Assembly: GCA_009746045.1 (NCBI GenBank)
Contig: RPFO01000041.1
Coordinates: forward strand, 6,075,323-6,139,322
Length of the DNA stretch: 64,000 bases
Reading direction: 5' to 3'
DNA from: Mesostigma viride
Lineage: Eukaryota; Streptophyta; Mesostigmatophyceae; Mesostigmatales; Mesostigmataceae
Position 1 is the stretch's first letter. The number at the start of each line of letters is the position of its first letter. The notes beneath the pieces are model-generated. The model was not told the DNA's origin. It was given only the letters and a program-made list of their open reading frames with translations, and did not search any database. Shown piece after piece: positions 1-64,000 of this stretch. The translations under genes were made by a program, and so were the position numbers.

Positions 1-59
1 TCAGCAGAAATCGTGGACGTAAAAGCTGGTAATGGCAGGAGTCGCTCTGGAATCATTTA

Positions 60-480
60 TCAGGAGCTGGCGACGACCGCAGTGGGTGTGAGCAGCTACA
101 GGCACCTAGCTGCAGTGACTACTAACCGCTGACTAGACGGCTGCGTACTGCTGGCTGGTGGCATTGATGCTGGTCTGAAGTGGCGATTTGGCTGGCAGGT
201 ACGTGCAGCTGGCTGCAACTACTACTAAGAGCTGATCAGGCTGCTGTGTGTTGCTGGCTGCTGCGACTGTGTGCTGCCATGCTGATGGGGTGCTGGTAGG
301 TATCTGCAGCTGGTTGCAACAACTACCACAAGCGAGTCAGGCTGTGGTGTGTGGCTGACTGCTGCTACTATATCCTATCATGCTGTACGGCGCATGCTGG
401 GTACTGCACTACGGCTGCGTGCGGCAGTTGGCTGTCACTGGCCACTTAACTAATGACGGCTGCTGCGGCTGGCGAGCGGC
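60..480. repeat. Degenerate tandem repeat, about 100-bp unit
   Basis: About four diverged copies of a roughly 100-bp unit follow each other. Each carries a GCAGCTGG/CAACTACTAC-like stretch followed by GCTG-rich sequence, for example near 205, 310 and 400. No open frame in it resembles a protein. I judged the periodicity by eye, so the unit length is approximate. Confidence 0.4.
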
Positions 481-1779
481 ATTTAAACGAGCTGTTTCCC
501 ATTGAAGAAAAGCCAAGGGTGCGAGAGGAGAACCAGGTGGATGCTGCAAGATTTCCCCGCACCGACGTGGGATGGAGCATTGTAGTTGATGCCGTTGTAG
601 TGGTCCGTGCATAGCTGCTCATGTACGATGGTGCTTCCAAACCATGGCGACTGGCAAAAAATCTGAATAATGCTTGGCTGGAACTAGGAAAAAGAAACCC
701 CATGTCGCCTGGAAGGTGGCCCACCGTTTAAAACATTTGTGGTCGCTTTATATAGGCGCCATCAAGCTCGTTGTATTCTCAGAAGAACAAAGGGGTCTTG
801 GGCTTTGCAAGGCTGGTCACGGCTGGCAACCGGTAGTCACCCAGGGTAATAAAATAAAGCGTGAACCGCTGCGCCCAAGTGCCGACAATGTAGAGATCTG
901 AATGTTTAGTGAAGCTCATGCAAGAGGTCGTTTAAGGTCGAAATTCGGAGCAAACAGGGCCTGCCGCAAGAAAATTCGTAGCCGACGCAATACTCCACGG
1001 AATGACGCCGGACTTGGTTCAATAGATGCGCAATTTGATGCTGATTCCGTGGACATGTTGAGTGGCACCAACGGATTAGAATTCCGAAAGTTCTTGCCGA
1101 AATGCTGCCCAGGCAAAAATTTGCCCGATTTGGAAAGATCACAACCCCCCTCATTCCGATACCATGTCAAAAATGTCATGCTGTGACCATGGGAGGTTGT
1201 TGATATTACATTAATAATGATGACCTCATTTACGACTTTGTCATGATGGAAATATTTTGTCAACCACCATGGCTGAAAGGTGCCATTTTCTAGAACAGTG
1301 GTGGTCAGAGAAGATGTCTGGCGTGTAGCCCAGCCACCACCTATATGGCTGGTCGGCAGGACCACAACATAATTAACTTAACATGACAGCTAGGCAACAC
1401 TTAACCAGTGCTAGATGCTGCCTGCTGGCAAATCATGGTCATGTACCATGGCAGACAGAATTAGGTACGCCTAGCTGACGGTCCAGGTGCCACGAATTGA
1501 ATTATTGGCGCCTGTCCTATATGGGCCATGCGCCACATGACACGACATGGATTGTACTACAGTGCCGTATAGTGACCAGGCACATATATATGAAAAGACT
1601 CATAACTTTCTACCTAGAGCTCAGATCAAGGTGATTCTAGTGGCAAAGTTGTAGCCAAACATGAGCTCTACGCAGTCATACTGGCGTTGTAGGTTGTTCT
1701 GACTTAACTACGGACTACCCGAACTTTATCTAGATTAGTAAGTGCTAGACTTGTCAGGCATATTGGGGCATATTCCTGA
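481..1779. other. No recognisable gene
   Basis: Short open frames occur on both strands but none has a recognisable motif or consistent composition. I see no terminal repeats or tRNA-like sequence. It probably consists of decayed repeats. It ends where an uninterrupted virus-like coding frame begins, which makes about 1777 a candidate junction between host repeat DNA and the virus-like block. Confidence 0.5.
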
Positions 1780-1956
1780 CAGGTCGGCGTCTCGCTCAAG
1801 GACATGCTCATGGCTGCCCTAGAAAGGACCCCTTCCGAACACTGGAAGTACGACAACTCGTTTCACCTAGACTTCCCTCTCGATCTCCCCGACATGACGT
1901 TGGACGAGATATTTAAGACCGAAACCGCGGAGGGTGAAGAAAAGTGCGCTCAATAA
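1780..1956 (+). pseudogene. 3' fragment of a virus-like gene, start missing
   Basis: A frame opens right after an in-frame TGA at 1777 and runs to TAA at 1954-1956. It encodes about 58 residues, with an acidic C-terminus containing DFPLDLPDMTLDEIF. The first ATG is at 1804. The codon style matches the block to its right. It is followed by an AT-rich stretch of about 35 bp and then a convergent gene, as expected for compact viral gene packing. Upstream sequence is repeat-like, so I infer that this is the tail of a longer gene cut at the left breakpoint. The product is unknown; a genuine 50-residue gene starting at 1804 is an alternative. Confidence 0.5.
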
Positions 1957-1991
1957 ATAATTGTTTATTAAATTTTTAATAAATTTTCATT

Positions 1992-2819
1992 TCACATCAA
2001 GTTCCTGGACCTCATGACCATCCTAGGATCGTACTCGAACGAAGAAGGGACGGGAACTTGATCCAACGTCCTTAGGAGCTCTGGTGTTCCCAGAACATTC
2101 ATGACCACATCCAACTCGTGCCTGGCCATGGGCAGACGACGCATGGCCCTGTTGGATTCCTTGCACAAGAGGGGGAACGACTCCCGCGCTCTGTGATCGC
2201 ACTCGTAGTTCTTGAAGGCGTCGTTGTATCGCGACCAGACGCTCTCGAGCCTCTGGATCTCGAAACGGAGAGCGGTCTCTCGTCTCATCATTTCGCGGAC
2301 GATCCCGAGCTCTCCTCCCACTCTCGCGTCCGTGGAGACCTCTTCCACCACCAAGCGACCGGGGACCCCCCTCGTTTTGCACCATTCGTTCACGAGCGCG
2401 CAACGCTTCTCCGCGTCCGTCGGGTGACAAGGAACTGCCCGGGCCAAAGTGATGTTCAAAAGCACCTCGTGACAGGCGTACGTCTGGCTCCCGATTTTCA
2501 AAACCGTCCCGCCGGCCTTCTTGACCGCTTCCACCAACGCAGGGGAGACGCCGGGGTTCCACCTCTCCGTCAAGAACCTCATGAAGTTGAGAAGGTGGAA
2601 CACGCGACCACAGGAGCTCGCCTTCTCGTCCACGAAAGGCTTTATCTGTCCCGTGCTTTCCGAAGTCAGTCGGCGGAGAAGGTACACGGGGTCCGCTTCC
2701 ACGTCCTCCGCGGATGGGAGTGGCAGCCGCCCATCGAACTGCTGCTGAGAAAGACTTTTCCCTTTCGCGACCAAGTCTTTCAGCGAAGGGTCGGCGACGT
2801 TGGATATGGCGAGGTCCAT
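1992..2819 (-). CDS. Virus-like hypothetical protein, 275 aa
   Basis: The longest intact gene of the virus-like block. I chose the ATG at 2819, giving MDLAISNVADPSL; the frame is open a little further upstream but without an ATG. No transmembrane segment or signal peptide is evident. The protein is mixed and charged, with many Arg/Glu pairs towards the C-terminal half (for example MMRRETALRFEIQRLE), suggesting helices. I do not recognise the family. It converges on the 1780-1956 fragment across an AT-rich spacer. Its upstream side is only about 97 bp from the left end of SDR-1, so its promoter may have been displaced or cut by that insertion. Confidence 0.7.
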   Translation of the reverse strand: MDLAISNVADPSLKDLVAKGKSLSQQQFDGRLPLPSAEDVEADPVYLLRRLTSESTGQIKPFVDEKASSCGRVFHLLNFMRFLTERWNPGVSPALVEAVKKAGGTVLKIGSQTYACHEVLLNITLARAVPCHPTDAEKRCALVNEWCKTRGVPGRLVVEEVSTDARVGGELGIVREMMRRETALRFEIQRLESVWSRYNDAFKNYECDHRARESFPLLCKESNRAMRRLPMARHELDVVMNVLGTPELLRTLDQVPVPSSFEYDPRMVMRSRNLM

Positions 2820-2915
2820 CTTTGCTCTCTCACCGTCTCCCAAACGGGGTCCCGACCAAGACTTATACACGCCCAAGTCAGACCCGGGCCGAGTCAGCCC
2901 GGGAAGCTTCTAGAA

Positions 2916-3253
2916 TTGCTGAGCTTCGCTCATTTTATATATGACGCGTGGACGGGCTCAAAGGGGACCGACCTGCCGTAGGTAGCGTAAGACTAGCGCT
3001 TGTCACGAGGGTACTGCACCGGCCGGCCCTTTTTGTGCCTAGGCTGAGTGTGGTTCCGGAGTGCAGGCCTAGGTAGCTTCTAACGTACGTCACTAGACCT
3101 TGTTACCTGCGCCAGCCGCCAGGCGTGGCGCAACTGTGATTGGCAGTCAGTACACCTTGTACCTGCGCCAGCCGGCAGGCCTGCGTGGCGCAATGGGAAT
3201 GATAGTCAGTACTTAGAGTGGTGTAGGGGACGTAGGGAGGCCTCTTTTCAGCT
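2916..3253 (+). repeat. SDR-1 repeat A1
   Basis: Begins TTGCTGAGCTTCGC and ends CTCTTTTCAGCT. Its mate A2 is at 4485-4822; I noticed one substitution (AATGGGAATG versus AATGTGAATG). It contains short internal repeats of GCGCCAGCCG/GCGTGGCGCAA type. Confidence 0.85.
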
Positions 3254-4294
3254 TCGCAACTTGATCCCAGCATTTGCTGGCAAGGTTGGCTGGCCGCTAT
3301 GGCGGCTGCGCTGAATGTAAGACGATGCTATCGGCCTCTCCGGGCGTGGAGAGGCCTGGAATAAAATTCTTTATGTTCGCCACCCACCGTTACAGGCCAC
3401 GGTAATGGTTGTTGGGTGGGGGGCTCTACGTTTTGAGTAAAATGGTGTGATTTCCGGCGCTGGGCCCACTGACGATTCCCCTCTACCCCTGGGTGCGGCA
3501 AGCGGCTTCCTGACACTGGGGAAGCTGAGATTTTAGTCGGACAACGTCAGGGAAGGAGCCATACAGGCCAGGGCCAGCGGCTACGGTGGAAAGAATCACA
3601 GGTGGAGGCGAATCTGCCTTAAACGTGGAGATGGCTAGCGCGGGGTGCCAGGGTAGCCCATAACTGCCAGGAGCCTGACAGCGGACCCGATCTTTCGGCC
3701 TGTGGCCAGACGGGAGTTTCGGGGAGGATGCGGGGCTGGAGCGAATTCTTGGTGGGAGGAGCGCGCTCTTCATCATTGCCCAGTTTTTCAGCAAAGAATG
3801 TTCGCCTGGCGGGGCTGAAATTCTTGCTGTTTTATCGCCTTGTTTTTATCCTGTATGATGCATTATAGGAAAAGCGATAAAGAGTTCGGTTCAGCCAGGG
3901 GGGCATATCTATGCCATAAAAAATTTCCTACAACAACACAAGCCCTGGTCAGGGCCTTGGCTAAGCAGTTTCCAAGCCAAGGCCTTGGTAGGGTAGAGGG
4001 CCTATCGCCACAAAGGTTTCAATGCCGGGAAATCCCAGCCTCGGGGGTGGGGCTGGTGATGGGTCCTGGGCTTGTGAGAGACGGTCCGGGGGCGTAAGGC
4101 CTAATGAGCAGCCGCTGGAAACCGCCCCCCTAACGGGGGGAACGACATGGGTGCCGCCCTGCGTCCGCCGGGAAACCGTAGCGGCCACACGGGGGCGGCA
4201 GTACAGCCGTGGCAGCGTGCAGGGGGGGGCCATGGGCGGAAAGAAACTCGGCACCAAGGTTGGCGACAGCCTTGGTGGCCAAGAAGGAGGTGTG
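3254..4294. other. SDR-1 internal region, noncoding
   Basis: Unique sequence between A1 and B1. It holds a GGCCTCTCC/GGAGAGGCC hairpin near 3333 and CTATGGCGGC near 3297, a string also present early in the internal region of SDR-2. Short frames exist but none resembles a reverse transcriptase, RNase H or tyrosine recombinase. Confidence 0.6.
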
Positions 4295-4484
4295 GGGGCA
4301 ACACCTTGTGTTCGAGTATGCTGGGCCCCCAGCATGGTGCTACAATAACCAACTTGATAATGATGTGCACTGAGTTTGAAGGTGTGGTATAGGCTGTCCG
4401 TATAAAGCCTAGCACACAAAAATGTAAAATAAATGTTTCTCTTGGTGGGAAGGAACTCCAATGGACCAAAAACAAGAAATGTAT
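4295..4484 (+). repeat. SDR-1 repeat B1
   Basis: Runs from GGGGCAACACC to AAGAAATGTAT and carries an AATAAA-type signal near its end (around 4430). Its mate B2 is at 4850-5039. Confidence 0.85.
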
Positions 4485-5039
4485 TTGCTGAGCTTCGCTC
4501 ATTTTATATATGACGCGTGGACGGGCTCAAAGGGGACCGACCTGCCGTAGGTAGCGTAAGACTAGCGCTTGTCACGAGGGTACTGCACCGGCCGGCCCTT
4601 TTTGTGCCTAGGCTGAGTGTGGTTCCGGAGTGCAGGCCTAGGTAGCTTCTAACGTACGTCACTAGACCTTGTTACCTGCGCCAGCCGCCAGGCGTGGCGC
4701 AACTGTGATTGGCAGTCAGTACACCTTGTACCTGCGCCAGCCGGCAGGCCTGCGTGGCGCAATGTGAATGATAGTCAGTACTTAGAGTGGTGTAGGGGAC
4801 GTAGGGAGGCCTCTTTTCAGCTCCCACCCACCCAACCACGCTGCTAAGAGGGGCAACACCTTGTGTTCGAGTATGCTGGGCCCCCAGCATGGTGCTACAA
4901 TAACCAACTTGATAATGATGTGCACTGAGTTTGAAGGTGTGGTATAGGCTGTCCGTATAAAGCCTAGCACACAAAAATGTAAAATAAATGTTTCTCTTGG
5001 TGGGAAGGAACTCCAATGGACCAAAAACAAGAAATGTAT
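4485..5039 (+). repeat. SDR-1 repeats A2 and B2 with linker
   Basis: A2 (4485-4822) abuts B1 directly. A2 and B2 (4850-5039) are separated by a 27-bp linker starting CCCACCCACCCAACC that is absent from the A1/internal and internal/B1 junctions. The SDR-2 element has a different linker that also starts CCCACCCA. Confidence 0.8.
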
Positions 5040-5082
5040 GGACGACGGTTACAACCCGTTCGAACGTAAGAAGACTTTGTGA
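5038..5082 (+). pseudogene. Possible 3' tail of an interrupted viral gene
   Basis: Directly after the right end of SDR-1 a frame encodes DDGYNPFERKKTL and stops at 5080-5082, 30 bp before the next gene. The dense packing of neighbours makes a truncated gene end plausible. It is too short to be sure. Confidence 0.3.
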
Positions 5083-5112
5083 GGCCGCGCCTTCGACAGG
5101 TGGGCGTTGACC

Positions 5113-5409
5113 ATGGGAAACACGAGCTCCTCGGAACGCGAGCGAATTCTGCGAAGGTGCGTCGCCTTGCCACAGAGTGAGCAAGAAGAGTTAGCATCGG
5201 CGTTGATCGATGGCGCCATCCCCATCCGACCGAATAGCGTGGACGAGTTCGTGTCCAGAAGGCGACATCTGCGTGGCGCTTGTTCTGCACAAACCCGGCA
5301 TAACAACTACCGGCGTCTTTGCTTGACCGTGCACCCCGACAAAAATAAAGGCTTGGAAGACATAGCGTCAAGAGCGTTCGAAGTCGTACACCGACGTTTC
5401 AAGCACTGA
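5113..5409 (+). CDS. J-domain (DnaJ-like) protein, 98 aa
   Basis: The C-terminal half carries the J-domain signature: RLCLTVHPDKNKGLEDIASRAF, with the HPD tripeptide that stimulates Hsp70 ATPase, followed by the expected helix. The product is therefore likely an Hsp70 co-chaperone. The start ATG at 5113 gives MGNTSSSE, which fits the N-myristoylation pattern (Gly2, Ser/Thr at position 6), so membrane attachment is inferred. At 98 residues it is little more than a J-domain with a short leader. J proteins are known in several large DNA viruses. It is the first intact gene right of SDR-1 and is followed 50 bp later by the next gene on the same strand. Confidence 0.75.
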   Translation: MGNTSSSERERILRRCVALPQSEQEELASALIDGAIPIRPNSVDEFVSRRRHLRGACSAQTRHNNYRRLCLTVHPDKNKGLEDIASRAFEVVHRRFKH

Positions 5410-5458
5410 CTCGAGATCGCCCGTTTTGGTGCCCAGAACGCACGACACGTTTTGGGAG

Positions 5459-5683
5459 ATGGAGGCGGAACTATCGAACGTTTCTAACGCATCCGTGGCG
5501 GGTCGGGTGTTGGCCGCGCTCGTGAAGAAACGGGAAGGGGAGGGTGCAGACTTGCGCGCCGCTTACTACGCCCGAACGGGGAGAGAGCAAATGGTGATAT
5601 GGGCTAGTGTGCGCGCCATCGTTTCGAAACTCCGTCAACCCGGCTTCGACCTCGAACAAGAGCTCGGAGAGAAGAAGACGTGA
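5459..5683 (+). CDS. Virus-like hypothetical protein, 74 aa
   Basis: A small basic/acidic protein that starts MEAELSNVSNASVAGRV and ends QELGEKKT. The frame is open upstream but the first ATG is at 5459. No membrane segment or known motif is seen; it is predicted largely helical. It sits between the J-domain gene and the Cys-rich gene on the same strand with gaps of about 50 and 36 bp. It could be a real small viral gene; function unknown. Confidence 0.5.
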   Translation: MEAELSNVSNASVAGRVLAALVKKREGEGADLRAAYYARTGREQMVIWASVRAIVSKLRQPGFDLEQELGEKKT

Positions 5684-5719
5684 CCGCTTATTTTCGACGC
5701 AAAGTTTATATGTTTTTTC

Positions 5720-6196
5720 ATGGTCGCCACGATCCGTTGTTGTGCCATGACTCGGACAGGGATGCGATGTAAGCGCGTGTCATCCAAGTCCAAGTGTTCG
5801 ACTCATTTGCGAAAGATGAAAGCGTCTACTCGCGCAAAACGCGGTGGGCGCGCGTACCGCCCCGAGAAGACGGCCATCTTGATGCCGATACGCCCCGTTT
5901 ATGTCGTTGATCCCTATTTCCGTGACCGGGTCTCGACCACCAGCACCGCCTCCAGCCCGGTCGTGAAAGCAGAGCCTTCCTCGGCGCCGGCAGAAAAGCC
6001 CTCGTCTGCGACGTCCTCGTCCCAGACCGAGCCAGACACGCCAAGTCCCAAGAGGCCAGCGGACGAAGATGGTTCTGACGGGGAGGTCGATCCCGCGACG
6101 GGAAGAAAGCACAAGAAGACGAACGACGCTGCCAACCAGAAGCGCATTTGCAGAAATGGTTCTCGTTCCAAGATTTATCGAAAGTCAAATAAGTAA
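5720..6196 (+). CDS. Cys/His-knuckle basic protein, 158 aa
   Basis: The N-terminus holds CCAMTRTGMRCKRVSSKSKC followed by STHL. This short Cys/His arrangement recurs in small proteins of large DNA viruses and is probably zinc-binding. A Ser/Pro/Glu-rich linker (about residues 75-130) follows, then a basic tail rich in Lys/Arg with KHKKT and SRSKIYRKSNK. Nuclear or nucleic-acid binding is inferred from the charge. The ATG at 5720 follows an AT-rich spacer. Its stop is 2 bp before the ATG of the nuclease gene, so the two may be transcribed together. Confidence 0.6.
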   Translation: MVATIRCCAMTRTGMRCKRVSSKSKCSTHLRKMKASTRAKRGGRAYRPEKTAILMPIRPVYVVDPYFRDRVSTTSTASSPVVKAEPSSAPAEKPSSATSSSQTEPDTPSPKRPADEDGSDGEVDPATGRKHKKTNDAANQKRICRNGSRSKIYRKSNK

Positions 6197-6198
6197 TC

Positions 6199-6675
6199 AT
6201 GGATGCTCTCGTGAATATCAAGGATTCCGATATCTCACCCTTCTCATTTGATGGTATGGTGTTGTCATGCAAGATAGTGAGCTGTCATGACGGAGACACG
6301 GTCCGAGTGGCCGCGCTATTGCCGTGGTCTACGATTCCCGTCAAGTTTGCTGTTCGGCTAATAGGCATTAACGCGCCCGAAATGAACCCCCGCTTGTTCG
6401 AATGGAACCGCGAAGACATTAAAAAGCGCGCTTGTTTAGCGAGAAACAAGTTAATACAATTGACCACGAACGCGACATTCGACTCGTCCGACTTCTCGTT
6501 GACCGCGGAACAAGTGCAGCGAATAGTAGACACAAACACGCGATTGATCACGGTCCGATGCCACCATAACGACGCGTTTGGCCGGGTATTGGGAACTCTC
6601 GAAGTAGACAACGCGAACGTGAATGATATCATGGTACAGTCTGGCCACGCGTCGCCGTTCGTGAAGGAGGGCTAA
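6199..6675 (+). CDS. Staphylococcal-nuclease-like (TNase) protein, 158 aa
   Basis: Carries the SNase fold signature: CHDGDTVRV (Asp31, Asp33, metal ligands), VRLIGINAPE (Arg53 and Glu61 at the spacing of Arg35 and Glu43 of the S. aureus enzyme) and DAFGRVLG (Arg119, matching Arg87). All catalytic residues appear kept; the Asp40 equivalent is Asn58. The expected activity is calcium-dependent phosphodiester hydrolysis. No signal peptide is present, so it should act inside the cell or particle. An insertion between the second and third motifs (about residues 85-108) lengthens it. SNase-like proteins occur in many large DNA viruses. Confidence 0.85.
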   Translation: MDALVNIKDSDISPFSFDGMVLSCKIVSCHDGDTVRVAALLPWSTIPVKFAVRLIGINAPEMNPRLFEWNREDIKKRACLARNKLIQLTTNATFDSSDFSLTAEQVQRIVDTNTRLITVRCHHNDAFGRVLGTLEVDNANVNDIMVQSGHASPFVKEG

Positions 6676-6700
6676 TTTTGTGTGATGTGTACATAAGAGA

Positions 6701-7354
6701 ATGAAGACGAAAACTCTGGCAGCGGGATTGATAGTGGGCGGCTTTTTCGCGGCGGCGGCGGCCGTATACTCTACGCGGCCGGGATCTAACGAACCACCCG
6801 ACCCTCAGACCGGTTCGTGCAAGATTGCCACGTGGAACCAGAACACGTGTCTAGGCTCCAGTTCGTATATCGGACTTTTCGTTCCTAGCGACAAACGACC
6901 GTCGGTTACCATGAAATTAGCCGAAAACGTGTCGAACGAACTTCACGCCGGCCCGTTTCGCGTGTCGAAAGTGCTCCGGGAACCTAGCGAGATCAACGCG
7001 AGAGATGGCATGTTTGTGTTAGAGTCTCCCAGCGGCTTTATTATAGTGAATGATGTTACTTTACAATCGGACGTATCCCCTTATCAGACAGAGGGGTCGT
7101 ACTGGGGCACACTGACCAAAGACCCCGCCATCGAGTCCAAAGAGCGCCAAGACAGGATTCTCTTACTGGACAATTCGTACAACAGCAAAAGCTGGATGAA
7201 CGCCATCAAAAAGAGCCAGTTGTCGGACCGGTTCCGGAACCATTTCCCCACTCGGACCATCCAGCACTTTGACATGGGCGTTTGGGGGATCACGACGGTG
7301 GCGGACAACGACGGAACCGTCAAAGTGTTCGCGTACGCTCACTGGGACGAGTAA
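6701..7354 (+). CDS. Membrane-anchored virus-like protein, 217 aa
   Basis: Starts MKTKTLAAGLIVGGFFAAAAAVYS, a single N-terminal hydrophobic segment (about residues 5-24) that could be a signal anchor. The remaining 190 residues look soluble, with two Cys near the N-terminus (positions about 40 and 50) and a C-terminal HFDMGVWGITTV patch. I do not recognise the family. Its last 35 bp overlap the end of the convergent gene at 7320-7745, typical of compact viral genomes. Confidence 0.65.
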   Translation: MKTKTLAAGLIVGGFFAAAAAVYSTRPGSNEPPDPQTGSCKIATWNQNTCLGSSSYIGLFVPSDKRPSVTMKLAENVSNELHAGPFRVSKVLREPSEINARDGMFVLESPSGFIIVNDVTLQSDVSPYQTEGSYWGTLTKDPAIESKERQDRILLLDNSYNSKSWMNAIKKSQLSDRFRNHFPTRTIQHFDMGVWGITTVADNDGTVKVFAYAHWDE

Positions 7355-7745
7355 GAGGCTCCACGCGGTTCATCGCGAACGTGGCGCCCTTGTTGATCGT
7401 CATGTGATACACGAGGTGCGAGGAAGGCGCGGTTTTCATCACTTTCATCATCTCCGACTCGTTCCTCCCCGTCCCGAACCTCTCGCCATAACACTTTGCG
7501 CACACGATGATCCACGGTTGGGGAGGCGTCTCAAGCGCCACCTTCATGAGCCAGTATCCGACGAACTTCCACCCGTCCATGACGTCGGGAGAGTGGCACA
7601 GGCCGCACCCGCCTCTCTTCTGATCGTCGACGGCTTCTAATTGCGCGATCCTTGCCATGCGGACGACTTTTCTCCTCTGCGCGTCCAACTCCTCCCTTTC
7701 TCGTTTCATCACGAACTCGGGCTTGTCGCATCCGAAATACGCCAT
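7320..7745 (-). CDS. Zinc-ribbon-like virus protein, 141 aa
   Basis: I placed the start at the ATG at 7745, two bases after the stop of the upstream minus-strand gene; the frame stays open upstream but overlaps that gene. The protein has two CxxC pairs, CGLC near residue 48 and CAKC near residue 82, which fit a zinc ribbon. An N-terminal helix rich in Arg/Glu precedes them. Such proteins often bind DNA or RNA polymerase, but no specific role can be assigned. Probably co-transcribed with the gene at 7747-8001. Confidence 0.6.
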   Translation of the reverse strand: MAYFGCDKPEFVMKREREELDAQRRKVVRMARIAQLEAVDDQKRGGCGLCHSPDVMDGWKFVGYWLMKVALETPPQPWIIVCAKCYGERFGTGRNESEMMKVMKTAPSSHLVYHMTINKGATFAMNRVEPLTRPSERTRTL

Positions 7746-7746
7746 G

Positions 7747-8001
7747 TTAGCCGACGAGGCTCGCTTGCAAGGGTGCGGGAGCGGCAACGGGAGCGGGCGG
7801 GTCCGGGGTCAGCAGGGCGATGAAAAACAGAGCGAGGAAGAGGAACAGGAGACAGGCGCCGCAGAAGGCGGCTTTGTCCTTTGTAGTTTCTTCTTCTCGA
7901 AGGTACGGCGCGTCGATGACGACATGTGGACGGCGTCCGTCCACGTACACGCACGACCCGTCACTCTTCGTGCATTGGAGGTGAAGTGGCACTTGGGACA
8001 T
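7747..8001 (-). CDS. Small single-pass membrane protein, 84 aa
   Basis: A hydrophilic N-terminal half with two Cys (C10, C17) is followed by a hydrophobic stretch, AFCGACLLFLFLALFFIALL, and a short Pro/Ala-rich tail. This predicts a C-terminally anchored or type II membrane protein, plausibly of a virion membrane. Divergent from the gene at 8042 across 40 bp. Confidence 0.6.
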   Translation of the reverse strand: MSQVPLHLQCTKSDGSCVYVDGRRPHVVIDAPYLREEETTKDKAAFCGACLLFLFLALFFIALLTPDPPAPVAAPAPLQASLVG

Positions 8002-8041
8002 TGCGAATATATTTTCTTGACATAATTATATACGAGTTACC
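8002..8041. promoter_or_regulatory. AT-rich divergent intergenic spacer
   Basis: Forty bases between divergent starts, with AATATATTTTC and TAATTATATA. It must hold the promoters of both flanking genes if they are expressed. No motif shared by the other spacers of the block was evident. Confidence 0.4.
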
Positions 8042-8362
8042 ATGGGGACGGAAAACGTCGTCGAACAAGCCACTCAAGTTGTGGATACGGGGGCGAAGCA
8101 GGCTGCGGAGGGAGCAAAAACAGTGATTAAGAAGATAGGATTCATCCGCGAGGACGGGACAGTTCGTCCGATCTTCGCGGTGATCTTGGGAGGAACCATG
8201 GGGTTCAACCTTGGCATGACGATGCTCACCTACTTAGACAAGTGGTTCAACAAGGTCGACAACAAGAACCGGCATTTCCTCAATGTCGGCATCTCCACTC
8301 TTCTTGGCACCATCCTTGCCATCTCCATGTACGACATGATGACCCGACTTGGCAAGGGTTAA
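8042..8362 (+). CDS. Virus-like protein with two hydrophobic segments, 106 aa
   Basis: The N-terminal 35 residues form an amphipathic Ala/Lys/Glu helix (EQATQVVDTGAKQAAEGAK). Two hydrophobic segments follow, about residues 45-65 (FAVILGGTMGFNLGMTMLTYL) and 80-98 (LNVGISTLLGTILAISMY). A membrane protein is predicted; the family is not recognised. Its TAA at 8360-8362 directly abuts the stop of the convergent gene at 8363, showing extreme compaction. Confidence 0.65.
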   Translation: MGTENVVEQATQVVDTGAKQAAEGAKTVIKKIGFIREDGTVRPIFAVILGGTMGFNLGMTMLTYLDKWFNKVDNKNRHFLNVGISTLLGTILAISMYDMMTRLGKG

Positions 8363-8596
8363 TCACCCCCGCCCCGTGTTTCTGAGACGCATGCAGAACT
8401 TCCGATTCCACCCGATCATCTCCAGCAACACGTGAAGGACGGCAGCCGAGGCCGCCACCTGCACGAGGATGCCGGTGTGAGTCATCGCCCTCTCCTCGTC
8501 GTGCTGCATGTGTATCGAGTGGACCACCGTCATGATCCCTGCCATAGCCGCGGCCACCACCAACGCCTCCACGAGCACAACGCCAAACTGAGACAT
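8363..8596 (-). CDS. Small two-pass membrane protein, 77 aa
   Basis: Starts MSQFGVVLVEALVVAAAMAG, one hydrophobic segment, then a His-containing loop (HSIHMQHDEE) and a second segment (TGILVQVAASAAVLHVLLEM), ending in a basic tail. A two-pass membrane protein is inferred. It is the last virus-like gene; only 10 bp separate its ATG from the start of the RT-A LTR. Confidence 0.6.
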   Translation of the reverse strand: MSQFGVVLVEALVVAAAMAGIMTVVHSIHMQHDEERAMTHTGILVQVAASAAVLHVLLEMIGWNRKFCMRLRNTGRG

Positions 8597-8606
8597 TTAT
8601 CATTGT

Positions 8607-8688
8607 AGTTAACGTAAAGGATTTACGTTAGATGGATAGAGATTGTTACGCTCTTTCCAACGGCACCTTGAACGCCTCATTTGGTTAA
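8607..8688 (+). repeat. RT-A 5' LTR, first part
   Basis: The first 82 bp of the LTR, starting AGTTAACGTAAAGG. Close to the terminus are inverted arms TAACGTAAA and TTTACGTTA with a 3-bp spacer. It is cut at TTAA (8685-8688) by PB-1 and resumes at 11331. Confidence 0.85.
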
Positions 8689-11326
8689 GGGGACGTGGCG
8701 CGCCGAATATTTTCCGCGCGAAAAAATTCGCGGCACCGGCCGTACCGTGAAAAGTGGGTGCTCCGTGCGCGCACCACTTGCGGAAGTGGCCATGGCGACT
8801 GCGTTTAGGCGAAACTAGCAATGTAGGGCTAGAGAAATGCAAAAAAAATGCTTGGATGTTGAAGACGATGATTTAATGATGTTGGATTGCGGCGGCAAGT
8901 GGCTGGTTTACAATATCGCTGCTTTCTTTTACTGCCATCGGCATGGGGGGTAATCTGCATTTTTTGGTCGCCCGGAATAAAATAGAATTCGTGATTGCGG
9001 CAGTAAATTCTCAGTTTAGGGGGTCTTTTTGACCGTGAAGGATGAATTCATATCGGTAGCATCGAATTCTAAACCGAACGGGTGCTTTTTGCTACATTTT
9101 CGGCCATTCTCGGTAAGTATTTTTTCAGGCCTGCGCAGTGCATGTCGGAACCTTCCATGGAAGAACGGCCGTTGTTGCGCGCCTGGGCGAGGGATCTACG
9201 AGGGCAAGGTATAGATTTGTGGCGACTGTTATCTGCTATCAGTTCTTTCTTCGAAGAGCTCATCGTTCGAAGTTTTTTGCGTTCGTTTTGGTCAGTTTCC
9301 GCCAGTTAACTCTCCGTTGCTTGCCGTCGTGTTGACGAATACCTGGCAGCTTTAGCTTGTTTTCGTTGATGTCTCGATCAAATCCGCTTCAGTCTCAGCC
9401 GATAGATCCTAGGGAAGGCGTAAGGGATTTCATAGCACGTGTTCTGGCAAGGATGTTGTGCGTATGGACGCTTCTTGTTGTGTGATAGTGACGCACCCTT
9501 TCCTCGCAAGCATCACAGCGGTCAGAAGCTGAACGGCCGCCACTGGTTTCTTTGCATTTTATCGTGCAGGGGAGGAAGTGTTTTATCGACGATCATGTTG
9601 GAGATATTGCATTTGTGTGACTGCATGTAGATAGCTGCCATCATTGGTTTATTTGAGCTTTCCTTGTTATGATGATGTGACAAGACAGCAATGTTGCTGA
9701 GCCAACCATGGTTGACATGGTTGACTGCATGCAAGATTTGTATGCCATGATCTCCTTGGTTCCTTGCCCTCCATAGTTCCAGTTTGTTGCCCATGTCGGG
9801 TAGGGCAGTTAAGGAGTTGTTGCTGTGTTGGTAAGCTTGGTTGGCATAACCCTTACACTCTAACCTGGGAGAAACATAGAAAATGCTGGTAATGCATGTT
9901 AGTGCCATAATCATTATTGCTATTCACGTACTTATAAGTCTGGCCATGCTCGAGGGACGGTGAAGGAGTATGAGGTGCGTGGCCACCCCTTTGTACTTCA
10001 CAACATATTCAGCATGGATTTGATCCATGTTGATGGCATGTAAAGTGTGATTGTGTTTACTTGCTTTCTGAGTGGTCCTTAGCGCCTTGTCAGGTAGTGA
10101 GTGGTCGTCTAGGAAACCCATCACTGCGTGCCACAGTGACCCCCAACCTTGAGCATGTGTCGTCATCAGTGTGCTAGAGTTAATTATATGTGCTTTTGAT
10201 CATAGGTTTGCTGAGTTCTCGGCATGAAGTTTACAAGGTAACCTTGGGTAGAGTATAGTGTATGCTCTCTTGGCATGTATGCCTAGCGATCGTGTTGCTA
10301 TGCTTGCGATGGCAAGGTTGGCCATGCCGAGGGCAGGTGAGGGAAGATGTGGTGCCTAGCCGTTTGCTTATGTTTTGTGATCGAGTGGGGCATGCTTTCT
10401 GGCTTTTTGGATGAAAAAGAGCATGCCTAAGTGGCCATATACAAAGAAACCCCCCCTTATGTTCAGGTTTTAGCACGCATAATAACCTTATTACTTGAGC
10501 TAGACTTGTCGGAATGACCTGTGTTAAGGGTGGCTGCCACGACGTGATGCAAAGGGAGGGGCAGGGGGACGATGGGGAAGGTAGTAGTGATGATCAGAAT
10601 GATGTTGATGATATTCCTTGCCTTGCATGTGCGTCCCCGGATGAAATTGACGGTGTCCCTTTCCTGCTGTGCAGCGCATGCATTCGGGTGCAAGGGAGGA
10701 CTGCATGGGTGCTGCGCTGACCCCCCGTTGACTAAGGAGCCCAAGGGGGATTGGTTTTGCCCTGCCTGCCCCGTGCAGGATGCTTACAAGGGCTGATATA
10801 GTGACATTTTCTGTTTTAGCGGGCATTTTTCTGAAAACACGTCTGACGCAATAACTTGAGCTAGACTTGTCGGAATGACCTGGGACTTGGAACACTGCTG
10901 TCCCCCTGTTAGCCGGAATTTTTGTTGATTTTGTGGCCTTATCGGAAGTGTTTATGATATGTTTATTCCCAATGTCCGGTAAAAAATGACCTGTTTTGCG
11001 GGAAAATTAATAACTGTTCAAGGTTTTGCCGTTTCCATGATGTAAATAGCTCAGTAAGCTACAAACTCAGGGAACTATACGACCTTGATTTTTGGTAGCC
11101 AACAAATAAGTGCATTGGCTGGGGCATACCCAGCCCTGATTAGCGTCTTTTGCTACTTATAGCGCATTATTGGCGTATGTATGGGGGTAGTACCCCCAAC
11201 AAGTGCATGGACAACTCACTAGAGATGTTATTTAGTGCCCCCAATCATAATTCAGCATTGTGCAAATGAATTTCAAGTGATATTAGCATATGTCAGATTT
11301 CTTGGGTTTTGGGGTGCCACCTCCCC
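8689..11326 (+). mobile_element. PB-1, TTAA-target DNA element (piggyBac-like)
   Basis: A 2,638-bp insertion flanked by TTAA (8685-8688 and 11327-11330). The same LTR site is intact in the RT-A 3' LTR near 20018, giving a filled/empty pair. Ends are imperfect inverted repeats: GGGGACGTGGCGCGCC left, and GGGGAGGTGGCACCCC when the right end is read inverted. TTAA target use is the hallmark of piggyBac. A PHD/Cys-rich finger coding remnant near the right end fits the C-terminal Cys-rich domain of that family. I could not find an intact transposase; the middle is broken by stops. A second copy starts at 63535 with about 98% similarity. Confidence 0.7.
10605..10797 (+). pseudogene. Frameshifted PHD-finger coding remnant in PB-1
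   Basis: One frame encodes CLACASPDEIDGVPFLLCSAC; the next frame continues GGLHGCCADPP...DWFCPACP to a stop near 10797. Together they show the C4-H-C3 ligand pattern of a PHD zinc finger, with a one-base frame change between the second and third ligand pairs. A 29-bp direct repeat (ACTTGAGCTAGACTTGTCGG and on) lies on both sides, near 10493 and 10854. The finger may be the C-terminal domain of a degraded transposase. Confidence 0.55.
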
Positions 11327-11330
11327 TTAA

Positions 11331-11864
11331 GGAACGTAAAAGTTATGACGTTTCCTAGGCTGTGCCGACAGTACCCGGCGCGCCACTGTGGGCGCGTACG
11401 GACACAGGATGTACAAGTGTCACTTTGATAGTCCGCAGGACGTTGACAGGACTTGTACAGGACTTGATGGTCAATTGATAGGTAGGCGTGCTGTAGCGCG
11501 CCAGGACCTATGAGACAATTGATGCTGAGTAGTGTACGGATAGGTCCACAGGACTAGCCGTATGGACAATTGATAGATCTGCGCGCCAAAGGCGTGCCAG
11601 AGTCTGTGTAATCAATTGATTGACAGTTCAGCTGTGACAGTACAGCTGAATACTTGGACGCGTCCCTAACAACCTATATGTGTGACTTGGTCGCACCGGG
11701 ACGCTAGTTCTTGCGTGCACGTTCTCTTGGCACTGCGACCCTGTCGTCTGTGCTGCGTGCAGTCTTGGAAGTGACGTGACTTACGTCTGTGTTTCCTGTT
11801 ATTAATAAAGGCAACTTCCTGCAAGAACCATGGCGGAATTCGTGGCATTCTCACTCTTACAACT
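11331..11864 (+). repeat. RT-A 5' LTR, second part
   Basis: Continues the LTR to AACT at 11861-11864. It contains four CAATTGAT-type copies (near 11471, 11516, 11565 and 11611), probable regulatory repeats, a CCTATATGTG TATA-like stretch near 11673 and ATTAATAAAGG as a likely poly(A) signal near 11801. The sequence after the LTR is CGTATTACACGCC, not TGG, so the primer site is not the usual tRNA 3' end complement. Confidence 0.8.
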
Positions 11865-11888
11865 CGTATTACACGCCTCGTTAAAAAG

Positions 11889-12605
11889 ATGCCAAATTCT
11901 GAAGAATTCCGGATTCCCGGCGATGAGGAATTAGCCGCTCCGCCGGCTGATCCTTTGCCAAGACCGACTGCGCCGTCGTGGCAGCAATTGCTTGACGAAG
12001 TCACGATCTCGCTGGACGAACTTCATCGTCGGCAGCGCGCAGCTCATCCATTGCTCGGGGATAACCCCGAGGACCCCGATTTGCCGCAGCTGGTGCCGGC
12101 TATCCGCACGCCATTGGACACCATTCGCAACATTTTATCGACATTTACGGTCCAGGTGCGGGGAGGTTTGCGGTCGGTGAACGAGGTCACCACTGCCATT
12201 GAGGAGCTGGACAACGCCATCTCTTCACTCACCGGTTACCAGCGAAACTTACAAAACTGGGCATCGCTACGCACGGGGGGCGCGCCGGCGGTGTCGACAA
12301 ATTTATTTCAAGATCTCGCGTTGCTGTCGCTGCTCACACGCGGCGTACGCAGTCGCGAACGCCAGGTTCTTATTAACCTGGTGGCTTTTCTCGCATCTCT
12401 GCGAGAGTGGATTCCCGCAGGGTGGGAATTGTTATCCATTTTTACTCATCCTCTGCGCCTCGTCGCGCGTCGGGCGCGCGCAACATTCGCGACGGGAAGC
12501 ACACCGGTTTTAATCCATACCGGTGCAGGTCCGGCACACACGCCGGATATGGAGGACCCTGCGTATACATACGAGTACTGTGATTTCCGGGGCCTTGACT
12601 ACTAG
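11889..12605 (+). CDS. ORF0 of RT-A, 238 aa, unknown function
   Basis: An intact ORF between the 5' LTR and gag, where Ty1/copia elements normally have no gene. Acidic, Pro-rich N-terminus (MPNSEEFRIPGDEELAAPP), a long helical middle with SLTGYQRNLQNW and RERQVLINLVAFLASLREW, and a Tyr/Asp-rich C-terminus ending YEYCDFRGLDY. RT-D has a clear homologue at 42362-43147 sharing MPNS.EFR.P, SLTGYQRNL.NW and YCDFRGLD. RT-B, RT-E and RT-F hold more distant or broken candidates in the same position. Conservation between diverged elements indicates selection on the protein. No catalytic motif is visible; a structural or RNA-binding accessory to Gag is one possibility. Confidence 0.75.
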   Translation: MPNSEEFRIPGDEELAAPPADPLPRPTAPSWQQLLDEVTISLDELHRRQRAAHPLLGDNPEDPDLPQLVPAIRTPLDTIRNILSTFTVQVRGGLRSVNEVTTAIEELDNAISSLTGYQRNLQNWASLRTGGAPAVSTNLFQDLALLSLLTRGVRSRERQVLINLVAFLASLREWIPAGWELLSIFTHPLRLVARRARATFATGSTPVLIHTGAGPAHTPDMEDPAYTYEYCDFRGLDY

Positions 12606-12774
12606 GTCGGCCAATTTTCTTTTCCAGTACTCGTCGACATTTTTATCGAATTTTCGACGGCAATTCGCGGGGGCGGAGGCGACACCGGCGCAGGCGGCAG
12701 TTGTGACAATTTTGTACATACTTTGTTCTGCTGCTGTGCTGAGGTGTTTTTTTTTTAATAGCTTGTAGTGCAGA

Positions 12775-13887
12775 ATGGCAGACGGGCGCCGTAGCAAAGG
12801 TGCCCCAGCCAGTGGGAATAATGGTGGTGCTGGTAGTGGGACCGCTCACGTAGATGACGTGGGGGTTACCGGAGAGATTACCAACATTCATCACAATAAT
12901 AATAATGCACAAGCTGTTCATGGTTTTGACCTTACCACTCAGGGATTATTAATTGTAAATCAGCTGCAACCTGTGACATCTGACTCTAAGCCTAAGCAGG
13001 CTGAAGAGTTTGTAGAAGGGCTGGAAGGGTTTCCTAGTTTGTACGGGGGTACCAACTACTATCAGATCTGGATAGGCAGCAGCACGTTTGGCAAGTGCAC
13101 TGATCAGATCAAGGACCTAACCAGGGAATGTAAGAAGGCCAACAAGGCCTGGGCAGTGTATGTAGCTGAGCTGAAGGAGTTGCTTGAAGACCAGCGAAAG
13201 AAGGTCGGCATCCATTGGCAAGACAAGTATCAAGGGTGGGAGGTCAAGGGGGATCTCATCCAGAATTTCCTTAGCTATTGCAAAATGGTTGAGGAAGGCA
13301 GGGCCCACGGTTTCAACGTGGCAGATAACATAGCCCTGACCAACTGGTTGAAGGTCTCTGGGCTGGATAAGGCTACACGTGGCTCTTTAAAGGTCATGTG
13401 TGCCCCACACTCAACCCTCAAGGCCTACAAGGTCATAATCAAACAAGCACTCGAGGCAGAGGAGCTGTTTGAGGGTGGAGTGCCAGCAGTGAAGGCTACC
13501 CAGGCAGGTGGGCGTACCCAGGGTGGCTCCAAGACGTCTGAGGCTGACAGAAGCCAAGGAGGACGAGGGGGCAACCATAACAAGCGCAAGGGCGATCATT
13601 CACCCGACTCTGACAGGAGGTCACACTCCAAGTCGGTGTTCAGGCGGGTGGGTGGTAAGCCCAAGCAGGGCAACGCGCCTGACAACGGGGGAGGAGGCCA
13701 GGGCAAGTCAAAGATACAATGCTACCTGTGCAAGGGGTGGGGGCACATCAAGAAGGAGTGTCCCAGCTTCAAGAAGTCCCAGGGCCAGGGCAGCAACAAG
13801 AATAACAACAACAACAAGAAGAACAACAACAAGTCCCAGGGCCAGCCTTCAAAGGGCAGTCAGCAAGAAGACAACAAGGAGCAGTGA
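12775..13887 (+). CDS. gag: Gag of RT-A, 370 aa
   Basis: A copia-type capsid region (about residues 60-240) is followed by a basic Gly/Lys/Ser-rich linker. A single CCHC zinc knuckle, CYLCKGWGHIKKEC, lies around residue 320. The tail is an Asn/Lys-rich low-complexity stretch (NKNNNNNKKNNNK). The ATG at 12775 begins MADGRRSKG. The frame ends at TGA (13885-13887), and the same frame then stays open into pol, so readthrough or a recent nonsense mutation separates gag from pol. RT-D has a close homologue at 43277. Confidence 0.9.
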   Translation: MADGRRSKGAPASGNNGGAGSGTAHVDDVGVTGEITNIHHNNNNAQAVHGFDLTTQGLLIVNQLQPVTSDSKPKQAEEFVEGLEGFPSLYGGTNYYQIWIGSSTFGKCTDQIKDLTRECKKANKAWAVYVAELKELLEDQRKKVGIHWQDKYQGWEVKGDLIQNFLSYCKMVEEGRAHGFNVADNIALTNWLKVSGLDKATRGSLKVMCAPHSTLKAYKVIIKQALEAEELFEGGVPAVKATQAGGRTQGGSKTSEADRSQGGRGGNHNKRKGDHSPDSDRRSHSKSVFRRVGGKPKQGNAPDNGGGGQGKSKIQCYLCKGWGHIKKECPSFKKSQGQGSNKNNNNNKKNNNKSQGQPSKGSQQEDNKEQ

Positions 13888-16802
13888 CTGTCTGAGGCAA
13901 CCCCTACACACCTTAATTCACCCAGGGGGGAGGCCAGGTGCTCCAATGCAGACTTTATATCTGGGCAACAAGAGGGTGATCTCCAGGTTCAGGGTGGCCC
14001 CAGGTCACCTGGAGAGGTACAGGTTCCTATGAAGACGTCCTTGACAGCTGATGCAGCTGTAAGTATGTCTGACCCTATGCATCCTCGTGCTGGGCACGCG
14101 GGTGGACCTCTCATTTTGAGAGAAACCAATGTACAACCACAGAGGGGTGTGAAGGCCTCTGGTGGTATGCATGTGGTCCCTGCTGGCGGTCCAGGTGTTG
14201 GGCATGAGCAGGGTGACTCAGGCTCTGAGTCAGAACAGGATGGAAGTCAGCATGGTGATGCTGGACAACCTGACAGCACAGTCCTGACTGTGCCAGGGGG
14301 TGGTCCCACGCCGAATGGGGTAGTTTTTCGCGCATTTTGCAAGAAAAAAACGCTGTTTTCGACTTTCTGTTTCGAAATTTTTTCTGGCGATTTGAGAACG
14401 CCCGCAAAATTTTGCACAATTTCGCGTGATTTTCGCACAATTTTCGCACAATTTCACACAATTTCACACGATTTCACAGGATTTCGCATAATTTTACACG
14501 AAGGGTCTAGCTGCAGAGAGACCCTTTGAAAATTTTCGCATGAATTCACGCATTTTTTACATGTCGTAATTTTTTTACAATCGAACTTTTTTGCATGAAT
14601 TCGCACTTTTTTGGTCAGTTTTTGGTCAATTTCAGCAAAATTTTCAAGATTTCGCATGATTTTACACTTTTTTGGCCTGGTTTTGGTCGATTTCAGCAAA
14701 TTTTGCGCGATTTCGCACGATTTGCGAAGGGTCTAGCTGCAGAGAGACCCTTTCCGGCCGGCGGAAAATTCGCTCGGCTGCAAATTTTTCGGCAAGAATT
14801 TCGGCGCAATGTCCGTTTTTCGGACGATTGAAACTAGCGTTTTTTTCTTGCAAAAATCTACCCCATTCCGCGTGGGACCACCCCAGGGACTGCTTCCTCT
14901 GTGTACCAGGAGTTGGGTGCCCGAATCCACAACATGTTTGGGCATGCCACTTCTCTGTCAAACAACTTTGCCTTCCGTATGGGCAGGGCACCCCTTCTTA
15001 AGGCGTGTCAGCAAGCTGCCTCACGGTGTAAGTGCCAGTTGTCCTCCAACAAGCCCAGGAAATCACATGCCAAAGCTCTACCTCAGAGCATTGGTGATCT
15101 GCAGTGTGATATCCAACACATCAGGGGCATGCAACTGTTGGTGTGCGTGGACAGGTACACGAAATACAAGGTGCTAGAGCATTTACCTTCTATGAAGAAC
15201 AGGTACTTGCTGGCTGCCCTGCAGAATGTAAGAGCCAAGTTTCCTACCACAAGGATCCAGGTGGACATGCAGTTTCAGCATCTCAAGGGTGATCCTACCC
15301 TTCCTGAGTTGCTGGTTACACCTAGGGAGGCTCATGGGCAGCAGGGTGCTATCGAGAGGGCAATCCAGGAGGTCAAGAAATTGATCATCTCTGAAGACTG
15401 GGTACCCTTGTCTGCACCTGCACTTGTCAGGAGTGCATGGCTGAGGAACGTGGAGCAGCAGCTGAACAGCAGGGTTAACTTCTACTATGATGGAGTTGCT
15501 GTCAGCCCAATGGGTCTATATCATGGCCTGTGCCCACCACATGTGCTGGAGGGCTGGAAACATGCTGCACATGTCACCTTTGCCAAGCTGAGGGAGAAGG
15601 ACCGGGGTTGGAAGATGCTGGAGCCACAAGTGGGTCAGAAGGTCCTAGCTTGGAAGGAACCTAGCCTTTATGGCAAACGTGGTAGCTGGAGTCCTGGGGT
15701 GGTTACCCAGGTTGATGAAGCTAGCCACGCATGCTTGGTCAGCATAGAGGACGAACCAAAGCATGTACACCGGCTGAGTTGGTCATATGTCAAGCCTAAC
15801 CTGATGAATGAGGGCAGTCAGGCACAAGGCTCACAGGATCTGCAGGATTTTCAGGTCCCAAGTGACATCACTGACGCAACGACCACATCTGTTGCAGGGG
15901 AATCTGTCAGCCCTGGCCAGGTTGCAGAGGTACTTGTTGAACAGGCTGCAAGGTCAACAGCTGGGGAGTCAACTGTCAAGCCCAAGGCACTAACCAAGCC
16001 CAGGGGGACAAGTTTGGCTGGATTGATTGGGGCTCTACAAAGAGCCAAGAAGCAGCCCAAGGTAGCCAAGCTCAGGTGGCATGGCAATCTGGGGCTGGAC
16101 ACTGCCTTAGAGGTAGACACTAATTCTCAGGTTTCCATCATTGGGACCAGGGCTGCAGCAGGGTACAGCATGTCTGAACCCAGCTATCAGTTTGTGTCTG
16201 ACTTCAGTGGCGGGGTACACGTGAAGGTACTGGGTGAGGTATTCATTCCTATCCTTGGACAGGACACTGCCTTTTGTGTCTTGGAGGGCTATCAAGGACC
16301 TGCTCTTCTGGGGCAGAATTTCCTATGCCAGGATGGAGTAGTGATCACGTCCTCTCTCCTGACTAAGGAAGGGGCTGGTCAGGTCCCACTGATTAATTTC
16401 AGGACCACTCACCTATCACGTGCAGTAACCAGGTCGGTTAAGCGTGTGCAAGTGTGCCAGGGGCAGGAGCCCTTGGTTGATGACCTCATACTGCCAGCGG
16501 CTAGTCATCCAAGCAGTTTGGGCATTGGTCCTCACTCACTTGCTGGACACAGCCCTATCAACTACCAAGACCTGGTGAAGCTCATGTCCTCTCCCATTAT
16601 GTGTCCCCAGGTCACACTGGGTCTGATTAAATCTGGGGAGGACTGGATCTCCAAGAAATGCGTGGAACCTGTCAATGACCTGCCTCCTGCACGACGTCTA
16701 CTCAAGCTCAAGTTTGTCATCAAGATGAAGGAGGTGGACGGGGTCAAGGTACCACATGTCAGGCCAGTGCTGAATGAGTTCAAGGGTACTGGTGAGTGCA
16801 CT
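13888..16802 (+). CDS. pol: RT-A pol, N-terminal part: integrase then protease-like domain
   Basis: The frame continues from gag after one UGA, is interrupted by M1 (14299-14882), and resumes in phase once M1 and one CCAGGG copy are removed. An H-x4-H...C-x-C zinc region (IHNMFGH, CKCQ) lies near 14927-15052. An integrase core follows, with CDIQHI, VDMQF and AIERAIQEVKK supplying D, D and E. A linker then leads to a retropepsin-like domain: VDTNSQVSII (16113-16142) and ALLGQNFL. The usual DTG/DSG is DTN. The start of the reverse transcriptase (LKLKFVIKMKEVDG) precedes PAL at 16803. Integrase upstream of protease is opposite to Ty1/copia order. Confidence 0.85.
14299..14882. mobile_element. 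M1, TIR element (MITE-like) in RT-A
   Basis: A 584-bp insertion with 25-bp terminal inverted repeats starting GGTGGTCCCACGC, one mismatch, and a 6-bp target duplication CCAGGG (14293-14298, 14883-14888). Removing it restores the RT-A frame. Inside are two copies of a hairpin, AGGGTCT...AGACCCT, near 14504 and 14731, and an array of short CACAATTTCGC-type repeats (14410-14490). No coding capacity. The superfamily is uncertain because the GC-rich flanks allow other boundaries. Confidence 0.75.
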
Positions 16803-17686
16803 GAGTTACGTTAAATAGTGCCGGAACCTTTTGCCGCCTGAGGCAAATCGGTCCGTAACACTATTTTGCCCGGAATAACCACTTCCGAGCACCCAAGTTA
16901 ATTCGGCCGAATTAACTTGGGTGCTCGGAAGTGGTTATTCCGGGCAAAATAGTGTTACGGACCGATTTGCCTCAGGCGGCAAAAGGTTCCGGCACTATTT
17001 AACGTAACTAAAACCTGGCCTCGTGGAGGGGGGACGAAGAGCCCGAGACATCCGCCTAGGCCGCTGAGCACGCACCACTAAATGCGCCGGAGCTGCCTCA
17101 GTGAGGATTCGAACCCCTGACCTCCAAGTTGCACGGGTTTTAGTTACGTTAAATAGTGCCGGAACCTTTTGCCGCCTGAGGCAAATCGGTCCGTAACACT
17201 ATTTTGCCCGGAATAACCACTTCCGGGCACCCAAGTTAATTCGGCCGAATTAACTTGGGTGCTCGGAAGTGGTTATTCCGGGCAAAATAGTGTTACGGAC
17301 CGATTTGCCTCAGGCGGCAAAAGGTTCCGGCACTATTTAACGTAACTAAAACCTGTGCACCTTGGAGGTCAGGGGTTCGAATCCTCACTGAGGCAGCTCC
17401 GGCGCATTTAGTGGTGCGTGCTCAGCGGCCTAGGCGGATGTCTCGGGCTCTTCGTCCCCCCTCCACGAGGCCAGGTTTTAGTTACGTTAAATAGTGCCGG
17501 AACCTTTTGCCGCCTGAGGCAAATCGGTCCGTAACACTATTTTGCCCGGAATAACCACTTCCGGGCACCCAAGTTAATTCGGCCGAATTAACTTGGGTGC
17601 CCGGAAGTGGTTATTCCGGGCAAAATAGTGTTACGGACCGATTTGCCTCAGGCGGCAAAAGGTTCCGGCACTATTTAACGTAACTC
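16803..17686. mobile_element. PAL, 884-bp hierarchical palindrome element in RT-A pol
   Basis: Three roughly 206-bp near-perfect palindromes, P1 (16804-17009, axis 16906.5), P2 (17142-17347, axis 17244.5) and P3 (17480-17685, axis 17582.5), separated by two 132-bp cores in opposite orientation (17010-17141, 17348-17479). The axis of P2 is exactly the axis of the whole element, so the entire 884 bp is itself a palindrome. Ends read GAGTTACG...CGTAACTC, with a 3-bp duplication ACT (16800-16802, 17687-17689). Removing element plus one ACT restores the pol frame and the conserved four-residue spacing between GTG and EELYTP seen in RT-B and RT-F. No coding capacity. A palindrome created by assembly error is made unlikely by the target duplication. 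Confidence 0.85.
17348..17479 (+). other. PAL core unit with Pol III B-box and tRNA-like ends
   Basis: Contains GGTTCGAATCC (17374-17384), a perfect match to the tRNA T-arm/B-box consensus, followed by CTGAGGCA, which resembles an acceptor 3' strand. Downstream, GTGCTCAGCGGCCTAGGCGG (from 17418) resembles an A-box/D-arm, so B-box precedes A-box. The core ends are complementary (AAAACCTG and CAGGTTTT). The inverted mate is at 17010-17141. A sevenfold match GCCTCAG, complementary to CTGAGGC, sits in the adjoining palindrome arm. Whether this is a relic tRNA, a permuted tRNA-like gene or coincidence is unresolved. Confidence 0.4.
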
Positions 17687-17689
17687 ACT

Positions 17690-18991
17690 GCTGAGGAGTT
17701 GTATACCCCTGGCATGCTGCATGACACTTGGAGGCTGCTGCTGTGTGTACTTCTAGGCCTTCTCAACAAGGGCTTGGACTATGGCTCAGTGGTGGTAGAC
17801 TTCAAGAGGGCATTTCTGGAGGGGGATGCAGATGTGGCACAGGAAAAGTGGGAGGGCAAGACGCCTTTCTATGTTAGGGTGCCTGCTGTATGGAAAAGGG
17901 ACATCCACACTGAGTTCCTTAAAATCCTCAAGGGCCTGGAGGGCCTGAGGTCAAGTCCAATAATCTGGAGGGAGACACTCAACCGTTTCCTGAAGGAGCA
18001 TTGCAACTTGAAGGTCTCTCCTGTAGACCCCTGTCTGTTTCTGGGGCAATGGGAAGGCCTACCAGTGTATGCTTCGCTGCACGGGGATGACCTACATCTG
18101 ATAGCTCCCACGTCGTGGCTTAAGGAGCTGATCTCCATCATTAAGTCCAAGTTTCCTCTGGGTAGGGAACAATGGCAGGTGGAGAATGAGCCTCTGCTGT
18201 TTGTGGGCATGGAGGCCACACTGGTGAAGAAGGGGGGGGAGTGGCGTATGCTGCTGGTGGGGGGCAATGATTATCAAGAGACCCTCATTAGCAAGCTTCC
18301 TCCAACCATCACACAGGCACTGTGTCCTATGGTGAGGGGCATGGTTGCTTGGGTGGCAGGCATTTCCAGGCCAGACCTTATGGTCATAGCCAGGTTGCCT
18401 GATGACATGCTGGTGGAGCTAGGGTCTGCCAAGGTGGCTGATCAGGTCAGGGCTTCATCTGGCATTCTGTTGTCTGCAGTGGATTTATCACAACCCATTT
18501 GCATGGAGCTGTATGTGGATAGCTCAATGGACAGCAGGCAGGTCTCCAAGGTCAGGGGCAGGGCTGCAGGGCTCTTTGTGCTCAGACAGGAAGGCCTGGG
18601 GAGTTTGGTGAGCTGGTTCAGTCGCCTGCACAAACGGGTGGCTGTCAGCAGTGATGTGGCAGAATGCAGGGCTATTTGTGAAGGCATTCACACAAGCCTT
18701 TATTTGAAGGAGTTGCTTCATCAGATGACTTCTAACACTCCTTGGCCACTTCAGGTTACCACTCTTCTAAAAACAGACTCCATGGGGATGGTGCAGTTTG
18801 TGCACAGGCAGATGGCCAGAAGTAGGGACTTGGATTATCTCCTTCTTAAGGAGTTGTCCTCCTTGGCCAATATTGAGCATATCCCTGGGGTTGACAATCC
18901 TGCTGATGCTTTGACCAAGCTAGTGCAGAAGGCAGCAGTGCAATACAAGGTTCTTCAGTCTCTGATGGACCCATCTCAGCAAGCTGTCTAA
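17690..18991 (+). CDS. pol: RT-A pol, C-terminal part: reverse transcriptase and RNase H
   Basis: Copia-type (RVT_2) reverse transcriptase: EELYTPGMLHDTW, DFKRAFLEGD with the first catalytic Asp, GLEGLRSSPIIWRETL, and SLHGDDLHLIA at 18074-18106. The catalytic box is HGDD (18080-18091) instead of YVDD. RNase H follows with YVDSSMDSRQ, SSDVAECRAI, KTDSMGMVQF and NPADALTK, the usual acidic positions of copia RNase H. The frame is intact to the stop at 18991. The part before 17690 is on the other side of PAL. Confidence 0.85.
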   Translation, partial: AEELYTPGMLHDTWRLLLCVLLGLLNKGLDYGSVVVDFKRAFLEGDADVAQEKWEGKTPFYVRVPAVWKRDIHTEFLKILKGLEGLRSSPIIWRETLNRFLKEHCNLKVSPVDPCLFLGQWEGLPVYASLHGDDLHLIAPTSWLKELISIIKSKFPLGREQWQVENEPLLFVGMEATLVKKGGEWRMLLVGGNDYQETLISKLPPTITQALCPMVRGMVAWVAGISRPDLMVIARLPDDMLVELGSAKVADQVRASSGILLSAVDLSQPICMELYVDSSMDSRQVSKVRGRAAGLFVLRQEGLGSLVSWFSRLHKRVAVSSDVAECRAICEGIHTSLYLKELLHQMTSNTPWPLQVTTLLKTDSMGMVQFVHRQMARSRDLDYLLLKELSSLANIEHIPGVDNPADALTKLVQKAAVQYKVLQSLMDPSQQAV

Positions 18992-19940
18992 GCTGGTGCA
19001 TGGTTATAGGGCATTGGAGAGCAGATTGTGTGGTAGTGTCAGCATTGTGACTGGCATAATACTTGTATTTTAGTCTGTACTAAGGCTCATGGACCATGGT
19101 ACACTCACTCTGATTTTAATCAGGATACAGCCAGGCTTTGGCTGGGGTTCATGCTGTTGACTACACAAGGTTGACAGGTCCATTACAGACCATGTATTCT
19201 ATTTAAAAGAAATGTATATTTGTACATACCTCTCACAATGGTCTGGGAACCTTTATTCTGGGGTTTATAGGGCGGGGTTCGATTCCCTGGTATTATGTTT
19301 CTACAAGCTGGCCTGTTCAGGTGTTTGCCTGTTCAGACTTCCCTAGTTCCCCAGGGCAGGATTTAATTGTTGCCTATGTGTTTCATTTTGTCATTTGTAT
19401 GCTGTGGCAGTTTACCATCTGGCAAGTAGACGGGCGCCGTAAGACGGGCGCCAATAGACCCCTGTTGAGAGAATGACAGGCAAACTATTGTAATACGCCT
19501 TACTTTGTCAAGTGGTATTTTAATTGTCATGGATTTACTGTACTTATATTGAATATGTACTGGGTTTTATGGGATTAGTATCTGGGATTAATGTAACTCA
19601 CCGCCAGAAGGTCATTGTACTGGAGGCTCTACCGAGGTGATGGGATTAATTCCTGGAGAAGACCTCATAGAATTAACCTGTATGTATTTAATTTTGTGTG
19701 CTTCTAATATCTGGTGGTACTCTGTAATGCCACTTCCATAGGTTTTTATCCATTTCTCATGGAATGGTTTTCCCTGTGGCAGATCTGTTTCTTTTTCCAG
19801 TTCCTTAAAAGAAAAGGCTGGGGAATGGCAATGGCCATTAAAGACATCTGTTCAAGCTTCAAGCTGGAGTGAAGGACATTTCAAGCTACTTCAAGGGTCC
19901 CTGGCAGGGGATGTGATCCCTAAAGAAAAGAAGGGATTGG
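18992..19940 (+). other. RT-A 3' untranslated region
   Basis: No coding signal. A repeated GACGGGCGCC string lies near 19431 and 19444. The last 19 bases, AAAGAAAAGAAGGGATTGG, are a purine-rich polypurine tract directly before the LTR, the expected plus-strand primer. Confidence 0.7.
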
Positions 19941-20511
19941 AGTTAACGTAAAGGATTTACGTTAGATGGATAGAGATTGTTACGCTCTTTCCAACGGCAC
20001 CTTGAACGCCTCATTTGGTTAAGGAACGTAAAAGTTATGACGTTTCCTAGGCTGTGCCGACAGTACCCGGCGCGCCACTGTGGGCGCGTACGGACACAGG
20101 ATGTACAAGTGTCACTTTGATAGTCCGCAGGACGTTGACAGGACTTGTACAGGACTTGATGGTCAATTGATAGGTAGGCGCGCTGTAGCGCGCCAGGACC
20201 TATGAGACAATTGATGCTGAGTAGTGTACGGATAGGTCCACAGGACTAGCCGTATGGACAATTGATAGATCTCCGCGCCAAAGGCGTGCCAGAGTCTGTG
20301 TAATCAATTGATTGACAGTTCAGCTGTGACAGTGCAGCTGAATACTTGGACGCGTCCCTAACAACCTATATGTGTGACTTGGTCGCACCGGGACGCTAGT
20401 TCTTGCGTGCACGTTCTCTTGGCACTGCGACCCTGTCGCCTGTGCTGCGTGCAGTCTTGGAAGTGACGTGACTTACGTCTGTGTTCCTTGTTATTAATAA
20501 AGGCAACTTCC
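19941..20511 (+). repeat. RT-A 3' LTR (main part; last 45 bp at 28979-29023)
   Basis: Begins AGTTAACG and matches the 5' LTR. It preserves the uninterrupted GGTTAAGGAACG that PB-1 split in the other LTR. RT-B inserted at CTTCC (20507-20511, duplicated at 28974-28978); the LTR then finishes at 28979-29023 with ACAACT. Confidence 0.85.
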
Positions 20512-21160
20512 AGTTAGCGAGCAGCCAGAACTGTGAGTTCCTGGTCTCTCGCGCCACACAACGGGATGAGCCAAAGTTGCAAAGGCAGCAACCTTTTAAC
20601 CCGTGCACCAAGCCACGACCACGGTGAGCGGTTCCACGTCCAATGTGGGAGCCTCGGTTCGTGCTTGCCAAGATAGCTGGTCATCCCCCATGACCAAGCT
20701 ATATCCTTTGCGTTGTTCCTCGTTCCCATCGGCGTGACGAGGCACGTGCAGGCAGGCAAGCAAATCCTCAACGTCCACTGGCATCAGTGCAGAGCCAGGA
20801 CGAACTGGATTTGCCTAGACTCTGCAACCTAGGAAGTACAGGACCTGTCACAAGCCTGCAAGGCCTAGTATCCTTGCAGACCTGTGCCAGTTCCTGTAGT
20901 CCACCAGTCACAGGCTGCTGCTCCTCTGGTCTACGTGGACCACAGTCACGTGATAGTCAGGCTAAGCCTGTGCAGGCACGGCCTGCCACGTGTCCTGTCC
21001 ACTATACCAGAGGACTGTACCCTAGTCGGCCACGGACGGCTAGGACTTCGGGACCTCATATCTTTCTCGTCCCTTGTCTGTTTCAGGCGGTCAGCACGGC
21101 GTTGGAAAGGTCTTTCCAAACTGCATCCACTTAGCATATTGGTTGCCCAAAATGCTAACT
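20512..21160 (-). repeat. RT-B 3' LTR (left copy)
   Basis: 649 bp, no difference from the right copy found by eye. Just inside it, on the minus strand, AAAAGAAGAAAGGGTTGG serves as a polypurine tract, ending GGTTGG like that of RT-A. Confidence 0.9.
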
Positions 21161-22171
21161 CCAACCCTTTCTTCTTTTGGAGCTGGACCAGCTTGAAACA
21201 AACCTAACCTTGCTTGTGCCCACTCAGCCACAGACCGCTTGGTCCCTTGAGGTTGATCAGACCTTTGAGGGCCCAGGTTCCTGCCTCCTTTGGGTAACAA
21301 CATATCTGCCCTTGGACCAGGCTAGGTGTACTGGCCAGTGAATCAGAGGTCACCCCAGGTTATCCCCTGACCCCTTGGTCAGCTCCCAACCTTTCCTTGG
21401 GAACTTGGTGCTAGATTAAAGTCAAGGCACATTACCTAGTCCAATGGCTGGGATTACAGGATGCCAAGAACGTACTATTGTGAGTTCCTGATCTTTCACA
21501 GTTATCACAGGCGCCCGTTCTTATGGCGCCCGCCTTGGCCAGCCTTTCCCTTTTATGCTCAAAGAGACTCAGGTAGCACCTGCACAAATACTGCCTCATT
21601 GGGGAGCCCATGTCTTCACTGGGTGTTAAGCCCAGGAATCACTCATGCCAGGCTGTGGCTCTGCTGGGGAATTGAACCCCACCCCAACCTCCAGGTTTAT
21701 AGGTGACCTGGAACTTTACACAAGAGAAACATTACAACCATGAGAACAACATGAGAATGACATGACATGATTATGTTTTATTCAAGCATTATATAACCCA
21801 GAATGTGGCCCCCTGGCAACCATGTTCCACATGGTCACACAACCAGGTTCTTTATTAGCAACAGGTTGGAAACAAGCACTAGAAAACATATATACAGCAA
21901 CCTGTAAGAACCAACATTCGGGTTGCCCTTGCATGGCCTAACTGTTTGAGGCCAAAGGCGTCGACTTAAGTCCTGGCGACTCTTCTGAACCCCATGGGGA
22001 GGGCCAGGCATGATTCTCAGCTGGTAGGAGTGACATTCCACACCAACTCCTGTCCAGGAGGGTGTACCTAACCCTGAAGGACCGGCTGTCAACCAGTAAG
22101 CACCAGTCACCACTTGGTACTTTGGTCAAGCAGCCCACTGGGGGCACCCAAGCTGAAGCAAGGCCTGGTCT
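21161..22171 (-). other. RT-B 3' untranslated region
   Basis: About 1 kb between the pol stop and the LTR. No coding signal. GGCGCCCG-type strings near 21510-21530 recall the GACGGGCGCC strings of the RT-A 3' UTR. Confidence 0.6.
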
Positions 22172-25100
22172 CTATGGCCGCCCGTGTAAGGGGTCCATGA
22201 GCCCACGGAGCAGGGGGTACTGCCTCTCCGCCTTCTCCTCCAGCTTGGTGAGGGCATCTGCAGGGTTGTCCACACCAGGCACATGTTCAATGTGAGCTAG
22301 GTAGGACATCTCCTTGAGCAACAAGTAGTCAAGGTCCCTGCTCCTGGCCAGCTGCCTGTGCACAAATTGCACCATGCCCATGCTATCAGTCCTCACCAGT
22401 GTGTGCAGCTGCAACCTACAGGAAGCCACTTGACATAGCTGGTAGAAGAGCTCCCTCAAGTAAAGAGCAGTATGCAGCCCTTCACAGATTGCCCTGCACT
22501 CAGCAATATCACTGCTGGGTGTAACCCTGTTCTGCAACCGACTGTACCAGGTAACAAGTGAGGTGTGATCTTGCTCCAGGGTAACTAATGCTGCTGCCCG
22601 GCCCCTGACCTCTGTGACCTTCCTATTGTCCATAGAACTGTCCACATAGAGAACCATGTCAAGGGGCTTGTACAAATCCACAGGACCCAGTATGAGAGGG
22701 GGAGACATCATGACAGCCTGCACCACACTCTCAGCACCCACCTCAACCAGCTGGGAATCAGTAAGTCGACTCAGAACCAGCAAGTCAGGGGCACATATAC
22801 TTGCAAGCCATGCCAGCATGCCCCTGATGGTAGCACACCTAGCCTGCGTGATGGGCTCCTGCAATGCATCTACAATCTGCTGTGGGTAGTCCTTACCACC
22901 CTCCATCCTGATGAACCACGAGCCCTTGGCTTGGAACAACGTAGCCTGCATGCCACAGAAGACCATAGGCTCATTCTCCACCATGTGCTGTATCTTACCC
23001 AGCTCAAACCGCTTCTGGATCTTAGCCAAGACAGCCTCAACCCAGTCTGGTGGACCTATGAGATGCAGGTCATCACCATGCAGTGAGGCAAAGACAGGAA
23101 GGCCATTGTAGGACCCTTGGAACAAACAGGGATCCACTGGAGACACAGAACCCACAAGTATTCTTCAAGAATTTCTCTAGGCTCTTTCTCCAGATAATGG
23201 GACTGGACCTGAGACCTTCCAACCCTTTCAGAATTCTCAGGTACCTGGCCTTTATCTCTGCTCTCCATACAGCAGGTACAGTCACAAAGAAAGGAGGGAT
23301 ATCTCTCCAAGTCTGCCTAGCCTGATCTTGGTCACCCTTGAGAAAAGCCCTCTTGAAATCAATCAGCACAGAGCTATAGGGCACACCCTTAACCAGAAAA
23401 GACAGAAATATACACAGCAGAATCCTCCACGTGTCATGCAGCATCCCTGGAGTATAGAGCTCCTCATCTAACAACTGGCCAGTGCCATGATACTCGGTTA
23501 CAACTGGTCTGACATGTGGCACCTGGACACCATCAACCTCCTTGAGCTTGAGGACAAACATCAATCTGAGCAGCTGGTGAACTTCTGGCAGCTCATCCAC
23601 AGGTTCTGCACAGTTGGAAACTATCCACTCATGCCCAGAAGCAACAAAGCCAAGAGTCCATGCCTTAGCCATCTTGGGGCTCTGCATCATCTCGACTAGC
23701 TGGCGCCAGGGAATAGGACTGTGAGCAGCTATCTGGTACCTGTTTACCCCTAACTGCCTTGGATCAAAGGTGGTTGGGATTATCAACAAGTCCTCAGCTA
23801 TGGGCTCCTGACTCTGAGGACCCTCAGCTGGCTGACTCCTAACAGCCTTCACCGCCACTGCAAGACCCTGGGAATAGTGATATCTTTCAAGGGGGAGGCT
23901 GCCCCTGCCTTCTAGTGCCAACTCATCAGAGGTCAAAGTAACCCCTGGCATGCACAAGAAGTTCTGTCCCAGAATGGCAGGCCCCTTATAGCCCTCTACC
24001 ACACAGAACGTGGTGGGCACCCCTAAGATAGGCACACTCACTTCCCCAAGGATCTTCATGGACACCTTTCCTGAGAAATCAGACACAGCAAGGCAACTGG
24101 GATGGGACATCTGTAAGCCTACAGCATCCTCTTCCCTGATGACAGACACCTGTGAGTTGGTATCTACCTCCATTGTAGCTGCCCAGCACGACCCCCACCC
24201 CGTGAGCTTGGATACCTTGGGATCATGTTTGCTGCGCATGAGTGCTCGGATGACGTCCGCCATGAGAGGCCCCCGGGCCTTAGGTGGCTGCCCCGTCCCC
24301 TCTGGCCTTGTGACAGTTGCTTCAGCAGCCTCCTCCTGCTCGTCATCTTCCAGCAGGGACAGACCATCATCCACCACCAGAGGATTGTTAGCTGCTGCTG
24401 CCTGGCTCTGGCCTGGCTCCTCAACCCAGCTGGGAGGGCCTGGCCCGTCTGCAGGCCAGATTGCATGTGGCCTTCTTTCCTTGACATGAGCCCAGGACAA
24501 CCTGTACACGTGCCTTGGATCCTTTTCCAAAGCCACCAGGCAAGATCTGTTAGCTTCTTCCACACGAGTGACAACCCCATCCTGCCACTTCCCCCGCTTG
24601 CCTGGAATAGATGGTTCCTTCCACATCCTGACCTTCAGCCCCACCTGAGGCCTCAGCACATTCCAGTTCTTGTCCTTACGTCTCAGCTGGGCAAATAACC
24701 TATCTGCCTTCCTAAGACTGGCCTGCACCACGTTCTCAGGCAACAAGCTATACTGCAGGGCCAGGGGAGAGACAGCCACACCATCAAAGTAATAGTTAAC
24801 CCTGTGGTTCAGCTGCTCTTCTATCCCCTTACACCAGGCTGCCCTCTCTAAGGCAGATGCCACAAGTGGCACTGACTCTGCTGCTAGCACCACTGTCTTC
24901 ACTTCACGTATGGATCTCTCTACAGCCCCTTGCTGCCCATGACTCTCCCTGGGGACTACTACCAGCTTACAAGGCAGCTGGTCCTGATGCTTGAGCAAAC
25001 AGTCAAACTGCAAGTCTGCCTGCACACTCTTGCACACCCCAAAGCCTGGGATCAGGGCCTTCATACCCAACAACAAGTGGTGCTCCTGCATACCAGGCAG

Positions 25101-25703
25101 AACGTCTATCAGCCTGTATCTGCTGAACCTGTCCACTGCCACCAATATATACAAGCCCCTGATATGCTGGATATCCATCTGGATGTCGCCACGCTCCCTA
25201 GCAGGCTCCCTAGCATGGGACTGAGGTGGGTGAACAGCATTCTCCTGGCAACCACAGTTCTCAGCAGCAGCCTGGCATGCCTCCCACAAAGGCTCCCTAC
25301 CTAGCTTCCAAGCAAACATTGCTGCCTGCCCAGAATGCCCAAACATATGATGCAATCTATGGCCAGCCTCAGCATAGCTCAGCACTCTGTCAGTACTGAC
25401 CTGGCGAGACGTCTGAACCGTGTGTGGGGACACATGATCCACTCCTGAGGTTCCAGGGCTTCCTGCAGGCCATCCTGACTCCCCAAGCCAGGTCCTGCAC
25501 CCTGGACCGCTCCAGGCCCTTCCAGCAAGGTCCTTGGCCCTCCAGGCCAGCACCTGCTGGAGACCCACCACCTGCATGAGGCATAGGGAATTCAGCTGCA
25601 GCATTGTTATTGCAATCCAGTGGAAGAACAACATCTTTACACCCTTGGTGCTGCACAAGGGGCACACCCCCATCCTTATGTACATCCAACACACCTTCCC
25701 CAA
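22172..25703 (-). pseudogene. pol: RT-B pol: integrase, protease-like, RT, RNase H (one frameshift)
   Basis: Reading from 25703 downwards: H-x4-H zinc region (LHHMFGH, NCGC), integrase core (MDIQHI, QADLQFD, GAVERSIREVK), protease-like VDTNSQVSVI (24150-24164 encodes DTNSQ) with AILGQNFL, then reverse transcriptase with DFKRAFLKGD. A single frame change near 23150 moves to a second frame carrying SPVDPCLF, SLHGDDLHLIG (HGDD at 23069-23080) and RNase H (YVDSSMDNRK, SSDIAECRAI, NPADALTK) to the stop at 22172. Domain order and the HGDD box match RT-A. The single frameshift could be real or a sequencing indel. Confidence 0.85.
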
Positions 25704-25736
25704 GGGGTGATTGACTATTTACAGGGGATGATGTAG

Positions 25737-27091
25737 CTAGTCACTGCTGCCCGACTGGCCCCCTGCCCCAGCAGGCTTGGCCTTCCTGTCAGGACACTCA
25801 CGACGCCAGTGACCTTCCTTGCCACACACAAAGCATGCTCCACCCTTCTTCCCAGACCCAGCCCCACCCTTGCCAGGCTTCCCTGGCCTCCCTGAGACTG
25901 TCCACCCTGCTTGCCCTGGTTGCCTTGAGCTTGGCCCTTGCCTTGCCCTTGGCCACCCTTACCCTGCTGACCACCAGCTTGCTGGCTCCCAACCCCTCCT
26001 TGGGAACCTGCACCCTTGCCACCCTGAGCCCCCTGCCTCTGGCGCCTGAAGCGCTTACGCTTGTTGGGCCTTGCCCCATCACGGGCTGGGTACCCGGGGA
26101 CATCACCTTGGCCCTGCACAGCGGAGGTGGCATTGCTGCCATGGGACTGGATAGCTTTGCAGGCAGGATCTGGCTTCCTTATGCTGAGGATTACAAGCTC
26201 CAGAGCACGCAAGGAGCCATCAGTCTGGTTAAGAAACATGCGGGCACTGTTCCTCCCATCCACACTCAAACCCATACGGTCCAGGAAATAGTCTGCCAAG
26301 GCCCTATCTGTGACCAGGAAGCCATACTTGGCCCCCTTGTCTCTGATACGGTTGAGCCTAGCCCATTCCTCTGCCACAGGCCCACTATCTCAAAGGTGTC
26401 ATACTGATGTTTATAGTAGTTGGTGAGGTTGAGAACCTTGTCAGAGAACTCCTCCCTCAACCCATCCAGGAACTGTGCCCAGGTTAGCTTATCCTTGACA
26501 CCAGTCCTAGCCTTTTCCCTGACACGCTCTGACGAGTCCCTGTTGCACGTGGACGAGTGAAACACTTGCACTAGGTTGACAGTGGGGTCCACGGAGAGCA
26601 CAACCAGCTCCATGTCCTCTAGCCACTTGTCTAGCTTCCTGTGCTAGTGGTGGGTTAAGAGGCTTTTGTCCATTCATAAGCGTGACTGCACTCATGTGAG
26701 GTCTCGACCCTGGCAGCGCCTTCACCGGCTCCACCACAGTGGGTGTCACAGTAACAACGCCACTTGGGCCAGCAAGCACAGGGGAGAGCACATCCACGTG
26801 AGGCCTCTTACCATTGCCGTCAGCGGAGGTGTCCCTCTTACGCTTCTCCACGGCAGGTTGCCCATTCGCCACCGTTATTGCATCAGATGCTCCTAGTGCC
26901 CGCGCCTTGCGCGCCTCCTCCACCGAGTCTTCGTGCCGTCTCTTGCTGCCTGGTCTCTTTCCCCCATCGCCCTCGCTGGCTGGGATCGCCTCCCCCACCA
27001 GCTGCTCCTTGTCTTGCCGAGGCTCCTGGCTTGCTCCAGCCGGTGCCTCCATCTCGCCCTTGTCGCCGTCTCCCGGTTTGCCACGAGGCAT
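25737..27091 (-). pseudogene. gag: RT-B gag, several frameshifts
   Basis: Starts MPRGKPGDGDKGEMEAP at 27091 with a charged N-terminal third. Frame changes occur near 26630, 26380 and 25850. The pieces cover a capsid-like region, a Gln/Gly-rich stretch (GQGQGKGQAQGNQGKQ), and a CCHC knuckle, CFVCGKEGHWRREC, near 25793-25836, ending at TAG (25737-25739). TAG and a second in-frame stop follow before pol, so gag and pol are not one open frame here. Confidence 0.75.
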
Positions 27092-27143
27092 TATATACAG
27101 TGGGATGGCAAAACAAAACAGGCGATAGACAAGGAAAACAGGC

Positions 27144-28073
27144 TCAAGCGCTGGTGCTGCCTGAAGAAGCCGCTGGCCGTTCCTCAGCTATGGCCTCCTC
27201 CTCACGCTCCTGCGCTGTGCGTGCCACCGGTGTCCCCACGCGCGGAACTGAGCGGACCTCCTCCGCGTTGTAAGGACCCAATACCCGGCTCACCGGCCTC
27301 CCGGCTGGTGTCTGCTCCACTGGCAGCCTAGGCGCACTACCACGGCGATACCACTGCAGGTTCCTGACCCACCGACTGCCACCACCCCGCCTGTCGTTTC
27401 GTGACCCCCGACCAATCTCAGCAAAGTCGTGTTCTGGCTCAAACGGGATATGCAACTCCGCCCTACGCCGAGCTGAGTAGCCCTCGTTTGTGCCGTCCCC
27501 TTCGTCAATCTGCTGTGACGAACGAGCTATGATGCCCGTTGGGCGATCCACGAACTCGCTGTGAAAATCCTCGTCGGTGACGTCCCGACCGGTGATGACT
27601 GTCACCGTTGGCCCACACGCCCCCGGCCGGCTCTGCAACCTTGGTGTGTCCAAGGTCGACCAAATGCCTGCTGGACGTGTCGTGATCACCCAGTGATCAG
27701 CGTGACCACGCGCCTCTTGGATCAAGATATTGACCAGGTGCTCACACGTCTGAGCCACCACTTCAGCCGAATCCCACGGACTATCGGCCTCGCGCGTCTG
27801 CGCGTCCCGTATGATATGTGACGCGTCGGTCCCCTCCCCCAGCGAGCTTGTCGCCACCCAGTGGTTATACAATCTGGTACCACCTAAACAAATGGCCACC
27901 AGCTGGCCCAGCGTCTCACGCGCTAAGTCCAGCGCCTGAATGGTGACGTGCCCGCCCTGGTACGCAACCTCCAAACTGTAGATCAACGAAGCAATTTCGT
28001 CGCGAATAGCGACGAGCCGCTCCGTGCAGACCCGCCCCGTTTCCCCTGGCGACGTCGTCGCCCTTATCCTCAT
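27144..28073 (-). CDS. ORF0 candidate of RT-B
   Basis: An open frame upstream of gag in the position of the RT-A ORF0. The first ATG of this frame is at 28073 (MRIRATTSPGETG). A Pro/Ser-rich start in another frame (MSAEARVETPESSP at 28290) may be the true N-terminus, lost by a frameshift. The middle, ETLGQLVAICLGGTRLYNHW, loosely matches the EELDNAISSLTGYQRNLQNW region of RT-A. The C-terminal third is Arg- and Glu-rich. Function unknown; homology to the RT-A protein is only suggestive. Confidence 0.45.
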   Translation of the reverse strand: MRIRATTSPGETGRVCTERLVAIRDEIASLIYSLEVAYQGGHVTIQALDLARETLGQLVAICLGGTRLYNHWVATSSLGEGTDASHIIRDAQTREADSPWDSAEVVAQTCEHLVNILIQEARGHADHWVITTRPAGIWSTLDTPRLQSRPGACGPTVTVITGRDVTDEDFHSEFVDRPTGIIARSSQQIDEGDGTNEGYSARRRAELHIPFEPEHDFAEIGRGSRNDRRGGGSRWVRNLQWYRRGSAPRLPVEQTPAGRPVSRVLGPYNAEEVRSVPRVGTPVARTAQEREEEAIAEERPAASSGSTSA

Positions 28074-28324
28074 CACCACAGGGTCGTTTGCCGACGGCCC
28101 TGCTGCGTTCCGAACACAGCAACCCAACCTCCTTCCGCAAGACCCCTCGCAACGTAGGCGGCCTGCACAAATGTAGAAGCGTTGGATGGGTGGGAATAGG
28201 GGAAAAATGCGTTCTCGCGCGCTGGCAACTCGGGAGCTGCTTCGCGCCTGGGGATGACTCAGGTGTCTCGACCCGAGCCTCGGCCGACATGAAAAACCTT
28301 GCACAACAGAAATGCAATAGTACG

Positions 28325-28973
28325 AGTTAGCGAGCAGCCAGAACTGTGAGTTCCTGGTCTCTCGCGCCACACAACGGGATGAGCCAAAGTTGCAAAGGCA
28401 GCAACCTTTTAACCCGTGCACCAAGCCACGACCACGGTGAGCGGTTCCACGTCCAATGTGGGAGCCTCGGTTCGTGCTTGCCAAGATAGCTGGTCATCCC
28501 CCATGACCAAGCTATATCCTTTGCGTTGTTCCTCGTTCCCATCGGCGTGACGAGGCACGTGCAGGCAGGCAAGCAAATCCTCAACGTCCACTGGCATCAG
28601 TGCAGAGCCAGGACGAACTGGATTTGCCTAGACTCTGCAACCTAGGAAGTACAGGACCTGTCACAAGCCTGCAAGGCCTAGTATCCTTGCAGACCTGTGC
28701 CAGTTCCTGTAGTCCACCAGTCACAGGCTGCTGCTCCTCTGGTCTACGTGGACCACAGTCACGTGATAGTCAGGCTAAGCCTGTGCAGGCACGGCCTGCC
28801 ACGTGTCCTGTCCACTATACCAGAGGACTGTACCCTAGTCGGCCACGGACGGCTAGGACTTCGGGACCTCATATCTTTCTCGTCCCTTGTCTGTTTCAGG
28901 CGGTCAGCACGGCGTTGGAAAGGTCTTTCCAAACTGCATCCACTTAGCATATTGGTTGCCCAAAATGCTAACT
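28325..28973 (-). repeat. RT-B 5' LTR (right copy)
   Basis: Mate of 20512-21160. The sequence after it on the minus strand is CGTACTATTGC, similar to the CGTATTAC that follows the RT-A and RT-D LTRs, so the three share a non-TGG primer-site region. Confidence 0.9.
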
Positions 28974-29023
28974 CTTCCTGCAAGAACCATGGCGGAATTC
29001 GTGGCATTCACTCTCATACAACT

Positions 29024-29735
29024 TTTGCCGCTGGGCGAGCTCTCCTTGTGGAACATGACCAACTGCCTGACCTCAAAAGCGCTAGACAAATCACGGGCAG
29101 CGTGGCATCCTTGAGCCGCAGCTTGGCGGTCGTATCCTGTAAATGCTCTTGGTATGCCTCTACTACCTCGGGTGAGTAGGTGCCCGCTGACAGCCCCCAA
29201 GGCTGGACCAGCCCAAAGCCCTTGACATCGAGCACGTGCCTATGGTTGCACACATGCATGAGCTCCTTGCACCACGCCGTCTTGACCGCGTAGGATTTGC
29301 CATGTGGGTTATCCTGTCGCTTGGCTGCCACAGTCTTGACATGGCTTACAGTGCGATCTATCATGCCCATATTGCCGTGGTCCTCACGCCCCACGATGAC
29401 CACGGCCTCCATCCCCGGCAAACCTTGCACACAGCGGAACTGCTGGTCTAGCATGAGCTCCACCACGGGATGAAAGAAAGCTAGGCTGATCTTGATAGCC
29501 CTGTGCAGGTCAGCCTCAAACATGTGAGGCAGCGGCTCAATGTAGGTGACCTTGCTGAACCTATCCTTGACTATGAAATAGGTGTCCCCCCCTTCCATGT
29601 GCATGACATCCCCCACGAGGTACCCTCGCTCCAAGGGTGGGGTCTTGGCATGCATGCCGCCTACGCGACTTCTTCCTGATCTTGATGCAGGCAGGACACT
29701 GAGCACGCACATTCTTCAGCTCGTTGTATAAAGGT
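29024..29735 (-). pseudogene. RT-C integrase, truncated
   Basis: Carries GDVMHMEGGDTYFIVKDRFSK (first Asp), LMLDQQFRC (second Asp) and GMIDRTVSHVKT, where the expected third acidic residue is Asp or lost: RT-E has GIIERAIRSIKT at the same place. The zinc region (MHRAYGH, CPAC) is in an adjacent frame at 29700-29830. It ends abruptly inside the domain at the RT-A LTR boundary. Confidence 0.65.
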
Positions 29736-29855
29736 GCCCCCAACATGTGTGCCCCCTCTACTTCGGCTTGGGCCTCATGCCCGTACGCACGGTGCATCTG
29801 GTATGCTAACAGTTTCAGGGTGACAGCCTGAGGTGCAGTGGCATTGTCAGGATTC

Positions 29856-30615
29856 TCAACAGGTGGGGTGACTACTGGCTGGGGTAGTGACATTTGCTAA
29901 CTGGGCAGCTTCAGAGGCTGCACGAAAGGCCGCCCGTGTGAGCACCTTGCCAATGTGAAGATCCACACTAGGGTGGTGTGTACCGAGAACATCTGCCCGC
30001 CCAGCATTCTCTTGCACTGTCACATCATTCCTCATAGGCCCAACCGCCCCAGTATCTAGCTGGGGTGCTGCAGTAGTGCTTGGTCGCTCGGCGTTGTACA
30101 CACCCGACCTAGAAGGCACCACATTGCTTAGGTCACGCATTGTAGATCCGTGCTCAGAAAGCACGTGATCCTGTCGCGACAGTGCCAGAGCAGCATCAAC
30201 GGATTGCGTGAGCACATCACGGAATGAGACAGAGGATGCAGTCACGTGGCTTTTAGGAACAACTTCAGGCTCTACGACGGCCCGGTTCAGCGTGACGCAT
30301 TGAGCAAAAGAAGGGGTATCGAGCGAGCTCTCACGGACTTTCGTGCTGCCCGTCGCTCTGCCCACTCCTCGCGGGTGCCGTGGACGACGATGCGCTTGGC
30401 CTTGCACGCCTCCACGCTGTGACCACGCAGAACGTCGTGGCACTTGCGGCAAAGGTTGTCCTCGAGCTCCAGGTCCGGGCGAACCCGGCAGTCATCCCGG
30501 ACATGGCGACGTCCGAAGCAGCGCTCACAGCGTTGCTTGCGGTCAGTAGACGCCCCCTGCTGCCGCTTGGCCGGGGGATTATCGCCCTTCTTGTCGTCGC
30601 CACCATGCCCGCGCT
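29856..30615 (-). pseudogene. RT-C double zinc knuckle and linker
   Basis: One frame encodes RCERCFGRRHVRDDC and then LCRKCHDVLRGHSVEAC, two Cys/His knuckles matching RCTRCGMKYHLRPTC and LCHKCHGPPHGDPKDC of RT-E. A Ser/Thr-rich linker follows. Frameshifts separate it from gag and from the integrase. Confidence 0.6.
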
Positions 30616-31490
30616 TAATTGCGCCCGCGCTGGCCCCCGTTGTTGCCGTGGCCGACGACCTTTTTCAGGATGGCCGTAAGCTCCGACCGCGTAATTGGAG
30701 CCTCTGCACCTGAAGAAGAAGACGCGCCAGTATCCACCTTGCGCAGGGATGGCAGAGCGGCCGAGGCAGTCGGCTTGGACTGCGCACTCTTGAAGCATGA
30801 GATCAAATACAGCATGCCCTCGTCGAAACTGACAGCACTCTTCTTTTTGAGTTCCATCGCTATGGTCAGATGCACATCCGACGACAGGTCGCATTTCTTG
30901 AGAAATCGATCGCACAGGAAAATGGGCTTGAGGGTATCTAGCAGCTTGTGCTTGTGCACGAAGACCTGGAAATCACGTGCAGCCCCGGGCAAATTTGCAT
31001 AGCCCTCGAAGTCGTTGAAGGCTTGCTCGTCGGCCTCTTCCTTAGACCGCGACAAGTGGGCGTCCAGACCGTTGTAAAAAACTTCCCAGGTTTGCTTGTT
31101 GTCGTCCGCAATGCGAACTAGATTGGCAATGTTCGGGTGCTTGGTTGTACTGCAGAGTACTGCACGGAACTTGCCAATCAGCTCCGAATCTTTGTCCGCG
31201 CGTCCATCGCGCAGACGCTTGAGTGCAGCCAGAAAATCTGCTGCGTCGTCCGCCGTATAGTCAGCAGGTAGATCAGCGGGCACCTCCGTTTGCTTCAGAG
31301 GCCCGCGATTCAGAGCATCGTCAGCAGCAAGCATCAAATGCTTAAACTGCTTGGCCAGTTCAGGTTGTGCCACGAGGGTTTGCATCACCCTCGTGGCCTC
31401 GTCCGCACTAAAGCGTGGCAGGACGGACCCTGCGGCCTCGCCACTTGGCGCATCTGTGTGTTCTCCCGTGCGGCTCCGTGTGCCGGAAGC
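30615..31490 (-). CDS. gag: Gag (capsid part) of RT-C, about 290 aa
   Basis: Starts MASGTRSRTGEHTDAPSGEA at 31490 and is open to 30615. A helical capsid-like region includes TWEVFYNGLDAHLSRSKEEAD and SAVSFDEGMLYLISCF. A Gly/Arg-rich end (GHGNNGGQRGRN) leads towards the knuckles in the next frame. It resembles the RT-E gag in layout more than in sequence. Confidence 0.65.
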   Translation of the reverse strand, partial: ASGTRSRTGEHTDAPSGEAAGSVLPRFSADEATRVMQTLVAQPELAKQFKHLMLAADDALNRGPLKQTEVPADLPADYTADDAADFLAALKRLRDGRADKDSELIGKFRAVLCSTTKHPNIANLVRIADDNKQTWEVFYNGLDAHLSRSKEEADEQAFNDFEGYANLPGAARDFQVFVHKHKLLDTLKPIFLCDRFLKKCDLSSDVHLTIAMELKKKSAVSFDEGMLYLISCFKSAQSKPTASAALPSLRKVDTGASSSSGAEAPITRSELTAILKKVVGHGNNGGQRGRN

Positions 31491-31511
31491 CATCGGGACG
31501 TGTATGAACAC

Positions 31512-31829
31512 AAGTTAAAGCCCCCGACCGGCTAAGCTATGGCGGTCGGACACGTTGAGCTTGGGAGAATGAGAACACAGAGAACCGCTGTCGGAGCTGG
31601 CCAACCACAGGCTTATGTCCTAGCCAGCAAAGCCTATCCGGTTAGCCGTAACCGTGGGACAGACTAGCTGTCTGTACCGACCCGGATAAGGCCCCGGACT
31701 GGGGCCTAGGTGGCGCCGGCCCTAGGCGCCGCCCTTAGACCGATCGACCGCATCGGACGGCCGGATAATAGTAGCCGGCGGCTTAGCGGACGCTAGCGGA
31801 AGGCGTGCGGACGGACTGTCATGGGGAAC
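31512..31829 (-). repeat. Possible RT-C 5' LTR
   Basis: Read on the plus strand it starts AGTTAAAGCCCCCGACC and an AACT lies at 31826-31829, matching the AGTT...AACT termini of RT-A, B, D and E. It sits directly upstream of RT-C gag. There is no second copy to confirm it, so boundaries are guesses. The region also has strong CCGACCGGC-type inverted repeats. Confidence 0.35.
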
Positions 31830-32295
31830 TTAGAGCCAGATGCTAGGGCTCTAGAGTTACTCAACTTGGAGGTCATGTTTCCCACGCGGCTCGAGGTACG
31901 CATGTGGGAAGGCCGCGCGGTGTACATCGTTGACAGAGACGGTGACGCCATGCGCCAAGCAAGCATCCCGGTGAGCTGCTACAGCTCGGACACGGGGGCA
32001 GTGCGTGTCTCGACGGTCAACCGGGTCGAGGCTGGGTTGCGCGACGCGGTGGTGGAGGTCCGGATGGGGGAGGTCACGGCAGCTAGGGGGGCTGTGCGTG
32101 ATAAGCATCGGCCGTGCATCCCAACAGCGCTGGTGGGACGGGCCTCATTGCAGAGCACGTGGGCGGCGCGACAGCAGCCGCAAGCGCGGCAGGCCCTTTT
32201 GCGTCAGCACGTCACCAACGCGGTGCAGCAGCAACAACTTTCTCATCTCCCGCGGCAATCTCAGTCACAAGTGGTTGTCGCGACAACCGAAGGTA
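31821..32295 (+). pseudogene. Unknown ORF upstream of the methyltransferase fragment
   Basis: Starts MGNLEPDARALELLNLEVMF and is open for about 158 codons before a frame change. It contains VRMWEGRAVYIVDRDGD and a Gln-rich stretch. No protease or capsid motif is evident. Its first codons may overlap the putative RT-C LTR, so the true start is unclear. Confidence 0.35.
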
Positions 32296-32520
32296 ACTTC
32301 TGTGCCGACCGATGTTGTGGCAGAGTCGCGGGTCTTGTCCGAAGGGGTTGTCTTGCTGGAATTGTTTGCTGGGATGGGAGGGGGGCTGCCTGGTTTTCTC
32401 GCTGCAGGCGGTACGTGCCACACGTTGATCGCCGTGGAGCCGTCTCCTACCGCTCGGGCAGTGTACAGGCATCACTGTGCCCAGTTGTCTGCCCTGTATC
32501 CATCTCAGTTTCCTCCGTCT
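32296..32520 (+). pseudogene. Cytosine-5 DNA methyltransferase N-terminal fragment
   Basis: Encodes LLELFAGMGGGLPGFLAAG, which matches C5-methyltransferase motif I (FxGxGG, S-adenosylmethionine binding), followed by VEPSPTARAVYRHHC, which resembles motif II and the helix after it. The frame then runs straight into gypsy reverse transcriptase at about 32520, so motifs IV (PC), VI (ENV) and VIII are absent. A deletion inside a retroelement that carried a methyltransferase is inferred. Capture of DNA methyltransferases by retrotransposons has been reported in other algal lineages. Confidence 0.6.
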
Positions 32521-32819
32521 GCGTGGACAGACCGTGTCGTCGCTAGATTTGCGTAGCGGCTTCCATCAGATCAAGGTCGTAGAGGCAGATCAGCGCAAGC
32601 TGGCCTTTTGGGGTGGGACCCGTCTGTACGAGTGGGTTCGCATGCCATTCGGACATCGCAACGCTAGTGCGGTGTTCCAACGTGCCATGGACCAGGTGCT
32701 GGCAGGGTTGCCATTTGCAGCCTGCTACATAGACGATGTCATTGTCTTTAGCGAGACGTATGACCAGCACTTAGCTCACCTCGATCAGGTTCGGATCGCC
32801 CTAGATAAGGCCAATTAAC
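32521..32819 (+). pseudogene. Gypsy-1 reverse transcriptase, N part
   Basis: Classic Ty3/gypsy signatures: SSLDLRSGFHQIKV, MPFGHRNASAVFQRAMD and CYIDDVIVFS (catalytic YIDD). Interrupted at 32819 by RT-E; the frame continues at 41313. Confidence 0.9.
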
Positions 32820-33274
32820 AGTTAGATGAGATGCTTAGGCTGACACACGGATTTCCGGCCTGCGCGCCGCGTATTGCCTACCGCGGCTGAGCGGGACACC
32901 TCAGTACAGTACGGCAGGGTGTACGGTACTGAGGTGTCATGTGGACCGATGTGCGGTTAGTGCCAGACTGTTCCTAGGTGCTAGCTCGACCCGCCAGGTC
33001 CGGTGTAGCCGGGCCTGACGGGCCGAGTCTTAGCTGGTTGCTAGTGACGTGGTCGCATGGCATTGCAGTGTACAGTTGTCCACTGGTCGTGTGCTGCAGG
33101 TAGCACCGCCATAGGCATATAGGCGTAGCACTGGGGAGTGCCACAGCACCCGAGTCTGCCCAGTTCCATTCTGAGCCCTCAGCTTTCATCGCTCTCTCAT
33201 TGTATTATTGTAATACAATCATCATTCGCTCTCAGCTTTCGCAGTTGTTCGTCGTCCCTAGTCTCCATCCAACT
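32820..33274 (+). repeat. RT-E 5' LTR
   Basis: Contains a long hairpin with arms GACACCTCAGTAC (about 32897) and GTACTGAGGTGTC, which may act in transcription termination or RNA folding. The mate is 40858-41312. Confidence 0.9.
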
Positions 33275-33318
33275 TGGACTGAAAAGTTCGATATTTTTTT
33301 TAAAGCAAAAAAAAAGAT

Positions 33319-34990
33319 ATGGCTTCCAACAACGGCAACAACGGCAACAACAACAAGGGGAAGGCGCCTGCCAGGCGCACCTCACCCCGCCTTTCGCCGG
33401 AGGGCACGCCCTCCACCACCGATGCGAGGGTGACGCCCAACGTCCCTTCCGCACGGTGGTCGCTGACCAACCCAGGCGTCGGGGCCCGCAGGTGGGGCCC
33501 GGCGCCCGGGGGATGGCGAGCGGCGGCCGTTTGCCACTGGCGGTTCGTCCGCCATGGCACCTGGGGGGCAGGTCCCCCGGGCACGACGTTCCCCCGTCGC
33601 AGGTGACGGGGGTCGTGAGCGGAGTGATTCCTCCGAGGAGGATGGCGAGGTGCCGCCTGCGAGGCCTCGGCCTTCGCTTGAGCTTTCGTCGCAGACACCT
33701 GCGACGTCTGGCAACCTTTCCGTGGGCCGACAGATGGCCACCATGGACATTGACCGGTATGGGGAACATGTTCCGCCCCCGGTCATGTTCGGGCGCCCAC
33801 CCCATTTTCTCCCCCTTGGGGAGGACGACATCCCGGCGTTCATTGCGGTGAACGGCCGGATCATGCTCAACGTTTTCAGTTGCTTCCAGATGAGGAGATA
33901 CACGCGATAGAGGTTCATCGGGTGCACTCGCTGATCGAGGGGCGTCTTAGGATGCAGTCCCACTGGTTCAGGTGGCGGTTTGGCTGTACTGTTTCGCCAA
34001 TCGGCCGAGGCACAACCCCGGCACTGTTGATCAGTGGGCGTCCAGGCAGCGCCAGAGAGAGGCGCTGCGCGTGGTCTCCAGACCAGAGATCGCGCTGACT
34101 CCGTTGCCAGCGTGGCCCCAAGTCACGCCAGTTGGCTGGGGCCCGGATAGGCGTGAGGCGGCTGCGATGCCGCCTGCGACGGGGCGCGGGGCGGCAGACG
34201 CCCCCAACACGCCCATGGGTGGTGAAGCCACCCAGGACCCTCTGGCAGGTCAGAGGGTCCAACCTCAGCCGCAGGCTCCCCCGCCCAGCGTGGGGGGCCA
34301 GGTGGCTGAGGAGGCCACCGGGGTCGCAGGGACCCCGGCGGCGACACAAGCGCCCGGGGTCGCAGGGACCCCGGCAGCGACGCCGGCGCCTCCGGCGCTG
34401 GCGGGGGATGCAGCCCCCATGGAGGGTGTCACGGGCACCTCCAGCGGCTCTGGGGGGCAGGCCCCCTCTAGCCGCAACAAGGACAAGTCCCTGGCAGGGC
34501 CGGAGGGGCCCAGGGTCCCACCGCAGCTGGGCAGCAACCAGCACTGCTGGAGGGCGACCTGCAAGGTCGCGACTTCATCACCCTGGTGATGAGGCCGTGT
34601 GGCGTGCCATACAGACAGCCACAGCCTCCTTCCGTGGGCTGGCCGACAGGAGCCAGCAGATGCACGTCGCGGAGGCGGGCAGCCTGGTGTGTGCAATCAT
34701 CACGCACATCCTGGGCCTGCCCAACCTCCAAGAGGGCACACGCAGGGTGTGCGACGACCTGCTGCCTGCCCTGCAGGCTCTCCTCTCAGGGAGGAGGGTG
34801 CAGGGCAGCAGGGTGCGTCTGGTGCGTTTGCTGGAGCTCCTACACAACGCCATCCTGAGAGGGGCGGGTAGGTGGCTAACTCTGCCTACCTGGTTGCATC
34901 ACAATCTTACTAACCCTACTGACGATGAAGTGTCCCTCTCTCCCACCTTCCATGATTGGGAGGAGGCCCGCAGCAGGAGGCGGGAAGTGA
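33319..34990 (+). pseudogene. RT-E ORF0-like region, multiple frameshifts
   Basis: Starts MASNNGNNGNNNKGKAP at 33319, then changes frame several times. Pieces include a Ser/Pro/Arg-rich section, a Pro/Ala-rich section (GTPAATQAPGVAGTPAAT) and a helical C-terminal piece. That piece contains VCDDLLPALQALLSGRR and LVRLLELLHNAILRGAGRW, whose spacing resembles DLALLSLLTRGVRSRERQV and LASLREWIPAGWELL of the RT-A ORF0. Placed before gag, it is probably the divergent ORF0 of this element. Confidence 0.45.
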
Positions 34991-35021
34991 CACACACTCA
35001 CACCCCCACCAGCCCACCCCT

Positions 35022-35989
35022 ATGTTGTCTAACCCTCCTACACAGCCCATGTTTGCCCATCCTGCTCAGCTCACTCAAGTAGCACTTCCCTCTCAGCAGG
35101 TCTCTCCTGTGAATGCTGCAGCAGCAACACCATCTTCTCCCTCTCCCCCTGCATCCCCCTCTAGGTTGCCCACTTACAATGAAAACCGTCCTGTGGATAG
35201 GATTAATGTCAGGGGGCTGCCTGAGGGGTATACTAGGGAGCAGGGGAATCATGCACTTCTCTCTCTGCAGCTGGCTAGGGAGGAACTGAATGTCAAGAAT
35301 TGGTTTGGATCTCTCATGCAGGGGGATTTCTACCATCAGTCCTCTTCTCAGATTCAGAATCTCATTCTTGTCTTCCAGCGTAGGTATCCCAAGTGGCAGG
35401 ACACGCAGGCTAGGGCAGTTTGGGAGGCTTTCATGAAGGAGCTAACTGACCTCCTCTCCACCCCCTCATCTGTGGACATATATGGGGCATTCAGGTGGGT
35501 AGAGGAATACAGGGTCACATCAGTGGACTATGTGGCTGAGACAAAGAAATATGAGCTAGCCATCAAAGCACGTCCTGATGTCCAGCAGCTAGATCACAAG
35601 TTCTTGCTGCGTTCTTCCTTGAGAAACTCAAACTTGACAAAAACACCTACGCTATGCTTGCCACAGGAATGGCAAAGTACTGGGAGGACATGAAGGAGGC
35701 ATTGGATTATATCAAGCTGGCCTTGGCTCCCCTTAGCCAGGGGGCCATGGGCACCTCTGTAAAGAGGGTCAGGGGGGAAGAGAGGGAGGAGGAGGATAGG
35801 GAGAGGGAAGACAGGAGCAAGAGACCTGTCACTATGGCAGAAGTCAAGTCCCTGCTGGGACAAATGTTTAAGGGCAAGGGCAAGGGCAAGGGCAAGGGCA
35901 AGGGCAAGGGCAGGGGCTGGGGCAAGGGCAAGGGTAAGGGGCAGTCTCCCTCCAAGGGGGGCAGCTCCAGCAACAACAACAACAACAGT

Positions 35990-36040
<51 letters not shown>

Positions 36041-36245
36041 AACAACAACAACAACAAGAAGCAGGACAAGGAGGACAAGTCTTCTCAGCGGTGCACCCGC
36101 TGTGGCATGAAGTACCACCTGCGGCCCACCTGCCGCAAGAACGTGGACGAGCTGGGGCATTTGGACGTCCTGTGCCACAAGTGCCACGGGCCGCCCCACG
36201 GTGACCCCAAGGACTGCAAGCGGCCTCCTTACGGCAAGAAGTGTG
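35022..36245 (+). pseudogene. gag: RT-E gag with double zinc knuckle
   Basis: The ATG at 35022 (MLSNPPTQPMF) opens a copia-type capsid (LPTYNENRPVDRINVRGLPEGY and on). A frame change lies at about 35650-35690. The second frame has a Glu/Arg-rich segment, a Lys-Gly repeat (KGKGKGKGKGKG), a poly-Asn run and two knuckles, RCTRCGMKYHLRPTC and LCHKCHGPPHGDPKDC. It then continues without a stop into the integrase, so gag and pol are one frame after the shift. Confidence 0.75.
35969..36057 (+). repeat. (AAC)n microsatellite encoding poly-Asn
   Basis: Almost uninterrupted AAC triplets encoding about 27 Asn between the Lys-Gly repeat and the zinc knuckles. RT-A gag has a shorter Asn run after its knuckle. 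Such tracts expand by slippage and probably form a flexible linker. Confidence 0.9.
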
Positions 36246-38383
36246 AGTCTCCCTCTCATGCTGGCTTGAGTGTGCCTGCTTCACCTTCTTCTTCTGCATG
36301 CCCCACTGTCAGAGCAGTGAGCAGTTCTGGAAAGGTGCTACAGCTGGTTTCAGAAGATTATGTCTCTAAACCAACCTTCACATCTATGGTTCCCAAGGTG
36401 TGCAGAGTGTCCCCAGCAGAGGATGCTCAGATCAGTTTTCAGGAGCTTGCTTTGCAGTTGCATTTCCTTTATGGGCATGAAGTGAGTGCAGAGGTGGTGG
36501 CAGCAGCAATAGGGGGGGCAGCACTCAGACGTGCATGCCAGGTGGTCAGATCCCACTGCCAGCATTGTCAGTTCAATGCACCCAAACCCCCTAAGTGGCA
36601 TGTAGCTACCCCACCTAAGAGCAAGGGCAGGGTGGTAGGAGATGTCTTTCATATCAAAGGACAATCTTACTTGGCACTTAAAGATGCATGGTCAAGGTAC
36701 ACAACCATTGAACCATTACCTGGAATGGACAAGACACAGTTGCTCAGGGCTCTCTTGATTGCTCAGGCCAGGTACTACCCTGTGGAGGCATTGTTACTGG
36801 ATCAGCAGTTCACATGTCTTGCCAATGAACCAGGGTGTGAGGCTATTGATCTGGCTGGGCTAGAAGATCATGAGAGGCAAGGCATTATTGAAAGGGCCAT
36901 CAGGTCCATTAAAACCCTTGTAGCCAAAGAAGATGGCAATCTGCTGGCTGACAGTGGGTCCTATGCTGACAGAGCTCTGTGGTCCACCAGGTTGTGCCAA
37001 GTCCTCAACAGGAGGCCACTCATGAAAACCCCACAAGGGGTGGTCATTACACCAGATGGATTGCATGCAGGCATTTATCCACCTGAGGTACTAGCCCTCT
37101 ACAACGCACAGCGAGCACAGACAGCTAGCAGGTTAGCTGTCAAGGATGCAAAGCATCCACGTCCCACCTTCAGAGAAGGGGATCAGGTCCTATTCTACAA
37201 GGAGTCGGGACTAGGCAAGGTGGGTACCTGGCATGGGCCAGCCACCATCCTAAAGTTTAACACCACTGGCAGGACAGTGTTAGTTAAACACAATGACACG
37301 GGAAAAATTCACAGGTGTTCACCTCACAGGATGAAATTGTATTTTCCAACTGTGTCAGACGTGGCAGAGGAGGAAGAGCTGTTGGCCGACAGCCCTGTAC
37401 AGTTGCCTGGCATCCCAGCGTTGCCCAGTGAGTGGTTGTTTGGAACACCCACTGGTGAGTGTGAGAGCCACACCCACTGTGACACCCAGGTCACCCTTGA
37501 TGATTGCAGGCAGTCACTGCAGGATTGGCCCCCTGCAGCAGAGGGTCACATTGGCAAAACAGGTGATCAGCAACCTATCACCTCTACAAGTGTGAACATA
37601 GCTCAGCCACTAGCTGCACCTTCCAAACGCAGCCTAGCAGACGCTGTTCGCATTTTACAAGCAGCTCATAGAGCCAAAGCTCAAACTGCTGCAGGATCAG
37701 CTAAGGTGGGGAAGGTTGGGCAGAATGACAATAGCCCATTTATGGTTGCAGTGGACACACAAGCCCAGGTCAGCATTATCAGTGCCCTGGCTGTGCCCCA
37801 TTTGCCTTTGGAACCTTCACCCTGGCACCATGTGGCTGATTTCTCAGGGCAGTCATCCCTCAAGGTATTAGGTCAGGTCATGTTGACTATACTCGGTATC
37901 CCCACTCCTTTTCAGGTCTTGGAAGGTTATAAAGGGAATGCTTTATTGGGGGATCCTTTTCTCTGTTACCCTGGTGTCCTCATATCCAGTGATAGACTAT
38001 CCATCCAGGACATGGGTGGTGTTGATCTGAATCATTTCAAAATTTCTCTTGAAAAACTTCTTAACACCAACATTGCTTCTGTAAAATTTGCTACACCCAA
38101 GTATGCCCCAGGGCAAGAACCCTGTGTGGCAGACCTGGTTCACAACCAAAAACTTCATCCCAACTCATTTGGATTGGGCAAGCATGATGTGGCTAAAATG
38201 TCTCCTCTTTCTTATGAACAGATAGAGCAAGACTGTCGCACACACATAGGATTCCTAAAATGGGTGGAGGCCTTTAACAAGGCCAGGGAAGAATGGGTAG
38301 TGCCAGATCCTCTTAGTCCTTCTCATACTCCCCTGTCACACCTATTGACAAAAAGCCTGCAGGGTGCAAGCACTTGCGCCTGA
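36246..38383 (+). CDS. pol: RT-E pol, integrase and protease-like domains
   Basis: Continuous with the gag knuckle frame (frame start near 35654). Zinc region LHFLYGH...CQHC; integrase core GDVFHIKGQSY, LLLDQQFTC and GIIERAIRSIKT supply D, D and E. A linker then leads to the retropepsin-like VDTQAQVSII (DTQAQ at 37753-37767) and ALLGDPFL. The usual DTG/DSG is DTQ. The frame ends at 38383, just inside the reverse transcriptase start; the following frame overlaps by 10 bp. Integrase precedes the protease-like domain, as in RT-A, B and F. Confidence 0.85.
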
Positions 38384-39785
38384 AGTTTGTGTGTAAACAT
38401 AAGCCAGCAGCAGATGGGTCAGTCATCTTTCATGCTAGACCTTGTGTGACAGAGTTCAAGGGCACCACTGATCTGACAGAGGCAGAGTTGTACACGCCAG
38501 GCATTCAGCAAACATCCCTAAAAATCTTGCTGTCTGTCTTTGTGGGTCATCTCAATGATGGGGATGACTATATCTGTAAGGCTACAGACATTAAAAGGGC
38601 TTTCCTGAAAGGCTCACCTGAGATAGCACAACAAGTGTGGCATGGTCAGGTGTACGTAGTCTCCACTCCCAGAGTTTGGGCAAAACACATCCCTCAGCAG
38701 TACCTGAAAGCTAACATAGGTGTTGAAGGGCTGCAATCAGCTCCTCGCATTTTCAGGATGTCAGCTCAGGCTGTGTTTGAAAAGTTAGGGGCTAGATATG
38801 ATGACATAGACCCTTGCTTCTTTGTGGTCCCACACCCTCATGGCATTCTCACCTTTGTGTGGCATGGGGATGATCAGCTGATTGCTGGGCCAAGGCGTGC
38901 TGTGGATGATTTTATTCAACAAGTGTCACAGCATTTTGAGATTGGCAAGCAAGTAGAGCTGGGCACCACTGCCATAAAATTTTGTGGCACAATGTTACAA
39001 CTCCAGCAGCATCAAAACCAGTGGGTGTGTGCACTCTACTCTCCCAATGATTACATGCACAGCTGCTTGGAGGTTTTGCAAACAAAAATCAAACCTGGAG
39101 CCTGTCCTACCATTAGAGGCAAGCTGGGGTGGTTGTGCTCAACGTGTGCACCTCACCTGGCTGTGGTTAGCAGAGTTGATGATGATGTCTTGATGCAAGT
39201 AGGTCACAAAGCCATCACCAAAACTCTCCAGGAGGGCCCTCCCCTTATCTTGCACTCCTTGGATCTCCACAAAACCATTCACATCCAAGCTATGATGGAT
39301 AGTTCCATGGAGTCCAGGCAGATTACCAAGTTGCAGGCAAGGGAGTCAGGCTTGTATTTTGTGCAGAATGATGATGCACCCTTGTCTCTCATTTCATGGT
39401 ACAGCCGGTTGCATAGACGCAAGGCTGTCAGCAGCAATGCTGCTGAGTGCAGGGCAGTGGTGTCAGCAGTGCTTCATGCCAGGTACTTGAATCATGTGCT
39501 GGTTTGGTTGCAGATGCAAGCAGGCAGCAATGCTGGGGTGGTGGCACACTTGCTCACTGACAGTCAGTCAGTCCTCAGTTTCCTTGCTAACCCCTATGCT
39601 GTCACACTGATCTTGACTGGGTGGTCCTGAAACAGGAGTCCACCTACTGGGAGTCCACCCGTCACGTGGAGGACAAACACAACGCTGCTGATGCACTCAC
39701 TAAAGTGCCTCAGCAGGCAGCTGACAATACAGCTGTTGTACCACTTGATGAACCCCTATGGCAAGCAGGCAACCCTGCCCCATAG
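38374..39785 (+). pseudogene. pol: RT-E reverse transcriptase and RNase H, frameshifted
   Basis: Reverse transcriptase with LRLKFVCKHK, ELYTPGIQQTSL, DIKRAFLKGS, GVEGLQSAPRIFR and VWHGDDQLIAG (HGDD at 38863-38874). RNase H with MMDSSMESRQ, SSNAAECRAV and LTDSQSVLSF. A frame change near 39600 moves to a second frame carrying HNAADALTK to a stop at 39783-39785. One shift at each end of this piece separates it from neighbouring frames. Confidence 0.8.
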
Positions 39786-40857
39786 GGGGGACGCCTAGCA
39801 GGGTCCTGTTCACCAGGGCCGCCTAGGTCACCCAGTACCCCTTGGGCAGGTCCAAGGGGTAGGTTGTGGCTTCCAGCAAGGGGGTTGGTTGGAGTCTGTT
39901 TTCATACATCTGCGTGCCCTATGCCCAATAAAATCTGTTTTGATTTTTCAACACCATGGAATTTCGTTATGCACACCTTCATAGGTGGGCATGGGATGTA
40001 TCTCACACCTTTATTCACTAGGGCGTATGCCTTGGTGGATTGGCCTTGAGCTCAGTGGCTCAGGTGCCCCCATTCAAGTGGAGGGTCAAAGCTCCCTTGA
40101 CAGGTGGTTACCCAGGACCCCAGTTCACTGTGGATATCCTGGGCCACCTGGCCTTACTGTTCAGTGGCAGTAAAGGCATGGGTGCTGTCATGTTGTCTAG
40201 TACAACGTGCTCAGCACAGGTGCAGGATGAAATATTCCTGTCACCTGTCACCAGGACTTCAGTCACCCATGTGCAGGGCAGGGGTGGCTGGTCTCACACG
40301 TTGTGCAGGTGCATGTGGCCAGGTCCAGGATGTCATAGTCCTGTCACCTGTCACTCGGACTTCAGCCCCCTCTGTGCAGGGCAGGGGTGGCTGGTCCTCA
40401 CATGTTGTGCAGGTACAACATGGACAGTGCAGGGTGCAATAAACCTGTCCACTGTCACTCCTCAGGTTGCAGGTAACCTGAGCTCAGTTGACCCAGCCTG
40501 GCTGGGTATTTTTCTCTGAGTGGGCGATGATGATGGAACAACATGGAACCTCTTAAACGGTTACCTTGGCATTTTTACAATGGCTTCTTGGCTGGTGATG
40601 CACTCCCTGGATAGGCAGACAGGCATAGCTATCTCCCTTGTGAGCTCGCGAGGAGGAGGAACTCCCCGGGCATGTTGAGCTAAACGTGATGCCATCACAA
40701 GTATTGCACGAGTTCTGGGGCCCATCTTTTTCAGTCCAGATGTTGCAGTATGGGTGTCAGTTGCTCAGCACCTCAGTCAGCTTGGAGTCAGTCTCCTAGC
40801 TGGGCAGGGTCAGGCTTGAAGTCGCTAGCCTTCAACCTGAAAGGAAAACATAATGGG
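39786..40857 (+). other. RT-E 3' untranslated region with about 103-bp tandem repeat
   Basis: Noncoding. Two and a half copies of a roughly 103-bp unit (CAGGTGCAGGATG...CAGGGCAGGGGTGGCTGG) lie at 40217-40450. The polypurine tract before the LTR is GAAAGGAAAACATAATGGG. Confidence 0.65.
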
Positions 40858-41312
40858 AGTTAGATGAGATGCTTAGGCTGACACACGGATTTCCGGCCTG
40901 CGCGCCGCGTATTGCCTACCGCGGCTGAGCGGGACACCTCAGTACAGTACGGCAGGGTGTACGGTACTGAGGTGTCATGTGGACCGATGTGCGGTTAGTG
41001 CCAGACTGTTCCTAGGTGCTAGCTCGACCCGCCAGGTCCGGTGTAGCCGGGCCTGACGGGCCGAGTCTTAGCTGGTTGCTAGTGACGTGGTCGCATGGCA
41101 TTGCAGTGTACAGTTGTCCACTGGTCGTGTGCTGCAGGTAGCACCGCCATAGGCATATAGGCGTAGCACTGGGGAGTGCCACAGCACCCGAGTCTGCCCA
41201 GTTCCATTCTGAGCCCTCAGCTTTCATCGCTCTCTCATTGTATTATTGTAATACAATCATCATTCGCTCTCAGCTTTCGCAGTTGTTCGTCGTCCCTAGT
41301 CTCCATCCAACT
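40858..41312 (+). repeat. RT-E 3' LTR
   Basis: 455 bp, no difference from the 5' copy found by eye; followed by the target duplication TTAAC. Confidence 0.9.
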
Positions 41313-41715
41313 TTAACCTGCGGCTGCACCCTGAAAAGTGCAAGTTTGCACAACCGACCATAGGGTTTCTTGGCCATCAGATTGTACCAGGTGGCCGGAC
41401 CCCTGAGGCAGCCAAAGTGGAAGCCATCAGCAACGCCGCAGTGCCCATCGACATCTCGGGGGTGCGCGCGTATCTCGGGCTACTAGCTGGCTATTATCGA
41501 GGATATATTCAGAATTTCAGCACCAAAGTAAAAAACCTGACTGAGTTGTTGAAGAAGGGCAATGTCTGGGCGTGGGGTCCGGCTCAGCAGCGTCTGCAGC
41601 GAGCCATCGATACATGTACCATCAAACAGGAACTGACTGCCGCTCCTATCCTACGCGCCCCCGACTATGCTCTGCCCTTCATCCTTTACACCGATTGGTC
41701 CAAGCTAGGCCTAGG
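41313..41715 (+). pseudogene. Gypsy-1 reverse transcriptase C part and RNase H start
   Basis: Continues the frame left at 32819: LRLHPEKCKFAQPTIGFLGH, VRAYLGLLAGYYRGYIQNFS and LPFILYTDWSKLGLG, the start of gypsy RNase H. Cut at 41715 by RT-D. Confidence 0.85.
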
Positions 41716-42330
41716 AGTTAACGTAAAGGATTTACGTTAGATGGACAGAGATTGTTACGCTCTTTCCAACGGCACCTTGAACGCCTCATTTGGTTACGGG
41801 ACGTAAAAGTTATGACGTTCCTAGGCTGTGCCGACAGTGACCGGCGCGCCAATGTGGGCGCGTACGGACACAGGATGTACAAGTGTCACTTTGATAGTCC
41901 GCAGGACGTTGACAGGACTTGTACAGGACGTGATAGTCAATTGATAGGTAGGCGTGCTGTAGCGCGCCAGGACCTATGAGACAATTGATGCTGAGTAATG
42001 TACGGATAGGTCCACAGGACTAGCCGTATGGACAATTGATAGATCTGCGCGCCAAAGGCGTGCCAGAGTCTGTGTAATCAATTGATTGACAGTTCAGCTG
42101 TGACAGTGCAGCTGAATACTTGGACGCGTCCCTAGCAAGTTATATGAGTGACTTGTTAGCTCTAGGACGCTAGCTCTTGCGTGCACGCTCTCTTGGCACT
42201 GCGACCCTGTCGTCTGTGCTACGTGCAGTCTTGGAAGTGACGTGACTTACGTCTGTGTTTCCTCATTTAATAAAGGCAACTTTTCCTGCAAGAGCCATGG
42301 ATTCCCTCGGGACTAAACTCTCATTCAACT
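41716..42330 (+). repeat. RT-D 5' LTR
   Basis: 615 bp, AGTTAACG...TTCAACT, homologous over its length to the RT-A LTR and keeping the CAATTGAT-type repeats and terminal inverted arms. Followed by CGTATTACAAATT. Confidence 0.85.
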
Positions 42331-42361
42331 CGTATTACAAATTATCTTCGTAACAAGAAAA

Positions 42362-43147
42362 ATGCCGAACTCACTGGAGTTTCGCACGCCGAGGGATTCT
42401 GAAATTTTGGGCAGTCCAGCGGACATCGCCAAATCTCAGGCTGGTCCTTCGACGACTTCTGGTCGTGACGATCGTCCGGTTATTAATCTGGCGTGGCAGC
42501 GTGTTGTTGACCAGGCGGTGGCGTCCAGCACGGAGCTACGCGCTCAGCAGCAGGCACTGCTGCAAAGCTTACGACTGCCCCCCGCGCCTCCGCAACCTAC
42601 GATTGTTCCCGGGTTCCGCGATTATCTCGATTCCATTCGAGCTCTGCTTGCGGACTTTGAAGTCCATACCCGGGCGGGGTTGCAAGCGCCCAGCGCGGTT
42701 GCCGAGGTCTCTGAGGAGATCGACAATGCTGTTTCATCGCTCACCGGCTATCAGCGCAATCTCGCCAATTGGTTGTCGGTTCGTTCGGGCGTCATTCCGA
42801 CGATCACGACCAACCGGTTCCAAGACCTCGCGATTTTGCAATTGCTGTCGCGAGGCTTCCGGACGCGAGAGCGGCAATTGCTGCTCAACCTTGTAGCGTT
42901 CCTGTCTGCTTTGCGCGAGTGGGCGCCGGACGGGTGGGATTTTCTCACAATCCTCACGAACCCGCTCCGAATTGTGACTCGCCGCCGTCGTCGACGTTTT
43001 GATCCGGTTACGGGCGCGCGGTTGGACCCCATCGTCATCAAGACTCCGGTGACGATTGAGGTTGGGCAAGGCCAGGAGGGGCCTGCGCCTGTTGCCAACG
43101 ATCCGATTTACGACTACGACTACTGCGATTTTCGTGGACTCGACTAA
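42362..43147 (+). CDS. ORF0 of RT-D, 261 aa
   Basis: An intact homologue of the RT-A ORF0: MPNSLEFRTPRDSEILG start, SSLTGYQRNLANWLSVRSG middle, RERQLLLNLVAFLSALREW, and YDYDYCDFRGLD end. A basic RRRRRR patch lies near residue 205, replacing a less basic RRARA segment in RT-A. Nucleotide divergence from RT-A is large while protein motifs persist, which argues for purifying selection. Function unknown. Confidence 0.75.
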   Translation: MPNSLEFRTPRDSEILGSPADIAKSQAGPSTTSGRDDRPVINLAWQRVVDQAVASSTELRAQQQALLQSLRLPPAPPQPTIVPGFRDYLDSIRALLADFEVHTRAGLQAPSAVAEVSEEIDNAVSSLTGYQRNLANWLSVRSGVIPTITTNRFQDLAILQLLSRGFRTRERQLLLNLVAFLSALREWAPDGWDFLTILTNPLRIVTRRRRRRFDPVTGARLDPIVIKTPVTIEVGQGQEGPAPVANDPIYDYDYCDFRGLD

Positions 43148-43276
43148 ATTCGGCATGGTGGCGCGGTCGGCACCGGGGCAGGCGGCTTTTTGACAGATTG
43201 TAAATATCTACCTGTCTTTTGTTTTTTACAGGCTGCTTAGCTCAGGTCAATAACAACAGCTATAGTCTAGTGTACC

Positions 43277-43947
43277 ATGGCAGACGGGCGGCGCAGTAAG
43301 GGCCCAGCCAGTGGGAATAAAGATGGGGGTGCTGGTAGTGGGACCGCTCACGTAGATGACGTGGGTGTCACCGGAGAAATAACCAATATACCTCTGAATC
43401 ATAACAATACACATGCTGTGTCTGGATTTGATCTCACTACCCAGGGTCTTTTGATTGTAAATCAGCTGCAACCTGTGACCTCAGACTCTAAGCCTAAGCA
43501 GGCTGAAGAGTTTGTAGAAGGATTGGAAGGGTTCCCTAGCTTGTACGGTGGTACAAACTAGTCTATCAGATCTGGATAGGAAGTAGCACTTTTGGCAAGT
43601 GTACTGACCAGATTAAGGACCTGACCAGGGAGTGCAAGAAGGCCAATAAGGCCTGGGCACTGTATGTAGCTGAGCTGAAGGAGCTGCTTGAAGACCAACG
43701 CAAGAAGGTCGGCATCCATTGGCAAGACAAGTATCAAGGGTGGGAGGTCAAGGGAGACCTCATCCAGAACTTCCTTAACTATTGCAAAATGGTTGAGGAG
43801 GGCAGGGCCCACGGTTTCAACGTGGCAGACAACATAGCCCTGACCAACTGGTTGAAGGTTTCTGGGCTGGATAAGGCGACACGTGGCTCCTTAAAGGTCA
43901 TGTGTGCTCCTCACTCTACCCTGAAGGCCTACAAGGTCATCATTAAC
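43277..43947 (+). pseudogene. gag: Gag of RT-D, frameshifted and truncated
   Basis: Starts MADGRRSKGPASGNKDGG, very close to RT-A gag. An extra GT at about 43561 creates a stop (ACTAGTC where RT-A has ACTATC). The homologous frame then continues to about 43945, where similarity stops at CATTAA followed by CCCTTAG. The zinc knuckle is missing. Confidence 0.8.
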
Positions 43948-45182
43948 CCTTAGTCCGCTAACCCCCCGACCTGTCGGGGGGTTTGACTAACGGTCGAATT
44001 TCGCGCCGCGCCGAGAGCGCCGCGCCACTTGTGACGGAGGACAGTTGTCCGGTGGGTCCGGGAACACTTAGGGACGAAGGTGATGCATAGGTTTGGGGGT
44101 AATATCCGCCATAGCCTGGTAATTATAGGGCTGTAATCATAGGGGGTCACGTGACTTTGGCGGGAAATTTTCACTCGCGCGCGCGCGTGACGAGATATGG
44201 CTGCCAACGTGCCGTTATCAGGGAAATTTTGCGTCTCGCGGCTAGAAACGGTTTAGAATGTTGCTCAGAATGATGATGCGTGATTTTCGTAGGTCAGGCA
44301 TGGCCAAACTTGTAGGATTGGGAACATTCAGGTGGAAAAATACTGCCTTCTTGGTCGTCAGTGCCAGATGAGTAATCGCTTATCACATTTTCATTTTATC
44401 CTCATGGCCGGGCAGTCTGCGCCAGCCCAAGCATCCAGATTAGGTACGGGATGTCCGCTGATGCGTTTGATGGGAATGCGGACGCGTTTATAGGTAATCT
44501 TTGAACGCAGCATCAACTGGTAATCATAAAGGATGCATGCATGATGCGGCTATGGCGACCTACGCCTGTAAAGCAATGGTATGTGTGAGATATGAGGGTC
44601 CCGGCCACTGGAATCCGGTCAGGACGTGAACGAGCCAGGTACGGCAACGTGTTTGCGTGTCTTTTGCAGCGGAATACGTCTCCCATGCATTATATTTGAC
44701 GAGATTTTTAGTGCACCTTTCAGCAAGCTTCCATGCCTGCTGTAAAGAGCGGTATTAGCCCTGAAAGTGACCAGTTTATGGCATTTCTTTGGAGCATATC
44801 ATTTCGTTAATGCAGGTAGGCAACATGTTTGTATTCCAGCACCTTTGGCAATCTTTTATAGCTTGTTATAATGCATTCTTGTATTGCATGTCATAGATGG
44901 CTGTTTACGCGCGCGTAACCCACACACGTATATGAGCACCTTATATAGGTCTAATGGGTTATCCGGGTGGTCTGACCCAAGGAAACCACCATTGGACTAT
45001 CCAACTAAGTTGTCCAATGTTGATATTGAGATTCCCTACCCTACCTGGAAAGTTAGGGGGGGGTAGACTTTTCCTTGGGGAAAAAAGATCGTCTTTTGGC
45101 CAACTTTGAGTAGAGCTATCATCCAAATGCTTTGATAAAGCCGTGGTATTATTGCATATTCTGAAAGCCCTTGAAGTGTAGT
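43948..45182. other. Noncoding insertion, possible start of a TTAA element
   Basis: Similarity to RT-A gag ends at TTAA and new sequence begins CCCTTAGTCCGCTAACC, a start compatible with piggyBac-type ends. It then has a CCCCCCGAC/GTCGGGGGG hairpin. No matching right end was found. The rest up to the Gypsy-1 integrase holds GC-rich then AT-rich noncoding sequence with no recognisable gene. Confidence 0.4.
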
Positions 45183-46116
45183 CACGGATCAGGGTGGTGA
45201 GTTCAGGGGTGAGTTCCAGGAGTTGCTGGATGGATGTCTTATTGATCACCGTCGCACTTCTCGGGAGCATCCTCAGGCCAATGGCTTGGCTGAGAGATTG
45301 GTGCAGACCGTCAAGCAGGCGCTGCGCAAGTGGAGCCTGCAGGTGCCGGAGTCGGCCAGGTGGGATCGCGAGTTGGCATGGATTGCCATGGGTTATCGCA
45401 TGTCTCCCCAGGAGTCTCTCGCTACCTTCTCCCCGTATTTCCTTCTGTTCGGGCGTAATCCTCTTTTGCCTACGGAGGCACAGGTTGCGCACCCCGAACC
45501 CATGGCCTTCGACAACGCTCAGCAATTTTTGGTTGAGGTGCTGGCCAGGGCAGAGACTTTTAAGAAGGTCATGCCCATCGCGATGAACAACTTGTTCATT
45601 GCTCAGCACAGGGATTCCCTGCGCTACGCTCAGCGCCGGGGGGGCACATACATGGCTCGCCAGCTGCGGTTTAGGCCAGGGCAGTATGTTTTCCTGCGCA
45701 CTCAGCTGAAGCACACTTTGGATGTGGAGGCGGGGCCCACCATTTTGCGCATTGTGGCTATCAAACCATCGGGAGTGGCAATTTTGGAGGGCGCCGACGG
45801 GAGCCGTACGACTGACAACCTCAGCAATCTCAGTCCCTGCTCGCTGCCCAATTTGGTCCACGACCTCCAACCGCACACGTCTCGCCGAGTCAAGGACGCC
45901 CAGTGTCAGGTTTGTCACCGGGTCGATCAGGCGGAGTCCATGTTATTGTGTGATCAGTGTAACTGTGGTTGGCACATGCAGTGCTTGCAGCCAGTGGTCA
46001 CCAGCATTCCGGAGGGGGATTGGTTTTGTCCAGTGTGCACCGCTGCGCAGTTTACCTCCCGCAGCTTGACTGCGGTCACCGCTGCCCTTGTCTTGGTACG
46101 ATCGCTGTCTTCGTGA
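45183..46116 (+). pseudogene. Gypsy-1 integrase C part fused to a PHD finger
   Basis: The integrase core from the second catalytic Asp onward: VVTDQGGEFRGEF, then HPQANGLAERLVQTVKQ (catalytic Glu), a C-terminal GPY-like region (FRPGQYVFLRTQ), and a complete PHD finger at 45904-46038: CQVC...CDQC...HMQC...CPVC (C4HC3). A reader domain at the integrase tail recalls chromodomains of chromoviruses, which target integration to chromatin; PHD fingers usually bind histone H3 tails. The N-terminal zinc finger and first Asp are missing. A GCGAGGGGGGG tract near 46131 may be the polypurine tract. Confidence 0.8.
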
Positions 46117-46249
46117 TGGGGCCGGTCGCCAGCGAGGGGGGGAAATCATGGGACAGGTCCTCGCCCACCCCACAGGGCATGCAGTTAAGGCAGGCACGTC
46201 AGCTCAGCTCATTTGAGTTTTACCAAATTAAGCTGAGTGGCCAGCCGCC

Positions 46250-48115
46250 ATGGTGGCGCCGGAGATTGTGGCACGCAGACGCGACATACCCGTGGCCGCC
46301 CCGGGGACCGCCTACGGCGCGGAGCCACGATCTCCCCGGGCCTGCCACCTATTTCATCTGGGACACACCACCAGTGATGACTTGTCACCTCTCTTGGAGG
46401 AGACGAGTGCCCACGAGGACGTGGACGCCCCCGGGGAGGGGGAGGGATCGCATACGCGCATGCCCCTTAGTCATGTGGTGCCGCCCCAGGGAATTTTTCA
46501 GCTTCAGCCGATCGGCCCGCCCACAGTCTTCTCCGAATTCATCAACCAGGCGAGCGCGGAGGCAGACCCGGCCGTGGACGCGTTCACAGTCACGTCGGAC
46601 CTGGAGACGTTGATCAGTCGTTTCACGGTCACAGAGGAAGCGGCGCTTGAAGCCATCCGAGCGCATCCCCAGCAGATGGGTGCCTACCCTTGCAAGTTCC
46701 AGGATGGACGCCTGTTCGTGAGTGTCCAGCCGGAGGAATGGCGGCTGTATGTCCCGGAGCTTTGTAGGGCCGCCTTGCTTCACGAGCTCCACGATTCTCT
46801 TCTAGGCGGACATCAAGGAAGCCACCGTCTCTTCCCTCGGGCCCGCAAACACTTCTACTGGCCAGGGATGAAGGAGTATATTGAGACATATGTGCGCCAG
46901 TGCCCCTCGTGCCAGATCATGAAGTCCAGGAACACGGGCTCTCAAGCCGTCCCCAAGACGTTACCTGATCCGATGGGTCCTTGGGATTCTATCATGATGG
47001 ACTTCATCGGCCCGTTCAAGAAGACGAAGAGCGGTAACAGCATGGTCTTGGTGTTCGTGGACCGCCTGACGCGCATGTGTCACTTGGCCCCGTGTCCGGC
47101 CGACCTCACAGCGGAGGAGTGCGCCAAGATATACCTGACGCACGTGTTTCGGTTTCACGGGCTCAGCCGACAGTTCATCTCCGACCGCGACAAGCTCTTC
47201 ACGGCCAAATTCTGGCAGGAGTTCTTCGAACGGCTGGGCACCAAGGTGTCGCTGGGCACGGCCTACCACAGCTCGTCGTCACATCTGGTGGAGAGGTTGA
47301 ACCGCACAGTGCAAGAGACCATGCGACACTACACCGACGCGGTGGGTAGCAATTGGGAGGAACTTCTGGGCTTGGTGGAGTTCTCCCTGAACAATGCCCC
47401 CCAGGCCGCCCATGGATTTACCCCCTTTTTCCTCAACTCTGGCCGGCACCCTCTCACGCCGTCCGACTTGCTTGTGAGCCCCGGACTGGGAGAGGATCAG
47501 GTCAAGCTGGACACACGCCAGGGAGTTGATCGCTTGCTGCAGCGGATGCACCAGGCTCATAACAGTGCAGTCCAGGGCTACCGCGCAGCGACAGAGCGGT
47601 ATCTGGAAAGGACAGCCGGCAAGCGGGATAACCGGGCGCCGTCCATTGAGGTGGGCGATTGGGTCCTGGTGGAGGGCCCACAGATCGGACGATTCTCACA
47701 CAAGGTGGAGAAGGAGCTGAAGACTAAGCTTCGCCCCATGTTCCTGGGCCCCTACAAGGTCCTCACCAAGTTCGACGATGTCATGTTCCAGGTGGACGTC
47801 CCAGTGTCATGGAACCTCACGTCCAACCGTTTCCATCGTGACCAGCTCAAGTTGTACCACCAGAACACCATCCAGGGTCGGGTCAATCCCCCGGCCCCGT
47901 TGGAGTTCAATCCGGACACGGGGGAACAGGAGGATGAGGTGGCAGCGATCGTGGGACACCGGGATGTCAAACGGGGTCGGGGGACTCAGGGACAGTACCG
48001 GGTGCGATGGCGATTCGCGCAGCATGAGTCTGAGGACTCCTGGCGCACTTCTACTGAGTTAGCTGGGTGCGCCCGCTTACTGGAAGCGTACAAGAAGACG
48101 CACCAGTTGCATTAA
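46250..48115 (+). CDS. Gypsy-2 integrase with chromodomain, 621 aa (5'-truncated polyprotein)
   Basis: The N-terminal about 170 residues are the end of RNase H/linker. Then comes the HHCC zinc finger (ELHDSLLGGHQGSH...CPSC), the integrase core with MMDFIGPF, ISDRDKLF and HLVERLNRTV (D, D, E), a GPY/F region (LRPMFLGPYKVL), and a C-terminal chromodomain-like segment EVAAIVGHRDVKRG...YRVRW at about 47935-48100. This domain order defines chromoviruses. The ATG at 46250 is simply the first in a frame truncated on its left. Confidence 0.85.
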   Translation: MVAPEIVARRRDIPVAAPGTAYGAEPRSPRACHLFHLGHTTSDDLSPLLEETSAHEDVDAPGEGEGSHTRMPLSHVVPPQGIFQLQPIGPPTVFSEFINQASAEADPAVDAFTVTSDLETLISRFTVTEEAALEAIRAHPQQMGAYPCKFQDGRLFVSVQPEEWRLYVPELCRAALLHELHDSLLGGHQGSHRLFPRARKHFYWPGMKEYIETYVRQCPSCQIMKSRNTGSQAVPKTLPDPMGPWDSIMMDFIGPFKKTKSGNSMVLVFVDRLTRMCHLAPCPADLTAEECAKIYLTHVFRFHGLSRQFISDRDKLFTAKFWQEFFERLGTKVSLGTAYHSSSSHLVERLNRTVQETMRHYTDAVGSNWEELLGLVEFSLNNAPQAAHGFTPFFLNSGRHPLTPSDLLVSPGLGEDQVKLDTRQGVDRLLQRMHQAHNSAVQGYRAATERYLERTAGKRDNRAPSIEVGDWVLVEGPQIGRFSHKVEKELKTKLRPMFLGPYKVLTKFDDVMFQVDVPVSWNLTSNRFHRDQLKLYHQNTIQGRVNPPAPLEFNPDTGEQEDEVAAIVGHRDVKRGRGTQGQYRVRWRFAQHESEDSWRTSTELAGCARLLEAYKKTHQLH

Positions 48116-48143
48116 CCGACCACATACGGTACAGCGGTGTAGG

Positions 48144-50699
48144 GTGAGAGTGGTGTGTGAGCCGGGTACTAGGTACACGCCGACTAATGCCTTAGCCTCT
48201 TGTGTGGGGGCCGTGCAGGGGGACGCCGCGGAGGCGCTTCCCAGAGGCCAGACTTCCATCAGCGCCGCGGAGGCTGCAGAGGCAGGAATCCGGGAAGCAG
48301 ACGGGGAGTCGAGTGAGGAAGATCTGGTGGACATGGATACAACAGATTACCCTGAGGTCCATCAACCAGAGCAGGGTGCGAGGACGCAGACCGCTCGCGG
48401 AGAGCCTGCAGTCCGAAGGGGTGCTTTAGGGGCCGGAGGCTCGGGAGGTGGTGGCCGGCACGAGACGTCGTCCAGACCCGGAGCTCCGGACGCGCGCACG
48501 ATGCAGTTAGTAAAGGAGCTGAATGAGGAGACGTTTAACCCCCGAATGTTCTTGCGCAACTATGGCCGGGAGGGTGACTTGGTGGAGCGACGTCGTCGGC
48601 GCCGTAACCAGATGCCGTCGGAACTCCGCGCTGATTCCATCCTGGCGCGGGCCAGCCCAGCTAAGCTGGAGGATTTTCGACGGTTCGTGCGAAGAAATGT
48701 GGGGTTCAAGATTGAGACCCGCACCGCCGAGAGCGACGGCGTGGTGGTCGGTACAGACTGGGAAACCCATGAGCGGGAGTGCCATTGTCACGCGTGCATG
48801 AACACGCTGGATGCGGGCCTGGCATTTCCACGGCTGTTGCTTCTCCTAATTCCACCCGAGGTGCGGAAACAGCTGGAGCACTACTTTCCTCGATACCTTC
48901 CGTTGGAGGGGGCGTTGCGGGGCGAGAAGTGTATGCGCGCGGGGCAGTATTCGTTACGGCAGGCCTTGGATCGCATTGTGACTATGGATGACGAAGACCA
49001 GGATGATGGGAGTGAGGGTGACGACTCCGATTCTGATGACTACCCTCCACGCCCTCTCCCTCATTCTCCTCCGAGGGATCCACCTCCTCGGGGCTCCTTT
49101 GAGGGCGGCACAGGACACCGTCCTGTGACGCGTTTTGAGGCGCCACCGCCGGCGACGGGCTGGGGGCGACCACCTGGGCGCGAGTCTCGCCCGCGGTCCA
49201 CGGGATGGGGCGGGGGCAGTCAACCAGCTTCTCGGCGTGCTCCGGAGCGACCTGCACGTCGTCGCTCGCCATCACCGCCCTCGCGCTCGCGTTCCCGTTC
49301 GGACTCGGGAACGGAGGTACGAACTGCTCGCCAAGCGTCACCACCACCTCGTCGCCCGGCTGATCGTCACTGGGCGCGCACGTGGGGGTCAGCGCTGGAG
49401 TTGGAGCGAGAGTCTCGGCGACCGCGGCCGGATACGACGGGAGCTGCTCCGGCTAGGACAGAACAGCCGGCCGGGGGCGAGCCCCCGGTTGTGGCCCCCT
49501 CAGGTCCTCCGACGGATGCGAGCCAAGAGGAGCCTACCTTCCTTGTCTCCTTGGAGCCACCGGAGCCTACCTTCCTAGTCTCCCTGGAACCACGTCCCCG
49601 GCCTGCACCAGCAGCCGGTTCATCAATGTCACGTCCTGCGGAGGGACACATCAGGCCCACTTCGTCGGGTCGACCCTCGCACCGTTCCGCGGAGGAACCG
49701 TGCCTACACACCATGGCAGAAACGCGACCTCGGGTCGCGGAGGGCCCCAGCGGAACGGGCATTCTGGTACCAGCGGAGCCCGTGATGCGTTTGGAAGAGC
49801 TCGTGGCGGCGGTACAATCAGGACAGGACCTGATACAGCGTTTGTTGGTCCAGCACGGTCGTCAAGGCGATCATTCTGCCGCCACCTCAGTGGGCTATGA
49901 TGCGGCTTCCAGAGCTCCTGGGTCATCTCTCGAGGAGTGGTCATTGGGGGACTTCATACGGCCGGCACTGGGCAGAGCGGTGAGGTATGGGGGGCCAGGA
50001 CCTCGCACGGAGAAGCTGTGTGTGACCTTCGAGGGACCTCCGTCTTTCCAGGTTCCCCCTGGTATGCACCTGCCCGCTCCGCTGGTGTTTCAAGCGGGTC
50101 CCTGGTTCGCTGTGGATCGCGGGGCTTACTGGGAACAGGTAGAGATCACCTTTCTCCCCCAGGTTCCCCTGCCCCTGCCGCAACCCGATGACCCTCGTTT
50201 TCCCCTTGCGGTGGGGCATACTGTGCGGTTCGGGTCCGAAGACTGGTGGGATTGGCGATATCAGGTCGATGGGGTGGGGCACGTGGTGACGCCTCCCAAG
50301 GTGGCTCCAGCGGAGGGACGTGCCTTTCTTAATCTGGTGGCGCCCGATATTGCAGGGGCACGGACGGCGTCGATCAACGATGATCACGTGCGTACGGAGG
50401 TTTTTATGATGGGGGTGCACTTTGTTCGCGAGCACCGTTGTGGGGTGGTGGATCGGTCGGCGCTGACACTTCTATTCACCCATCCCCAGTACCTCGCTGG
50501 GTTCCTGTCCATGTGGCCCAGGGGTTCGTGGGTGGAGCTGTCCAGGATGGGCCGGCAGAAGGTGTCCCCCTACCAAGTGGCCTTTGAGTGTGACCTGTGT
50601 TCGCACCCCGGGATGATGACTTCGCAAATGACCCACGCGGGGCGTAGGGCTCTCACTGAAGCCCTGTCGCAGCGACGTGCCACTAGCGGCGGACGCTAG
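48144..50699 (+). CDS. Extra 3' ORF of Gypsy-2, up to 851 codons, unknown
   Basis: A long stop-free frame between integrase and the 3' LTR, in a different frame from pol and 28 bp after its stop. The first ATG is at 48333. It has an acidic Ser/Glu start, a conserved-looking helical region around ELNEETFNPRMFLRNYG, an acidic stretch (DDSDSDDYPP), an SR-rich part (RRRSPSPPSRSRSRSDS), Pro-rich repeats with TFLVSLEP twice, and a folded-looking C-terminal third. No transmembrane segment is visible, so it is not an obvious envelope gene. The Arg/Ser section suggests RNA binding. Alternatively it could be the start (gag) of another element. Confidence 0.6.
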   Translation: MRVVCEPGTRYTPTNALASCVGAVQGDAAEALPRGQTSISAAEAAEAGIREADGESSEEDLVDMDTTDYPEVHQPEQGARTQTARGEPAVRRGALGAGGSGGGGRHETSSRPGAPDARTMQLVKELNEETFNPRMFLRNYGREGDLVERRRRRRNQMPSELRADSILARASPAKLEDFRRFVRRNVGFKIETRTAESDGVVVGTDWETHERECHCHACMNTLDAGLAFPRLLLLLIPPEVRKQLEHYFPRYLPLEGALRGEKCMRAGQYSLRQALDRIVTMDDEDQDDGSEGDDSDSDDYPPRPLPHSPPRDPPPRGSFEGGTGHRPVTRFEAPPPATGWGRPPGRESRPRSTGWGGGSQPASRRAPERPARRRSPSPPSRSRSRSDSGTEVRTARQASPPPRRPADRHWARTWGSALELERESRRPRPDTTGAAPARTEQPAGGEPPVVAPSGPPTDASQEEPTFLVSLEPPEPTFLVSLEPRPRPAPAAGSSMSRPAEGHIRPTSSGRPSHRSAEEPCLHTMAETRPRVAEGPSGTGILVPAEPVMRLEELVAAVQSGQDLIQRLLVQHGRQGDHSAATSVGYDAASRAPGSSLEEWSLGDFIRPALGRAVRYGGPGPRTEKLCVTFEGPPSFQVPPGMHLPAPLVFQAGPWFAVDRGAYWEQVEITFLPQVPLPLPQPDDPRFPLAVGHTVRFGSEDWWDWRYQVDGVGHVVTPPKVAPAEGRAFLNLVAPDIAGARTASINDDHVRTEVFMMGVHFVREHRCGVVDRSALTLLFTHPQYLAGFLSMWPRGSWVELSRMGRQKVSPYQVAFECDLCSHPGMMTSQMTHAGRRALTEALSQRRATSGGR

Positions 50700-50919
50700 A
50701 GTGGTTAGGAAAGTTTTTGTGATGGATAGCGGATTGATCCAGTCACCATCAGAGACTTACTACTACGTCAGGGTTGGTCCTGTGTATCAACTTCTAGAGG
50801 AACTGGCATTACTGACCTGCGGGTGAACCGAGGTTGGGACATAGTACTCTTATAGTAGCGTTGTTTTCTCAATCTAACTTGTACGGTAGGGACTACCGAC
50901 CCCCGTGGGGGGGGAGGAG
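50700..50919 (+). other. Gypsy-2 3' UTR with polypurine tract
   Basis: Noncoding; ends GTGGGGGGGGAGGAG immediately before the LTR, a good polypurine tract. Confidence 0.75.
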
Positions 50920-51503
50920 TGTTACGTCCCAGCCCTTTTGGTCGGACGTAACAATGGAATAAATTACTAAGGCTGTTTGGTCTATTGTATTTGGGTTTTA
51001 TGGACCTTGGCCATTGTGTGAATTGGACTAGTTATTTTGGTCCTAGGTTGTCCTTTTAGGGGCCGGTGCCGTGGCGCCGCGCCAGTTCTGGGACCGTCCG
51101 TAGTTCTAGGCGTGGATCCTATAGTTGAGGGTCGATGTCGGCCCGGATCCTACGTGGAATGAGTGACTTGGATTGTTCTAGGGAAATTGGCGTGTATCTG
51201 CGCCGCAATCAACCTAGGTTAAATTGGTCCGAGGACGAGAGTCTCGTCCTCTTGGTTTAATGAATGATAAGTGCGAATACGCCTACACATTGAGCCCGGG
51301 GCAATTATCCATTTGTAATTGGTATTGCTAGCCAATATAAGTGTGTACAATTAGCTTGGCATTAAGCCGTGATGCCAGATATCTCACGACTCACGTCGTG
51401 AAGCGCAACTTACATTAGGCCATCTTGGATTATTCCTAATTCCGGCAAGGAGGGTCTTTCGCTACGTAGCTCAGGCCAGGGGTGTCTGGGCTGGGACGTA
51501 ACA
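50920..51503 (+). repeat. Gypsy-2 3' LTR
   Basis: 584 bp starting TGTTACGTCCCAGCCC and ending in its inverted complement GGGCTGGGACGTAACA. It abuts the Copia-1 5' LTR exactly at the position where that LTR lacks its first 16 bases. Confidence 0.85.
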
Positions 51504-51920
51504 CCCACCTGCCCACACTATATTCCAGCCTGACTTTATTCTTCTTTGTTTTACTTCACAAGGGCTGAGAATTTGATAGATTTGATAAGTTAGATGAATT
51601 GCTCTCAATGAGCTGATCAATGTTCATGTGCCATAGTCCTATATTTGGCCATAGATCTCTTGTACCTGAGTTGGTCTAGTAGCATCACTTCCATGCTTGA
51701 CAAGTGGTGTACTTCTTTGGTAGACAAGTGTCCATTCCATGAGCTGACATGTGTTGGAAGCTCATAGTGACAAGTGTTGCATTCCATTGACTGACAAGTG
51801 GATAGACTCATTGGATTACACTTGTCATTCCAAGTAGAAACCATGTGTCACTTTATTAAGCATTAGATGTGGCACATTGTTCAGAGGACATTTGGCAATC
51901 AACTGTCATGCCAGCTCATT

Positions 51921-51985
51921 AGAACCTTTCTAGAATGACCTTGGAATGTTCTAGGAATATGCCAGGAATATTCCTGGAATATACT
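51921..51985 (+). promoter_or_regulatory. Heat-shock-element-like array in Copia-1 LTR
   Basis: TTCTAGAA (51928-51935), GAATGTTC (51944-51951) and GAATATTC (51966-51973), all matching the GAAnnTTC/TTCnnGAA modules bound by heat shock factors, with further GAA units around them. The same array is in the 3' LTR near 57095-57140. The heat-responsive copia element ONSEN of plants uses comparable LTR elements; stress induction here is inferred. Confidence 0.55.
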
Positions 51986-52030
51986 GAGAATATGCTGGGA
52001 ATATGCTTAGATGTTTCTACAAGCTTCTAT

Positions 52031-52055
52031 GATGACATCAGCATCTGATGTCATC
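52031..52055 (+). promoter_or_regulatory. Palindrome with TGACATCA half-sites
   Basis: Arms GATGACATCAG and CTGATGTCATC with a 3-bp spacer, 18 bp upstream of the TATA box. TGACATCA resembles bZIP/CRE sites. Confidence 0.45.
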
Positions 52056-52265
52056 CTTCCTAGCTAGAAAGGTATAAAAAGAAACTGGCTCCTAAGGCCA
52101 GGTACCTCTTTTCCTAACCTCTCAGCCTAAGAAATAAAACTCTTTTTCTGGTCTCTCTTCCATTGTCTTCAAGCTCAGTCTTTCATCACCTGCAAGGTGC
52201 AAGGGTAACAAGGCCAAGCACAAGGCATTGTGTAAAACCCATTAGTTTCCTCTACCTTTCCAACA

Positions 52266-52277
52266 TGGTATCGGAGG
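52266..52277 (+). promoter_or_regulatory. Copia-1 primer binding site
   Basis: TGGTATCGGAGG directly follows the LTR CA; one change from the usual initiator-Met TGGTATCAGAG site of plant copia elements. Confidence 0.8.
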
Positions 52278-52284
52278 AATCTTC

Positions 52285-53990
52285 ATGAGCTCCAAGAAGA
52301 CCACCAAGAAACCCAGCCCAGCTACAAGCTCCATGGCAAGCGACGTCGACTACACTCCTATGCTGAATGTGTGCTCCAAGATGGTGCTGAAATTCGATGG
52401 CACAAGCCTACGTGGCTGGGAGGAGACCAAGACATCTCTTGAGGGTTTCTGTTCCTTCTATGAGGTTAAGGACGTCCTGCTGGGCACCAGGCAGGACCGC
52501 AAGGCTGACCAAGCTGTTGGCCTTGTCATCTCAGCTGCACTTGTGGGAGAAGCGAGGCGCATCCTATCGCTCGTGCCAGACCAATCTGGCAGCAAGCTCT
52601 ACAAGACGCTGAGGGAGGTCTACGAGCAACAAAAGCTCACCAAGAGTCACCGCATGGACCTCAGGATTCAGCTTCACCGGCTGCAAATGAAGCCTGGGGA
52701 GACCATGGGGCAGTATATCCTACGTGGATTGCTGCTGCTGGCGGACTACCGTGCGGTGGGAGGCGTCATGAGCGACCAAGATTTTGCGGCTATCCTCAAG
52801 AGCGGCCTGCCTGACCGATATCGCCCTGCCCTGATTTCAGCGCACTTCAAAGAGGAGGACAGCTTGGAGGAGGTCAAGGCTGCGCTGCTGGAGGCGGAGG
52901 ACATGCTGCTGGGAGGACGGCCTTCTCAAGCTACCAAGGAGGAGCCAGCCCAAGGTCAAGCTTTCCACACTGCCAACAAGGGTGGTGAGAGGAAGCACTG
53001 CGCCTACTGCAACAGGAGTGGGCATGCGGAGACCCAGTGCTGGCAAAAGAACTCCCAGCTCAAGCCACGAAGCAAGAACCAAGGACGGCGGGGCAACCAG
53101 CGCAGGAGGGGCAACCAAGCGACCAAGAAGGAGACCTCACCTGGCGGAAGCGTGGCCAACAACACCCAGGAGGCCGCGGAGCTGCCGGAGGGCTTCGTCT
53201 TCACCACCATCGCCGAGTCGGCGCCGTCGCAGGAGGCTGCTGCACTCACGCAGTATAGCCCCAAGCCCCCTGCCTGGGTTCTGGACTCCGCTGCAAGCAG
53301 CCACATGTCCCCATGCCGCACTGACTTTGTGTCCCTCACCCCCACCACTAGGAACATCGTCGGATCAGGAGGACGTCTTCGCGCGACGGGAGTGGGCACG
53401 ATTCGGCTCAAACTGCCCAACCAGCATGTGCACCTGAATGGTGCGCTCTTCGTGCCCGGCTTGAGCGCCCGACTGCTATCAGCTGGGCAGCTCGCCAAGG
53501 ACGGCCACAAAGTCGACCTCACCGAGCAGACAGTGGTGCTGGACAACGAGACGCACAAGATTGCGCTGCAGAACAACATCTACGTGTTACCTGCGGAGCG
53601 CGACGAGGCGGCAATGGCTGCCACGGCCATCGAGCGGCCGGCGAGCCTGCTCTGGCACTGGCGTCTTGGGCATGCTGGCGAAGATCGGATCAAGAGGCTG
53701 GCCGCCATTCCGGAGTCTAACCTTTTTTCGAGGCGCCTGTCATCGCCTGGCTGCCCATCCTGCCCTGCTGGCTTCATCAAGAGGCGCTCATTTTCGCCTG
53801 GACAGCTCCGATCGACTGTTCCCCGAGCCAAGCTTCACAGCGACATTCTCGGGCCGATGCAGCCAGCAATTGGAGGCGCCCGCTACATGCTCGGCTTCAC
53901 CGACGATGCTACCCGCTGGCGATGGTGCTTTCCGCTTCGACACAAGGACGAGGCTGTTGACGCCTACAACAGCTGCTCGCGCGCAAATTC
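52285..53990 (+). CDS. gag-pol: Copia-1 gag-protease-integrase (first frame)
   Basis: MSSKKTTKKPSP start; a UBN2-type capsid (MVLKFDGTSLRGWEETK to about residue 210), the CCHC knuckle CAYCNRSGHAETQC, protease WVLDSAASSHMS (DSAA for the usual DSGA), a GAG-pre-integrase zinc region (LLWHWRLGHAGEDR, CPSCPAG), and the integrase start HSDILGPM with the first Asp. The frame leaves the protein at about 53990, where a one-base shift joins the next frame; the out-of-frame extension stops at 54075. Confidence 0.85.
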
Positions 53991-56626
53991 GCCCCTTCTA
54001 CAACGGTTCGATTCTTCTCCGGACCGACAACGACGCAGTCTTCACTGGGCAGGCGTGGCGGGCCGTCTGCGCTGAACACCGAGTGCACCAGGAGTTCTCC
54101 AGCCCCTACACTCCTGAGCAGAACGGAGTGGCGGAGCGGCTGTGGGGTCTGGCCATGGGCATGACACTGGCAATGCTCACGCATGCCGGTTTGCCCAAAG
54201 GATTCTGGGCACTAGCCTTCAATTGCGCGGTTTATATACTTAACCGCCTGCCGTCTAGCTCGAATCCTGGAGGTGCCACGCCACACTTCCTGCTCACCGG
54301 TCGCAATGCGGATCTCTCGAATCTTCGAATTTTCGGCTGCCCTGCCTTCTATCGGGTGGAGGGCCCACGTGGCAAGCTGGAGGCCAAGGCTCTGCCTGGA
54401 ATCTTCGTCGGCTATGATCTGGAATCGCCGGCGTACCTCATTTACCGTCCAGAATCCAAGGATGTCATTCGCCGCCTGCATGTCACCTTCAATGAGGCCT
54501 GGCGCAATGGGGCCATGCCAACTCCTGCGCCGCTTCTGGAAAGTTCTGCCGCACTGGAGGAAACTTCACCAACTGATCTTCCGGCTGTAGCAGAAGTTCA
54601 GCCAAATTCTCTGGCCGAACCTAGCGGACCGGTCACCCGGTCTCAGGCGAGGTTTCTGGACGCCACCAGAAGGGATATTCCTGAGGAGCTTCGCCACGAG
54701 GGAGCGGACGCACCAAGTCCTGATGCAGTCAACGTCCCAAGTCCTAGACCAGTTCCGGAGGCGCTCGACGGTGCTCCAAACTTTTCACAGCCCGTCCTAA
54801 CTACTGACGACGTCTCCCCAAGTGACGCACGGGAGCTGTCTGCTGGTCCACCGGTCACTGCCACTTCAAGTGCTGCTCGACTGCAAAGTACAATCTCTGC
54901 GCTGCGACGTAACCCAGCTGGTAATGTCGCCATGGCAACTGCTGATGAGCTGATGTTTTGCGGTAGCACCCGTGAACCCCTCGCGATGGAGATTACTACC
55001 TATGCTCCCCCTGTCACGGTGTCGCCTAAATGGGCTCGTTTTTTTCCGCATTACCAGTCAGTTCGTGATCTTTTTGACACAGTGCATTTTACTGGCAGTG
55101 ACGTTTCCCTTCCCGTCTCCTTTACTGAGGCTAACAACAGTCCAGAGTGGCGGGCTGCGATGTTGAGCGAAATTAATAGCATTCGTGATCATGCAGTATA
55201 CTCGCTTGTGAGCCCGCGTACTTTGCCCGCCGGTGCCAAGGTCCTCCCTTCCCGGTGGGTATTTGCTGTCAAGTCCGACGGCCGTCACAAGGCCAGGTTT
55301 GTCGTGAAAGGTTTTGCCCAACGTGAAGGTATCGACTTTAATGAAGTCTTTTCCCCCACTGTTCGTGCGTCCACCGTGCGACTTGCTCTTGCTTTAGCTG
55401 TCACGTCTGGCTTTACTGTCAAGCAGCTCGATGTCCGAACCGCTTTTCTCTATGCTCCCCTACAGGAGGATGTCTTTGTGCGTCCCCCTACTGGCTTTGA
55501 AGAGCGGGATGCCAATGGCGATGTGCTTGTGTGGAAGCTGCACCGCAGCTTGTATGGCATCAAGCAAGCGCCACGCAATTGGCATAAAACGTTCCGTGCA
55601 CACCTTCTTTCTGACGGCGCCATCCAAAGCCAAATTGATGCGTGCCTGTATTACTACCCTTCGTCTCGTGGTTTCGTGTTCGTGCACGTCGATGACATTC
55701 TTGCTGCTCATCCTTCCCCTTCCTGGCTGGCATCCTGGTCTCGCCGTTTGGCTAATACTTTTCAAATCACTGAGTCGGACAATCCCTCTCTTTTCCTCGG
55801 TGTTTCCCTTACTATCGACCCTGCGTCTCGTTCCCTTACCATGCACCAACGGCCCTACATTGAAGCTATTGCTGCCCGTTTTGGGCTTTCTACCCCTCAC
55901 CCTGTGCACACCCCTATAGTGCCTGGTAGTCCCCGTCGCGAGGGGGGAATGTGTGATGCCCCAAACCATCAACTCTTTCAGCAGATTGTTGGTGCTCTCA
56001 TGTACGCCGCGACATGGACGCGCCCAGACATTGCTTTTGCTGTCAACCAGCTGGCCCAATGCATGCAGGCACCCACGGAGGGCGACTTGGAGCTGGCCAA
56101 GCGAGTGGTGCGCTACCTTGTCCACACCAAGGACTTGGGACTGCGCTATGGTGGCCAAGGGGGGCTGGAGGGGTGGACGGATGCCGATTGGGGGAACTGC
56201 CCTGAGACACGCAGATCTGTCTCTGGCAATGTAGTGATGTTCAGGGGGGCCGCAGTCGAGTGGTGCAGCCGCAAGCAGCACGTTACCGCCCTGTCTTCCT
56301 GCGAGGCGGAGTACATTGCTGCTAGCAGCGTAACCCAGCTAGTGCTTCCACTGAGGCACATGTTGGGGGAGCTGGGGCATCCAGTTCAGGGGCCCACGCC
56401 TGTCTTCTGCGACAACACAGGCGCCGTGGCACTCGCTCGTGACCCTGTTCATCCCAAGCGCACGAAGCACATTGACGTGCGTTTCCATTTCATCCGGGAG
56501 AAGGTGGAGGGGGGACTCATCGCCATGAAGCATTGTCCTGGGGAGGACATGCTTGCTGATCTTCTGACGAAGGCACTTTCACGTGCCAGGTTCACTGCCC
56601 TGCGTGGCAAACTCATGTCAACTTAG
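53990..56626 (+). CDS. pol: Copia-1 integrase end, reverse transcriptase, RNase H (second frame)
   Basis: Continues the integrase with RTDNDAVF (second Asp) and QNGVAERLWG (catalytic Glu). Reverse transcriptase follows with DVRTAFLYAPLQED, SLYGIKQAPRNWH and FVHVDDILA (HVDD-type box), then RNase H with WTDADWGNC, SSCEAEYIA, DNTGAVALA and KHIDVRFHFIRE. The stop is at 56624-56626, followed by GGCTAAGGGGGG, the polypurine tract, and the 3' LTR. This is a conventional copia polymerase and serves as an internal contrast to the HGDD group. Confidence 0.9.
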   Translation, partial: RPFYNGSILLRTDNDAVFTGQAWRAVCAEHRVHQEFSSPYTPEQNGVAERLWGLAMGMTLAMLTHAGLPKGFWALAFNCAVYILNRLPSSSNPGGATPHFLLTGRNADLSNLRIFGCPAFYRVEGPRGKLEAKALPGIFVGYDLESPAYLIYRPESKDVIRRLHVTFNEAWRNGAMPTPAPLLESSAALEETSPTDLPAVAEVQPNSLAEPSGPVTRSQARFLDATRRDIPEELRHEGADAPSPDAVNVPSPRPVPEALDGAPNFSQPVLTTDDVSPSDARELSAGPPVTATSSAARLQSTISALRRNPAGNVAMATADELMFCGSTREPLAMEITTYAPPVTVSPKWARFFPHYQSVRDLFDTVHFTGSDVSLPVSFTEANNSPEWRAAMLSEINSIRDHAVYSLVSPRTLPAGAKVLPSRWVFAVKSDGRHKARFVVKGFAQREGIDFNEVFSPTVRASTVRLALALAVTSGFTVKQLDVRTAFLYAPLQEDVFVRPPTGFEERDANGDVLVWKLHRSLYGIKQAPRNWHKTFRAHLLSDGAIQSQIDACLYYYPSSRGFVFVHVDDILAAHPSPSWLASWSRRLANTFQITESDNPSLFLGVSLTIDPASRSLTMHQRPYIEAIAARFGLSTPHPVHTPIVPGSPRREGGMCDAPNHQLFQQIVGALMYAATWTRPDIAFAVNQLAQCMQAPTEGDLELAKRVVRYLVHTKDLGLRYGGQGGLEGWTDADWGNCPETRRSVSGNVVMFRGAAVEWCSRKQHVTALSSCEAEYIAASSVTQLVLPLRHMLGELGHPVQGPTPVFCDNTGAVALARDPVHPKRTKHIDVRFHFIREKVEGGLIAMKHCPGEDMLADLLTKALSRARFTALRGKLMST

Positions 56627-56654
56627 TCCTTTGTGTTCAGCTGGCTAAGGGGGG

Positions 56655-57432
56655 TGTTGGGGATCATATACCCACCTGCCCACACTATATTCCAGCCTGA
56701 CTTTATTCTTCTTTGTTTTACTTCACAAGGGCTGAGAATTTGATAGATTTGATAAGTTAGATGAATTGCTCTCAATGAGCTGATCAATGTTCATGTGCCA
56801 TAGTCCTATATTTGGCCATAGATCTCTTGTACCTGAGTTGGTCTAGTAGCATCACTTCCATGCTTGACAAGTGGTGTACTTCTTTGGTAGACAAGTGTCC
56901 ATTCCATGAGCTGACATGTGTTGGAAGCTCATAGTGACAAGTGTTGCATTCCATTGACTGACAAGTGGATAGACTCATTGGATTACACTTGTCATTCCAA
57001 GTAGAAACCATGTGTCACTTTATTAAGCATTAGATGTGGCACATTGTTCAGAGGACATTTGGCAATCAACTGTCATGCCAGCTCATTAGAACCTTTCTAG
57101 AATGACCTTGGAATGTTCTAGGAATATGCCAGGAATATTCCTGGAATATACTGAGAATATGCTGGGAATATGCTTAGATGTTTCTACAAGCTTCTATGAT
57201 GACATCAGCATCTGATGTCATCCTTCCTAGCTAGAAAGGTATAAAAAGAAACTGGCTCCTAAGGCCAGGTACCTCTTTTCCTAACCTCTCAGCCTAAGAA
57301 ATAAAACTCTTTTTCTGGTCTCTCTTCCATTGTCTTCAAGCTCAGTCTTTCATCACCTGCAAGGTGCAAGGGTAACAAGGCCAAGCACAAGGCATTGTGT
57401 AAAACCCATTAGTTTCCTCTACCTTTCCAACA
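56655..57432 (+). repeat. Copia-1 3' LTR, complete
   Basis: 778 bp, TGTTGGGG...TTCCAACA. It supplies the full LTR start that the 5' copy lacks. Confidence 0.9.
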
Positions 57433-59481
57433 TCCACAGATGACACCTTCAACCCACAGTGCTTAGTCAAGAAGTCTTCCAAGGTGAGCCTCCGAATGAT
57501 GGGACTGGACCTGAGACCTTCTAGACCCTTCAGAATCAGCAGGTAGCTAGACTGGAGCTCTGCTTGCCAGGCTACAGGAATTAACTGGCACATGAAATGG
57601 AGTTTCACAATGCCACACCTGCTGAGCCACACTGGGATCACCCTTCAGAAATGCTCTCTTGAAATCTAGCAGAACTGAAGACATATCAGCACCCTGGTTC
57701 AGCATACCGACATACAGGGACAATAAAATACGCCATGTATCATGTAGCATCCCAGGTGTATACAACTCCTCGCCCAGAAGATCCCCAGTACCACGGTATT
57801 CATTGAGAACTGGACGCACATGGGGAACAGACACCCCCTCCACCTCCTTCCGCTTGATGACGAATCTGAGCTTCAACCGTGTACTGTATGGAGGAACTTC
57901 ATTCACAGGCTGACAGCAGTCAAACTGCAACCACTCCTCTAGGGCCTTGGCAAATGCTAGCCTCCAGGCCTCAAACATCAGAGGAGAACTCATTTCCTGG
58001 ACAAGCTGATCATAGCTGAGAGGAGAATGAGCAGCCAGGGATCTCTTAGTAATACCAATACTGCTAGGATGGAGAGCAGCTGGCATCACAAGACTGGAAG
58101 CCACAGGAATCTGATCCTCAGGCCACTGCACATTCCTGATCGCTTTCACAGGCTTAAATACACTGGTAAGGGAGGCTTTGAAGTTGACCAATGGGATACT
58201 GCCCCAGCCAAACTTTCTCAGCTTATCATGTGCCACAACAATTCCAGGAGAGCTCAGAAAATTTTGACCCAAGATGATAGGGCCATCATAATCTTCAAGC
58301 ACAAGAAATGTGACATCCTCACCCATGAAGGGTACCAGCACCTCTACCAATACCATAATGTGTGTCCTGCCACTAAAGTCAGACACCCAAGCACAACTAG
58401 GCGAAAGCACCTGCCGTTGACCTGTATGTTGAGATCCCATAACAGAAACCTCAGCATTGGTATCTACCTCTAGGACAGCATCCTCGGACTCCTCCAACTG
58501 GCTGAGCTTGGACACCCGAGGTCCTTGCTTGGCTTTTTGCATAGCCAGCACCACATCTTTCAGGCCCACACCTCTATGCTTAGTGAGGCTAGAGGGGACC
58601 ACATCTGCCTGTCCAATGACTGGAGAGCTAACCGGTCCAGGGGTCTGGCCAGGACTTGCCCGGGGATTACCTCCACTTTGAACGTGATGATCAGGGATGA
58701 CGTCATGACCAACTTGCAAGGTTGTCACATCAGGAGTTACTGCCTCTGCTTCAGCACCCCTTAGACGTACATATGACCACGACAGACGGTGCACATTCTG
58801 GGGAGGATCCTCCATCTTCACCCAGCACTTGTGCCCAGCTAGTTCCACCCTGGTCACTACTCCAGGGTGCCAGCTACCACGCTTGCCTGCAAGCTTGGGC
58901 TCTTTCCACACAATTACCCTCTGGCCAACAACAGCTTTCAGAACACTCCAGCCCTTGTCTTTCTGCCTCAACTTGGCAAACTTGAACATAAGGCTATCTT
59001 TCCAGGCTTGCTCTACCTCAGTAGGGAGCTCCCGAAGATGCAATGATAATGGAGTCACAGGGACCTCTCCAACATACATGGATGCCCTGACATTCAATCT
59101 GTCCTCAACTGACCTTAACCAGGCCGTCTTGATAATAGCTGGAACCAATCTTGGAATCTTCTTCTCCGTCAGCAGAATAGTCTTGAGTTCTCTGATTGTC
59201 CTCTCCACCACGCCTTGACTGCCATGGGACTCCCTGTGTACAACAAATAACTCAGGGAGATCTTCATTCCCCATGCAGCACTCAAATTCTAAATCACACT
59301 GCAGCTGGATCACTGGTTTCATTCTGGATCTGATAGCCTGGAGCCCAGCCACCAAACATGACTTAGACTTGTCTTGCAATAGCTCCAGCACCTTGTACTT
59401 GGTGTATCTGTCAACACCCACCAACAAAATCAGTTTCCTGATTTCTTGGATATCACATTGTACATATCCAGGCTGCAACAC
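57433..59481 (-). pseudogene. pol: RT-F pol: integrase, protease-like, partial reverse transcriptase
   Basis: Integrase core QCDIQEIRKL, LQCDLEFEC and GVVERTIRELKT (D, D, E); protease-like VDTNAEVSVM (DTNAE at 58450-58464) with IILGQNFL; reverse transcriptase RLKLRFVIKRKE, EELYTPGMLHDTW and DFKRAFLKGD. A frame change near 57560 precedes ILKGLEGLRSSPIIRR and SSVD, where Copia-1 interrupts just before the expected HGDD region. The integrase-before-protease order is intact in a single open frame of more than 600 codons. Confidence 0.85.
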
Positions 59482-59935
59482 AGGTTGTCTGACATGAGAC
59501 TTCTTAGGCTATTATAGGAGCAACCAGCCTACAGGAACAAGCCTCAGCAACCTGCTTTACTGCTTAGGTGATGTGCTTTGATCAGCACTATCACTTACAA
59601 CCATGCTCCCCATTGCATCATTCAGGCCATCAGCCTCATCCTCCTCCTCTAAAGGAGCCTCCTGCCCTAAGGCAGGACTTCCACGCTCCAACATTGAAGG
59701 AGTACGTAAACTACCTCCAAGAGCCATGTGGGAACGTTGTTGCCTTGTGGTATAACTGCTTTCACCATGGTGACGTGGGAAGACCCAGTCACTACCCCAT
59801 TGTGTTCTTCCTCGATGGATGCACCCTCAACCTGACAGTGCAGGGAGCAAATCAACTTCATCCAGAGTAATGGGGGGGTCACTCTTAGCCCCCTCCCTGG
59901 CGGACCCTAGCAAGCCCAGGGAAGGCAGAATCCTG
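59482..59935 (-). other. RT-F gag-pol spacer
   Basis: About 450 bp between the gag stop and the recognisable integrase; no clear motif. The integrase zinc region seen in RT-A, B and E is not recognisable here, so part of it may be decayed. Confidence 0.4.
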
Positions 59936-60987
59936 TCAGGTTGGGTTGTTATACCCACCTTGGCCCCTTTGCTTACGCCAGCTAGGGCAGTCCTTACGGA
60001 TGTGGCCCTGCTGGTGACAGAAATAACATGTGATACGAGGTGTCCCCACCCCAGGTGGTCCCCGCTGGGACCCCACCCTGTTGAAATCAAATCTGGGACG
60101 CTGAGCCGCTGGCTGCTCCTGGGAAGGACCTCCACGACGCTTGAAGCCACTGAAGCCCTTGGCCTGGAAGCCCCCCCGCTTGGAAGGCCCTGACCTTGGT
60201 GGGCCATAACCGTTGGAGGGCTGCCCCCCCATTGGTTGCCCTTGACCTTGGGAACACTGACCCCTGCTGCAGCTGCCACCTCCACCTTATCCTTCTCCTT
60301 CTGCTTCTCCCTGGCCTTGTCTGCCTCCTTCTTGCCTCCCACATACTTGCCCCTGAAATAATCCTTGATCTTGGCCACCATAGCAGCCCAGGTGGTGCAT
60401 GTACGCATGTGCACCTGCAGGGTATCCAAGGTGACCTCATCCAATCCCAGGCTACCTAGGAAATCATCCATGGCAATCTCATCTGACACTACATGCCCCT
60501 TGCCAGCACAATTGTGCCTGAGCTCCTGAAAATCCTCAAATGCCTGCAGAATCAGGCCCTCAGCCTTGAAATCAATGTACTCCTTCTTCCAAAAGGAGCC
60601 ATCACTAGCCCTCTTATCATCTAGGAACACCTCAAACTCAGCTAGAAAAACCTCCCAGGAATCTCCATCCTCAAACTTGTCATTTACATACTTCTGCACC
60701 CTCTTGGGACACTTAAGAAGGTACTGTGACATACACAGCACCTGCAGAGGATTGTTACCATTATACAAGCCCTTATATCCCTTAAGGTGCCTAATGGTAA
60801 TATCCTTATCCTTAACAGTCCAGTGCTCCTTGAGACTGGGAAGCTGGTTAAGAATAGCAAAGCCCTCCTGGGCCTTGGCTCTGCGGGGTTGCTCTGCTGC
60901 CACTGCTGCTGCTGCTGCTGGACGATTAAAATTCTGACCCCGCAGCATTCGCTCGTCGCGTATCTCGCCGTCTTCCAAACCCTGCAT
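59936..60987 (-). pseudogene. gag: RT-F gag with one frameshift
   Basis: The ATG at 60987 gives MQGLEDGEIRDERMLRGQNF. The capsid region includes ITIRHLKGYKGLYNGNN and SWEVFLAEFEVFLDDKRASDG. It becomes Lys-rich (REKQKEKDKVEV), and near 60200 a frame change leads to a Gly/Arg/Pro-rich part and the knuckle CYFCHQQGHIRKDC, ending near 59936. The unshifted frame runs on to 59827 without motifs. Confidence 0.75.
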
Positions 60988-61137
60988 GGTCGCTGCGAAT
61001 GCCGATGACAACTGTCGATGCCGATGCCGATGCTGAAGAAAGAATACTGCTGGGGAATTAATAAATTAATCCCTTAAGCTCTGGAACCAAGAAAAAAATT
61101 TTCCTGAATTAATTCACTGTTAATTATAACAGAAAAT

Positions 61138-61467
61138 TTAATCCAGCCGCATATCGTCGCGCGGAGGCTGCAATACGTTATCCAAAATCTGCTGCACAAT
61201 ACTCGGATATAAATCAGGAAGCCCCTCGTTATTTTCACCTGGCTCCTCAGCGTTTGATTGCCGCTGAATCGAAGCAGCGACGTTTATGATACCGTCGACT
61301 GACGACGCCCACCCGTTGTTGCTAATCGGAACTGCAACAGCCGGAAGCGTCGCCGAAATTCCAGACCACGCTGTCGCCAACGCCAGAACACCCAAGCCGT
61401 AGGTGCGAAGCGCCGAAATTACTTGAGCTTGTTCGTCTGATCCCGACGCTGCAAGCCTTCGGAAAAT
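61138..61467 (-). pseudogene. C-terminal ORF0 fragment of RT-F
   Basis: A frame open from the SDR-2 junction at 61467 to a stop at 61138, in the position of ORF0 before gag. It includes SGSDEQAQVISALRTYGLGV, loosely like the RERQVLINLVAFLASLREW region of RT-A, then an acidic end (EEPGENNEGLPDLYPS). Homology is weak by eye; position is the main argument. Confidence 0.4.
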
Positions 61468-61931
61468 TCGGATTTCTCTGAAAATAGTTTATTAAACAGA
61501 ATGCGGGAAAGAAAGGGCCGCCACAACCTTGTGGCTGTACATGCAGAGAGGCTTGTTAGACGAATGGGGACGACTTGTTGTTTACCGGGGAATCCTACTG
61601 GCAACTAGCTTTGCCTTTTGTAAGTCAGGCGCCGTTTGTTTGAACGGCCGGCCATGTGTGGAATGCTGACGGAAGTTGCGTCAAAAAGCTGTAATAAAAT
61701 CTGATGTAACCAGCACTCACCAATTGATTGGTGTGCTGCTTGGTTGGGTAGTGTGTTCAGGGTTGCATTCGAAGAGTACACATGGCCTGACAGCTCAGAC
61801 GTGTGACAGATGAGCTGGCTGGCTGAATTATTAAATTGTCAGCGTTAGGATATTTCTGGTTTTGCCGTTTTCCATTTTGACGGTAGGCTTGATAAGCATG
61901 GTCGGCGGGTTGTGACCCGTAATTGTTTCTT
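61468..61931 (+). repeat. SDR-2 repeat A1
   Basis: Starts TCGGATTTCTCTG and ends TAATTGTTTCTT; its mate is A2 at 63004-63467, apparently identical. Confidence 0.85.
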
Positions 61932-62883
61932 TGAATGTGCTCACTGAAGCAGTATGAGCGGCCTCGCTGCTATGGCGGCGGGGCTAAAGAAAATTAGGCA
62001 AAGACCCCGTCCTTGCCTGCTATGAAGTCGCGGGCTTTGCGACTTCACGGCAGGTAGGGGCGGTTTGAACGGAACGGAAATTTCGCGTTACCAATGTGCC
62101 AAGTGGTTCTGGTTGGCACCTTGCTGGGCAGCGTCTCGGTGGTCATAGAAAGTGGGCTGGGCGCCCCGCCCCGGCTGCTGGTAATTCCAGCAGCGGAGCC
62201 AATCATGTCGACTAAGAAGTCCGCAGCTAATGCGGAAACTGTGCGAAGGTCAATAGATTAATTTGGATTCCATGAGACTGCGCTGGTAGTCAGTCCGCGG
62301 CCCACAGCCTAGGGCGCTGCATGGCGCTGCCTTCGGCTTGGTGCGCGGCCCTTTTTTGTTATGGGCCAGCGAGGGATATAAGGGTGACGCGCGGCCGGCT
62401 AATTTCTTGCGTTCCGGAAGAAAATATATTTGCAAAATTCCCACAAAAGGAACCGAGTATCGGAGAGGCGTCTCGGCTGGCTGTGGCAGTGCCTGGCCTT
62501 GTCGTCTCTCCCTGCTCAGCACCCGGCAGGTAGCGGTTCAAACCCTGGTGGCGTCGGAATGCAAATTTTCTGGGTTTTTATCTGGAATAATATTTTGCTG
62601 AGGCGGCTCCGCGGATTCGCTAACCTTTTATCGTCGGGCCCCTTAGGGGGTTATTATAGCCTTGTGCGGGCTGAGTCGCCATGAAGGAGATGTTGCGACA
62701 CGCCCCACTTTGTGGTCTTTTTATGGAAGCGGCTACCCTCGAGGCTGCCTGGAAGAGGGGGGGGATTCTTCTTCTTTTCTTTGTTCACTGTTATTGGGGC
62801 AACAGTGATCCTATCAAGTTTTGTTTCCTGAACGGCGACAGTGCGGGGGAGGAGGGCAATGGCGCCAGGGACTGGGGTGGATC
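61932..62883. other. SDR-2 internal region
   Basis: Noncoding. Contains CTATGGCGGC near 61970, as in SDR-1, and a GAAGTCGC/GCGACTTC hairpin near 62025. Short frames show no domain. Confidence 0.6.
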
Positions 62884-63003
62884 GGGGGCTCTTGCTCCTG
62901 CATGCGAGGGAGACGAGATGACTACTTAAACCTGCCTTTGGCAGGGGCTCTACTCATTGTTTTCAATCAAATGCTGGTTTTCTTGGGAGCTCAAGTGTCA
63001 TAA
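62884..63003 (+). repeat. SDR-2 repeat B1 (holds the empty PB-2 site)
   Basis: GGGGGCTCTTGCTCC...CAAGTGTCATAA. It contains ACTACTTAAACC (TTAA at 62926-62929), the uninterrupted counterpart of the PB-2 insertion site in B2. Confidence 0.8.
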
Positions 63004-63534
63004 TCGGATTTCTCTGAAAATAGTTTATTAAACAGAATGCGGGAAAGAAAGGGCCGCCACAACCTTGTGGCTGTACATGCAGAGAGGCTTGTTAGACGAA
63101 TGGGGACGACTTGTTGTTTACCGGGGAATCCTACTGGCAACTAGCTTTGCCTTTTGTAAGTCAGGCGCCGTTTGTTTGAACGGCCGGCCATGTGTGGAAT
63201 GCTGACGGAAGTTGCGTCAAAAAGCTGTAATAAAATCTGATGTAACCAGCACTCACCAATTGATTGGTGTGCTGCTTGGTTGGGTAGTGTGTTCAGGGTT
63301 GCATTCGAAGAGTACACATGGCCTGACAGCTCAGACGTGTGACAGATGAGCTGGCTGGCTGAATTATTAAATTGTCAGCGTTAGGATATTTCTGGTTTTG
63401 CCGTTTTCCATTTTGACGGTAGGCTTGATAAGCATGGTCGGCGGGTTGTGACCCGTAATTGTTTCTTCCCACCCATCCCACCCTTGGGGGGCTCTTGCTC
63501 CTGCATGCGAGGGAGACGAGATGACTACTTAAGG
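63004..63534 (+). repeat. SDR-2 repeats A2 and interrupted B2
   Basis: A2 63004-63467, a GC-rich linker of about 21 bp, then the first 46 bp of B2 up to TTAA. The rest of B2 presumably lies beyond PB-2, outside the window. Confidence 0.75.
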
Positions 63535-64000
63535 GGACGTGGCGCGCCGAATATTTTCCGCGCGAAAAAATTCGCGGCACCGGCCGTACCGTGAAAAGTG
63601 GGTGCTCCGTGCGCGCACCACTTGCGGAAGTGGCCATGGCGACTGCGTTTAGGCGAAACTAGCAATGTAGGGCTAGAGAAATGCAAAAAAAATGATTGGA
63701 TGTTGAAGACGATGATTTAATGATGTTGGATTGCGGCGGCAAGTGGCTGGTTTACAATATCGCTGCTTTCTTTTACTGCCATCGGCATGGGGGGTAATCT
63801 GCATTTTTTGGTCGCGCGGAATAAAATAGAATTCGTGATTGCGGCAGTAAATTCTCAGTTTTGGGGGTCTTTTTGACCGTGAAGGATGCATTCATATCGG
63901 TAGCATCGAATTCTTAACCGAACGGGTGCTTTTTGCTACATTTTCGGCCATTCTCTGTAAGTATTTTTTCAGGCCTGCGCAGTGCATGTCGGAACATTCC
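63535..64000 (+). mobile_element. PB-2, second copy of the TTAA element, truncated by window end
   Basis: Begins GGGGACGTGGCGCGCC after TTAA and follows the first 466 bp of PB-1 with only a few substitutions. Inserted in SDR-2 repeat B2, whose twin B1 keeps the empty site. Confidence 0.8.

Follow-up and report, generated by a model that had tools for sequence, protein, structure and literature searches.

Mobile elements in which a core is enclosed by two flanks, and whose multimers share flanks between neighbouring units, have been described for KolobokP, where they are accompanied by target duplications (PMC9587614), and for Cassandra (PMC7215508). The order of the units described there is direct. 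KolobokP is found as solo flanks as well as tandem multimers, with reported duplications of 3–4 or 4–5 bp. Its flanks, which have inverted ends of their own, form direct repeats, about 450 or 660 bp long, and it encodes a transposase and a nuclease (PMC9587614). Cassandra and other TRIMs are small non-autonomous units, and arrays of about three LTRs, in which LTRs are shared between tandem copies, have been reported (PMC7215508).

Structure of the palindromic element

The window analysed here is a stretch of 64,000 bp of DNA from Mesostigma viride. It contains a palindromic element made up of the following parts:

P1, 16804..17009, no strand: perfect 206-bp palindrome with arms of 103 bp and the A variant in both arms
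Core 1, 17010..17141, minus strand: 132 bp, with a tRNA 3'-half on the minus strand and a B box at 17105–17115
P2, 17142..17347, no strand: central 206-bp palindrome with a single mismatched pair (17226/17263)
Core 2, 17348..17479, plus strand: inverted copy of core 1 with 2 differences and a B box at 17374–17384
P3, 17480..17685, no strand: perfect 206-bp palindrome with the G variant in both arms

The three 206-bp palindromes and the two 132-bp cores in opposite orientation of the original prediction are thus borne out, P1 and P3 being perfect, P2 having one mismatched pair and the cores differing at 2 positions. All of these parts lie, as had been claimed, in a single outer palindrome whose centre at 17244.5 is also the centre of P2. 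Its length is however 882 bp (P1 to P3 exactly) and not 884 bp, and 5 of its 441 pairs are mismatched, by substitutions only. The outermost G...C of the claimed 884-bp unit is part of a CACTG target duplication, and the outer edges of P1 and P3 are exactly the ends of the element (AGTTACG...CGTAACT). The best reading of this structure is a basic unit of palindrome, core and palindrome (206 + 132 + 206 = 544 bp), with the locus as an inverted dimer of this unit that shares the central palindrome.

A scan for inverted repeats with exact arms of at least 14 bp and gaps of 0–11, which imperfect repeats would escape, found none in the 64-kb window beyond these three centres. A BLAST search using the half-arm and the core revealed no second copy of the element in the window. 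The longest reading frame wholly inside the element has 38 codons, and the observed/expected ratio of CpG is 1.09 in the element, higher than in the host retrotransposon (0.45) or in the window as a whole (0.68).

The locus resembles KolobokP in its flank-internal-flank architecture, in having flanks with their own inverted ends and in being a flank-sharing multimer bounded by short duplications. It differs in its palindromic flank of 206 bp, in the inversion of its second core and in having no internal reading frame of more than 38 codons, so that neither direct-repeat flanks, nor tandem multimers, nor an encoded DDD/E transposase, by which KolobokP is recognised, are found in the element (PMC9587614). 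The original prediction also held that no known family has this design. This was too strong, given that flank-sharing flank-core-flank multimers have been described, although in direct and not in inverted order. Among the literature matches listed, as judged from titles and the starts of abstracts, there was no inverted palindrome-core dimer. Nested palindromes formed by central deletion, as mentioned in a paper on Stowaway MITEs, were considered and rejected as a misfit with the identical inner copies.

In parvoviruses such as AAV (PMC11575299), the rolling-hairpin dimer consists of a terminal palindrome, the genome, a shared central palindrome, the inverted genome and a terminal palindrome, which is the order seen here. 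The element has no replication protein or coding region, however, and the resemblance is one of form only.

Folding and the A/G variant

The strand of 892 bases folds at −613.5 kcal/mol, whereas 20 shuffles average −139.2 (z −62.6), and a chance origin of the palindromic structure is therefore excluded. The minimum-energy fold is a single unbranched hairpin, not the cruciform of cruciforms or branched RNA that had been envisaged. The 103-nt half-arm alone also folds better than its shuffles (z −2.84, with 2 of 200 at least as good), so the arm carries a further, imperfect level of symmetry. The two core strands stand out less from theirs (z −1.62, 9/200, and z −0.84, 38/200). To call the design recursive was a fair description, and the self-fold of the half-arm adds one imperfect level of symmetry more than was claimed.

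At position 85 of the half-arm the sequence is either CCGAGC or CCGGGC, and from h1 to h3' the variants follow in the order A, A, G, A, G, G. The variant is symmetric in P1 and in P3 and mixed in P2, just as had been noticed. The suggestion that P2 was made from halves of P1 and P3 was rejected as not significant, since exactly one palindrome is mixed in 12 of the 20 possible arrangements of three A and three G, and the middle one is mixed in 4 of them. The pattern of the variant thus calls for no special origin of P2. Within the half-arm, the G form completes a 9-bp stem (−15.4 versus −8.5 kcal/mol, RNA parameters).

Insertion site and host retrotransposon

The element is located within another mobile element, and the insertion site has the following features:

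14901..18991, plus strand: copia-like pol region of the retrotransposon into which the element is inserted (weak RVT_2 match, empty-site alignment)
16799..16803, no strand: left copy of the target duplication, CACTG; 5 is the sole length at which the flanks are identical among lengths 1–14
17686..17690, no strand: right copy of the target duplication, CACTG, from the same comparison of flank lengths 1–14
23404..23559, minus strand: paralogue of the insertion site without the insert (empty site), within another of the window's elements, ungapped over 156 bp with 76.3% identity

The 3-bp duplication ACT proposed earlier is accordingly corrected to the 5-bp CACTG. The first in-frame stop of the host frame is at 16812, within P1, and removal of 887 bases keeps the reverse-transcriptase frame open, the joined flanks being in frame as predicted. 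In the empty-site test, 96 + 90 bases of flank were joined and aligned within the window. This gave the ungapped paralogue listed above and an alignment to 57864–57733 (133 bp, 75.2%, two gap openings). Frame restoration, the ungapped empty-site paralogue and the 5-bp duplication agree with the claim of a mobile unit with a target duplication, and a clean insertion of such a unit is well supported, judged from this one insertion.

The host is labelled copia-like because of its paralogues and a weak RVT_2 match, which in the part after the insert has an E-value of 0.00016 and is below the curated cut-off. Elsewhere in the window, one element is clearly of the copia type (RVT_2, E 9e-49), and gypsy-type integrase and chromo domains are present in one more. 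The arms have diverged (5/441) as much as the host LTRs have over their alignable part (6/493; Fisher P = 1), and this comparison therefore does not tell which event came first.

Two side observations concern the host element. Its 5' LTR is interrupted by about 2.6 kb (8689–11326) located between two TTAA (8685–8688 and 11327–11330). The ends of this insert, GGGGACGTGGCGC and GGGTGCCACCTCCCC, are near inverted repeats by eye, and a relative of its first 470 bases (98.5%), likewise at TTAA, begins at 63529. The insert resembles a DNA transposon with TTAA as its target. Furthermore, the host 3' LTR is followed by an apparent start of an internal region (19941–20511), which is split by the element at 20512–28973 and resumes at 28974–29023. 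This is possibly an LTR-sharing tandem of the host family.

Assembly and amplification artefacts are a notorious problem with long palindromes. In a real insertion of a palindrome or of palindrome-core-palindrome, chimaeric or mis-assembled reads could have raised the number of inner copies. However, the arms differ at 5 pairs by substitutions, which makes the copies distinguishable, and the unique flanks, the exact 5-bp duplication and the intact frame would be hard to obtain from a snapback chimaera. We consider such an artefact quite unlikely.

The restored frame would also suit an introner, in which case the insert would be removed as an intron and the gene would remain functional. In Amoebophrya, hairpin introners combine inverted repeats with direct repeats of 3–5 nt around an in-gene insertion, and many have non-canonical splice sites (PMC7789003). 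Among candidate sites up to 40 bases from the edges of the element, 18 GT/GC...AG pairs would keep the frame, counted by length alone; one of them has the donor GTGAGT at 16792. On the other hand, GT...AG or GC...AG at the boundaries of exact excision was found at 0 of the 6 offsets within the duplication. The inverted repeats of the Amoebophrya introners are 8–20 nt, compared with 103–441 bp here, and their architecture is another one (PMC7789003). Judged from the splice-site motifs, splicing of the element is unlikely, and we regard an introner as very improbable indeed.

Terminal similarity to LTR retrotransposons

Two LTR retrotransposons of the window are cleanly bounded:

20512..28973, minus strand: LTR retrotransposon, ends AGTTAGC...GCTAACT, flanked by the duplication CTTCC
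32820..41312, plus strand: LTR retrotransposon, ends AGTTAG...CCAACT, flanked by the duplication TTAAC

The left end AGTTA and a 5-bp duplication are common to the palindromic element and both of these. The right end is TAACT in the palindromic element and in 20512–28973, and CAACT in 32820–41312. The host element's own LTR begins AGTTAACG. AGTTA is present at 37 of 63,996 positions in the window, and the terminal match amounts to a single pentamer, because in a palindrome one end fixes the other.

Possible LTR pairs made up 7 of 13 self-comparison rows; left out were two that the palindromes themselves produced and four that link different elements. A first duplication scan, in which a terminal inversion of at least 2 bp was required, gave candidates for three pairs; the candidate 51506–57442 (ACACC) lay off its pair boundary. 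A second scan, made without the inversion condition and within 3 bases of the pair boundaries, found a flanking duplication in two of the seven pairs, both of 5 bp and both with the left end AGTTAG. The remaining five have no flanking duplication within 3 bases of their boundaries, which means that other terminal types may exist. When AGTTA...AACT flanked by 5-bp duplications was searched for, 5 matches were found, compared with 0–5 for the other 29 anagrams of AGTTA, one of which also reaches 5. This count alone is therefore not significant, and the support for the terminal likeness comes from the LTR-bounded elements.

Three direct repeats of 464, 338 and 190 bp were also observed in the window (61468–63467, 2916–4822 and 4295–5039), with copies that are 99.7–100% identical and start 1.5, 1.6 and 0.6 kb apart. 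They have no flanking duplication at their boundaries and are either short elements or duplications.

The element combines terminal inverted repeats, a target duplication and the lack of a coding region, as foldback elements and MITEs do. It could be an internally rearranged palindromic MITE that belongs to a DNA transposon superfamily making 5-bp duplications (e.g. Transib), in which case the likeness to LTR ends would be due to chance. The inverted repeats without coding capacity and the length of the duplication fit this, and the pentamer match is weak by itself. However, the termini are presumably unlike Transib ends, and the shared central palindrome would still require a dimerisation step. 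Such an origin appears unlikely to us.

Search for LTR-type replication signals

A duplication of 4–6 bp (CACTG) and LTR-type termini (AGTTA at the left end and AACT at the right) are both present, as in an LTR-type element. The locus could hence be a TRIM-like miniature LTR retrotransposon with a palindromic LTR, its 882-bp form being a template-switch product. An LTR of 206 bp, an internal region of 132 bp, the 5-bp duplication and the LTR-type pentamer at the ends would fit, LTRs without TG...CA ends exist (PMC5659011), and so do tandem Cassandra elements that share LTRs (PMC7215508).

Several observations speak against this. No polypurine tract was found before either palindrome in either orientation: the purine fraction is 0.40–0.45 at the four junctions, compared with 0.80–0.90 for the 20-mers before the 3' LTR of three retrotransposons of the window, the host stretch being taken one base out of register in this comparison. 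The tRNA-like stretch of the core lies away from the palindrome edge, where a primer-binding site would sit. BLAST of the half-arm (E up to 1) gave no match elsewhere in the window, and thus none in its LTRs. As regards a primer-binding site itself, none was recognised; the core starts with AAAACC in both orientations, unlike the post-LTR sequences of the three retrotransposons with which it was compared. The flank is palindromic and the order is inverted here, not tandem as in Cassandra (PMC7215508). We consider a TRIM-like element improbable.

tRNA-like sequence in the cores

Both cores carry the tRNA B box GGTTCGAATCC. The B-box consensus GGTTCGANTCC occurs three times in the window, compared with 0.06 expected, and 0 of 100 shuffles reach three, although two of the three occurrences are copies of one core and are not independent. 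The third is a B-box-like sequence, GGTTCGATTCC, at 19276–19286 in the 3' part of the host retrotransposon. The core shares a 23-mer with a tRNA-Thr of a viral contig (IMG/VR). Together with the B box, this sequence match identifies a tRNA 3'-half in the core.

There is no significant A box; the best candidate has one mismatch and is equalled or bettered by 616 of 2000 shuffles. For this reason, the idea of a tRNA-type polymerase III promoter that extends over palindrome and core was dropped. ARAGORN found no whole tRNA, either at default or with introns to 200, and with the threshold lowered to 50% it gave 15 mutually inconsistent tRNAs in three overlapping stretches. The tRNA family in Rfam had no match up to E 1, and a tmRNA, which belongs to that clan, gave a match of 11.7 bits (E 0.5) at each of the two B boxes. 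The 14 matches to miRNA and other Rfam families (E up to 1) are all below their gathering scores, and the best of them sit on perfect hairpins and were taken as fold artefacts.

Searches of sequence collections

The collections searched consist of prokaryotes and viruses, where absence says little on a eukaryotic element. Seven patterns, five from the palindrome and two from the core, were searched for in IMG/VR, and five of them gave no match. A 16-mer of the palindrome gave 13 matches, and the 23-mer of the core gave one, the tRNA mentioned above. The 16-mer also had 31 matches in the prokaryote genome collection, compared with about 120 estimated at random. BLAST of palindrome and core against the 45 loci matched in these searches (E up to 0.1) recovered only the searched words with short extensions. 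There was no match among plasmids for the whole element or among phages for its left half. In a search for reverse-transcriptase relatives in IMG/VR, 3 stretches matched the pattern and none was confirmed.

Origin of the inverted dimer

We tentatively favour an account that may well be right, without calling it probable: the locus would be a non-autonomous, composite-like palindrome-core-palindrome element trapped as an inverted dimer, probably inserted in trans by the integrase of a local retrotransposon. The short internal reading frames point to insertion in trans. A local copia-like integrase, making 5-bp duplications at AGTTA...AACT ends, would carry it out, and any two outward palindrome ends would be a possible substrate, so that forms of 206, 544 and 882 bp are expected. 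The window contains no 544-bp monomer, and the dimer is known from one copy.

The palindromic nature of the flanking repeat may itself have given rise to the dimer, by foldback. In a single-stranded copy, the palindrome at the 3' end would fold back and prime synthesis, by which the core and the distal palindrome would be copied again. The product would be P-core-P-inverted core-P, in which P2, at the centre, is the primer hairpin. For AAV2, rolling-hairpin replication that lacks terminal resolution has been named as a way in which alternating repeats “may arise” (PMC11575299). Against this account, a polypurine tract is absent and the core starts are unlike post-LTR sequences, so that the account offers no source for the single-stranded copy.

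Alternatively, the dimer could have been made after insertion, by recombination of a circle of palindrome and core into a resident palindrome. Such a circle can enter inverted because a palindrome reads the same both ways, and the result would be P-core-P-inverted core-P inside unchanged target duplications. The KolobokP multimers, (LTDR-INT)n-LTDR, likewise keep their duplications and have been explained by unequal crossover or circles (PMC9587614). The six near-identical 103-bp arms, with one polymorphic site split 3:3, also fit exchange between arms. However, 206 bp is short for homologous recombination, and this route should yield direct-order multimers too. We regard it as rather unlikely. 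The foldback route is somewhat ahead of it, although the divergence of the arms and the host LTR does not separate the two.

A further and doubtful speculation, quite improbable in our view, is that the element is a gene-less, palindrome-ended parasite of retrotransposons, which would combine copying by foldback self-priming with a resident copia integrase that reads only the LTR-like tips. The rolling-hairpin cycle would then be run by reverse transcriptase or a host polymerase, and the 882-bp locus would be a trapped replication dimer.

Implications

If the inverted dimer inserted in trans is real and repeated, a palindromic flank would let a composite-like element multiply in inverted order, and the integrase of an LTR retrotransposon could carry DNA without the sequences needed for LTR reverse transcription. 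A ladder of lengths of 206 + 338n, each with 5-bp duplications, would be predicted. Such a form would have a bearing on the origin and persistence of long perfect palindromes in eukaryotic genomes.
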